A stretch of 41,015 nucleotides of DNA from Thermoplasmata archaeon (GTDB taxonomy: Archaea; Thermoplasmatota; Thermoplasmata; Thermoplasmatales; Thermoplasmataceae): NCBI GenBank assembly GCA_021802055.1, contig JAKAAY010000006.1, positions 35,340 through 76,354 of the forward strand, written 5' to 3'. Position numbers and translations under genes: made by a program. Positions 1-41,015 of the stretch are shown piece by piece. The notes beneath the pieces were generated by a model. That model did no database searches. It had not been told where the DNA came from and saw nothing but the letters and a program-made list of their open reading frames with translations. Numbering within the stretch: the first letter of the stretch is position 1; each line of letters opens with the position of its first letter.

Positions 1-245
1 CCACATCACCGTCTGTGGATCTCCATGCACTGCGGGACTACTGGTATAGCTCGCCACCAAGCAATGGTCTGCCATCAGGCACTCCAATCAGTGACAACTC
101 GTACCCCAACATGTACAGCGTAGGGTACTCGTCGTCAGCTGCCGTGATTTTGAGCGCCCACATCAGTCCCGTGTCTCACATCATATCCGTTTCCCAGATG
201 TCCCAGACAGTGAGCAGAACCTATACTACGGTGCTTAGACTCTGA
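1..245 (+). other. Window-edge region, possible 3' end of a truncated gene
   Basis: The plus frame is open from the window edge to a TGA at 243-245 and is followed at once by a T-rich stretch, which would fit the 3' end of a plus-strand gene cut by the window. The predicted peptide is rich in Ser, Pro and Tyr and matches nothing I recognise. A competing minus-strand frame (38-163, about 41 residues, containing GYELSLIGVPDG and PLLGGELYQ) looks equally or more protein-like. Neither can be assigned, and codon use in both is unlike the neighbouring genes, so this may be decayed sequence. Confidence 0.2.
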
Positions 246-302
246 TTTTTTAAACCAACCATTTTTATTTTTTACTTTTTTTTATTTTTATTTTCTTCGA
301 CT
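246..302 (+). terminator. T-rich tract, likely transcription terminator
   Basis: Several runs of 5 to 8 T interrupted by single bases lie directly after the stop at 243-245. Archaeal RNA polymerase terminates on such oligo-T stretches without needing a hairpin. It would insulate whatever lies to the left from the lipA operon. The rest of 303-530 shows no gene or RNA that I can recognise. Confidence 0.45.
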
Positions 303-534
303 CACGTTAATTCTGTACTCAAACATGAACAGGTTCACACATCAACGGAAGACCCAATAAGACAGGGACGGGCCTGAACTGATCTTATGGCTGCTCAGTT
401 TCCATACAATCCTGACATCCCCGTTACTGATTAAAACGCACTCCCAGTAACATCATCATTTTGCTGCCCGGTTGAAGTTAAAAGCCACTCTCCCCTAATT
501 TATATGGCCTCTTCATTGGTACTTACGATAGTTT

Positions 535-543
535 GAATATATT
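535..543 (+). promoter_or_regulatory. TATA box of the lipA operon
   Basis: GAATATATT is centred about 22 bases before the GTG at 561, so transcription should begin at or very near the start codon (leaderless mRNA). A second TATA-like TTTATATGG lies at 499-507 and would give a leader of about 30 bases. Confidence 0.5.
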
Positions 544-560
544 CAGTACAATCTCAAGAG

Positions 561-1427
561 GTGAAGCCGGACTACGTCAAGGTGAAAATTCCCAGCGGCC
601 CTGAGTATGTCATGATCAAGGACACACTGAGGGAAAGATCGCTTCACACGGTATGCGAGGAAGCCAGATGCCCCAATATATCCGAATGCTGGGAGAGCGG
701 CACAGCAACATTCATGATAATGGGAAAAAATTGCTCCCGCGGCTGCAGGTTCTGCTCGGTAACCCATGGAGGCATGACTGATCTGGACCCAGAGGAACCG
801 GATAAGGTATACGAATCTGTAAAGAGAATGGGACTGCACTACGTTGTGATAACGTCCGTTGACAGAGACGACCTTCAGGATCAGGGCGCGGAACACTTCG
901 CAAGGGTAGTTGAGAGGGTAAAAGAAACCGGGGCTCTCGTGGAAGTGTTGATCCCGGATTTCAGAGGTGAAGAGCTTCTTCTGGAAAAAATCATCAGATC
1001 CAATCCTGCAGTAATTGCCCACAACATTGAAACAGTTAGGCGGCTCACTCCAAGTGTCAGGGACCCAAGAGCAGGCTACAGGCAATCTCTGAAGGTTTTA
1101 AGATACGTGAAGTCATCAAGTCCCAACATGGTAACGAAGTCATCCATAATGGTGGGATTGGGGGAAACGGATGAGGAAGTTCTCCAGTCCATGGATGACC
1201 TTAGATCGGCGGGGGTTGACATACTCACCATAGGGCAGTATCTGCGCCCTTCAAAAAAGCAGATTGAGGTCTACCAGTACAGTCCAATTGAAAGATTCAG
1301 GTTCTTTGAGGATGAGGGGTACAGGAAAGGGTTCTCCTTCGTGGCATCCGGTCCTCTCGTAAGAACATCGTACAGGGCTGCTGAGGCATGGACAAGGAGG
1401 AAAACACTCGATGGCAGAGATAACTAG
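561..1427 (+). CDS. lipA: Lipoyl synthase LipA
   Basis: Radical-SAM enzyme that inserts two sulfurs into protein-bound octanoyl groups to make the lipoyl cofactor. The 288 residues carry the LipA auxiliary-cluster motif C32-x4-C37-x5-C43 (CEEARCPNISEC), the radical-SAM motif C58-x3-C62-x2-C65 (CSRGCRFC), and the C-terminal RTSYRA whose Ser is the fourth ligand of the auxiliary cluster in this family. Length is normal. The GTG start follows from the TATA box 22 bases upstream and from the family N-terminus. It is the first gene of the operon and overlaps the E1alpha gene by 17 bases, so the modifying enzyme is made together with the lipoylated complex. Assignment is very secure; the source of the octanoyl group is not evident (see findings). 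Confidence 0.95.
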   Translation: MKPDYVKVKIPSGPEYVMIKDTLRERSLHTVCEEARCPNISECWESGTATFMIMGKNCSRGCRFCSVTHGGMTDLDPEEPDKVYESVKRMGLHYVVITSVDRDDLQDQGAEHFARVVERVKETGALVEVLIPDFRGEELLLEKIIRSNPAVIAHNIETVRRLTPSVRDPRAGYRQSLKVLRYVKSSSPNMVTKSSIMVGLGETDEEVLQSMDDLRSAGVDILTIGQYLRPSKKQIEVYQYSPIERFRFFEDEGYRKGFSFVASGPLVRTSYRAAEAWTRRKTLDGRDN

Positions 1428-2421
1428 TCAGGAAGAAAAGCAGAAGCTTGTAAAGGCGTATACAGCGATGGTACTGTCCAGGACACTGGACAAGAAGATA
1501 GTCAATGCCCAGAGACAGGGGAGGGTCGGCTTCTACACTCCAACAATCGGGCAGGAGGCACTCCAGATCGGAGCGGCTATGGCCCTGGAGGAAAACGATC
1601 TTATATATGGGTACTACAGGGACGTCCCATTGATGATAAGCAGGGGAGTCCCCATTGATCTCATAATAAACCAGATAATGGGAAACAGTGCAGATATATC
1701 CAAGGGGAGACAGATGCCAAGCCACTACGGTTCAAGAAAGCACAACTTCATGTCGATTCAAAGTCCAGTGGCAACCAATCTCCCCCTAGCAGTGGGGGCA
1801 GCATATTCACTCAAGTACAGGAAGAAGAAAAACATAGTTCTGACGACCTTTGGCGAAGGATCGACGTCGACGCCGGATTTCCACGCAGCAATGAACATGG
1901 CGGCGGTATACAACCTTCCCGTGATATTTCTGTGTGAAAACAATGGATGGGCCATTTCACTGCCTGTTGAGAAGCAGACCAAGGTGGACATATGGAAAAA
2001 GGCGGATGCATACGGAATGCCAGGGACAAGGGTCAACGGAAACGACATACTGGAAACATATGCAGCAGTGAGAACAGCAGCAAAGAATGCAAGAGAGGGA
2101 AAGGGACCAACGCTGATTGATGCCATAAGTTTCAGGATGGGACCTCATTCAACTTCGGATGATCCGACAAAATACAGAAGTGAATCTGTGCCTGAGGGCA
2201 GCGAGAAAGATCCACTGACAATAGCCGAGGCGGCACTCAAAGCCCTCAAGCTCATGGATGACAAGATGCTGGAGAGCATAAAGCAGAAGACAGTGAAGAT
2301 TGTGGATGACAAGTTCGACGAGTGTGAGAAAATCCCGCCACCCAACCCAGTTACTGCATTTGAGCAGGTATACAGTGAGCAAACATGGATGCTCAAGGAA
2401 GAGGTTGGTGACATACTGTGA
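1411..2421 (+). CDS. 2-oxoacid dehydrogenase complex E1 alpha subunit (branched-chain type)
   Basis: Thiamine-diphosphate decarboxylase half of the complex; 336 residues. The ThDP/Mg motif runs from GEGSTS to ENN (Glu in place of the usual Asp in GDG). FYTPTIGQEALQIG and GPHSTSDDPTKYR are the patterns of branched-chain 2-oxoacid dehydrogenase E1alpha, including the flexible loop. In Thermoplasma acidophilum the equivalent complex was shown to act on branched-chain 2-oxoacids, and on pyruvate to a lesser degree, so I leave the symbol open. A good Shine-Dalgarno sequence AAGGAGG (1394-1400) sits 10 bases before the ATG, inside lipA. The stop codon overlaps the E1beta start (GTGA), which implies translational coupling. 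Confidence 0.92.
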   Translation: MAEITSQEEKQKLVKAYTAMVLSRTLDKKIVNAQRQGRVGFYTPTIGQEALQIGAAMALEENDLIYGYYRDVPLMISRGVPIDLIINQIMGNSADISKGRQMPSHYGSRKHNFMSIQSPVATNLPLAVGAAYSLKYRKKKNIVLTTFGEGSTSTPDFHAAMNMAAVYNLPVIFLCENNGWAISLPVEKQTKVDIWKKADAYGMPGTRVNGNDILETYAAVRTAAKNAREGKGPTLIDAISFRMGPHSTSDDPTKYRSESVPEGSEKDPLTIAEAALKALKLMDDKMLESIKQKTVKIVDDKFDECEKIPPPNPVTAFEQVYSEQTWMLKEEVGDIL

Positions 2422-3386
2422 CCCAGATGAATATGGTACAGGCGATTAACCAGGCCCTCAGCCAGAACATGGAAAAGGACGATTCCGTTGTTGTTCTGGG
2501 AGAAGACGTGGGGGTGGACGGAGGAGTCTTCAGGGTCACGGATGGCCTGCTATCTAAATACGGCCCTGAGCGCGTGATCGACACGCCCCTGGTCGAACTT
2601 GGCATAATAGGAATGGGCATAGGGATGGCCCTCAACGGAATGCGCCCGGTGGCCGAGATCCAGTTTCAGGATTTCATTTACACCGCAATGGATCAGATCA
2701 TCAATCAGGCAGCAAAAATCCGTTACAGGTCGGGCGGCGAGTATACCGCACCAATAATAATCCGGACTCCGTATGGAGGGGGAATCAAAGGAGGCCTTTA
2801 CCACTCCCAGAGCGGAGAGACCTATTTTGTCCATACGGCAGGACTGGTAGTGGTTACCCCTTCAGGCCCATACGACGCAAAAGGGCTGCTAAATTCCGCA
2901 TTCAAATCTCAAGACCCCATAGTGTTTCTGGAACCAAAGAGGCTTTACAGATCTATAAAGGAGGAGGTTCCGGATGACATGTATATGGTACCTTTGGGAA
3001 AGGCGAAACTGCTCAACGAGGGTGACGATCTTTCCATTATAACATACGGGTCAATGGTTCCAACGGTCATTGACACCGTGAAGAAGAACAAGATCAGTGC
3101 AGACGTACTTGATCTGAGAACTTTGCTTCCACTGGACCTTGAGGCAATATTGAAAACAGTGGAGAAGACAGGCAGGGTGATTATCGTACATGAGGCTCCG
3201 AGGACTCTTGGAATGGGTGCAGAAATTTCAGCAGTCATTTCCGAGCGCAGGATAGATTACCTCCAGGCCCCGATCCTGAGGGTTACCGGACCTGATTCAC
3301 CGTTCCCGTACAGGCTGGAGGATTATTACATCCCGAACGAGAAGAGGATCATGAAGGCAGTATCCAAGATACTCGAGTACAGGTGA
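2418..3386 (+). CDS. 2-oxoacid dehydrogenase complex E1 beta subunit
   Basis: Partner of E1alpha; together they form the alpha2beta2 ThDP-dependent decarboxylase that acetylates or acylates the lipoyl domain of E2. The 322 residues show the transketolase pyrimidine-binding domain (LGEDVGVDGGVFRVTDGL, then DTPLVELGIIGMGIGMA and QFQDFIYTAMDQI) and the C-terminal transketolase domain (VDVLDLRTLLPLD-like segment, VIIVHEAPRTLGMGAEI). The GTG at 2418 overlaps the E1alpha stop by four bases; an in-frame ATG nine bases later (2427) is an alternative. Normal family length. Confidence 0.93.
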   Translation: MTQMNMVQAINQALSQNMEKDDSVVVLGEDVGVDGGVFRVTDGLLSKYGPERVIDTPLVELGIIGMGIGMALNGMRPVAEIQFQDFIYTAMDQIINQAAKIRYRSGGEYTAPIIIRTPYGGGIKGGLYHSQSGETYFVHTAGLVVVTPSGPYDAKGLLNSAFKSQDPIVFLEPKRLYRSIKEEVPDDMYMVPLGKAKLLNEGDDLSIITYGSMVPTVIDTVKKNKISADVLDLRTLLPLDLEAILKTVEKTGRVIIVHEAPRTLGMGAEISAVISERRIDYLQAPILRVTGPDSPFPYRLEDYYIPNEKRIMKAVSKILEYR

Positions 3387-3390
3387 TAAG

Positions 3391-4614
3391 ATGTTTGAGT
3401 TCAAGCTACCGGATATAGGAGAAGGAGTTGCGGAAGGAGAGATCGTTAAATGGCTGATCAAGGAGGGGGACACAATTTCTGCAGATCAGGAAATGGTGGA
3501 GGTCATGACAGACAAAGTTACTGTCAGGATACCGTCACCGGTCGCGGGAAAGGTAAAGACTCTTTTCTTCCCTGAAGGAAAAGTTATCAGGGTTGGGGAG
3601 AGCCTTGTCCTGATCGACGACGGCAAGGCAGAAACCTCTACAAACATAAGCACTACCGCGGCACAATCATCTGAAGCAGTTACACAGGAACCCAGCGCCC
3701 CAGCAGGGACAAAACCTGCGGAACATCCGCCCGCCGGGCGGATTATCGCATCTCCAGCCATAAGGAAGGCAGCACGGGACATGGGCATTGATCTGGAGCA
3801 GGTGAAGCCAAGCGGAGAGGGTGGGAGAATCCTTATGGAAGACCTTGAAAACTTCAAAAAGGCCGGCGTTTCCAAGGAGAAGGAGGTTGCCAGGACAACT
3901 TCAGAACCGCCAAAAGAGGCTCCAAAAGAGGCATCCACGCCACTCAAACCAGGTGATACACTGCTGGAACCAAGGGGACTCAGAAGGTTGATCTTTGAGA
4001 AGATGACCAAGTCAAAAGCAATAATGCCGCATTTCACCATAATTGAGAAGGTGAACATGTCAAACCTGAGGGAAACCAGGGAGGAGTTGAAATCAAGAGA
4101 CGCCTCAATTACGTTCACTCCCCTCTTTGTCAAGACCGTTGTGGTCGCTCTCAAGGATTTCCCGAAGTTCAATGCTGTTTACAATGAGCAGAGCAAGAAC
4201 TACACGGTAAAGAAATACTACAACGTGGGAATCGCAGTAGACACACCCGATGGACTTACGGTGGCAGTTGTCAGGGAAGCCGACAAGAAAAGTGTATTCG
4301 TCCTGTCGAAGGAGATTTCGGAACTTGCCTCAAAGGCGAGGGAGAACAAGCTGTCACTTGCAGAGGTGCAGGACTCCACGTTCACCATATCCAACGTGGG
4401 AACAATTGGAGGAGTGATGTCAACGCCAATCATCAACTACCCGGAAGTCGCAATCCTTGCCCTCCACAGGATGGAGATCAACGGTAAGGATGCCGAGATG
4501 CACATATCACTCTCCTGCGACCACAGACTCATCGACGGCGCTGACGCAGCAAGGTTCATATCGCGAGTCAAGGAACTGATGGAGAAGCCATCACTCATAT
4601 TTGTGCAGGACTGA
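3391..4614 (+). CDS. 2-oxoacid dehydrogenase complex E2, dihydrolipoyl acyltransferase
   Basis: Core of the complex; transfers the acyl group from lipoamide to CoA. In order: one lipoyl domain (residues 1 to about 78) with the lipoylated Lys42 in VMTDKVTV; an Ala/Pro-rich linker; a peripheral-subunit-binding domain (about 120-158, SPAIRKAARDMGIDL and GEGGRILMEDL); a second linker; and the catalytic domain (about 195-407) with the chloramphenicol-acetyltransferase-like active-site motif DHRLIDG. A single lipoyl domain is the economical arrangement seen in archaeal complexes. The ATG lies 4 bases after the E1beta stop. LipA and LipB, encoded at both ends of this operon, are the expected modifiers of Lys42. 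Confidence 0.95.
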   Translation: MFEFKLPDIGEGVAEGEIVKWLIKEGDTISADQEMVEVMTDKVTVRIPSPVAGKVKTLFFPEGKVIRVGESLVLIDDGKAETSTNISTTAAQSSEAVTQEPSAPAGTKPAEHPPAGRIIASPAIRKAARDMGIDLEQVKPSGEGGRILMEDLENFKKAGVSKEKEVARTTSEPPKEAPKEASTPLKPGDTLLEPRGLRRLIFEKMTKSKAIMPHFTIIEKVNMSNLRETREELKSRDASITFTPLFVKTVVVALKDFPKFNAVYNEQSKNYTVKKYYNVGIAVDTPDGLTVAVVREADKKSVFVLSKEISELASKARENKLSLAEVQDSTFTISNVGTIGGVMSTPIINYPEVAILALHRMEINGKDAEMHISLSCDHRLIDGADAARFISRVKELMEKPSLIFVQD

Positions 4615-4618
4615 TCCC

Positions 4619-5938
4619 ATGAAATATGATGCCATAGTGATTGGTGCAGGCCCCGGAGGTTATGCTACGGCAATTCGCATAGCACAGAAGGGGAAGAAGG
4701 TTCTGGTCGCAGAGAAGGACAGAGTGGGTGGTGAATGCCTGAATTACGGCTGCATCCCGTCGAAGGCCCTCATCGAACTTGCAAATTCGGTTTCTTATCT
4801 AAAGGACATGCCAGGCATGAAGATCAAGATGGACCCGGATTTCGAAGAGTGGCAAAAGTGGAAATGGTCCATGATAAACAAGCTCACAGGTGGCGTGGAG
4901 ACGCTATTCAAGGCATATGGCGTTGAGCTCAAAAGGGGCTCTGCGACCATTATTGACAGGAACCATGTCAGGATCGGGGAAGAGGAGTTTCAGTGCGAGA
5001 ACCTGGTGATTGCCACAGGGTCTGTTCCTGCGGCCATAACAAGTTTTGGCGATGTATGGTACAACAGAGACATCCTTGACTTCAAAAAGGTTCCGGAGAG
5101 TCTTCTGATCATTGGCGGAGGCTACATAGGCATCGAGCTTGGTACGGCCTTTGGCAAACTCGGCTCAAAGGTTACAATAGTTGAGATGATGGATGCAATT
5201 CTTCCAGGTGTGGAACGGGAACTGGTTACTCCTGTGGAAAGAAAGCTAAAATCGATGGGCGTGGAAATCAGAACCTCTGCCAAGGTCACTGAGGTCTCGA
5301 GAAACGGAAACTACGTGGTGAAACTCCAGGATGGAACTGAATACTCTGCAGAGAAGGTCCTTCTCACTGTGGGAAGAAGGCCAAATACCGAAGGGTTTGG
5401 CCTGGAGAACCTCAAACTTGAGATGAACGGGAGGTACATCAAAACAGACGACAGGAAGATGACAAGCATCAGTGGGGTTTACGCTGTGGGAGATGTCTCG
5501 GGCGAGCCCATGCTCGCTCACAAGGCCTATTACGACGCTGATGTTGCAGCAGACAATATCTGCGGGGAGGAGCGACATGTGGAATACAAGGCAATGCCAT
5601 TTGTGATTTACTCTGATCCCGAGATATCATATACGGGATCCAGGGGCGAGAAAGTGGCAGTATTTCCGGCTGCAGCAAACGGACGATCCCTGGGAATGAA
5701 CAATTCAATCGGTACCTACAGGGTATATTACGATTCTTCCGGGTACATAACGGGTGCAGGACTTGTTGCACCGCACTCCTCCGAGATGATCTCAGAAGTC
5801 TCGCTTGCAGTTGAGGCCGGCCTGATGGCAATGGACATTGGCCTGACAATACACCCGCACCCCACGATCTCAGAGGGGCTGCATGAAGCGGCCGAATCAT
5901 CCTATGGAAAGGCGCTGCACTTCAAATCTGGCCGCTGA
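4619..5938 (+). CDS. lpdA: Dihydrolipoamide dehydrogenase E3
   Basis: Flavoprotein that reoxidises dihydrolipoamide with NAD+. From the ATG at 4619 (439 residues): FAD-binding GAGPGG at 9-14, redox-active disulfide C40-x4-C45 (GECLNYGC), NAD-binding GGGYIGIELG, the second FAD motif YAVGDVSG, and the C-terminal HPHPTISE whose His-Glu pair is the catalytic dyad supplied to the partner subunit. A TTG seven codons upstream is possible, but it would overlap E2, while the ATG gives the family N-terminus. The 4-base gap after E2 shows it is dedicated to this complex. Confidence 0.95.
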   Translation: MKYDAIVIGAGPGGYATAIRIAQKGKKVLVAEKDRVGGECLNYGCIPSKALIELANSVSYLKDMPGMKIKMDPDFEEWQKWKWSMINKLTGGVETLFKAYGVELKRGSATIIDRNHVRIGEEEFQCENLVIATGSVPAAITSFGDVWYNRDILDFKKVPESLLIIGGGYIGIELGTAFGKLGSKVTIVEMMDAILPGVERELVTPVERKLKSMGVEIRTSAKVTEVSRNGNYVVKLQDGTEYSAEKVLLTVGRRPNTEGFGLENLKLEMNGRYIKTDDRKMTSISGVYAVGDVSGEPMLAHKAYYDADVAADNICGEERHVEYKAMPFVIYSDPEISYTGSRGEKVAVFPAAANGRSLGMNNSIGTYRVYYDSSGYITGAGLVAPHSSEMISEVSLAVEAGLMAMDIGLTIHPHPTISEGLHEAAESSYGKALHFKSGR

Positions 5939-6620
5939 TCTGGGCAGGATTTCCTATGATGAATGCTTGGAACTCCAGCACCGGCTGGTCAGTCTCAGGA
6001 GGACGGACCAGGTCGGGAATATCCTGCTTTTTCTCGAGCATGGTCCTGTGTACACCATAGGCCGTAAGGCAGACCCTGCGAACTACCCTGGAATCAACGT
6101 CACTAGAACGGAGAGAGGCGGTGACGTCACGTACCATGGACCTGGTCAGCTGGTTGTTTACGTGGTATTCAGGGTTGAGCGGGATGGAAGGATGGACGTC
6201 AGGAGATTTGTTTCCGACGTTTCACAGTCCTTTGTACAGGCCCTTAGGAGTTCTGGATTTGACGCAGAGGAAGGAAAGGAAGAGCCCGGTATCTGGATTA
6301 ACCATGGCGGCAGGAAGAAGGTAGGTTCAGTGGGAATGGCAATCGATCATGGTGTGAGCTACCATGGGGTCTCCCTTAACCTTACGGAGGAGACCCTGGA
6401 AAGATTCCGCAAGATCAGGCCCTGTGGCATGGACCCGTCAGTCATGTGGTACGTGGATGTACCGAGAACGGATATTATCGCAAAGCTTCTCGAGGAGCTC
6501 GGATCAAGGTTCGGAAAGTTCATCATGGTCAGCCGGTCGGAGCTGGAAATTCTATCAAATCTCCCTGTTGATGCTCCAGATCCTCTCGCTGATCCCAAGA
6601 CGGACGTTAGCCACAACTGA
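5883..6620 (+). CDS. lipB: Lipoate-protein octanoyltransferase LipB
   Basis: Transfers an octanoyl group to the E2 lipoyl lysine, the step before LipA. The 245 residues show the LipB motif RGGDVTYHGPGQLVVY (78-93), the conserved Lys146 region KKVGSVG, GVSYHGVSLNL, and PCG with Cys181, the acyl-thioester nucleophile; these separate it from lipoate ligase LplA, which lacks the cysteine. The start overlaps E3 by 56 bases (ATG 5883) or 35 bases (ATG 5904); the family core begins near residue 17, so either is possible. It closes the operon that lipA opens. Its 3' end overlaps the opposing adenosyltransferase gene by 66 bases. Confidence 0.93.
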   Translation: MKRPNHPMERRCTSNLAADLGRISYDECLELQHRLVSLRRTDQVGNILLFLEHGPVYTIGRKADPANYPGINVTRTERGGDVTYHGPGQLVVYVVFRVERDGRMDVRRFVSDVSQSFVQALRSSGFDAEEGKEEPGIWINHGGRKKVGSVGMAIDHGVSYHGVSLNLTEETLERFRKIRPCGMDPSVMWYVDVPRTDIIAKLLEELGSRFGKFIMVSRSELEILSNLPVDAPDPLADPKTDVSHN

Positions 6621-7088
6621 ATGCATGAACAGTAGGGAAGACAGACGGTTAAGATAAGACAGCACAAGAGGCCTGACCCCCATCCCCTCCTTTGCTTGCA
6701 CCACGGTCCTCTCAAGAAGACGGGACTGGGTCCTGCAGACATGGAAGAGGGCTGATATCTCAGACCCGCCCGGCATAATGAAAAGCTTTATCTTGCCCGC
6801 CTCTCCCTTGAGTTCCAGTGTGCGCGCCTCCATCCACTTCAGCCTCTCATCGGCAAGAGTCCTGTTTTTTCCCTCGGCAGTCAGCTCCTCTCCAATCACG
6901 AAGAGATCCTCCTGCACCAGTGCGAGGTCCTTTTTCATATCATCCCACTGGCATTTTGACCAGGCCAGACCAAGAAACGAGTTTACGCTGTCTATGCGGC
7001 CCTCAACTTCGATAATCGCGGAAGCCTTTGTTACACGTTTTCTGCTTCCCGTGTCTGTTTCTCCTGTATCGCCCCTGCGAGTGAACAT
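6555..7088 (-). CDS. Cob(I)alamin adenosyltransferase, PduO type
   Basis: Attaches the adenosyl group of ATP to cob(I)alamin to form coenzyme B12. The 177 residues contain the N-terminal ATP-binding TRRGDTGETDTGS segment, EVEGRIDSVNSFLG, FIMPGGSEISALFHVCRT and YLNRLSSLLF, in family order and length. It resembles T. acidophilum TA1434 (a structurally characterised enzyme, from memory) very closely, and TA1434 also neighbours the 2-oxoacid dehydrogenase genes, so the neighbourhood is conserved. It lies 24 bases downstream of the MFS gene on the same strand. Likely client: methylmalonyl-CoA mutase acting after branched-chain breakdown (inference; no mutase here). Confidence 0.92.
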   Translation of the reverse strand: MFTRRGDTGETDTGSRKRVTKASAIIEVEGRIDSVNSFLGLAWSKCQWDDMKKDLALVQEDLFVIGEELTAEGKNRTLADERLKWMEARTLELKGEAGKIKLFIMPGGSEISALFHVCRTQSRLLERTVVQAKEGMGVRPLVLSYLNRLSSLLFMHSVVANVRLGISERIWSINREI

Positions 7089-7112
7089 AATAAAGCAATG
7101 CGCAGGGGTATT

Positions 7113-8345
7113 TCACTGTGCCGCTGTCTTACCGTAAATGGACATGAGACGCAGGTAACCAACGATGCTGAGGACAAGACCCCCAGACGCAAAAATTCCC
7201 CAGAACAACATCCCCTGGTTTATGAGAAACTCCAGTCCATATGTGCCGAGAAGCGGGGCCATAGGGACAATCATCCCGGATATGGAGTAGTAAGCGCCAA
7301 AATACTGCCCTCTTCTGTCTTCAGGGGAAATCTTTGATATTATGCTGGTCTGAACAGGAGCAAGCACATTCTCTCCAATGGTGAGATAGAAGGTGTTCAG
7401 GAGTACGAAAGCGAAGACGCCAGAGAGCGAATAGAGGAAAAAGGAGGAGGAATAGATCAGTGAACCCAGGGCAAGCCTTGAAAAATCGCTCCACCTTGAC
7501 AGTGCCATGTTTACCGGAATCTGGAACAGTATCACCACGATCCCGTTGAGTGTGTACATAAGGCCAATTTCCTGATCAGAAAGGTGATACCCCCTTGACA
7601 GGAACAGTGTAAGGGTGGTCCCCCACTGTCCGGCCACGAAGGAAATGAGGGAAAGTATGATAACCACCTGCAGGAACCTGCCATCGCCCCTTGGAAACAG
7701 CTCCCTTTTACCCCCTGCGCTGCGCTTCGAGGGGTCGAGCCTGGGCTTTGTCTCAACTATATACAGAAGAAAAACAAAGAAAACCACTATACTGCCAAAT
7801 GCAGGCACGAGAAATGGCCAACCGAACCCGAAAATGGACAGGAAGCCACCCAGTGCGGGGCCAATGGAAAAGCCCACATTGGCCCCTATCCTGTTGAGGG
7901 AGAAAGCGTTGATCCTCTCATGCTCTGCGACCACGTCAGTGACTATGACCTGATCCACTATCCCTTCAAGATCTGCAAGCGGGAATATGAGAATAAAGAG
8001 CACAAAGCTCACCAGTCCGCCTATCCTCAGAAATGCGGTGGTGGCGAAGGCGAAGAAGAGTGCGGCAGAGAGTGGAGGCAGCAGGAGTCCCATGGACCTT
8101 CTTCCAAGCCTGTCCACGATGTTTCCGCCATATATGCCGAATGGAAACGTTATTACTGTACCAAGAAAGAATAGTATCCCTATGGTGAAGAACGATATGT
8201 GGTAATAATCTGCATAATAGATGGGTGCAAAGACCCAGACCATGGATCTGCCCATGGTCCTCACAAGTTGCATGGTGGTGATGACAGCAACCGGGCGGTT
8301 CCTCATCAGGCCAAATGAGGATCTCCCCTGCTCAAGAAACCCCAC
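7113..8345 (-). CDS. MFS transporter (DHA1-like), substrate unknown
   Basis: Twelve-helix inner-membrane transporter of 410 residues. It has the loop 2-3 motif GGNIVDRLGRRSMG typical of the major facilitator superfamily, a central hydrophilic loop (about residues 200-225, PRLDPSKRSAGGKRE), and a related second half. The GTG start at 8345 is supported by a TATA box 26 bases upstream, giving a leaderless mRNA. The adenosyltransferase follows after 24 bases, so the two are probably co-transcribed. A role in cobalamin or another metabolite's movement is possible from context, but the sequence gives no substrate. Confidence 0.85.
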   Translation of the reverse strand: MGFLEQGRSSFGLMRNRPVAVITTMQLVRTMGRSMVWVFAPIYYADYYHISFFTIGILFFLGTVITFPFGIYGGNIVDRLGRRSMGLLLPPLSAALFFAFATTAFLRIGGLVSFVLFILIFPLADLEGIVDQVIVTDVVAEHERINAFSLNRIGANVGFSIGPALGGFLSIFGFGWPFLVPAFGSIVVFFVFLLYIVETKPRLDPSKRSAGGKRELFPRGDGRFLQVVIILSLISFVAGQWGTTLTLFLSRGYHLSDQEIGLMYTLNGIVVILFQIPVNMALSRWSDFSRLALGSLIYSSSFFLYSLSGVFAFVLLNTFYLTIGENVLAPVQTSIISKISPEDRRGQYFGAYYSISGMIVPMAPLLGTYGLEFLINQGMLFWGIFASGGLVLSIVGYLRLMSIYGKTAAQ

Positions 8346-8366
8346 GCGGGGGTCATATTGACGGGT

Positions 8367-8376
8367 CTATTAATCT
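8367..8376 (-). promoter_or_regulatory. TATA box of the MFS-adenosyltransferase unit
   Basis: On the minus strand this reads AGATTAATAG, centred 26 bases before the GTG at 8345, which fits a leaderless transcript and decides that start over the ATG 13 codons further in. It lies between the MFS gene and the end of the upstream hydrolase gene. Confidence 0.55.
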
Positions 8377-8389
8377 TCGTGAATCAACA

Positions 8390-9007
8390 TTAGCCAATGG
8401 CAAGCAGGAACCTGTTGGTCTTCCTCTCATACCCAATGGTGGATTCTTCTCCGTGCCCAGGCAGGATCCTGAGACCCTCATCCAGGGCAGAAAGTCTCCG
8501 GAGGGAAAGCTGGAGTTCTTCCCAGTTACCTCCAAAATCTGTCCTGCCGACAGACCCGCGGAATAAGGTATCACCTGTGAAAATTAATTGATCCGACAGC
8601 AGGCATATGCTCCCTGCAGTGTGTCCGGGGGTATGCATAACTTTCAGAGATGAGTGGCCGAAGCGCAGAACGCTCCCCTCTTCAAGGTCCCCCTGCAACG
8701 ACGGAAATGGCCTGTTGCTGTCGTAGTAGTGCCTGTACAGGAACCATAGCGGTTCGGTACTCCGGGCTTCCAGCCGGTGACAGCTGGACACAGTCGCGAA
8801 GACCTTAGAGAGGTCTTCCGCTGCATAAACATGATCGAAGTGTGCATGAGTGGCAACGACTCTCGTCAATGTCAGTCCCTCATCGTTCAGGAACGATATG
8901 ATCTCCTCTGCATCATCTCCTGGATCCACAACGACTGCGTCTTGCCCATCCCACAGGACGTAACAGTTGGTCTGAAGGGGGCCGACGACGATCCTTCTGA
9001 ATTTCAT
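8390..9007 (-). CDS. Metallo-beta-lactamase-fold hydrolase, glyoxalase II-like
   Basis: Probable thioester hydrolase or related metal-dependent hydrolase in the cytoplasm. The 205 residues carry the zinc motif THAHFDH (His54, His56, Asp58, His59), TPGHTAGS with the third metal His, GDTLFRGSVGR with the bridging Asp, and LPGHGEES with the last His. The length matches the short YcbL-like hydroxyacylglutathione hydrolase relatives, which lack the glutathione-binding C-terminal domain; the true thiol substrate is unknown. The ATG overlaps the AlaX stop by four bases, so the two genes are translationally coupled. Confidence 0.88.
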   Translation of the reverse strand: MKFRRIVVGPLQTNCYVLWDGQDAVVVDPGDDAEEIISFLNDEGLTLTRVVATHAHFDHVYAAEDLSKVFATVSSCHRLEARSTEPLWFLYRHYYDSNRPFPSLQGDLEEGSVLRFGHSSLKVMHTPGHTAGSICLLSDQLIFTGDTLFRGSVGRTDFGGNWEELQLSLRRLSALDEGLRILPGHGEESTIGYERKTNRFLLAIG

Positions 9008-9738
9008 GAGTCTTCCAGGTGAAATATGAGCCTTTTGTTGTTTCTGCCCTTGCTCTCTATCCTGTCCATGATTATTTTGCCCACCTCGCCGGTTCTGGAT
9101 ACGTGTGTCCCGCCATCTGACTGGAAGTCCACACCCTCAATGTCCACAACCCGGATCCTGTCAAGCGTTCTCAACAACTCTCTACCAGGGGCTGTTCTGG
9201 CAAGCCTTGGATAATTTTCCGCATCCTTCGGTGTGAGATATCTTGCGGTAACCGCCACGTTGGAACGCGCCACTGCATTTGCCTCATCCACGAACTCCTG
9301 GGCCATTTCACGGGTTAACGACTCCAGGTTGAAATCCACTCTTGCCCTGTCCTGATATAACTGGCTGCCTGTGATGCTCCCCTCCAGGGAGCCTTTTCTG
9401 TTCACGATCGCGTCAATGATATGAACCGCAGTGTGATAGCGCATGTGGGCGTACCTTCGTTCCCAGTCTATCAGCCCTGTCACCGGGTCCCCCTGTTTGA
9501 GATTGCCCTGATCCGCAACCCTATGAACTATGTGGTCTCCACTCTTGCTCACCTCAGTTACGCGGTAATCACGGCCTTTGCTGAGCAGGATGCCAGTATC
9601 CGAGGGTTGTCCGCCGCCAACAGGATAAAAAGCTGTCGACTCAAGCACAACGCCTTCCGGTCTCACCTCGGTTATGATGCTATTGAATTCCTTTAAGTAA
9701 CTGTCTTCAAAATAGAGCTTGATGGTCATGTCTCGCAC
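9004..9738 (-). CDS. alaX: Alanyl-tRNA editing protein AlaX
   Basis: Free-standing editing domain that hydrolyses mischarged Ser-tRNA(Ala) (or Gly-tRNA(Ala)). About 244 residues, AlaX-M-like: an N-terminal beta-barrel subdomain containing FYPVGGGQPSDTG, then the zinc-site motif RYHTAVHII (HxxxH) and the second half QSDGGTHVSRTGEVG. In alanyl-tRNA synthetase the second motif is CGGTH; here Asp occupies the Cys place, as I recall for other AlaX-M proteins. Start is either the GTG at 9738 or the ATG at 9729; a TATA-like CTACAAATAAGT (9761-9772, minus strand) suits both. Heads a two-gene unit with the hydrolase. Confidence 0.9.
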   Translation of the reverse strand: MRDMTIKLYFEDSYLKEFNSIITEVRPEGVVLESTAFYPVGGGQPSDTGILLSKGRDYRVTEVSKSGDHIVHRVADQGNLKQGDPVTGLIDWERRYAHMRYHTAVHIIDAIVNRKGSLEGSITGSQLYQDRARVDFNLESLTREMAQEFVDEANAVARSNVAVTARYLTPKDAENYPRLARTAPGRELLRTLDRIRVVDIEGVDFQSDGGTHVSRTGEVGKIIMDRIESKGRNNKRLIFHLEDS

Positions 9739-9808
9739 TATAACAGGCAGGAATACTTTGACTTATTTGTAGTCTGCGAAACGTGGTAATCAAATGTGAG
9801 TAATAAAG

Positions 9809-9817
9809 TTTTTATAC
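9809..9817 (+). promoter_or_regulatory. TATA box of the protein disulfide oxidoreductase gene
   Basis: TTTTTATAC preceded by purine-rich TAATAAAG (a plausible BRE) is centred 32 bases before the ATG at 9845. Predicted transcription start near 9838, so the leader is about 5 to 12 bases. Confidence 0.6.
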
Positions 9818-9844
9818 CATACACAAATTTGTCGTCAGATATTC

Positions 9845-10504
9845 ATGGGAATGATAAGAGAGGAAGATGTGAAGTATCTGGAGCAGGAATTCAGCAAGCA
9901 CCTCAAGGATAATGTGGATCTGGTTGTTTTTACGTCCTCGTCCGGTGAGTGCAAGTACTGTAAGGAAACCGTCGAACTTGCAACTGAGGTTGCAGCAATC
10001 AACAACAAGATTGAGCTTAAGGTCTATGACTTCGACAAGGACAAGGATGCAGTGGAGAAATACCAGGTAAGCAAGTACCCTGCAACCATCGTCTCCCTGA
10101 GCGGGGATCAGAATGGAAGAATCAAGTACTATGGGATTCCATCGGGATATGAATTCGGATCGCTCATCGAGGATCTGAAGGTCGTATCCAACGGTGACTC
10201 AGGCATCTCTTCAAAGGCCATGGAGATCATCAGCAAGGTGGATAAACCCGTCAAGATCAAGGTATATGTGACACCTACGTGCCCTTACTGCCCCAGGGCA
10301 GTGGGAACCGCGCACAAATTTGCGATGGTTAACAGCAATATCCAGGGAGAAATGATTGAGTCCAGTGAATTCTACAGCGAGGCAGAAGCAGCTGGCGTAT
10401 CGGCTGTTCCACACATAGTGATAAACGACTCAGTGCAGTTCCAGGGAGCACTGCCTGACGAAGCATTCGCTGAATATGTAATGGAAGCCTACAAGCAGAT
10501 CTGA
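9845..10504 (+). CDS. Protein disulfide oxidoreductase (two thioredoxin folds)
   Basis: Cytoplasmic thiol-disulfide enzyme typical of thermophilic archaea, 219 residues. It holds two glutaredoxin/thioredoxin units: the first with C36-KY-C39 and the cis-Pro region YPATI (79), the second with C146-PY-C149 and its cis-Pro in VPHIV. Both CxxC motifs are intact, as in Pyrococcus PDO, which can act as reductase, oxidase and isomerase. Monocistronic, with its own promoter and a T-rich stretch (about 10530-10555) behind it. M3 (9851) is an alternative start. Confidence 0.93.
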   Translation: MGMIREEDVKYLEQEFSKHLKDNVDLVVFTSSSGECKYCKETVELATEVAAINNKIELKVYDFDKDKDAVEKYQVSKYPATIVSLSGDQNGRIKYYGIPSGYEFGSLIEDLKVVSNGDSGISSKAMEIISKVDKPVKIKVYVTPTCPYCPRAVGTAHKFAMVNSNIQGEMIESSEFYSEAEAAGVSAVPHIVINDSVQFQGALPDEAFAEYVMEAYKQI

Positions 10505-10604
10505 ATTCATATCTTCTCGCTTTAGGCTTCATTCCCACTTTTCTTATTTTTTCATCTACGGGTCAGATACAAGTCTGCGGGTTCAGATGCAGTTTAAATC
10601 TATT

Positions 10605-10617
10605 CTCAAATTTTGAG
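10605..10617. promoter_or_regulatory. Palindrome upstream of the SCP2 promoter, possible operator
   Basis: CTCAAATTTTGAG has two perfectly complementary 6-base arms around one T. It lies just upstream of the TATA box of a fatty-acid oxidation operon, where archaeal regulators often bind. I did not find the same word before the other beta-oxidation genes, so the role is speculative. Confidence 0.25.
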
Positions 10618-10643
10618 CAAGGTCTGTAGATTTTGCGGCGATA

Positions 10644-10654
10644 GCTTATTTATT
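10644..10654 (+). promoter_or_regulatory. TATA box of the SCP2-hydroxyacyl-CoA dehydrogenase operon
   Basis: GCTTATTTATT is centred about 24 bases before the ATG at 10674, giving a leaderless mRNA. About 27 bases upstream of it lies the palindrome CTCAAATTTTGAG (10605-10617), a candidate regulator site. Confidence 0.6.
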
Positions 10655-10673
10655 CCTTCGTATTTAACAGCAT

Positions 10674-11009
10674 ATGCCCGCAAAAGAAATTCTGGAAAAA
10701 ACCATAAAGTCGGCGATGTCCTCGTCAAGCACGATGAGCGAGTTAAAGGGAATGGAAAAAACTTTCCAGTTCAAGACTTCAGAAGGGGAGAATTTTTACG
10801 TCAAGATAGCCGGAGGTAATGTTGAGGTGCAGAACGGCCTGGCCGAAAAGGCAACCACCACGATATCTGGCTCGGACCAGACACTCAGCGATCTGCTCAC
10901 GGGAAAGCTTGACCCGGTAAAGGCGTTCATGTCTGGCCAGATAAAGGTATCTGGAGACGTGTTTGCCGCTCAGAGGATAACCAGCATAATGAAGAAAGCA
11001 GGGGCATGA
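10674..11009 (+). CDS. SCP2 sterol-carrier-domain protein
   Basis: Small (111 residues) stand-alone SCP2-fold protein expected to bind fatty acyl chains or acyl-CoA. The fold signature includes TFQFKTSEGENFYVKIAGGNVEV, the TTTISGSDQTLSDLLTGKLDP segment and the C-terminal FMSGQIKVSGDV helix-strand pattern. It lies 5 bases before the hydroxyacyl-CoA dehydrogenase/enoyl-CoA hydratase gene, so it is likely co-transcribed and may hand acyl-CoA to that enzyme. In eukaryotic peroxisomal MFE-2 an SCP2 domain is fused to analogous activities. Start is fixed by the TATA box 24 bases upstream. Confidence 0.85.
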   Translation: MPAKEILEKTIKSAMSSSSTMSELKGMEKTFQFKTSEGENFYVKIAGGNVEVQNGLAEKATTTISGSDQTLSDLLTGKLDPVKAFMSGQIKVSGDVFAAQRITSIMKKAGA

Positions 11010-11014
11010 TCTGA

Positions 11015-13015
11015 GTGGAAATCAGGAAAGTAACGGTTGTTGGCGCAGGCCTCATGGGACATGGAATTGCAGAAGTCTTCGCGTTGAACGGGTATGCGGT
11101 TACGCTGGAAGATGCGTTTGCCGAGGCCCTTAACAAGGCAAGAAAATCCATAGAGACAAGCGTGGACAGAATGATAAAATCCGGGAAGATCAAGCCGGAT
11201 GAGAGAGAAGAGATACTGGGCAGGCTTACATATTCCTCGGAGCTTGAGAAGGCTTCAGCAGATGCAGACCTTATCATAGAGGCTGTACCTGAAGTCATGG
11301 AACTGAAGAAGGAAGTTCTTTCAAAAATTTCCTCCTCATGCGGCCCGGACGCGATAATCGGAACGAACACCTCCAACTTCAGGATATCAGAGCTTGCAGG
11401 TTCTATAAAGGGCCAGGATAGATTCATAGGAATTCACTTCTTCAATCCTCCCGTGGTCCTGAAACTGGTGGAGGTGATAAAGGGGGAAGCGACCTCTGAC
11501 AAGGTCTTCGAGCAGATATTCGGGCTAATCAAGGAGATTGGGAAAGTACCCATCAGGGTGTTTAAGGACAGCCCTGGCTTTGTTGTGAACAGGATCAACG
11601 CGCCTGAAAGCCTGTTCTTCTGCCTTGTCATAGACAAGCAGATAGCCAAGCCCGAGGAAGTGGATCACTTTGCCAGGGCCAACGGGCTCCCCATGGGGCC
11701 ATATGAACTCATGGATTATGTCGGTATAGACACGGTGGTTCACTCCCTTGACTACTACAAGAACTCACTGTCACCTGATTACGGCAGGTGCCATGCATTC
11801 CATGACCTTTACAACAGGAGCGAGCTCGGACTGAAGACAGGCAGAGGCTTCTATGTGTGGAAGGACGGAAAAGCGCAGATTCCAGCAGCAGAACCAACCA
11901 CCAAACTGGATCTAATGGATGTACTGGCAGTAGAAATCAACGAAGCAGCGAAGATCGTTGAAGAGGGAATCGCACTTCCGGACGACATAGAGACCGGCGT
12001 CAAGCTGGGAATGAACCGTCCGTTCGGACCCATCTCAGTTGCATCCGGGCTCACCAATTCAGAAGTGCGATCAAAGATAAACAGCATATTTGAGAGAATG
12101 GGTCTCGAGGTCTTCAAGCCTGCATCGTCCATAGAGTCAGGAAAACTGAGAGAAATTTTCTCCATCAAAGGGTTCAAAGGTGAAGAGCAGGAATCAACCG
12201 TGGCAGAGAAGCAGGAAGCCCAGCCGGCACAGCCGGCAGGCGTATACGAAACCATTAAACTGACAAAGGAAGGAAAGGTTACTGTGCTTGAACTCAACAA
12301 CCCCAAACTTAACCTCATCAACGCCAGAGTTGTGGCAGACCTTGAAAGAGCAATAGATGAGGTCTCAAACGACCGGGAGACGGTAGTGGTTGTTATTAGA
12401 GGATCCAACGGCATATTCTCTGCCGGGGCAGAACTATCCCAGTTCTTCAGTTCACCTGCGGATTTTATGAACTTCTCAAGGCGTGGCCAGTCAGTCTTCA
12501 AGAAGATCCAGGAGAGCTCAAAGATATTCATTTCCCAGATGGAAGGATATGCACTGGGCGGTGGTTTTGAGCTCTCGCTTTCCTGCGATATACGATTCGC
12601 CACAGAAGACGTAAAAATCGGTTTTCCGGAACTTCAGAGGGGAATTCTCCCGGGTTGGACGGGCACGCAGCGACTTGCAAAGCTCATAGGCATGTCCAGG
12701 GCAAGTTACCTCATTCTCACATCGGAGAGGATCGAAGGGAAACAGGCTCTTGACCTTGGCATAGTCTCGAGGGTATATTCCAGGGACTCAATCGGGAATG
12801 AGACCATGGAGTTTGCAAAGAAACTCTCTGAGGATGTTGCCCCAGTGGCAGCATATCTTGCAAAAATCTCCCTGAACAGGGGGTCTGAAACGTCCATGGA
12901 CAACGGATTGTGGACCGAGGCGATCTCCATGGGGCTGCTGTACGGGACAGAGGACATAAAGGAAGGGGTCAGCGCATTCCTTCAGAAGAGGAAGCCAGAA
13001 TTTAAAGGGAAATAA
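11015..13015 (+). CDS. 3-hydroxyacyl-CoA dehydrogenase / enoyl-CoA hydratase fusion
   Basis: Bifunctional enzyme that hydrates enoyl-CoA and oxidises the (S)-3-hydroxyacyl-CoA with NAD+. N-terminal part (about 1-375): NAD-binding GAGLMGHGIAEVF (11-23), HFFNPP with catalytic His141, SPGFVVNRI, and two C-terminal dehydrogenase domains (GPYELMDYVG, GLKTGRGFY). A Gln/Pro/Ala linker (about 392-405) leads to the crotonase domain (about 407-666) with GGGFEL (Glu519) and FPEL (Glu539), the two catalytic glutamates at the usual 20-residue spacing. The dehydrogenase-first order is the archaeal one (as in Metallosphaera), the reverse of bacterial FadB. GTG start, 5 bases after the SCP2 gene. Confidence 0.94.
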   Translation: MEIRKVTVVGAGLMGHGIAEVFALNGYAVTLEDAFAEALNKARKSIETSVDRMIKSGKIKPDEREEILGRLTYSSELEKASADADLIIEAVPEVMELKKEVLSKISSSCGPDAIIGTNTSNFRISELAGSIKGQDRFIGIHFFNPPVVLKLVEVIKGEATSDKVFEQIFGLIKEIGKVPIRVFKDSPGFVVNRINAPESLFFCLVIDKQIAKPEEVDHFARANGLPMGPYELMDYVGIDTVVHSLDYYKNSLSPDYGRCHAFHDLYNRSELGLKTGRGFYVWKDGKAQIPAAEPTTKLDLMDVLAVEINEAAKIVEEGIALPDDIETGVKLGMNRPFGPISVASGLTNSEVRSKINSIFERMGLEVFKPASSIESGKLREIFSIKGFKGEEQESTVAEKQEAQPAQPAGVYETIKLTKEGKVTVLELNNPKLNLINARVVADLERAIDEVSNDRETVVVVIRGSNGIFSAGAELSQFFSSPADFMNFSRRGQSVFKKIQESSKIFISQMEGYALGGGFELSLSCDIRFATEDVKIGFPELQRGILPGWTGTQRLAKLIGMSRASYLILTSERIEGKQALDLGIVSRVYSRDSIGNETMEFAKKLSEDVAPVAAYLAKISLNRGSETSMDNGLWTEAISMGLLYGTEDIKEGVSAFLQKRKPEFKGK

Positions 13016-13042
13016 TTGGCAGGCACCGAAATGGAACCTGCT

Positions 13043-14374
13043 CTAAATCGCATCAGCAGAGGATTCCTCCAGGGTTCTGCCGGTGGTCTCAGGCGCAAGA
13101 GCCAGGGACACAATGAGTCCTGCCAGGCACGCAAGCAGGGCAAAAACAAAGGCCAGGTACTGGCTTGAAAAATATGGGAACAGGAAAATCCCCAATATGG
13201 CACCTATCCTAGAGACCATAGTTGCAGTTCCCTGCATGGTGGATCTTATGCGAGTCGGGAAAATTTCCGTGGGATAAAATAACGTCACCGCCCCAATCCA
13301 CTGCTCCATCATAACGAAGAGGAAATAGAATACCACCACGTTTCCGCCCGAAAGCCTCAGAACCACGTATATCCCAAGCAATATGGTCATTGCAGCGAAT
13401 CCCGCAATTGTAAGCAGCCTTCTGCCGATCCGGTCCACGATGATTATTGCAATTATATACCCTATTATGGCCCCAACAGATATTATCGCCCCGAAAACCG
13501 ACAGTTCCAGGAGGATCTGCACCAGAGTCACATTGCTCTGGAATCCAAGCTGCTGGAACAGGACAGAAGGCAGATAGAACCCAACAGGGTAAGATGCGAG
13601 GTCAAAGAGGAACCAGGCAGTGAACACGAAAAATGCAGACAATGCCACATTTCTGGGCATGGAACTGAGAAGGCCCTCCGGTGTCTTTCGCGACGATGGG
13701 ACGGATTCTGAAGACCCAATTTTATCCATGGACATGATCGCCTCCTCTGAACGGCCCTTGCTCCTGAGCCACCTCGGGGTTTCAGGGATCTCAAATCTGA
13801 ACAGTATCACCGGGACTGCGATCAGTCCGCTGATAACGAACAGATATCTCCAGTAATCCAACCCGAAGGCCTGAATCAGTGCATATGAAATACCGGCCGA
13901 AACCAGGATTCCAACCCAGTAAAATCCTACCATCAGCATCAGGATCTTTCCGCGGTTCATCTTTGGAGCAAATTCAGAGAGTATTGTCGAACTTACTGGG
14001 TAGTCCCCTCCAATTCCGATACCCATAAGGAACCTGAAAATGAAAAGCTCCCACCAATTGCCCACAAGTCCGGAGAGAACCCCAAACACCGTGAAAAAAA
14101 CGAGGTCAAGAGCGAAAACCAGGTTCCTGCCGCGCTTGTCGGCCACGATACCAAGGGTAACGCCGCCAATTGCCATTCCTATGAACGCCGATATGTTCAC
14201 AAGGGCGTACTGCAACGTCGTTTCTGAGAAAAGTCCATGCAGAACGAGCTGGTTTGCCACGCTTATCTCATTGAGGTCGAATCCGTCAATGAATAAGCCC
14301 ATAGCTGCCAGCACTATCAGAAGAGCAAGCCTTCCTGTCAGCCGAGATTGATCTACCTTATCAAAGAATCCCAC
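13043..14374 (-). CDS. MFS transporter, sugar porter / phosphate symporter type
   Basis: 443-residue, 12-helix membrane transporter. Motifs: DKRGR in the loop between helices 2 and 3, GIGIGGDYPVSSTILSEF in helix 4 (the GGDYP pattern typical of phosphate:H+ and organic-acid/sugar porters), PETPRWL before the central loop, DRIGRR in the second half, and ETTGRTLEE at the C-terminus. The substrate cannot be fixed: sugars, aromatic acids and phosphate are all possible. The GTG at 14374 follows a GGTGAT Shine-Dalgarno match. It converges with the hydroxyacyl-CoA dehydrogenase gene, leaving 27 bases between stops. Confidence 0.85.
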   Translation of the reverse strand: MGFFDKVDQSRLTGRLALLIVLAAMGLFIDGFDLNEISVANQLVLHGLFSETTLQYALVNISAFIGMAIGGVTLGIVADKRGRNLVFALDLVFFTVFGVLSGLVGNWWELFIFRFLMGIGIGGDYPVSSTILSEFAPKMNRGKILMLMVGFYWVGILVSAGISYALIQAFGLDYWRYLFVISGLIAVPVILFRFEIPETPRWLRSKGRSEEAIMSMDKIGSSESVPSSRKTPEGLLSSMPRNVALSAFFVFTAWFLFDLASYPVGFYLPSVLFQQLGFQSNVTLVQILLELSVFGAIISVGAIIGYIIAIIIVDRIGRRLLTIAGFAAMTILLGIYVVLRLSGGNVVVFYFLFVMMEQWIGAVTLFYPTEIFPTRIRSTMQGTATMVSRIGAILGIFLFPYFSSQYLAFVFALLACLAGLIVSLALAPETTGRTLEESSADAI

Positions 14375-14415
14375 TAAATCACCAATTAGTTGTTCCTTCT
14401 CCTACTGGAGCAGGT

Positions 14416-14426
14416 ATAATAACAGG
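14416..14426 (-). promoter_or_regulatory. TATA-like element for the sugar-porter-type MFS gene
   Basis: GTTATTATACC on the minus strand, about 47 bases before the GTG at 14374; transcription would start near 14396 and leave a short leader that contains the GGTGAT Shine-Dalgarno. A second candidate, GATTAAATATAG, lies at 14455-14466. Confidence 0.4.
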
Positions 14427-14755
14427 CTCTGCTTTACAATTCCCCATGGGCACACTATATTTAATCGTTCCTGAACAGTGCTGTCTGACTCTCCTTTTCT
14501 GAAATAGGCCACTTCATAAGTCCTTGGAAACGGTTGATGAGATTGAATTTTGTCGTAACCTGCGGGCGCAACCAGACAAACGAGGCCGTATGCTGAGAAA
14601 CCCACAGGGAATAGCATTCCAATCGTATCTTGGCTGAATCCATATAAAATATAGTGGATAACTCAAAATTGTGATACTTGGTAACTGAAGACAGGGCATG
14701 ACAAAACACCATGGGTGACAAAAACAGACAGGTCTGAAAGCATGAACATAGGTCA
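14427..14755. other. Intergenic region, no gene seen
   Basis: Part of the 412-base divergent gap between the MFS gene and the nucleotidyltransferase. It holds promoter-like A/T words (14455-14466 and 14641-14654). The frames that are open here give peptides with no family resemblance and no ribosome binding site, and no tRNA-like structure is visible. Confidence 0.4.
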
Positions 14756-14767
14756 GATTTAATATTC
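14756..14767 (+). promoter_or_regulatory. TATA box of the nucleotidyltransferase gene
   Basis: GATTTAATATTC is centred 26 bases before the ATG at 14787. This makes that ATG the leaderless start and rules against the GTG (14769) and ATG (14772) further upstream, which lie before the predicted transcription start. Confidence 0.6.
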
Positions 14768-14786
14768 AGTGATGTTTCCCAGAACA

Positions 14787-15722
14787 ATGATAGGTGCAAT
14801 TCTTGCCGGAGGATACGGCAAGCGGATGAAGCCCCTGACAGACAAAGTTCCGAAGGCACTGATTGAAATCAAGAAAGGTCTCACGATACTGGACAGACAG
14901 CTTCTTGACTTCAGCAGATGCGGTATAAAGAAAGTTTTCATACTGTCAAGCTACATGGGAGAGGAAATCGAGAAGAAATATGGCAGCTCTTCTTATGGAC
15001 TTGAGTTACACTATCTCAAGGAGGAGAAACCCATGGGTAAGCTGTTCTCCCTCCGGAACGTTGTAGAAAGGGCCAATGGGGAAGACATAGTACTGAGGAA
15101 CGGGGATACCATTTCAGACATCGATATGGGTGAGTTTATTGAATTTTCACAGATATCAAAGTATGATATCGTAATTTACAGCACAAAGATGAGGAGCCCG
15201 TACGGGATCGTAAATATTAGCGGGGATACAGTCACAGATTTTGTTGAGAAGCCCATCCTTGATATCTACATGAATGCGGGGATATACTACATCAAGGCTA
15301 CTGCATTTGAATTTGTCAATATGGAGCATCGGGGTAACGAGATCGAGAGCACGATATTTCCAATGCTTGCAGCGGAGGGTCGTGTTGGGGCATACAAGGA
15401 TGATGCCTACTGGATTGGAATAGACAGCGAGAAGGATCTTGAAGATGCCAGAAAGCATTACCAGGGCAGGGAAGATCAGGAATACGGGAGCGTAGTACAG
15501 GTCTATCGTGGAAGCAGCATTGAAATCGCCAGCTATTTGATCTTTAAGGGCAAATCAATCGTGTTTCCGGGCGGTGAACTAGTAATGAGGCTGGTTTCAG
15601 GTGAGGCAACGATTTCAGGCAGGGGAGGGTCAATTCTTCCAGGAGAGGTTGTGATTATCCCAAAAGGGGGCACGTTAAGGGCACTCACCCGCACTACAGT
15701 GGAAGTCACAAGGGCCTTATGA
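14787..15722 (+). CDS. Sugar-1-phosphate nucleotidyltransferase with C-terminal cupin domain
   Basis: Makes an NDP-sugar from NTP and a sugar 1-phosphate; mannose-1-phosphate guanylyltransferase is the closest guess. From the ATG at 14787 (311 residues): nucleotide-binding LAGGYGKRMKPLTDKVPKAL, the metal-binding RNGDTISDIDM, FVEKP, MNAGIYYI and DDAYWIGIDSEKDL, all in family order. Residues about 228-311 do not form the usual left-handed beta-helix; the pattern (LIFKGKSIVFPGGE, SGEATISGRGGSILPGEVVIIPKG) is that of a cupin, as in type II phosphomannose isomerases. Monocistronic. Likely role in surface glycans or glycolipids (inference). Confidence 0.8.
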   Translation: MIGAILAGGYGKRMKPLTDKVPKALIEIKKGLTILDRQLLDFSRCGIKKVFILSSYMGEEIEKKYGSSSYGLELHYLKEEKPMGKLFSLRNVVERANGEDIVLRNGDTISDIDMGEFIEFSQISKYDIVIYSTKMRSPYGIVNISGDTVTDFVEKPILDIYMNAGIYYIKATAFEFVNMEHRGNEIESTIFPMLAAEGRVGAYKDDAYWIGIDSEKDLEDARKHYQGREDQEYGSVVQVYRGSSIEIASYLIFKGKSIVFPGGELVMRLVSGEATISGRGGSILPGEVVIIPKGGTLRALTRTTVEVTRAL

Positions 15723-16120
15723 AGTTTGGATCAACATTTCACCGACGATGCCTGCGTAATTCCTGAGCCTGGTACGGTCTTGCACACTCTCAATCCTGGA
15801 GGGTTAGGGGTTCTCATCTTTGCTCTGAGTTAGCCTTTATCCCTCACAGTCCGGACGGTTTTGCGATAACCCAATGCCGGGCCCTGACGTCTTTCCAGTC
15901 ATGAACGTTGCAACTCTGTTGGTGTTAGTGCTCCAAGGCCATATATCACCGTCTGCATGATACCTGGATGGGTCTTAAACACATTACTCTTCTAGGACTG
16001 CGGAGCAGAGACCTTCCCGACCTCATGTCGAAGTCCTTTTTGGTCATTCACTGCACAGATTTTCATGCACGACTCTCTCATAGCTTTCGCAGGAGAAGCT
16101 CCGTGCCTGAACATTAATGC
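15717..16120 (-). pseudogene. Decayed coding sequence, possibly a transposase remnant
   Basis: The 565 bases from 15723 to 16287 hold no intact gene, but the minus strand shows broken protein-like frames. One runs from 16120 to the stop at 15899-15901 with an internal TAG (15992-15994) and contains RHGASPAKAMRES and then NVFKTHPGIMQ...LGALTPTELQ, similar to the N-x4-H-x-G-L...TPAE end of DDE transposases. A second frame covers 15974 to 15717 with two internal stops and ends in LRNYAGIVGEMLIQTS, antisense to the last bases of the nucleotidyltransferase gene. The family call rests on memory of motif shapes only; decay is clear, identity is not. Confidence 0.3.
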
Positions 16121-16250
16121 CTAAGATGCATAGAAGTTCAGCGACACACCACATCACGAAATATCACTTTCCCATATACACTCTCCTGATGTTACTGTCT
16201 TTCCAGCAAGAGGACATGGGTTAAAGCTCGACGATATTTTCCTTAGGAAA

Positions 16251-16260
16251 ACTTAATAAA
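16251..16260 (+). promoter_or_regulatory. TATA box of the small winged-helix-like gene
   Basis: ACTTAATAAA is centred about 32 bases before the ATG at 16288, predicting a leader of about 6 bases. Confidence 0.5.
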
Positions 16261-16287
16261 CATGTCCATATCAACACCAGACCTTCA

Positions 16288-16647
16288 ATGACCATTGTTA
16301 CGAGGGATTTGCTTATTGCGGCTCTCGAAAGTATATATGGGAAGAAGGGAATGGTAAGGAAATATATCGAAGAACTGGCGGACTTCGTGCTGTCGTTTTT
16401 TGGTTATGATGATTATGTGCTGGACAATGTTCTTTCTGCAGCAGAGCGCGACATATTCTACAACCTGGAGGAATACGGACTTCTTGAGGCAAGGAGAGAG
16501 GAGGTCAACATAGTGAAGGGCAAAGCATGGAGAATCAACCAGTGGACCTATAACAAGAATAACATTATTAGAGCCGCCAACTCCAAAGACGATGCTCCGG
16601 TGGAGCAGAACCCATACGACGACATATTCAAAGCTATGAGCGAGTAA
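16288..16647 (+). CDS. Conserved Thermoplasmata protein of unknown function (DUF6015-like)
   Basis: 119 residues, soluble and acidic. It resembles, from memory, a family annotated as DUF6015 and restricted to Thermoplasmata and relatives: TRDLLIAALESIYGKKGM at the start, FVLSFFGYDDYVLDNVL in the middle, then AERDIFYNLEEYGLL, EEV..VKGKAWRINQW. The helix content and the last beta-wing-like part suggest a winged-helix fold, so a DNA-binding or regulatory role is possible but unproven. Own promoter. Converges with the unknown 325-aa gene, whose stop is only 2 bases away. Confidence 0.75.
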   Translation: MTIVTRDLLIAALESIYGKKGMVRKYIEELADFVLSFFGYDDYVLDNVLSAAERDIFYNLEEYGLLEARREEVNIVKGKAWRINQWTYNKNNIIRAANSKDDAPVEQNPYDDIFKAMSE

Positions 16648-16648
16648 T

Positions 16649-17626
16649 TCAAAAGAGCGGCTCAGGAGTCAGTCTTTTAGTTTCCGATAGAACGAATTTC
16701 ATCTCCCCATTGTAATGCTCATTTGCCCTCTGTATGCTGGATATGAGCAGGTTAACTGACGAAGAGTCCACGATCCATGTCTGTGTCTGGGATCCGGGGA
16801 GGTTATCGTTGTACATGAAAAGGGGGGAAAACCCCTCCGTATAGCTGGTCCCCAGGAAAAGTTTAGGGGTATCCAGGTTGTAATCGTCATCATAGACGAA
16901 CATCCCCTCTCTCTGAAATTCGCCGTTGATCCTTATAATGTCGGAGGGAGGAAGCCTTTCAGCAGTGAATCTCAGTTCCATGACCGACTCTCCCTTTCTC
17001 CCAGAATGCTTCCATTCTGTGTGGAAAGGGGATCTGTAATGCGGATATTTTGAAATCAACTGCTCAGAATTTTTCTGCAGAACCACACATCTGGAAACGT
17101 TCCGGAAAATATGCATTCTCTTCATGTATTCCAGGTCAATGGTGGGCAAGCCAAGATAGTCAACAACGAGATGCATACCCGATCCACCGTTTGCCAGGCA
17201 ACCGCTCTCTATTGTGCTGTTTACGGCTTCCTCTGCCTCTCTTATGTACTTGAACCTCCAATAAAACTTCCCTTCAGTGAACACGCCAAACATGTCAGCC
17301 CTGACGCCTGGTTTGTCTATTAGTTTGAACAGCAATTCAAAAAGGGCGCCCTCCGCCGCATCGGGGTTATAGTCGACCCAGTAGTAATTAGGATCTTCAA
17401 CATAATGGACCCCGCCGATCTTGATGGACCTCAACAACTCTATGTAATCCGACTCTTTCTTGGACAGGCGAATACAGAATTTGCGATCATTATAGCTGTA
17501 AAACATGGGGAAGGATAATTCCGGGTCTATTCTCTGAGCAAGCTGGTTCTTCAGTTCAATCGAGAAAACCGCCTCACCGTCAAAGTACTGCTCCGGACTT
17601 TCCGGTGGAAAGTACTTGTCACTCAT
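16649..17626 (-). CDS. Unknown soluble protein, about 325 aa
   Basis: I do not recognise this protein. No signal peptide, membrane helix or known motif; rich in Tyr, Phe and acidic residues. Residues roughly 95-160 (DPNYYWVDYNP, then GKFYWRFKYIREAEEAV) and the NGGSGMHLVVDYLGLP segment look like a mixed alpha/beta fold. The ATG at 17626 is preferred over a TTG seven codons upstream (17647). It begins 39 bases downstream of the two-domain ABC permease on the same strand and could be its partner, although a TATA-like GCTTATTGTATT in the gap may give it a separate promoter. Codon use is like its neighbours, so it is a real gene. Confidence 0.7.
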   Translation of the reverse strand: MSDKYFPPESPEQYFDGEAVFSIELKNQLAQRIDPELSFPMFYSYNDRKFCIRLSKKESDYIELLRSIKIGGVHYVEDPNYYWVDYNPDAAEGALFELLFKLIDKPGVRADMFGVFTEGKFYWRFKYIREAEEAVNSTIESGCLANGGSGMHLVVDYLGLPTIDLEYMKRMHIFRNVSRCVVLQKNSEQLISKYPHYRSPFHTEWKHSGRKGESVMELRFTAERLPPSDIIRINGEFQREGMFVYDDDYNLDTPKLFLGTSYTEGFSPLFMYNDNLPGSQTQTWIVDSSSVNLLISSIQRANEHYNGEMKFVLSETKRLTPEPLF

Positions 17627-17665
17627 CCATAGGATCAACGCGGACAATACAATAAGCTTTCGTGA

Positions 17666-19288
17666 TCATTCCAGCACGTACCGCTTTTTGGAAAACCTGT
17701 AAAGCCTGAGCCAGAGGAGGTAGGAAATTAGCAAAATGAAGAACACAAGAAACAGGTCGAGGGCCTCGGCATATACCAGACCTCCAGGGCCAAGAGCAAT
17801 GGCCTCATCAAGCATCTTCATCAAACCCGTACTGACTGCATAGGTTTTCCCTCCCACAGAAAGGAATTCTGACACCTGAAGACCGCCCCAGTAGCTGCCG
17901 ACAGCCACCATGCTACCGGTGATAAGTGAAGGAATCATTGCAGGAAACCATAGGTACTTGAACTCCATCCATTTCCCAAATCCAAAGATGGAAGCCATCA
18001 TACGCATCTCGGACGGGAGTGAGATGACTGCCCCGTACACATTGAAGAAAATGTATGCTGCAGCGGACAGGTAGGTGATCATCAGCACCACCATGTTGAT
18101 GGCAAGACTCTCTCCTATAACACCCCCCACTACAGGTACCAGAAACACCAGAAGGAATGGGGCAAAAACAGGTGCCGGTATGGAGTATATCACCTGGAAA
18201 GCCATATTGGTGATTCCCCCGCTTTTCTTCTTTCTCCCTGCATAGAGCGAGAGGGGAATCATGGTGGCAAGGGTGATCGCATAAACAATGACAATCCTCA
18301 GAAGATCGCGGGAGAGTCCTATGAGGGCACTGTAGAGAAAATTCAGTGAAAGTATGTAGGTGTAGAATGCATCATCGAATCCCCCTATCCAGAGCGTGTA
18401 AAGGGCGCCTGCTATCAGGACCACGAGCGGTATACCGACAATCAGGTTGGTCTCAACGCTGGTGAGCACCGGCTCTCTTCTTCTGGCGTGCTGAGTTCTG
18501 GTGTTTACCGCGCTCGTTACCAGTCTTTTTCCAGAGGAAGCAACTATGTTGGCTTTCTGCACTGCAGAAGAAACAAATCTTGCAGTGGCTGTCTTCTTCT
18601 GACTTTCTCTTAGAGACCCCTCCACTTCATAGCTGAATTTCTCAACGCTCCTCATCCATGGATCGATGATATATCTGTAGTTTAACATAATTGCAATTAC
18701 GAGGAGGAAAAGCAGAATGAGGAGTCCTGAAAAATTTTCCTCTGAAGCGTACTGCAACGCCACCGATCCCAGTCCAAAAACACTGTAGGACGAATTGCCC
18801 AGTGATATCACCTCTGAGAAGGTGACATAGAAGAGAGCGCTGGCAAAGGACGGAGCAATGTTTGATACCACTTTTGGATAGGCAGCGGGTACAAACAGAT
18901 ACTTCAATCTCTGCCAGTAAGTCATTCCATACACATCAGAGACATCCCCAAGGTACCTGGGGATGTGGGAAACACCCTCGTATGCACCGAGTATGAGGTT
19001 CCAGATAACTGCGGTCACCAGAAGGAAGTCCACCGCAAGTTCCACACCAAGGCCCCCCCCGATATAGCTGAGCAGGAATAGCAGAATGACTGGGAAAAAT
19101 GCGATGACTGGAACCGATTCAAGTATATCCACAATGGGAACAAGAATAAGTTCTGCGGATTTTACCCTGGCACTGAGAATACCCGTAAACATCCCAACAA
19201 TCACCGAGAAAATGATGATGAGCCAGATTCTAATGAATGTGATTAATATGGCATAGGTTGAGATATAAATTTCCGCCAGGATCGACAT
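17666..19288 (-). CDS. Two-domain ABC transporter permease (BPD type), orphan
   Basis: Membrane protein of 540 residues with two fused permease domains of the NitT/TauT/SsuC kind. Each half has about six helices and an EAA-type coupling loop: MTYWQRLKYLFVPAAYP in the first, FGKWMEFKYLWFPAMIP in the second. Between them lies a basic cytoplasmic linker of about 65 residues (SYEVEGSLRESQKK to ARRREPVL). No ATPase or binding-protein gene lies beside it here, so substrate and energy partner are unknown; an ATPase must be encoded elsewhere. The ATG at 19288 is chosen because a TATA box sits 30 bases upstream; the TTG at 19309 would lie before the predicted transcription start. Confidence 0.85.
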   Translation of the reverse strand: MSILAEIYISTYAILITFIRIWLIIIFSVIVGMFTGILSARVKSAELILVPIVDILESVPVIAFFPVILLFLLSYIGGGLGVELAVDFLLVTAVIWNLILGAYEGVSHIPRYLGDVSDVYGMTYWQRLKYLFVPAAYPKVVSNIAPSFASALFYVTFSEVISLGNSSYSVFGLGSVALQYASEENFSGLLILLFLLVIAIMLNYRYIIDPWMRSVEKFSYEVEGSLRESQKKTATARFVSSAVQKANIVASSGKRLVTSAVNTRTQHARRREPVLTSVETNLIVGIPLVVLIAGALYTLWIGGFDDAFYTYILSLNFLYSALIGLSRDLLRIVIVYAITLATMIPLSLYAGRKKKSGGITNMAFQVIYSIPAPVFAPFLLVFLVPVVGGVIGESLAINMVVLMITYLSAAAYIFFNVYGAVISLPSEMRMMASIFGFGKWMEFKYLWFPAMIPSLITGSMVAVGSYWGGLQVSEFLSVGGKTYAVSTGLMKMLDEAIALGPGGLVYAEALDLFLVFFILLISYLLWLRLYRFSKKRYVLE

Positions 19289-19312
19289 TTTACGCTCTGT
19301 AAGACCCAAAAA

Positions 19313-19323
19313 GCGTATTTACC
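19313..19323 (-). promoter_or_regulatory. TATA box of the two-domain permease gene
   Basis: GGTAAATACGC on the minus strand; predicted transcription start near 19293, five bases before the ATG at 19288. The 178-base divergent gap also carries the promoter of the 133-aa gene. Confidence 0.45.
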
Positions 19324-19430
19324 TTTGCCTGTTTATAATTGAGGTGTCTGCCCGCGGTTCAATATTCTGCATCGTGGCTGGTGATCAATGACAGAAATCT
19401 TAACGGTAGTCGCTCAATAACCCTCTGGAG

Positions 19431-19440
19431 GCTTTAAGAC
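19431..19440 (+). promoter_or_regulatory. TATA box of the unknown 133-aa gene
   Basis: GCTTTAAGAC lies about 31 bases before the ATG at 19467, giving a leader of about 6 bases. Confidence 0.4.
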
Positions 19441-19466
19441 TGCCTGGCACATCTCCATATGGTAAA

Positions 19467-19868
19467 ATGGCCCAGGAGGCCTGGGAAAGGATATCACGAC
19501 GCAGGTTCCCCAAGGACTATATCGCAGACTGCAACCCCGGGGAAGCAAGGGACATCCCCATGTCTAAGGAGGTCCTCCTCTTTCGCAAGGACGAGTTTGC
19601 CTGTCTGATGATTGGCGAAAATACCTATTACTTTACCAATAATGAGGAGGCCAAGTACTACTTCTATTCTGCATGTTCCTCCGCTTCACGCGTCCCTTTC
19701 CTGGGAATTGAAGAAATGCGGACCGCAAACAGGAAGTTTGAGGCAGATCTTGACTGTCTGCATACAGATCTTGAAAGAATCAGGAAGATCAACAATCTCA
19801 GCGATTCAGAGATGTCAGAGGTAATTCTTCAGTTCGAAAATCTGTCGGGTATTCATGGGCTTCTCTGA
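19467..19868 (+). CDS. Unknown small protein (133 aa) upstream of nreA
   Basis: Not recognised. 133 residues, soluble, with six Cys (for example IADCNPGE, EFACLMIGE, YSACSSA, LDCLHTDL) and an acidic, probably helical C-terminal third (ERIRKINNLSDSEMSEVILQFENL). The central IGENTYYFTNNEEAKYYFYSA segment suggests an alpha/beta unit. The cysteines do not form a clear zinc pattern. It ends 65 bases before the nreA start and points the same way, but nreA has its own TATA box, so co-transcription is only possible. Composition fits the genome. Confidence 0.65.
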   Translation: MAQEAWERISRRRFPKDYIADCNPGEARDIPMSKEVLLFRKDEFACLMIGENTYYFTNNEEAKYYFYSACSSASRVPFLGIEEMRTANRKFEADLDCLHTDLERIRKINNLSDSEMSEVILQFENLSGIHGLL

Positions 19869-19903
19869 TCCTTAAAGATGAACGGATTCCAGGAAGAAAA
19901 ATC

Positions 19904-19912
19904 CTATTATAG
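19904..19912 (+). promoter_or_regulatory. TATA box of nreA
   Basis: CTATTATAG is centred 26 bases before the ATG at 19934. It supports a leaderless start there and argues against the GTG at 19922. Confidence 0.55.
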
Positions 19913-19933
19913 TATCTCCAGGTGCTGGATCAT

Positions 19934-21178
19934 ATGCAATTCAAGACCACCATGAAAATCCCTGCATCACTCTGCATACGCTGCAGGGGAGCCAGGAGAC
20001 TCTGTGGTCTTTCTTACTGTCCCATTTCCGTGGAAAGCATGACCAGGACCAGAACCGTTTCTATAAAGGGTATGGAACTGGATGGATCATCCCCGCCCAG
20101 CGTTTTTGTGGGACGGTATGGTTACCCAAAGGTCCAGGTCTATCCATCCACGCCTGCTTTGCATGGAAACACATCCGTTTATGAAGACACCGGTAAATGG
20201 CTGAGCATGGAACTGGAAGAATTCCTTTCCATGAGGTTGTCACTGATGAGAGGAGGGAAGGAGATTAAGGTCGGTTCAGCGTCATCCCCCGATCCATTTC
20301 TCCAGGACATCCAGCTGGTAGGTCTTTCCAGCATTCCAACGGATGTTGAGATATACCTGGAAAAGCCCCTGAACCAGAAGGAAATCGTTCTTTCTGAGTA
20401 CACTCCTCCCATGGGCCCGTCGGCTCCCCTGAGCAGGATAAGAATAGGAAACGCCAAACTTGACAGACCTGTGGAAAAGGCATATTATGATACGGACATG
20501 AAAAGCATGGAGGCCATGAGCCTCCTCTACAGGGAGGGCGTTGACATCTCCCGGATATCGAGGATCCTCAGTCTGGGGGCTCTCGGAAACGGCAAAGACC
20601 GCAAAATGGTCCCCACAAGGTGGTCCATCACTGCAGCCGACAAGAACATATCTGACCAGATTCTGCAGCGTGTGAAGAGATTCCCCGAGGTGGGCGAATA
20701 TGAATTCTATGTCAGGGAGGTTAAGGGCAACCTCTTCTCTGCCATTCTATGTCCAAAGAAGTGGATGTTTGAGTGGGGAGAAGCATGGTTCCCCAACACA
20801 ACCTGGAATTATTTTTCAGATCTTACTGAAACGCAGATAGACCATGAGACCTACTGGGGCAGAAAGACATACCCTGACATCGGGGGTTGTTATTACTCCT
20901 CAAGACTGGCAGTTCTGGAAAACCTGGAACGCAGGTCCCGTCAGGCATCTGCAATGATATGGAGAGAAATTTACCCGGGGTTCAACATACCCGTTGGGGT
21001 GTGGTATGTCAGGGAGAATCTCAGGGAAATGTTCAGGACAAAACCGGAAAGATACAGCACATTCAGGGAAGCTATGACCAGGATGTCCCAGTACATTACG
21101 GTGCCCATAGAGAAATGGTCCAGAAATTCGATGATCTGGCCAATGGAAATGGCCGGAGGCCTGGAAAGGTTTGTCTGA
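19934..21178 (+). CDS. nreA: Archaeal DNA repair protein NreA
   Basis: Member of the archaeal Nre family (414 residues), linked to mitomycin C/DNA damage tolerance in haloarchaea through interaction with PCNA. Features: N-terminal four-cysteine zinc motif C14-x2-C17-x6-C24-x4-C29 followed by PI, the conserved PPSVFVGRYGYPKVQVYP, and GALGNGKDRKMVPTRWSITA, the family's most typical block. A C-terminal PCNA-binding box (QxxLxxFF-like) is not obvious: the protein ends GGLERFV, at best a degenerate version. The radical-SAM gene starts directly after the TGA, so the two form an operon. Confidence 0.92.
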   Translation: MQFKTTMKIPASLCIRCRGARRLCGLSYCPISVESMTRTRTVSIKGMELDGSSPPSVFVGRYGYPKVQVYPSTPALHGNTSVYEDTGKWLSMELEEFLSMRLSLMRGGKEIKVGSASSPDPFLQDIQLVGLSSIPTDVEIYLEKPLNQKEIVLSEYTPPMGPSAPLSRIRIGNAKLDRPVEKAYYDTDMKSMEAMSLLYREGVDISRISRILSLGALGNGKDRKMVPTRWSITAADKNISDQILQRVKRFPEVGEYEFYVREVKGNLFSAILCPKKWMFEWGEAWFPNTTWNYFSDLTETQIDHETYWGRKTYPDIGGCYYSSRLAVLENLERRSRQASAMIWREIYPGFNIPVGVWYVRENLREMFRTKPERYSTFREAMTRMSQYITVPIEKWSRNSMIWPMEMAGGLERFV

Positions 21179-22009
21179 ATGCGCCCGCCCTTGGTGAGAG
21201 AGATAAAGGCCAGCTCTGCGCTTGGTAAATCAGGCATGAAGGAGCTGGACTATGCATTCAATCCTTACTCAGGATGCCTTCATTCCTGCGATTATTGCTA
21301 TGCAATGGACTTCACCAAGACGGGCGTTGACATCCCCTGGGGGGAATATGTCTATGTCAGGACAAACATCGTGGAACTTTTGAGGCGTGATGCGGTATCA
21401 AAGAGGAAAGGCATAGTGGGAGTTTCCACAATAACCGACCCATATCAGGCAGTAGAAGGCAAATACAGGATCACGCGTGAGAGCATTCCAATCTTGTGCA
21501 GCAATGGATTTCACGTCTCCATTCAGACCAAATCTCCGCTTATCCTCAGGGATCTGGATATCCTCACAAGATACAGAAGAAACCTGGACGCAGGTTTCAG
21601 CATAGCAACTCCATATGCGGATCGCGCCATCCAGATGGAGCGCAGGGCCCCATCTCCCCGGGCAAGGATAAAAGCCCTTGAGCGGCTGTCGTCCGAAGGC
21701 ATAAAAACCTGGATTTTCCTTGGTCCGATTTTCCCCGGTTTCAACGATACTGACGGAGAATTCTCCGAGATAGCGGAAATTGCACTCTCCACAGGTTCGC
21801 GAATAATTTACGACTCATACAACCATTTCCGAGGTTCAGACACTGCCCTGAAGAAAAATGGCCATGTGCCATATCTTTTCAGCAGGGAACAGTACGCTGA
21901 AGCTGAGAGAAAGCTTCTCATGATATGCAACAGAAAAGGGGTAAGATGCAATTCAGAGGCTGAGGACTGGCTTGTGGAAAGATCAAGCATGAACCGGCCT
22001 CTGTTCTGA
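21179..22009 (+). CDS. Radical-SAM protein of the SplB/photolyase-like group
   Basis: 276 residues. The cluster motif is C33-x3-C37-x2-C40 (CLHSCDYC), preceded by the family-typical VREIKASSALGKSG and LDYAFNPYSG. STITDPYQAVE, VSIQTKSPLILRDLDIL and TWIFLGPIFPGFND follow in the order of the spore-photoproduct-lyase-like DNA repair group (often annotated 'Rv2578c family radical SAM'). Substrate in archaea is unknown; DNA lesion repair is the usual guess and is supported here by its tight link (zero-base gap) to nreA. Other radical chemistry remains possible. Confidence 0.85.
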   Translation: MRPPLVREIKASSALGKSGMKELDYAFNPYSGCLHSCDYCYAMDFTKTGVDIPWGEYVYVRTNIVELLRRDAVSKRKGIVGVSTITDPYQAVEGKYRITRESIPILCSNGFHVSIQTKSPLILRDLDILTRYRRNLDAGFSIATPYADRAIQMERRAPSPRARIKALERLSSEGIKTWIFLGPIFPGFNDTDGEFSEIAEIALSTGSRIIYDSYNHFRGSDTALKKNGHVPYLFSREQYAEAERKLLMICNRKGVRCNSEAEDWLVERSSMNRPLF

Positions 22010-22043
22010 AATCCATGGCGTCGGCTGAATCGGCACGTGAACC

Positions 22044-22598
22044 TCAGCAACTGGAACCATTGGTGAGTTCCAGCACCAGGGATATATTGACATCGTTGCT
22101 GGCGTTCCCAGTGTTGACAAGAAACACCGTGTAATTACCCTGATCTCCAAGAACCCTCTGGCTCGACATGCCGGCGGTTTTCCCACCGGTTGCGCCCGGT
22201 TCATAATAGAGGCAGAAATAGCTCGCTCTGGAGAACTGGCCCAAGAATGCTGAGCCGTTAAAAGTCTGATTCATACAGGATTCAAGTACATGGCTTTCTG
22301 AAGCGTTGAGAAGGAAAATCTCAAATCCCGAGGATGCAGAAAACGCATATGTGATGTTGGTACCGGCGAGAGGCCTCTTTTCGCTCTGGTTACATAGCAC
22401 CACTGTGAGGGGCTGTCCAGCAGAGTCCTCATGGAAGGACTTGGAGTAGAATGAATGATATTCCATGGTCCCGTTGAACGAGTAAGTTACGCTAGTTGTA
22501 CCCGGCGGATGTCTGCTCAGAGTTCCAGGGATCACCAGGTATCCAACTACTGAAGCAACTACAGCGATTACCAGGACAGCGACAACCAGTTTTCTCAG
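22044..22598 (-). CDS. Small membrane-anchored extracytoplasmic protein, probable CTG start
   Basis: Unknown family. Read from the CTG at 22598 it has 184 residues: short basic start (RKL), one hydrophobic helix (about residues 4-23, VVAVLVIAVVASVVGYLVI), then a Ser/Thr/Asn-rich outside domain with several N-glycosylation-type sequons (NGT, NQS, NIT, NAS, NQT, NGS) and four cysteines, including the last residue. There is no ATG, GTG or TTG in frame that keeps the helix. The CTG has a perfect AGGTGA Shine-Dalgarno 6 bases upstream. Alternatively a GTG at 22608 with one A missing from the AAAA at 22590-22593 gives MSLTEKLVV. The GTG at 22535 would lose the membrane anchor. Confidence 0.6.
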   Translation of the reverse strand: MRKLVVAVLVIAVVASVVGYLVIPGTLSRHPPGTTSVTYSFNGTMEYHSFYSKSFHEDSAGQPLTVVLCNQSEKRPLAGTNITYAFSASSGFEIFLLNASESHVLESCMNQTFNGSAFLGQFSRASYFCLYYEPGATGGKTAGMSSQRVLGDQGNYTVFLVNTGNASNDVNISLVLELTNGSSC

Positions 22599-22676
22599 TC
22601 AGACTCACCTTCAGTTTGACCTATTGCCTTCAACCTTGTGGTGGATTATCTCTCTTCCTGATAGTAAGCGAACCCG

Positions 22677-22690
22677 GCATATATAAAATC
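22677..22690 (-). promoter_or_regulatory. TATA box of the small anchored protein gene
   Basis: GATTTTATATATGC on the minus strand, strong match. Transcription would start near 22656, leaving a leader of about 58 bases that ends in the AGGTGA Shine-Dalgarno (22605-22610). Confidence 0.5.
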
Positions 22691-22800
22691 GCAAACAGAA
22701 AAGATCCTTGCGGCAACGCAGTCTCTCATCCACAGGCAAAGGGAGGCACAGATCATATGCTTGGAAATTACCCATCTCTCTGCCGGGGAGATACGATAGG

Positions 22801-22809
22801 TTTAAGTTT
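22801..22809 (+). promoter_or_regulatory. TATA box of the M1 aminopeptidase gene
   Basis: TTTAAGTTT, preceded by ATAGG, is centred 24 bases before the ATG at 22829: leaderless transcript. Confidence 0.55.
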
Positions 22810-22828
22810 TTAGGGCACATCGCAAAAA

Positions 22829-25204
22829 ATGAAGATCCAGCTGTACGAGATAGACCTTGATGTGAGCAACTCCACTGCGGAATATAATGGGAGTGTCAGG
22901 ATCACTGCAGACCTGAACGGTGAAGATCTTGCCCTGGACTCTGTCGGGCTAGACATAAATAAAGTGAGAATTGATGATAAGGATGCCTCGTTCAGTACAG
23001 GTAATGACCAGTTACTGATTGATGGTAAATTTCAGGGGAAGAAGGTCATTCACATTCAGTTTTATGGAAAGGTCACTCCTCTTCTCACTGGTTTCTACAG
23101 GGCGACCGCCCCAGACGGTCTTGAAATGTTCACGACGCAGTTCGAATCCACCGGGGCAAGGCGCGCCTTTCCATGCTTTGACAGACCGGACGTCAAGGCA
23201 AGTTTCCGTCTTGCGGTCTCCGTAGACGAGGGGTATGATGTCATATCAAACATGCCGGTGAAGGAAAAGAAGACCCAGTCTGGAAGAACAAATTTCTCTT
23301 TTGAGGACACTCCAAGGATGTCCACTTACCTTCTGTACATAGGGGTGGGAAAGCTTGAGATCAGGGAATTCGATAACAATGGCAAGAAAATACGCCTCGT
23401 AGGACTCAAGGGGAGACTTGACACAACAGATTTCCCTCTTAACGTGGGAGTCAGAACACTTGATTACTTCAATGGTTATTTTGAGATACCTTATCAGCTT
23501 CCCAAGGTTGATCTTATTGCGGTGCCACAATTCGCAGCCGGGGCAATGGAAAACTGGGGAGCAATCACCTTCAGGGAGTCTCTTCTCATGGTCAACAAAT
23601 CCACAAGCCTAAGGGCGAAGAAAAGGATACTCGAAGTGATAGCACATGAACTGACCCACCAGTGGTTCGGCGATCTTGTAACGATGAAATGGTGGAATGA
23701 TCTCTGGCTTAACGAGAGTTTTGCCACTTTCATGTCTTATAAGGCCTCTGAGAAGCTATATCCAGAATGGAAGATGTTTGACTACTTCATCATATCCCGC
23801 ATGGAACCTGCGTTTCATGGTGACGCTCTCCTCTCCTCCCACCCCATTGACGTGGAGGTGAAGGATCCGGCTTCAATATCCCAGATATTTGACGAGATAA
23901 GCTATGGAAAAGGCGGCTGCATATTGAGAATGATTGAAGGATACGTCGGTGACGAAATTTTCAGGAAAGGCATCCAGAAGTATCTTAACGACAACTCCTA
24001 CTCAAACGCCGAGGGCTCGGCACTGACAAATTCCATTGAGAAATTCTTCAATGGAAATGTAACAGGCATCATGGAGAAATGGATCAAGAGAATGGGATAC
24101 CCCATGGTCACTGCATCACCAAAAGGAAATAATATACATCTCTCACAAGCAAGATTCCTTCTTTCCGGCCCGGTGGAAGAAGAACCCTGGCCTATCCCGC
24201 TCACTGTCAGGAGGGGCGAATCACAGGAGAGCGTTCTCTTCAGCACTCGGAGCATATCAATAAAGGACGAAGGATTCACATGCCTGAACGCCGGGAGGAA
24301 AGGGTTCTACAGGGTCCTATATGTGGGCGATTTGTTTGACAGGGTTCTGGGAAATATCCCGAAGATGTCAAGGGAAGAGCGGCAGGGGCTCATCAGTGAC
24401 TATTTTGCGTTCTTCAGATCTGGCGTAGCGGGATGGGATCAATATTCAAAGGTTCTTCTGAGATTGTTTGAAGACAGCGAGAGACTGGTCATAACAACCA
24501 TCTCAAACCAGCTTCATTTGCTTCACCTGCTGAAGCCCAAGAGCGAGGAGATCAGCAAGATGGGCAGAAAGTTCCATGAACTTCAGTACAAGAGGCTGAG
24601 CCAGTCCGACTCCGAGGAAAACCAGGAGACGCTGGGGCTTGTCAGTGAAAGGCTCGCCATATTCGACGACTCTTTTGCAAGGAAGGAGGCCAGGAAATTT
24701 GAGGCAATTGAGTCAGTGAAGCCTGATCTCAGACTCTCTGTAGCCATTTCAAAAGCGGTCACGGACGGGGATCCCACTGGAATGATCGGCATGCTCAGGG
24801 CACTCCGGAGCGACGAGGACAGAGTAAAGATTCTAACTGCCCTGGGTTTCATACCGGGCGAGAATACAGTCGACCAGGTCATTAAGCTGATAAACGAGGG
24901 AACAGTGAAGAAGCAGGATATGAGCACTTACTTCGACAGTGCAGTCTCTAATCCTGCAAACGGGAGATTCATCGTCAACAAGGCAAGGGAAATGGTCGAG
25001 ATGATCTCCACCGTGTTTGTTGGTAACATAAATGCCTCCAGGTTTGTCGAGGGATTTCTGCCCCTGGCAGGGACCAGATACCCTGAGGATGTTGCAAAGT
25101 TCGTGGAGAACATAAGAGGCATAAAGGAAGCACAGAGAGGGATAACCAAGGGAACAGAAGTCCTCAAGGCAAACATGAAACTGCTGGATAGAATACCCGC
25201 TTAG
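22829..25204 (+). CDS. M1 zinc aminopeptidase, tricorn-interacting factor F2/F3 type
   Basis: Cytoplasmic aminopeptidase that finishes peptides released by proteasome and tricorn protease to free amino acids. 791 residues, close to the 780-783 of the T. acidophilum factors F2 and F3. Contains the exopeptidase motif GAMENWGAI (near residue 238), the zinc motif HELTH (His273, Glu274, His277) and the third ligand Glu296 in NESFA, followed by the catalytic Tyr region ISYGKGGCILRM and a long helical C-terminal domain. Specificity (F2 vs F3) cannot be set by eye. Monocistronic; a hairpin plus T-run follows the stop. Confidence 0.93.
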   Translation: MKIQLYEIDLDVSNSTAEYNGSVRITADLNGEDLALDSVGLDINKVRIDDKDASFSTGNDQLLIDGKFQGKKVIHIQFYGKVTPLLTGFYRATAPDGLEMFTTQFESTGARRAFPCFDRPDVKASFRLAVSVDEGYDVISNMPVKEKKTQSGRTNFSFEDTPRMSTYLLYIGVGKLEIREFDNNGKKIRLVGLKGRLDTTDFPLNVGVRTLDYFNGYFEIPYQLPKVDLIAVPQFAAGAMENWGAITFRESLLMVNKSTSLRAKKRILEVIAHELTHQWFGDLVTMKWWNDLWLNESFATFMSYKASEKLYPEWKMFDYFIISRMEPAFHGDALLSSHPIDVEVKDPASISQIFDEISYGKGGCILRMIEGYVGDEIFRKGIQKYLNDNSYSNAEGSALTNSIEKFFNGNVTGIMEKWIKRMGYPMVTASPKGNNIHLSQARFLLSGPVEEEPWPIPLTVRRGESQESVLFSTRSISIKDEGFTCLNAGRKGFYRVLYVGDLFDRVLGNIPKMSREERQGLISDYFAFFRSGVAGWDQYSKVLLRLFEDSERLVITTISNQLHLLHLLKPKSEEISKMGRKFHELQYKRLSQSDSEENQETLGLVSERLAIFDDSFARKEARKFEAIESVKPDLRLSVAISKAVTDGDPTGMIGMLRALRSDEDRVKILTALGFIPGENTVDQVIKLINEGTVKKQDMSTYFDSAVSNPANGRFIVNKAREMVEMISTVFVGNINASRFVEGFLPLAGTRYPEDVAKFVENIRGIKEAQRGITKGTEVLKANMKLLDRIPA

Positions 25205-25224
25205 GGATCATAAAATTATGGGAC

Positions 25225-25256
25225 TGGGTGCAACTCACCCATTTCCCTTGGTTTTT
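25225..25256 (+). terminator. Hairpin and T-run after the aminopeptidase gene
   Basis: TGGGTG (25225-25230), loop CAACT, CACCCA (25236-25241), then a T-rich stretch ending in GTTTTT. It sits in the 68-base gap between convergent genes and most likely ends the aminopeptidase transcript. Confidence 0.45.
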
Positions 25257-25272
25257 CCGTCCAGAACTTCTC

Positions 25273-25659
25273 TTATATATCTGGCTCATCAAGATTCCGG
25301 AATTTCAGCAATGAATGGCATTCCTCAACAGGTGATCTGGTGAGGGGTCCAACGAATACCGCATCTAATCCAGGGCCTGCAAGTTTTGTCATGATCTTCT
25401 GCTCATAGGCCATTGCCAGACACGCAGAAGGCTTAAGACCCGCCTTCAACCCTGCGTCAAATTTAGAATGAGCATCAGGATCGTTCTCAAGAAGAAGAGT
25501 CCTGGCAAGGCCAAAGTACACCGCCTGAATTTCGTCGAGCCATCTGTTGCGCATGGGGTTTATCACATATGTCATCCAGGATGGCGCTTTCTCCTCTGCC
25601 TCAGACCACGATGATATACCTCCAAAAGACTTATCTTGCATGGGTGCACATGTTCTCAT
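25273..25659 (-). CDS. Unknown 128-aa protein downstream of etfA
   Basis: Not recognised. Soluble, alpha-helical looking (WLDEIQAVYFGLARTLLLEN, KAGLKPSACLAMAYEQKIMTKLAG). Start is uncertain: the ATG at 25659 or the one at 25641 (MQDKSFGG). It begins 42 bases after the etfA stop on the same strand and could be the last gene of the etfBA transcript. No motif ties it to electron transfer. Confidence 0.55.
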   Translation of the reverse strand: MRTCAPMQDKSFGGISSWSEAEEKAPSWMTYVINPMRNRWLDEIQAVYFGLARTLLLENDPDAHSKFDAGLKAGLKPSACLAMAYEQKIMTKLAGPGLDAVFVGPLTRSPVEECHSLLKFRNLDEPDI

Positions 25660-25701
25660 TACTTACGCCATTACCGTACATGCGCCTGCAAGGCGAATTT
25701 C

Positions 25702-26595
25702 CTAAGCTTTCAGTGACTCAACGATCTTCGGTACAATCTGGTAAAGATCACCCACAAGTCCATAGTCAGCCTCCTCAAATATTGGCGCTGCCTTGTCCTT
25801 GTTCACGGCTACAACCAGTTTGGAGCCTCTCATTCCTGCAATGTGCTGAATCTGGCCTGAGATTCCAAGTGCAATGTACACCTTTGGTCTGACCTTCTTT
25901 CCAGAGAGCCCCACCTGCTTCTCCTCGCTTAACCACTGGTAATCCAGACAGACAGGCCTCGAGCCAGCTATGACTCCGTTGAGGGCTTCTGCCAGAGGTC
26001 GAATCTTGTCAATCCCCTCTCTGTTTCCTATTCCGCGCCCAACAGCCACTATCACACTGGCTTTCTCGATATCTTCTGATGATGTCTTCTTGGGTATAAC
26101 CTCCAGAACCGAAACCGAGGAGGTGCCCGATCCGATGTTCTCAATTGAAGGATTTCCGCCCTTTTCTGAAGGCTCTGCTATTCCAGGAGTGACGGTGAAA
26201 ATCCGGGAAGACGTCTCTTCCTCGAGAACAGTTTTTCCTCCAAGGAAAAATCTCTTTGTCACCACCTTTCCTCCGTCATTACTGATGTCTGCAATTTCTG
26301 CCATTACGTCAAATCCCATCAGGCCAGCCAGAATCCCTGCAGTGTCTCTTCCAAGGGTTGTGGAGCCGATGGCAATCATATCGTATGGTCCCTTCTCGGC
26401 GGCAGCTTTCATGAGGCCTGCAACAGCATCCGGGCTTTGACTCCCGTCAAACGACAGTATCGCCGTCGGCCCAAATTTTTTAAGCCCTTCAGCAACGCGT
26501 GATGAAGCGAGCACAGTGACTTCGCCAAACGCGGAGAACTTTGCTATGATCTGGGACGCCAGATCCATCGAATCTGAGTAAACTAAAGTCTTCAT
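25702..26595 (-). CDS. etfA: Electron transfer flavoprotein alpha subunit
   Basis: Binds FAD and, with EtfB, accepts electrons from acyl-CoA dehydrogenases. 297 residues with the C-terminal FAD-binding signature VGLSGKKVRPKVYIALGISG, IQHIAGMRGS, VAVNKDKAAPIFEEADYGLVGD. The N-terminal ETF domain is ordinary. Four-base overlap with the etfB stop indicates translational coupling. The pair is transcribed divergently from the membrane FeS oxidoreductase gene and lies next to the thiolase/acyl-CoA dehydrogenase operon, so it is almost surely the ETF of beta-oxidation. Confidence 0.95.
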   Translation of the reverse strand: MKTLVYSDSMDLASQIIAKFSAFGEVTVLASSRVAEGLKKFGPTAILSFDGSQSPDAVAGLMKAAAEKGPYDMIAIGSTTLGRDTAGILAGLMGFDVMAEIADISNDGGKVVTKRFFLGGKTVLEEETSSRIFTVTPGIAEPSEKGGNPSIENIGSGTSSVSVLEVIPKKTSSEDIEKASVIVAVGRGIGNREGIDKIRPLAEALNGVIAGSRPVCLDYQWLSEEKQVGLSGKKVRPKVYIALGISGQIQHIAGMRGSKLVVAVNKDKAAPIFEEADYGLVGDLYQIVPKIVESLKA

Positions 26596-27335
26596 CGTAT
26601 GGCCTCCCTTATGGCCTTCACAACTTCAGGAATGCCCTTTGATGGATCTTCGTAGATCTGTTTCTTTCTCTCGCTCTTGGGAGCCTTGTTTGATCTTACA
26701 ACCGAGAAGCTGTTGCCGGGCTGGGCCTTCTCCATTTTCATCGGCTTCTTTCCCGCCGCAAGGATCTGCATGACGGGAGGGAGCCGAGGCTCGTTTATTT
26801 CCTGTGTTACAGAGATAACCGCAGGGAGTTTGCCACGGATCTTCTCGTTCCGGTCCTCCATTACTCTCAAAACTTCGGCAGACCCGTCTGAGAGCTCAAC
26901 AGAAAGGGCATTTCCCAGCAATGGTTCGCCAAGCATTGCCGATAACATCCCGGGGAGCATTCCGGTATACGAATCCGCTGACTGGTTGCCCATCAGCACA
27001 ACGTCGTGGGGGATGGTCTTGATCTTTTCCGCAAGCACTCCCGCGGTAAACCTGGGATTGTTCCCCTGGTATCCGGTGATAACCACGCCCTCGTCCACGC
27101 CCATGGCAAACGCTTCCTTCATTGCCTGTCCGGCAGTCTCGGTACCCAGGCAAATTCCCGTGACCTTTCCACCGTACTTTTCCTTGAGTCTCACGGCAGC
27201 TTCCGCCGCATGTTTGCTCAGGGTTTCAAACCTCAGTGGAACAGATTTTACGTTCGGCACCCCCGTTGATGGATCGGGCTTGACGAGCTCCAGGTCAGGC
27301 ATCTGCTTAATCAGAACTATAATCTGGTACGGCAT
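26592..27335 (-). CDS. etfB: Electron transfer flavoprotein beta subunit
   Basis: Partner of EtfA; about 247 residues from the ATG at 27335. Motifs: IIVLIKQMPD at the start, KHAAEAAVRLKEKYGGKVTGICLG, GVDEGVVITGYQG, DVVLMGNQSADSYTGMLPGMLSAMLG (the AMP/FAD-type site), and AVISVTQEINEPRLPP before the C-terminal arm that wraps EtfA. The TATA box at 27365-27376 puts transcription start near 27345, which selects this ATG over the GTG at 27359. Confidence 0.95.
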   Translation of the reverse strand: MPYQIIVLIKQMPDLELVKPDPSTGVPNVKSVPLRFETLSKHAAEAAVRLKEKYGGKVTGICLGTETAGQAMKEAFAMGVDEGVVITGYQGNNPRFTAGVLAEKIKTIPHDVVLMGNQSADSYTGMLPGMLSAMLGEPLLGNALSVELSDGSAEVLRVMEDRNEKIRGKLPAVISVTQEINEPRLPPVMQILAAGKKPMKMEKAQPGNSFSVVRSNKAPKSERKKQIYEDPSKGIPEVVKAIREAIR

Positions 27336-27364
27336 TAATCTCGGTCTCTGTATTGGCACTTCTT

Positions 27365-27376
27365 GTTAATATTTTC
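27365..27376 (-). promoter_or_regulatory. TATA box of etfBA
   Basis: GAAAATATTAAC on the minus strand, centred 35 bases before the etfB ATG; leader about 10 bases. Confidence 0.55.
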
Positions 27377-27495
27377 TGCCTGACTTGCAGGGTGCAGTAA
27401 TGAAAGGTTTATTTTGACCGCTTTTCCGAGTGAAACAACTGAATTAAGATATGCCCGATTCATCCATACCTGTCACAATTAGGATAAACACCAAA

Positions 27496-27504
27496 GGATA
27501 TACC
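27496..27504 (+). promoter_or_regulatory. TATA box of the membrane FeS oxidoreductase gene
   Basis: GGATATACC is centred about 21 bases before the ATG at 27521 (near-leaderless). GGTGAT directly abuts the ATG, too close to work well as a Shine-Dalgarno. An upstream A/T word at 27441-27452 could give a longer leader. Confidence 0.4.
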
Positions 27505-27520
27505 GTATCAGGATGGTGAT

Positions 27521-29542
27521 ATGTTGTATCTGTTCTCGGCGCTCCTGCTGATATCCATTCTCGTAGCTGTCGGTCTTTTCCTGTACTCAATTTATGAAAA
27601 CGCATGGAATATGTTCAGGATTCCTGTCAAAAGATTATCCATGCCCATTGACGTCCTGCGCAGGATTTATCTCGTGGTGCGCAACGTGTTCCTGCAGGGA
27701 AAGCTCCTGAAGGAAAGGGGAGGCGGAGTGATGCATTTCCTCTTTTTCTGGGGGTTTATCACCTTTGCAGCTTACTCGTCCTACTTCTTCCTCAAGGGAC
27801 TGGACCCTTCCATTGGATTTTTCGTCAGCGGAACACTGGAGTATGCGATATTCTTCACTGTTGATATATTTGCTGCGGTGCTTCTGGCAGACGTTGTGTA
27901 TTCGGTCTACAGAAGATGGATAAGGAAGATCCCGAGATACCAGGGCTATAACGGCTTCGAGGCATCGCTGATTCTTATCCTGATTGCCGGGCTGATGATA
28001 ACGTACTACATGCTCGCTGTCGCAAGACTGCAGGGCATTTCTGCTGGAATACCGGGATCGATCCTCGAGACGCTGCCTGCCTGGGCGTCACCCATAAGTT
28101 CGTTTCTGGCTTCGAGTCTTCCTAGGATACCCTCATCAATGGGACCGACTTTCTACTGGGTAACCTGGAGCGTCCATGCGTTCATATTTCTCGCTTTTCT
28201 TGTGTACATCCCCAGATCAAAGCATCTCCATCTGGTTGCGGCCCCTCTCAACGTGCTTCTTGCAGACAGCAAGCCCATAGGGGAGCTTACGAAAATAGAC
28301 TTCGAGAAGGATACAAGGTTTGGGGCTACCGACATTCGGGATTTCTCATGGAAAGACTACCTGGACTTCTATGCCTGCACGGAGTGCGGAAGATGCACGG
28401 CAAATTGCCCGGCTAACATGACCGGGAAAACTCTGTCACCAAGGGACGTAATATGGGACCTCAGGGAAACGGTAATGGCCCAGGGGAGGGCTCTACGGCA
28501 TGGCCAGGGTGAAGCTGACACAGTCCTGACCACGGTGATCGGCAATCCGATAAGGGAAAACGACCTGTGGTCCTGCACGACCTGCATGGCCTGTGTGGAA
28601 CAGTGCCCCGTTATGATCGATCACGTTGACAAGATCGTCGAAATGCGCAGATCAATGGTGCTGAATCAGGGGAAAGCCCCGCAGGAGGCGCTAGCAATGT
28701 TCAGCAACATCGAGTCCTACTTCAGCCCGTACGCAAACGATCCGGCCAGCAGGGCTGACTGGGCACAGGGCATAGAGATAGTTGATCTTTCAAAGACTCC
28801 GGAGACAACCTATGAATACCTGTACTGGGTCGGATGCTTATCCAGCTATGATCGGAGGAACCAGGAGATTGCAAGATCAACAGTCAAACTCCTTAAGGCT
28901 GCGGGTGTGAATTTCGCCATTCTGGGCGCTGAGGAGAAATGCACAGGCGATCCTGCCAGAAGAGCGGGAAACGAGTATCTTGCGCAGAATATGATTACCC
29001 AGAATGTGGAAACTCTGAAGAAACACAGGGTACAGAAGGTAATAGCAACATGTCCACACTGCTTCAACTCGCTCAAGAATGACTACAGGAAGTTCGGGAT
29101 AGAACTGGAGGTATACCACCATACCCAGTTCATTGATTCTCTCATACGTGACGGGAAGCTCAAAATCCAAGCTGCAGATGGGGACAAGGACGAGGTTTTC
29201 ACATACCACGATCCATGCTATCTTGGCAGATTCAACAGGGAGTTTGATGCTCCAAGGAGTCTCATTGGGACGTTCGCAACGGACTTCAGGGAAATGAAAA
29301 TGAACAAGACCAAGAGTTTCTGCTGCGGCGCAGGAGGCGGAAGGCTCTTCATGAACGAAACCGAGGGGACAAAGATATCGCACAAACGCATTGAAATGGC
29401 CGCAGAGGTCGATGCTTCAACAGTCGTGACTGCCTGCCCCTTCTGCATGACCATGCTTGACGATGCCAGGAAGGTCACAAACCGCGAGGAGAACATGGAC
29501 ATAAAGGACGTATCCGAACTCCTGGCAAGCAGGATCAAGTAA
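27521..29542 (+). CDS. Membrane FeS ETF:quinone oxidoreductase (EMO/FadF-like)
   Basis: Predicted to take electrons from reduced ETF and pass them to membrane quinone. 673 residues: N-terminal NarI-like heme b domain with about six helices (1 to about 245); two 4Fe-4S motifs, C286/C289/C292/C296 (CTECGRCTANCP) and C352/C355/C358/C362 (CTTCMACVEQCP); then two CCG-type cysteine-rich domains as in HdrB/HdrD (EEKCTGDPARR with TCPHCFNSL, and HDPCYLG with FCCGAGGG and ACPFCMTML), which hold the noncubane clusters. This architecture matches bacterial FadF/YwjF and the ETF:menaquinone oxidoreductases. Divergent from etfBA and followed by beta-oxidation genes, which strongly supports the role. Confidence 0.88.
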   Translation: MLYLFSALLLISILVAVGLFLYSIYENAWNMFRIPVKRLSMPIDVLRRIYLVVRNVFLQGKLLKERGGGVMHFLFFWGFITFAAYSSYFFLKGLDPSIGFFVSGTLEYAIFFTVDIFAAVLLADVVYSVYRRWIRKIPRYQGYNGFEASLILILIAGLMITYYMLAVARLQGISAGIPGSILETLPAWASPISSFLASSLPRIPSSMGPTFYWVTWSVHAFIFLAFLVYIPRSKHLHLVAAPLNVLLADSKPIGELTKIDFEKDTRFGATDIRDFSWKDYLDFYACTECGRCTANCPANMTGKTLSPRDVIWDLRETVMAQGRALRHGQGEADTVLTTVIGNPIRENDLWSCTTCMACVEQCPVMIDHVDKIVEMRRSMVLNQGKAPQEALAMFSNIESYFSPYANDPASRADWAQGIEIVDLSKTPETTYEYLYWVGCLSSYDRRNQEIARSTVKLLKAAGVNFAILGAEEKCTGDPARRAGNEYLAQNMITQNVETLKKHRVQKVIATCPHCFNSLKNDYRKFGIELEVYHHTQFIDSLIRDGKLKIQAADGDKDEVFTYHDPCYLGRFNREFDAPRSLIGTFATDFREMKMNKTKSFCCGAGGGRLFMNETEGTKISHKRIEMAAEVDASTVVTACPFCMTMLDDARKVTNREENMDIKDVSELLASRIK

Positions 29543-29662
29543 CCAACAGGTCGAAGGCTGGTGACCAGCCAGATAAGGAAAATAGGTTTCCGAGGGAGGG
29601 ATATACACTTCCGCCTCCCCCCGATCACCGGTCTCGGAGGTTATCATATTAGGCATGGCAAC

Positions 29663-29671
29663 AATATATAA
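29663..29671 (+). promoter_or_regulatory. TATA box of the thiolase operon
   Basis: AATATATAA is centred exactly 25 bases before the thiolase ATG at 29692: leaderless mRNA. One of the cleanest promoters of the window. Confidence 0.65.
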
Positions 29672-29691
29672 CAATCGTACATTCCTAAACA

Positions 29692-30885
29692 ATGGAGAAT
29701 CAAAGGGAAGCGTATATAGTGGATTTCAGGAGAACGCCATTTTCCCGATCACGGCCCACCGAACCGGAAAGGGACGCCTTCAACTCGCTTAGGATGGATG
29801 AAGCCCTTGGTAAGTTATATAGAAAACTCGTGGAACAATCATCCGTGAAACCGACGGAGATCGGCGATGCCATTACGGGGTGTGCTCTTCAGGCAGACGA
29901 GAACTGGACATACGGAGGAAAACATCCACAGCTGATTTCAGGGTTGCCCGTTACCGTGCCAGCAATGGCCATAGATCGTGCCTGCTCATCCTCGCTCAAC
30001 GCCATGGGAATAGGCTTCATGGAAATCAGGACAGGTTTCTCGGACATGGTACTTGCAGGAGGCATGGAGCATATGACGCACGTCCCGCTAAACAACAACC
30101 CCCACATCAAGCCCAACATCAAGCTTCTGGTAAGGCCGGAGTTTGCAAAACTTGACATGAACACAGGTTATTCAATGGGGCTCACAGCCGAAAAACTCGC
30201 GGACCTCAAGGGTATATCGCGCGAGGAAATGGACAGGTTTTCTCACAGAAGCCACCAGCTTGCATCAGAGGCTCTCGATAGTGGATACTTCAAGGGGGAA
30301 ATAGAGCCGGTTCAGGTTGAACGCGACAACAAAGAGGTTACCATAGATTCGGATCTCAGCATACGCAAGGGGGCCAAACTTGAGGAAATGTCAAACCTGA
30401 GGCCCGCCTTCAAGAGTGACGGTAAGATAACCGCTGGGAACTCCTCTCCACTGAATGCTGGTGCATCGGCGGTACTCCTGGCATCAGGAGAAAAGGTCAA
30501 CGAATACGGGCTGAAGCCGCTCGCTAAGATCATATCCATAGGGTGGGCTGCAGTGGAACCATCGATCATGGGAGAAGGGCCGGTTCCGGCAAGCAAGAAG
30601 GCGCTCAGAAGTGCCGGTCTTACCGCAGACGACATCGATCTGTGGGAGATCAACGAGGCCTTTGCAGTGGTTGTCCTGAATGCCATGAAGGAGCTGGGAA
30701 TACCGGAGGACAAGGTTAATGTTCACGGGGGCGCCATCTCCATTGGCCATCCCCTTGGAGCATCAGGCGCAAGGCTTGCAGGTACCCTTGCAAGATCCAT
30801 GAAAGAAAAGGGGAAGGAGCGGGGAATGGCCACGCTTTGTGTAGGAGGAGGCCAGGGTTACTCCATGATACTTGAGAGGGTGTAA
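29692..30885 (+). CDS. Acetyl-CoA acyltransferase (3-ketoacyl-CoA thiolase)
   Basis: Cleaves 3-ketoacyl-CoA with CoA to acetyl-CoA and a shortened acyl-CoA. 397 residues with all catalytic parts: Cys98 in DRACSSSLNAM, NEAFA, His353 in GGAISIGHPLGASGAR, and Cys383 in LCVGGGQG. This is the degradative (FadA/AtoB) type, not the archaeal acetyl-CoA acetyltransferase/SCP-x type that pairs with HMG-CoA synthase and a DUF35 protein. First gene of a three-gene operon with the two acyl-CoA dehydrogenase-like proteins (gaps of 2 bases). Confidence 0.94.
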   Translation: MENQREAYIVDFRRTPFSRSRPTEPERDAFNSLRMDEALGKLYRKLVEQSSVKPTEIGDAITGCALQADENWTYGGKHPQLISGLPVTVPAMAIDRACSSSLNAMGIGFMEIRTGFSDMVLAGGMEHMTHVPLNNNPHIKPNIKLLVRPEFAKLDMNTGYSMGLTAEKLADLKGISREEMDRFSHRSHQLASEALDSGYFKGEIEPVQVERDNKEVTIDSDLSIRKGAKLEEMSNLRPAFKSDGKITAGNSSPLNAGASAVLLASGEKVNEYGLKPLAKIISIGWAAVEPSIMGEGPVPASKKALRSAGLTADDIDLWEINEAFAVVVLNAMKELGIPEDKVNVHGGAISIGHPLGASGARLAGTLARSMKEKGKERGMATLCVGGGQGYSMILERV

Positions 30886-30887
30886 AA

Positions 30888-31994
30888 ATGGATTTCGACT
30901 TTACAGAGGAACAGGTTAAATTCAGGGAGAAGGCAAGGGAGTTCGCGGAAAGGGAGTTTTCTTCAGAGGTCGCGAGAAAGTTTGACCGTGAGGAGAAATA
31001 TCCCGAGGAGATAAGGAAAAAGGCCTATGCTGAGCATGTTATAGACTATAGCGACCCCTGGAAGGTGCTAATTGCCATAGAGGAACTTTGCAGGCAGGAT
31101 GCAGGTCTCGGCATATCTGCCACGGTACCGTATTTCGGGGAAGAAGTGATAATGCTGTTCGGCAGCGACCACCTGAAGGAGAAATACCTGCAGCCAGTGA
31201 ACGAAGGGAAATCACTGATGGGACTAGCAGTTACGGAACCCGGAGGAGGTAGCGATGTTGCTGGCCTGAAGACGACCGCGAGGAAGGAAGGCAAGAACTA
31301 CATAATAAACGGGGCCAAGATGTTCATAACGAACGGATCCATCGCAGACTTCTTTGTCATGCTTGTAAGGACCTCAGAGGAAGAGAAGAGACACCACGGG
31401 CTCAGCGCCTTCGTAGTCGAGTCGCGTTTCCCAGGATTCAAGGCAAACAAACTCAAGGGAAAACTTGGAGTAAGAGCCACCGACACGGCTGAACTTGAAC
31501 TCAACAATGTGGTAGTACCGGAGGAAAACCTCATTGGGGAGGAAGGAAAAGGGTTCTACTATATCATGACGTTCTTCAACATCAGCAGGATATTCGTGGC
31601 CGGCCAGGGAATCGGGATAGCACAGGGCGCCTTTGACAGGGCCCTGTCCATTCTCAGGAGGAAGGGAAAGGCTTACTCCGAGAAGGAGGAAATACAGTTT
31701 GCAGTGGCGGAAATGGCCACGCAAATACAGGCCGCCAGGCTGATTACCTATAAGGCAGCGTCCTATCTTTTCAACTTCAAGCCTGATCCCACCATTACAA
31801 GTATGGCAAAAAAGTACGCGGCAGAAACCGCGGTATTCGTGGCAGAGAAGGCACTGGAGGTCACGGGCGTTGACGGCATCTCTTCCGATCTTGAGAGATT
31901 CTACCGGGATGCAAAGATACTGGAGATCTGGGAAGGTACAAGCGAGGTGGAGAAATTGATTATTTCAAGAAACATCCTGAAGGAGGCGCAGTAA
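30888..31994 (+). CDS. Acyl-CoA dehydrogenase (catalytic subunit)
   Basis: FAD enzyme that makes trans-2-enoyl-CoA and gives electrons to ETF. 368 residues, slightly short at the N-terminal helical domain. Has the substrate/FAD motif VTEPGGGSDVAGL, the beta-domain block NYIINGAKMFITNGSIADFF, and catalytic Glu349 in IWEGTSE. In place of the usual CMQ.HGG.GY-like block the helix reads EKALEVTGVDGISSDLERFYRDAKI, so the FAD-contacting loop is divergent here, while the next gene keeps it. This complementarity suggests that the two proteins form one heteromeric enzyme. Confidence 0.93.
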   Translation: MDFDFTEEQVKFREKAREFAEREFSSEVARKFDREEKYPEEIRKKAYAEHVIDYSDPWKVLIAIEELCRQDAGLGISATVPYFGEEVIMLFGSDHLKEKYLQPVNEGKSLMGLAVTEPGGGSDVAGLKTTARKEGKNYIINGAKMFITNGSIADFFVMLVRTSEEEKRHHGLSAFVVESRFPGFKANKLKGKLGVRATDTAELELNNVVVPEENLIGEEGKGFYYIMTFFNISRIFVAGQGIGIAQGAFDRALSILRRKGKAYSEKEEIQFAVAEMATQIQAARLITYKAASYLFNFKPDPTITSMAKKYAAETAVFVAEKALEVTGVDGISSDLERFYRDAKILEIWEGTSEVEKLIISRNILKEAQ

Positions 31995-31996
31995 CC

Positions 31997-33031
31997 ATGG
32001 ATCAGGACAGCTACCGGATGCTCAGGGAGAACGTGGATGAATTCTGTGCCAGAAACGTGGAACCTGTATCCCTGAAAATGGAGCGGGAAGGAATGGCATC
32101 GGACCTGGCAAAAAAGTCAGGGACCCAGGGGTTCAATGCTGCCATAGCAGCACAGTCTAATGGCGGGTCCGCCCTGGACAGGGAGTCCTACCTCACAATA
32201 CTGGAGCGTGCAGCGAGGTCCTCCCCATCTTTTGCAATGTTCCTCCTGATGCAGAACTCAATAGCCGGCAGGATTCTCGAAGCGGCCGGGAAGACGGGGG
32301 AGATAGGGGAGATCGCATCGGGAGCAAAAACAGCCACAGTGGAATTTCTTAGCCTCAACGAGTCTTCTTCCGCTGAATACAGCATCAATGTGAGCAATGG
32401 AAAGGCAACAGGAAAACTCAGGAATGTCATCTTTCCGTCTGCCGATCTGATCGTATTCCTGCATCAGGACTCCTTATACCTTGCCAGGGGCAGCGATGGA
32501 ACAGAGCCGCTCCCTGTGCTTGGGTTCAGGGGACTTGGCCTCGGGGATGTGGTTTTCAGGGACAGGCCGGTGGAAAAGCTATCAGAAAACGGAGGTGCAA
32601 AACTCATCATGGATGCTCTGAAGAACGCGGGAAGAGAGGTATCTGCCGTGGCCCTGGGAATAACAGGCAGATCCGTCGATATGGCCGTTGAATATTCAAG
32701 GGTCAGGAAGACCTTTGGGAGGCCCCTTAAGGATTATGAGCCCGTGGCCTTCCAGCTGGCTGGCTTCAAGGCCCAGGAAGAGGAATTGAGATCCATGATA
32801 TTCTTCTCCTCAGTGCAGGATGGGTACATAAAGCCACTTGCCACTGACCTGGCCAGGAGGGCTACCAAGATCGCCCTTCAGGTCCATGGGGGCTATGGAT
32901 ATCTGGAAGATTTCGGGGTAGAGAAGTTTTACAGGGACTCCATGACGCTGTCCATCTACTTTGGCCCTTCCAGAAGTGACATGAGAAATCTTTCCAGAGA
33001 GGTGTACGGGGAGGAATCCGGAGTAATCTGA
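31997..33031 (+). CDS. Degenerate acyl-CoA dehydrogenase paralogue, probable non-catalytic subunit
   Basis: 344 residues, acyl-CoA dehydrogenase fold: VEYSRVRKTFGRPLKDYEPVAFQLAG and ALQVHGGYGYLEDFGVEKFYRDS are clear. The catalytic glutamate is gone: the IYEGTSE motif reads IYFGPSRSD, with Phe322 in the Glu position, and the alternative Glu site of isovaleryl-/long-chain enzymes is not filled either. The TEPxxGSD motif of the middle domain is also missing. It keeps the QxHGGxGY FAD-contact motif that the upstream subunit lacks. Starts 2 bases after the active paralogue, so they are made together. In mycobacteria such pairs form alpha2beta2 dehydrogenases; the same is inferred here. Confidence 0.85.
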   Translation: MDQDSYRMLRENVDEFCARNVEPVSLKMEREGMASDLAKKSGTQGFNAAIAAQSNGGSALDRESYLTILERAARSSPSFAMFLLMQNSIAGRILEAAGKTGEIGEIASGAKTATVEFLSLNESSSAEYSINVSNGKATGKLRNVIFPSADLIVFLHQDSLYLARGSDGTEPLPVLGFRGLGLGDVVFRDRPVEKLSENGGAKLIMDALKNAGREVSAVALGITGRSVDMAVEYSRVRKTFGRPLKDYEPVAFQLAGFKAQEEELRSMIFFSSVQDGYIKPLATDLARRATKIALQVHGGYGYLEDFGVEKFYRDSMTLSIYFGPSRSDMRNLSREVYGEESGVI

Positions 33032-34411
33032 TTACTGCGGAACCCCTCCTTCCATTGCCCGGTGAAACTCATCTTCAGTGATTTTACCTGTTGCCAGGGC
33101 AAGCTCCTTAATGGATTTCCCGCCGTGAAGGGCTTCCTGCACTATTTTTGCAACAGTGTCATAACCCAGATATGGATTGAGAAGGGCGGCGGATCCAAAG
33201 CTTCTGGAGAGGTGTTCCCTGCAGCTTTCTCTATCTGCGCCAAGGCCGTCAATGAGCTTTTCCCTGAACATTCTCACCCCTGAGGTAAGTATATCCATGG
33301 CCCTGTTCAGTTCGTAGTCGATGTTCGGCATCATAACATTGAGTTCAAGCTGACCTGCCTGGACAGAAATATTAACGGCCTGTTGGGCTCCAACTATGGA
33401 ATGGCATATCATGTTCATCGCCTCCGCTATGGATGGATTGATCTTTCCAGGCATTATGGATGAGCCCTGCTGAACAGCGGGTATGGTGATCTCATGGATC
33501 CCGGCTCCCGGGCCGGAGTAGAGAAGTCGGACATCATTGGATATCTTATTGAAATCCAGTGCGAGGTTTACGACGGCCCCCATGACCCTTGAGAAATCGG
33601 ACTGGAATTCCATTATGCCGGGAAGATTGCTGCTGGCCCTGAATGGCTCTCCTGTTACACCTGCGATCTCCTTCACCACGTTGTCCCTGTAACCCGGGGC
33701 GGTGTTGATCCCGGTGCCAACAGCGGTACCGCCGATGTTGAGATCCAAAAGGAAATCCAGCTGTTTTTCCAGGTCCCTGATCCCCCGGTCCACGGTGTAT
33801 GCATATGCGGACATCTCCATTCCAAGCGTCACAGGGGCAGCATCCTGCAGGTGGGTCCTTCCCGGTTTAACCACAGATGAAAATTCGATCGCCTTTTTAT
33901 CAAGAGATTCCTTGATCTTCCTCAGTTCCACCAGGAGTCTTCGGGCTTTCCTTACCGACGTGATCCTGATCATGGTGGGAAAGACGTCATTGGTGCTCTG
34001 GCTCATGTTGACATGATCGTTGGGATGTATGAACTCGTACGATCCCTTTTTCCTGCCGCCGATCTCCAGAGCGACATTTGCTATGACTTCGTTGGCATTC
34101 ATGTTGAAAGAGGTTCCTGCTCCAGCCTGGAAAACATCCAGGACAAAGTTGTCGTGGAACTCCCCGGCGATGATCCTGTCACACGCCCTCACCACCAGAT
34201 CCTTCTTTTCTGCGGGAAGCTTTTTCCCGGTAAAGTTCGCAATTGCGGCAGATCTCTTGATCTGCGCCATTGAAACTACGTGGTCTGAGTCCGGGCTGAT
34301 TCCTGAAATCCTGAAATTCTCAACAGCCCTTTGTGTGTTGATTCCATAGTAGACGGAGTCGTCAATCTCCACTTTCCCTATGACGTCCTGCTCAGTTCGC
34401 TTCATATTCAT
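33032..34411 (-). CDS. Aspartate ammonia-lyase / class II fumarase family enzyme
   Basis: Interconverts fumarate with aspartate (plus ammonia) or with malate. 459 residues: HPNDHVNMSQSTNDVFPT, VKPGRTHLQDA, and the signature GSSIMPGKINPSIAE with the catalytic Ser loop. FQAGAGTSFNMNANEVIANVALE (fumarases usually have QTGSGTQ.NMN) and AGQLELNVMMP lean towards aspartase, as in Bacillus AspB, but the two activities are hard to separate by eye. Starts at the ATG at 34411 or M3 at 34405; a TATA-like GTTTTAGAAC (minus strand, about 34428-34438) fits a leaderless start. Converges with the acyl-CoA dehydrogenase operon with no spacer. Confidence 0.85.
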   Translation of the reverse strand: MNMKRTEQDVIGKVEIDDSVYYGINTQRAVENFRISGISPDSDHVVSMAQIKRSAAIANFTGKKLPAEKKDLVVRACDRIIAGEFHDNFVLDVFQAGAGTSFNMNANEVIANVALEIGGRKKGSYEFIHPNDHVNMSQSTNDVFPTMIRITSVRKARRLLVELRKIKESLDKKAIEFSSVVKPGRTHLQDAAPVTLGMEMSAYAYTVDRGIRDLEKQLDFLLDLNIGGTAVGTGINTAPGYRDNVVKEIAGVTGEPFRASSNLPGIMEFQSDFSRVMGAVVNLALDFNKISNDVRLLYSGPGAGIHEITIPAVQQGSSIMPGKINPSIAEAMNMICHSIVGAQQAVNISVQAGQLELNVMMPNIDYELNRAMDILTSGVRMFREKLIDGLGADRESCREHLSRSFGSAALLNPYLGYDTVAKIVQEALHGGKSIKELALATGKITEDEFHRAMEGGVPQ

Positions 34412-34488
34412 ACATCTCGTGGGGGTTCTAAAACAGATCGCCTCATTTCATGCGGAGTGGTGAAAACGGCTATAATGGGTCAATTTTG

Positions 34489-34502
34489 GATATTTATTAA
34501 TA
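34489..34502 (+). promoter_or_regulatory. TATA box of the korAB operon
   Basis: GGATATTTATTAAT, centred about 60 bases before the ATG at 34556. Transcription would start near 34520, leaving a leader of about 36 bases that contains the GTGAT Shine-Dalgarno at 34547-34551. One of the few leadered genes here. Confidence 0.5.
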
Positions 34503-34555
34503 CGTTCACAAGATACTGGCTTTCAGGCATCGTTTGGAAACAGACAGTGATTATC

Positions 34556-36292
34556 ATGAGCAGAAATGAAGTTATTTTTAGGGTGGCCGGAGCTGCAGGC
34601 GATGGAGTCCAGTCTGCCGGCACAATCATAACAAAGACACTGGCAAGGAGTGGCCTATATGCTTTCACGTATAACTACTACCAGGACATAGTCAGGGGCG
34701 GACAGAGCTGGTATCAGGTGAGAGGATCTGACGTACCGGTCACGAATCAGGGGGACGGCCTTGACATCCTCATCGCCCTCAATCAGGACGGTCTGGAGAG
34801 ACACACGAACCCGGAGATCAACGAGGGGGGCTCATCTCCGCTCTCTGGCATTGCCATCTATGACCAGTCCATAACGGTGTTCGAAAAGAGAAACGTGAAT
34901 TATGTACCCATGCCCCTTTCGGAAATTGCCGCAAGGTACAGCAAGAACCCGCTTCTGAAGAATACGGTAGCCATTGGTGCTGCATTCGCGAGTATAGGTA
35001 CTGACTTTGAGGTACTCGCTGGCGTGATATCAGACACCTTCGGAAAGAAGGGTGCAGTGGCGGAGCAGAACGTGAATGCGGCCAGGGAAGGCTATGATCT
35101 GTATCTCAAGAACTACAAGCCCATTGATGTGAAACTCAAAACCTCGAAAAGAAGACTATACGTCATAAGCGGAGGCCATGCCATAGGACTTGGCGCAGTT
35201 AAGGCCGGATGCAAGATGTACATTGGCTATCCCATGACGCCGGCATCTTCCTGCCTGGAGTTCATGACCAACCACTCCCAGAAATTTCAGATATTTGTGA
35301 AGCTGCCGGAAGACGAGATCTCGGCCATAAACATGGCAATCGGCGCCAACTATGCCGGCGTGCGGGCAATGACCGCCTCTTCTGGAGGAGGTTTCAGCCT
35401 CATGGTGGAAGCTCTCGGAATGGCAGCGATGCTGGAAGTACCACTTGTCATTTACGAGGCGCAGAGGGCGGGGCCATCCACTGGCCTTCCAACCAAGACT
35501 GAACAGGCCGATCTCAACCTCGTCATTGGTGCATCACAGGGAGACTTTCCGAGGATCATCCTTGCGCCAAGAAACGTGAAGGAGTGCACCACACTAACTG
35601 CCGAGGCATTCAACCTCGCAGAGAGATTCCAGACGCCAGTTATCGTGATGTCAGATCTATTCCTCGCGGAAAATTTCCAGACGGTGGAGGACCTCAACTT
35701 CGATTTCCGGATTGACAGAGGCTACCTGGCCAGCGAGAATGCTGAAGACTACAGGAGGTACCTCATAACGGAAAACGGAATTTCACCAAGATCCTTCCCA
35801 GGCATGAAGGGGCTCATGCACAACGAGGACTCAGATGAACACAACGAGTATGGAGACGTGGTGAGCGACGCCGTCACGGATCCAAAGGACAGGATCAAGA
35901 TGATGGAGAAGCGCATGAGGAAGATGGAGACCTATCTTAAGGAGATGCCACCAACGGATACATACAGAGCTGAGGATGCGGAATATCTCGTGTTCCAGTG
36001 GGGCTCAACGCAGGGGGCGGTGGAGGAGGCCATAGACATCCTAAGAGAAAAGGGGATCAAGGTCGGCGCAGTGGAACTGAGCAGGATATTCCCGATGAAC
36101 AGGGATATTTCCACCATCATAAGGTCGAGGAAAAAACTCATTGTCGTGGAAAACAACTTCAGTGGCCAACTGAACCGGCTTTTACGCTCAGAATTCCTCT
36201 GCAAGACAGAACTTGTGAGGAAATTCGACGGTGAAGCATTCTATCCAGGCGCACTGGCTCAAGAGCTCGAAACGATCGTAAGGAGGAAGTGA
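34556..36292 (+). CDS. korA: 2-oxoacid:ferredoxin oxidoreductase, fused gamma-alpha subunit
   Basis: Oxidatively decarboxylates 2-oxoacids to acyl-CoA with ferredoxin as acceptor. 578 residues from the ATG at 34556: gamma domain first (VIFRVAGAAGDGVQSAGTI, YQDIVRGGQSWYQVR), then the alpha domain with GYPMTPASS (224-232, the YPITP motif that contacts ThDP and the substrate carboxylate) and a C-terminal domain ending near VVENNFSGQL. This gamma-alpha fusion is the arrangement of Sulfolobus 2-oxoacid:ferredoxin oxidoreductase. The reading frame stays open upstream, but the family N-terminus and the Shine-Dalgarno place the start here. One base separates it from korB. Confidence 0.92.
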   Translation: MSRNEVIFRVAGAAGDGVQSAGTIITKTLARSGLYAFTYNYYQDIVRGGQSWYQVRGSDVPVTNQGDGLDILIALNQDGLERHTNPEINEGGSSPLSGIAIYDQSITVFEKRNVNYVPMPLSEIAARYSKNPLLKNTVAIGAAFASIGTDFEVLAGVISDTFGKKGAVAEQNVNAAREGYDLYLKNYKPIDVKLKTSKRRLYVISGGHAIGLGAVKAGCKMYIGYPMTPASSCLEFMTNHSQKFQIFVKLPEDEISAINMAIGANYAGVRAMTASSGGGFSLMVEALGMAAMLEVPLVIYEAQRAGPSTGLPTKTEQADLNLVIGASQGDFPRIILAPRNVKECTTLTAEAFNLAERFQTPVIVMSDLFLAENFQTVEDLNFDFRIDRGYLASENAEDYRRYLITENGISPRSFPGMKGLMHNEDSDEHNEYGDVVSDAVTDPKDRIKMMEKRMRKMETYLKEMPPTDTYRAEDAEYLVFQWGSTQGAVEEAIDILREKGIKVGAVELSRIFPMNRDISTIIRSRKKLIVVENNFSGQLNRLLRSEFLCKTELVRKFDGEAFYPGALAQELETIVRRK

Positions 36293-36293
36293 A

Positions 36294-37142
36294 ATGGTAA
36301 GCGTCAATGATTTCAATGGAAGAGTTAAGCCAGACTGGTGTCCGGCATGTGGGAACTTTGCACAGCTTAGTGCCATAAAATCCGTTCTGTCGGATCTTGG
36401 AGTGGAATCCCATAACACCGCAGTCATTTCAGGAATAGGATGCTCCAGCAACCTTCCGGAATTCATCAAAGCGTACGGGTTCCACGGGCTGCATGGCAGA
36501 CTGCTGCCCGTGGCATCCGCCGTCAAGTGGGCGAACCCAAAGCTCACGGTGATAGCATACGGAGGAGATGGCGACGGATTCTTCGAAGGAACGCAGCACT
36601 TTTTCCATACCGCCAAGAGAAACGTGGACATAACCTACATCGTGTCGGATAACCAGGTCTTTGGTCTAACCACCGGACAGGCTTCACCTACAGCAGAAAT
36701 AGGATTTGTGTCAAAGTCCACGCCTGACGGGAACATAGAGAGACCCATCAACCCACTTGCATTTGCACTTGCTGCTGGGGCGACCTATGTCGCCAGAGGA
36801 TTCTCCGGTGATCCGAAGCATCTCTCTGAACTGATCAAGGGAGCCATACAGCATAAAGGATTCTCTTTTGTGGACGTCTTCAGCCCGTGTGTCACCTTCA
36901 ACAAGATCAATACGTACGATTATTTCAGGAAGAAGGTTTACAAGTATGAACCCGAGGACCCGTCCAACTATGAATCGGCTTATAAAAAGGTGCTGGAGGC
37001 TGGTGAAAAGCTCCCAATTGGCGTATTTTATGTTTCAAACCAGAAGCGGTACGAGGAGATGGATCCTGTATGGTCAGCAGGACCCATAATCGATCAGGCG
37101 ATCCACGTGGTGACCGAGGAAGACCTCGAGGAATTCCTGTAG
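36294..37142 (+). CDS. korB: 2-oxoacid:ferredoxin oxidoreductase beta subunit
   Basis: Carries ThDP and one 4Fe-4S cluster; 282 residues. Cluster ligands are Cys16 and Cys19 (WCPACG), Cys50 (GIGCSS) and a C-terminal Cys in FSPCVTFN. The ThDP/Mg motif is GGDGDGFFEGTQHF to SDNQVFGLTTGQASPT. No separate ferredoxin-like delta subunit is encoded next to it, as in the two-subunit archaeal enzymes. Broad 2-oxoacid specificity (2-oxoglutarate, pyruvate) is usual in this group; the particular substrate is not readable. Confidence 0.93.
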   Translation: MVSVNDFNGRVKPDWCPACGNFAQLSAIKSVLSDLGVESHNTAVISGIGCSSNLPEFIKAYGFHGLHGRLLPVASAVKWANPKLTVIAYGGDGDGFFEGTQHFFHTAKRNVDITYIVSDNQVFGLTTGQASPTAEIGFVSKSTPDGNIERPINPLAFALAAGATYVARGFSGDPKHLSELIKGAIQHKGFSFVDVFSPCVTFNKINTYDYFRKKVYKYEPEDPSNYESAYKKVLEAGEKLPIGVFYVSNQKRYEEMDPVWSAGPIIDQAIHVVTEEDLEEFL

Positions 37143-37245
37143 GCATAAAAGCGAACATTTCTCATCCCGCCATTTTACCTTTTTACCCCATGATGATCGG
37201 GACTTATCCTTCAGGAAAGCTCCTTTATTCATTTCAGGCAGAAAT

Positions 37246-37255
37246 CTTTAAATAG
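37246..37255 (+). promoter_or_regulatory. TATA box of the solute-binding protein gene
   Basis: CTTTAAATAG, centred 44 bases before the ATG at 37294. Transcription from about 37275 leaves a short leader with the strong Shine-Dalgarno GGAGG (37283-37287) six bases before the start, which fits a highly expressed gene. Confidence 0.6.
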
Positions 37256-37293
37256 AAACATTCAGATTAACAAAAAATTCTTGGAGGAAAAAT

Positions 37294-40149
37294 ATGGAAA
37301 GCAATACTGAACAGTCTCCAAAGGGACCAGCAGGCGGCGAATCCCGCGTGCCAAGGCGCAAAGCCGGCACAAGCGGAAAATGGTTTGCCATAATCCTGGT
37401 TCTTGTGGTAATTATTGCTGCACTCCTGGCGGCTAATTTTGTAAAACCGCCCGCAGCACCAAGCACAACACCCTCAGTGGTATCAGCGCCAAGCGCTGTA
37501 TCCGTTGGGGAAGTGGCTACAATATCTCTGCAGACGTCACAGAGCTATCAGCAGGCAACATTCTATTTTGGTGACGGAACAAGCACCGTCGTCAAGTCTG
37601 CGGGTACCAATAGCATATCGGTGACGCACACCTGGAACAACCCCGGTTCTTACTATGTGCTCTATTCCGTGAACTACGGGAACGGAGTAACCTACACGAA
37701 CTATAACCAGCTCATCCAGGTATCGGTCGGCACAACCAATGTTCCAAGCAATGCGGCAGACGGAGTTATTTCTCTTGTGGCAAACCAGTCGTCACCACAG
37801 CTCATAAACAACTATTCCAACGCCTTCAGCCCCGGATCCAACGCAGTGTTCCTGCTTGGTTTCGCAGAGGAGCCGGCCGACGGAGTTGACGTTGTGTACT
37901 ATCAGCAGGTAACAGTGTATTATTACAACGCACCTCTGATCCAGAAAGACCTTAACTACCAGTTCAGTGCGGTAAATGGATATGTTCTGAGCCCGTCTCA
38001 GGCTTTCTTCAATCTGACGGGTATGAAGTACGGTCTCTACTCAATTGCTCTTACCACATATACTGGAACACCATCCGCCACAGGGGCGATATCAGCTCCT
38101 TCAGCGATAACCACTGTATTCACCACTGTACCGGTATTCACAAACGCCCAGCTATATGTCGCGCCAACCAAGACAACCACGCTCACCAACGCTGAGGTTG
38201 TCAGCGGCGGGTACAAGACTTTTGACGGGGCAATCGCATATGATACCGTGAGCAATGAGGTGCTTTACAACACCAACCAGTACCTGGTCATGTACAACGG
38301 CTCATCCTCATCTAGCTTTGCGCCTGAACTGGCCGCTTATCTGCCGACTGTTGCAAACGGAGGCATCAACAACAACACAAAGACCTATACCGAAGTGAAC
38401 GCACAGGGCATACCTTACACAGTTAACCTTCAGCCTTACCAGAACTATACCTTCCACATAAGGGCAAACGCAACGTGGCAAAACGGAGCACCGGTGACGG
38501 GATATGATGTCGCCTATTCCATGTACAGGACCCTCCTGTTCGTCAACGGCGCACCAGGCACACCAGGATGGATAGAGGCACAGGCACTCCTGCCCAACTA
38601 CATACCTTTCGTTCCTACAACAGAGAATACGTTCTACAACCTTCTTAACAACATTACGTGGAACAATGCCTCAAACACCGTGACCTTCCACTTCCAGTCA
38701 CCAGAAGCAGCGGACTTCGTCTTTGAAATACTGGCGGCGAGCGGTGACTTCGTAATGGATCCTGCATGGATGGCACAGCATGGAGGGGCAATCCCATGGT
38801 CTCCTGCCGGTTTTGTCCAGTATCAGGCTGAGGGTAGTGCGTCAGGCTATAACACATACTTCATAAACCACATCTTCGCTAACGGGCCATATGAGCTTTA
38901 CATTGCGATCCCAGGAACAGAAGTGGTGCTCAAGGCAAATCCAGACTTCAACTCCCCTGGACCGTGGTACCCCAAGGCATCCATTGGCGTTGTGACACTG
39001 CTCTACCTCAGTTCGTTCACGACATCCTACCTGCTGCTCAAGTCAGGAGGAGCACAGCTTGGTGGCATATCCACAGGCAGCTGGAACGAGGCTCTCGGGC
39101 TTCAGTCAGCCGGCATTGTGAAGATACATGCCTTCCCGACGCTGAGCATATTCTGGTATAACTTCAACGCCTTTGTGAACATGACGGAAGCAGCAGTACA
39201 GTTCCCGGGAATCAACATGCCTGCAGCACTCTTTGCGAACCATTATGTCAGAGAGGCTTTTGCATATGCATACAACTACCAGTACTACATCAACCAGCAG
39301 ATAGGGAATGCAGTCTTTAACGCGACCTTCGCATACACATACGCTGGTATGCTACCGGCAGGCATGCTATATTCCCAGAACATCTCGACCATGAATACCA
39401 CCATGCAGAGTGAGCATCTGGGCGCAGTGCCATACTTCAGCATGTCACAGGCTGAACATTACTGGGGGCTGTTCCAAAGCTCCGGACAGGCTGCAGCCAT
39501 GGGCATCAATTCCAAAGGGGTCTACAAGGGAGCACAGCTGGAACTTCCAATTATAGTGTTCTCTCCTGATCCCACTGACGTGGCAGGCGCAACATCATGG
39601 GCCTACAACCTGTCCCTGATGATCTTCGGAACACCCAATGACTTCCTGCAGTTCCCCGCGACACCGTTCCCGTTCGTGTCCATACTGACGGATCAGATAG
39701 CGCCAAGTCACGTGGGCAATGTATGGTATTCCAATGACCCGATGCCCATATACATACTTGGATGGGCTCCAGACTATCCTTACCCCAGCGACTACCTTGG
39801 CCCAATGGGAGTACCCGGAGCAACTTCACTGTATCCAGGAGCGAATGCCATGTTCCCTGCGATCATGAAATATCTTGGCCACCCGGCACAGGCCGCAGTG
39901 ATGAACCAGATGATCTCTGAGTACACAAACGCCACATACGGGCCACAGAACGCTGCATCGGTGTCCGCAAACTACACGCTGATGAACTACTGGATAGTCA
40001 ACCAGACCTGGTATGTGTATCTGTTCCAGCAGGCAGTAAATGCGATAGTTAGCACGAAGCTCAACCAGAACCAGTTCGTGACCTACCAGGAGAACGTCAT
40101 GATTGGTGGCGGTGGAGATATGCTATACAACCTGCTATCTTACACGTAG
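37294..40149 (+). CDS. Membrane-anchored solute-binding protein, family 5, with PKD domain
   Basis: 951-residue extracytoplasmic substrate receptor of the peptide/nickel ABC class. A short hydrophilic N-terminus (1-28) precedes one anchor helix (30-50). Next comes a PKD-like beta domain (about 60-148: ATFYFGDGTST, VTHTWNNPGSYYVLYSV), a beta-rich stretch, then the SBP_bac_5 domain (ATWQNGAPVTGYDVAYSMYR, VVLKANPDFN, REAFAYAYNYQYY). Many NxT/S sequons suggest glycosylation. It is much longer than bacterial homologues (about 500-550) because of the added domains. No permease or ATPase genes follow within 866 bases, so the transporter is encoded elsewhere. Substrate probably oligopeptides (inference). 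Confidence 0.88.
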   Translation: MESNTEQSPKGPAGGESRVPRRKAGTSGKWFAIILVLVVIIAALLAANFVKPPAAPSTTPSVVSAPSAVSVGEVATISLQTSQSYQQATFYFGDGTSTVVKSAGTNSISVTHTWNNPGSYYVLYSVNYGNGVTYTNYNQLIQVSVGTTNVPSNAADGVISLVANQSSPQLINNYSNAFSPGSNAVFLLGFAEEPADGVDVVYYQQVTVYYYNAPLIQKDLNYQFSAVNGYVLSPSQAFFNLTGMKYGLYSIALTTYTGTPSATGAISAPSAITTVFTTVPVFTNAQLYVAPTKTTTLTNAEVVSGGYKTFDGAIAYDTVSNEVLYNTNQYLVMYNGSSSSSFAPELAAYLPTVANGGINNNTKTYTEVNAQGIPYTVNLQPYQNYTFHIRANATWQNGAPVTGYDVAYSMYRTLLFVNGAPGTPGWIEAQALLPNYIPFVPTTENTFYNLLNNITWNNASNTVTFHFQSPEAADFVFEILAASGDFVMDPAWMAQHGGAIPWSPAGFVQYQAEGSASGYNTYFINHIFANGPYELYIAIPGTEVVLKANPDFNSPGPWYPKASIGVVTLLYLSSFTTSYLLLKSGGAQLGGISTGSWNEALGLQSAGIVKIHAFPTLSIFWYNFNAFVNMTEAAVQFPGINMPAALFANHYVREAFAYAYNYQYYINQQIGNAVFNATFAYTYAGMLPAGMLYSQNISTMNTTMQSEHLGAVPYFSMSQAEHYWGLFQSSGQAAAMGINSKGVYKGAQLELPIIVFSPDPTDVAGATSWAYNLSLMIFGTPNDFLQFPATPFPFVSILTDQIAPSHVGNVWYSNDPMPIYILGWAPDYPYPSDYLGPMGVPGATSLYPGANAMFPAIMKYLGHPAQAAVMNQMISEYTNATYGPQNAASVSANYTLMNYWIVNQTWYVYLFQQAVNAIVSTKLNQNQFVTYQENVMIGGGGDMLYNLLSYT

Positions 40150-40200
40150 GCATTTTCTGCCTACCACCTTTTTTTATTTTTCTTTTTTATATTTTGTTCT
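40146..40200 (+). terminator. Intrinsic terminator after the solute-binding protein
   Basis: GTAGGCA (40146-40152), loop TTTTC, TGCCTAC (40158-40164): a perfect 7-bp stem that overlaps the TAG stop codon, followed by long T-runs up to about 40200. It looks like a bacterial Rho-independent terminator and is the clearest one in the window. Confidence 0.75.
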
Positions 40201-41015
40201 TTCACGACTTATCTGAGAATCCTTTTACGAGTTTTTTAGTGAGTAAGAATTTTTACCATGGTTCGGGGACGCCAAGGAGCTAGTCCGGTGAAACGCAGAG
40301 TTGGGATTGGAACCTGTCCTGCAAGGAAAAGGCACCTCCAGATGTCCCGTAAGTAGAGTCTGTTTACGGACATTCCCAAAATTTGGTTGAATACCCTTAA
40401 GAACGCCAGGGGAGCGACTGAAATCATGAAATGTCATTGAAGCTCGCCATTACATGCGACTGAGGAAGGTGCCTTGCACCGGGTTCGGGATAGTTTCCAC
40501 AGCGCCTGACGATTATGCACCGATGTGCCTCTGGGGCCCATCAAGGAATGTGGTGGGGAAAGACACGTATTGCAGGCCCTTCAAATTTCCGTTACCGGAA
40601 GCATTACCTCCATGACTTCAGGGGAAGAGCATCCGATCAAGCATAAAAACACTCCCGAGGAGTCTAAGACCTCTTCTTTCCGCCGGCCATGTGATAACAT
40701 CCCATGAGACTGCCAGGAAACATCTCCATTCTCCTCGGACATGGTGATGCATTCATCCGGTTACTTTGTGCATGACCGGGTACGCACACATTGATGGCGT
40801 TGAGAAATAAAGCACATTTCCGAAGCATTCAAAGACCAGAAACTTTGTGGATGATATATCTGGTGACCTGAATGAGGGGAGACACGTGCAGGACTCTTCA
40901 TGAGGGCACGCTCCAGGTTCGGCATACCGGGTCATATATGCATCACAACAGACAGGCACCATTGTGAATCCATGCAGGAAACAGTATCCGGAAAGACCAG
41001 GCATGCGCATATGAA
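40201..41015 (+). pseudogene. No intact gene; decayed, partly transposase-like frames and hairpins
   Basis: No full gene in the last 815 bases. The plus strand shows protein-like fragments broken by stops: 40258-40356 (starts MVRGRQGASPVKRR, sharing GASPxK with the decayed sequence near 16100), 40430-40615 (61 codons open, with TGFGIVSTAPDDYAP) and 40876 to the window end (RARSRFGIPGHICITTDRHH, ending KTRHAHM). The last resembles the second-Asp region of DDE transposases (I-T-D-x-x-x-Y-x-x-A...). It may be the relic of one or more insertion sequences running off the right edge. The hairpin at 40342-40373 is described in the findings. Confidence 0.35.

Follow-up and report, generated by a model that had tools for sequence, protein, structure and literature searches.

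Most known heteromeric acyl-CoA dehydrogenases (ACADs) come from steroid catabolism in bacteria. In ordinary members of the family such as MCAD, Gln, Arg and Gly residues of a neighbouring subunit contact the pyrophosphate of FAD. In the alpha2beta2 ChsE enzymes the alpha subunit binds the isoalloxazine ring and the substrate and carries the catalytic Glu, and the beta subunit binds the ADP-ribose part of FAD (PMC11153573, PMC8399759). CasC of Rhodococcus jostii consists of two fused ACAD domains, one with the Glu and the other serving FAD binding (PMC8399759). No archaeal heteromeric ACAD was found in the literature searched. Here we describe two adjacent ACAD-fold genes, P1 and P2, from an acid-loving archaeon of the class Thermoplasmata, located in a contig stretch of 41,015 nucleotides (the window). 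The distribution of their motifs indicates that they very probably encode an obligate heteromeric ACAD with a composite FAD site.

Organization and motifs of the gene pair

The pair and the translation signal within it are as follows.

30888..31994, + strand: P1, proposed alpha (catalytic) subunit, 368 aa, ACAD fold, Glu349 (WEGTSE)
31997..33031, + strand: P2, proposed beta subunit, 344 aa, ACAD fold, without the catalytic Glu
31982..31986, + strand: GGAGG, Shine-Dalgarno-like sequence within the 3′ end of P1, 10 bases 5′ of the P2 ATG

A preliminary description of this DNA had reported two ACAD-fold reading frames separated by 2 bases, the first retaining Glu349 and TEPGGGSD, the second with Phe in place of Glu, without TEPxxGSD and with QVHGGYGY. 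These features are all borne out: both reading frames are present and match Pfam ACAD domains, 2 bases lie between the P1 stop and the P2 ATG, and the motifs can be read directly in P1 (TEPGGGSD, FITNG and WEGTSE) and in P2 (VRKTFG/RKTFGRP, QVHGGYGY, and Phe at the Glu position in IYFGPS), the latter having neither TEPxxGSD nor ITNG. The further claim that P1 has lost QxHGGxGY holds with one refinement: the Gln and the second Gly are gone, and the first and third Gly of the loop mostly remain. The equivalent positions in P1 read E-V-T-G-V-D-G, and the RxxFG element, not noted in that description, is missing as well. Pfam recognizes the N-terminal, middle and C-terminal ACAD domains in P1 and the N- and C-terminal domains in P2. 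In the P2 sequence no middle, flavin-side domain can be recognized, yet the AlphaFold model has a beta domain in that place. Other ACADs, and P2 with them, have a G-x-P-E-x-Y-G-G-x-G loop in the N-terminal domain, at which the P1 proteins are shorter by about 14 residues (around residues 40-58); this shortening might enlarge the substrate pocket or prevent a clash with P2.

Because the GGAGG sits within the end of P1, just ahead of the P2 start, coupled translation of the two genes is suggested. A single frameshifted gene was considered as an explanation for the adjacent frames and rejected, as these have separate starts and stops, a separate Shine-Dalgarno-like site precedes P2, and the products are different paralogues.

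Division of the FAD-site motifs across orthologues

To compare the two halves of the FAD site, 48 P1 and 49 P2 orthologues from several families of the class were placed on the frame of a solved ACAD. The flavin-ring side, comprising Thr of TEP, Ser of GSD, Thr/Ser of ITNG, the catalytic Glu and the Gly that follows it, is complete in all 48 P1 sequences. The catalytic Glu occurs in none of the 49 P2 sequences, where its position is taken by Phe (22), Leu (12), Met (9), Ile (3), Ser (2) or Gly (1). The ADP side has the opposite distribution. In P2 the Arg and Phe of RxxF and the GGxG are each present in 49 of 49 and the Gln in 48 of 49; in P1 the Arg is found in 5 of 48, the Phe, the Gln and the second Gly in none, and the Gln position is occupied by Glu in 47 of 48. 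The RxxFG stretch of P1 varies freely and contains insertions and deletions, and the invariant residues of P2 cluster on the ADP motifs, with a near-invariant DFGVEKFYRD.

The complementary loss proposed from the single locus is thus invariant across the clade. Neither P1 nor P2 combines both FAD-site halves with the Glu, as a homotetrameric short-chain ACAD would. The split is not a matter of chance, as it is constant in the 48 P1 and 49 P2 sequences while a canonical ACAD of the same genome (L002) carries both halves. With the flavin-ring side in P1 and the ADP side in P2, the division corresponds at the level of motifs to that between ChsE alpha and beta. Two other readings of P2 were discarded in the course of this comparison: a pseudogene is ruled out by the invariant ADP motifs, and a catalytic Glu of the isovaleryl-/long-chain ACAD type by the site table, in which that alternative position is empty in P2, and likewise in P1.

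Predicted structures

Modelled alone with AlphaFold, P2 adopts an ordinary ACAD fold (pLDDT 88.6, pTM 0.90) that Foldseek aligns to solved ACADs with a TM score of about 0.84; no steroid heteromer appears among the 50 best Foldseek matches. The model is weakest at residues 301-305, directly after HGGY, which fits a loop needing a partner and proves nothing. A read-through fusion of P1 and P2 from a related pair (L060) gave folded halves (pLDDT 81, pTM 0.51) whose mutual arrangement was not fixed, the construct having no linker and a thin P1 alignment, and Foldseek matched this model as one ACAD unit only.

Conservation of the pair in Thermoplasmata

The preliminary description had called for a survey of Thermoplasmata and named P2 homologues occurring without P1 as evidence against a heteromer. 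In a sample of 400 genomes of the class we found 86 places for P2 and 87 for P1, counting as P2 family those sequences above 230 profile bits; ordinary full-length ACADs score below 200 bits and were left uncounted. P2 lies directly behind P1 on the same strand and within 50 bases in 83 of the 86 places, and with incomplete copies included P1 is directly upstream in 85 of 86, the remaining P2 being cut by a contig end. The three exceptions to the strict arrangement are a P1 directly upstream of P2 and truncated by the contig start (G288), a P2 whose frame is broken into two overlapping ORFs behind an intact P1 (G075, L107 5744-6756), and a P2 fragment at a contig end (G300). The frame break may be a sequencing error or a real loss. 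These being the only exceptions, no P2 without P1 was seen among the 86 places in the 400 genomes, and the co-occurrence and adjacency looked for are both found. The P2 family occurs in only some families of the class and is absent from the sampled genomes of one family (f2) of the same order; one genome (G043) has a second complete pair. A Cuniculiplasma metagenome-assembled genome is among the carriers, and carriers of the pair can probably be obtained in culture.

P1 without P2 was found at contig ends in two genomes (G049 and G214) and as one real orphan. The latter is a second P1-type paralogue (L103 3382-4515) in a 98% complete genome (G198); it is 44% identical, shows the same ADP-side losses, has no P2 alongside, and adjoins genes for hydroxyacyl-CoA dehydrogenase, CoA ligase and enoyl-CoA hydratase. 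Given this orphan, two P1 proteins may use the same P2, or P1 may sometimes do without it.

A tree of 55 rows, with the plasmid loci L111-L113 as outgroups, places all P1 in a single clade and all P2 in another (100/100 for each), and the branching orders inside the two resemble each other. Distances among P1 and among P2 sequences correlate with r = 0.84 over 48 pairs, a value to which shared species history contributes in part, and P2 evolves faster, with a mean distance of 0.62 vs 0.36. This faster rate, together with the orphan paralogue and the fact that P1 retains its entire catalytic half along with two loop glycines out of three, could be taken to mean that P1 is a self-sufficient homo-oligomeric ACAD with altered binding of the FAD ADP part, and that P2 is a decayed or regulatory paralogue with, for example, an ETF-docking or chaperone-like role. 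However, the universal conservation of Arg, Phe and GGxG and the near-invariant decapeptide indicate that P2 is not decaying. In P1 the change from Gln to Glu puts an acidic residue at the expected place of the FAD pyrophosphate, and the RxxFG stretch is freely variable, with insertions and deletions. We therefore consider a self-sufficient P1 quite unlikely and favour the obligate heteromer.

Relationship to other acyl-CoA dehydrogenases

The nearest solved relatives of P1 are the short-chain ACADs 5lnx, 4l1f and 5ol2 (E about 1e-66 to 1e-64). As a single sequence P2 matches the same enzymes more weakly and mostly in the C-terminal domain; as a profile it matches over its full length, with CarC (6fah, 161 bits) and the MmgC-type 5lnx (152 bits) as the best solved hits. 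Among solved chains, short-chain ACADs thus rank first, and the steroid ACAD clade (FadE26-29, IpdE1-E2, Scd) does not provide the closest kin.

Could the pair nevertheless descend from the FadE26-29/ChsE/IpdE steroid ACADs through lateral transfer from bacteria? The two-gene layout and the division of labour are the same. Against this, the P2 profile reaches only 71 bits with the steroid subunit 6wy8 and does not include 4x28 in its best 60 matches, the 55 matches of the P1 profile at E <= 1e-40 include no solved steroid heteromer, and the IpdE2 model scores 19.7 bits vs a cut-off of 450. No steroid gene cluster was found near P1 and P2, and neither family was found outside Thermoplasmata; a tblastn search of plasmids returned generic ACADs only, and the inspected loci L111-L113 are not obvious heteromers. 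Descent from the steroid enzymes is accordingly very unlikely. Since homotetrameric short-chain ACADs score far higher with either profile than the solved steroid heteromers do, we think it rather likely that the pair originated independently of the bacterial ones.

Metabolic context and proposed electron route

The genes around the pair that bear on acyl-CoA oxidation are listed here.

29692..30885, + strand: thiolase (acetyl-CoA C-acetyltransferase), scoring above the NF005033 cut-off, separated from P1 by 2 bases
27521..29542, + strand: EtfD-like membrane Fe-S protein with two CCG domains, two [4Fe-4S] motifs and some four hydrophobic helices
26592..27359, - strand: EtfB, electron transfer flavoprotein beta, divergent from thiolase-P1-P2
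25702..26595, - strand: EtfA, electron transfer flavoprotein alpha
11015..13015, + strand: 3-hydroxyacyl-CoA dehydrogenase fused to enoyl-CoA hydratase, covering the remaining beta-oxidation steps

In related loci the thiolase precedes P1 wherever the sequence extends to it, and EtfB-EtfA are usually found upstream in divergent orientation. With thiolase, EtfAB, the EtfD-like protein and the fused hydratase/dehydrogenase, the window therefore holds a nearly complete acyl-CoA oxidation set. In mycobacteria EtfD connects ETF to menaquinone. The EtfD-like protein has the two CCG domains, two [4Fe-4S] motifs and transmembrane helices of the EtfD type, the helices being counted by hydropathy. Its best solved match (E = 8.7e-115) is 9ojn, deposited as an ‘iron-sulfur-binding reductase’ of 1042 aa, a code given in the paper on mycobacterial EtfD (PMC13083937). 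Relative to that protein the archaeal one is shorter (673 vs 1042 aa) and shows four vs five hydrophobic helices by simple hydropathy. Close copies (58-86% identity) exist in many relatives, and others have only matches of about 34-39%.

A heteromer working in reverse, as an enoyl-CoA reductase with EtfAB in the manner of the acryloyl-, caffeyl- and butyryl-CoA dehydrogenase/Etf systems, would agree with the adjacent EtfAB, with Bcd and CarC among the solved relatives, and with the best NCBIfam model for P1, the acryloyl-CoA reductase AcrC (294 bits). That score is, however, far from the AcrC cut-off of 640 bits, and oxidation is the direction suggested by the EtfD-like reductase, the thiolase and the hydratase/3-hydroxyacyl-CoA dehydrogenase that the window also encodes. 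Thermoplasmatales from acid mine drainage (AMD) are reported to carry and express beta-oxidation genes in which the roles of the ACADs were not resolved, and aerobic fatty acid oxidation has been inferred for them (PMC3750248). We regard the reductive direction as unlikely; the reaction likely runs in the direction of beta-oxidation.

Several other genes of the window belong to central metabolism. On the + strand, 34331-37142 encodes the alpha and beta subunits of a 2-oxoacid:ferredoxin oxidoreductase adjoining a gene of the fumarase/aspartase lyase family, and 561-6620 holds lipoyl synthase, 2-oxoacid dehydrogenase E1 alpha, E1 beta, E2 and E3 and a lipoate ligase-like gene in a row, so that an archaeal 2-oxoacid dehydrogenase complex is encoded in full together with the genes for its lipoylation. 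As both the complex and the ferredoxin oxidoreductase are encoded, the two types of 2-oxoacid oxidation occur together in one window. Beyond EtfA, a 128-aa ORF (25273-25659, - strand) has no Pfam or NCBIfam match.

Discussion

In the enzyme that we propose, P1 would serve as the alpha subunit, binding acyl-CoA and the isoalloxazine ring and supplying Glu349. P2, as the beta subunit, would have no active site of its own and would hold the ADP part of FAD across the dimer interface through Arg237, Phe240, Gln295 and Gly298-Gly301. By analogy with the ChsE enzymes the assembly is probably an alpha2beta2 tetramer, which would contain two FADs in two composite sites. The product would be a 2-enoyl-CoA, passed on to the fused hydratase/3-hydroxyacyl-CoA dehydrogenase and then to the adjacent thiolase, and electrons would travel from P1/P2 through EtfAB and the EtfD-like membrane Fe-S protein to the quinone pool. 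A short- to medium-chain or branched acyl-CoA is our guess for the substrate. The origin of such an enzyme would lie in two short-chain ACAD paralogues within Thermoplasmata, each of which lost one half of the FAD site. Overall we lean toward a split-site ACAD that arose in archaea among these short-chain enzymes, in which opposite losses made two paralogues mutually dependent for ordinary acyl-CoA oxidation rather than for steroids; in some genomes one beta may serve two alphas.

If true, this would be a second, apparently independent origin of a heteromeric ACAD, in archaea and in the company of thiolase, ETF and an EtfD-like reductase, and it would show that homomers can become obligate heteromers repeatedly by complementary loss of the halves of a shared cofactor site. 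Archaeal beta-oxidation, in which it is difficult to assign ACADs by annotation (PMC3750248), would gain a defined first enzyme. A practical warning follows: either gene, annotated as ‘acyl-CoA dehydrogenase’ and assayed singly, would probably fail.

The closest described systems compare with the pair as follows. Like ChsE4-ChsE5 (FadE26-FadE27) and ChsE1-ChsE2 (FadE28-FadE29) of M. tuberculosis, P1 and P2 are adjacent ACAD-fold genes with the Glu in only one and the motifs for the two sides of FAD divided between them. Unlike the ChsE enzymes they are archaeal, stand nearer to homotetrameric short-chain ACADs, and lie in a thiolase/ETF beta-oxidation setting with no steroid cluster. The likeness to the mycobacterial alpha2beta2 enzymes drawn in the preliminary description therefore stands for the division of labour; as regards a shared family, the sequence ranking favours an independent origin instead. 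CasC also places the Glu on one ACAD unit and the FAD-binding role on the other; it does so in one chain with the catalytic domain C-terminal, whereas P1 and P2 are two genes with the catalytic one first. The homotetrameric short-chain ACADs (MmgC 5lnx, 4l1f, 5ol2 and CarC 6fah) share the fold and are the nearest solved relatives of both subunits, but hold in each subunit both halves of the FAD site that P1 and P2 divide.
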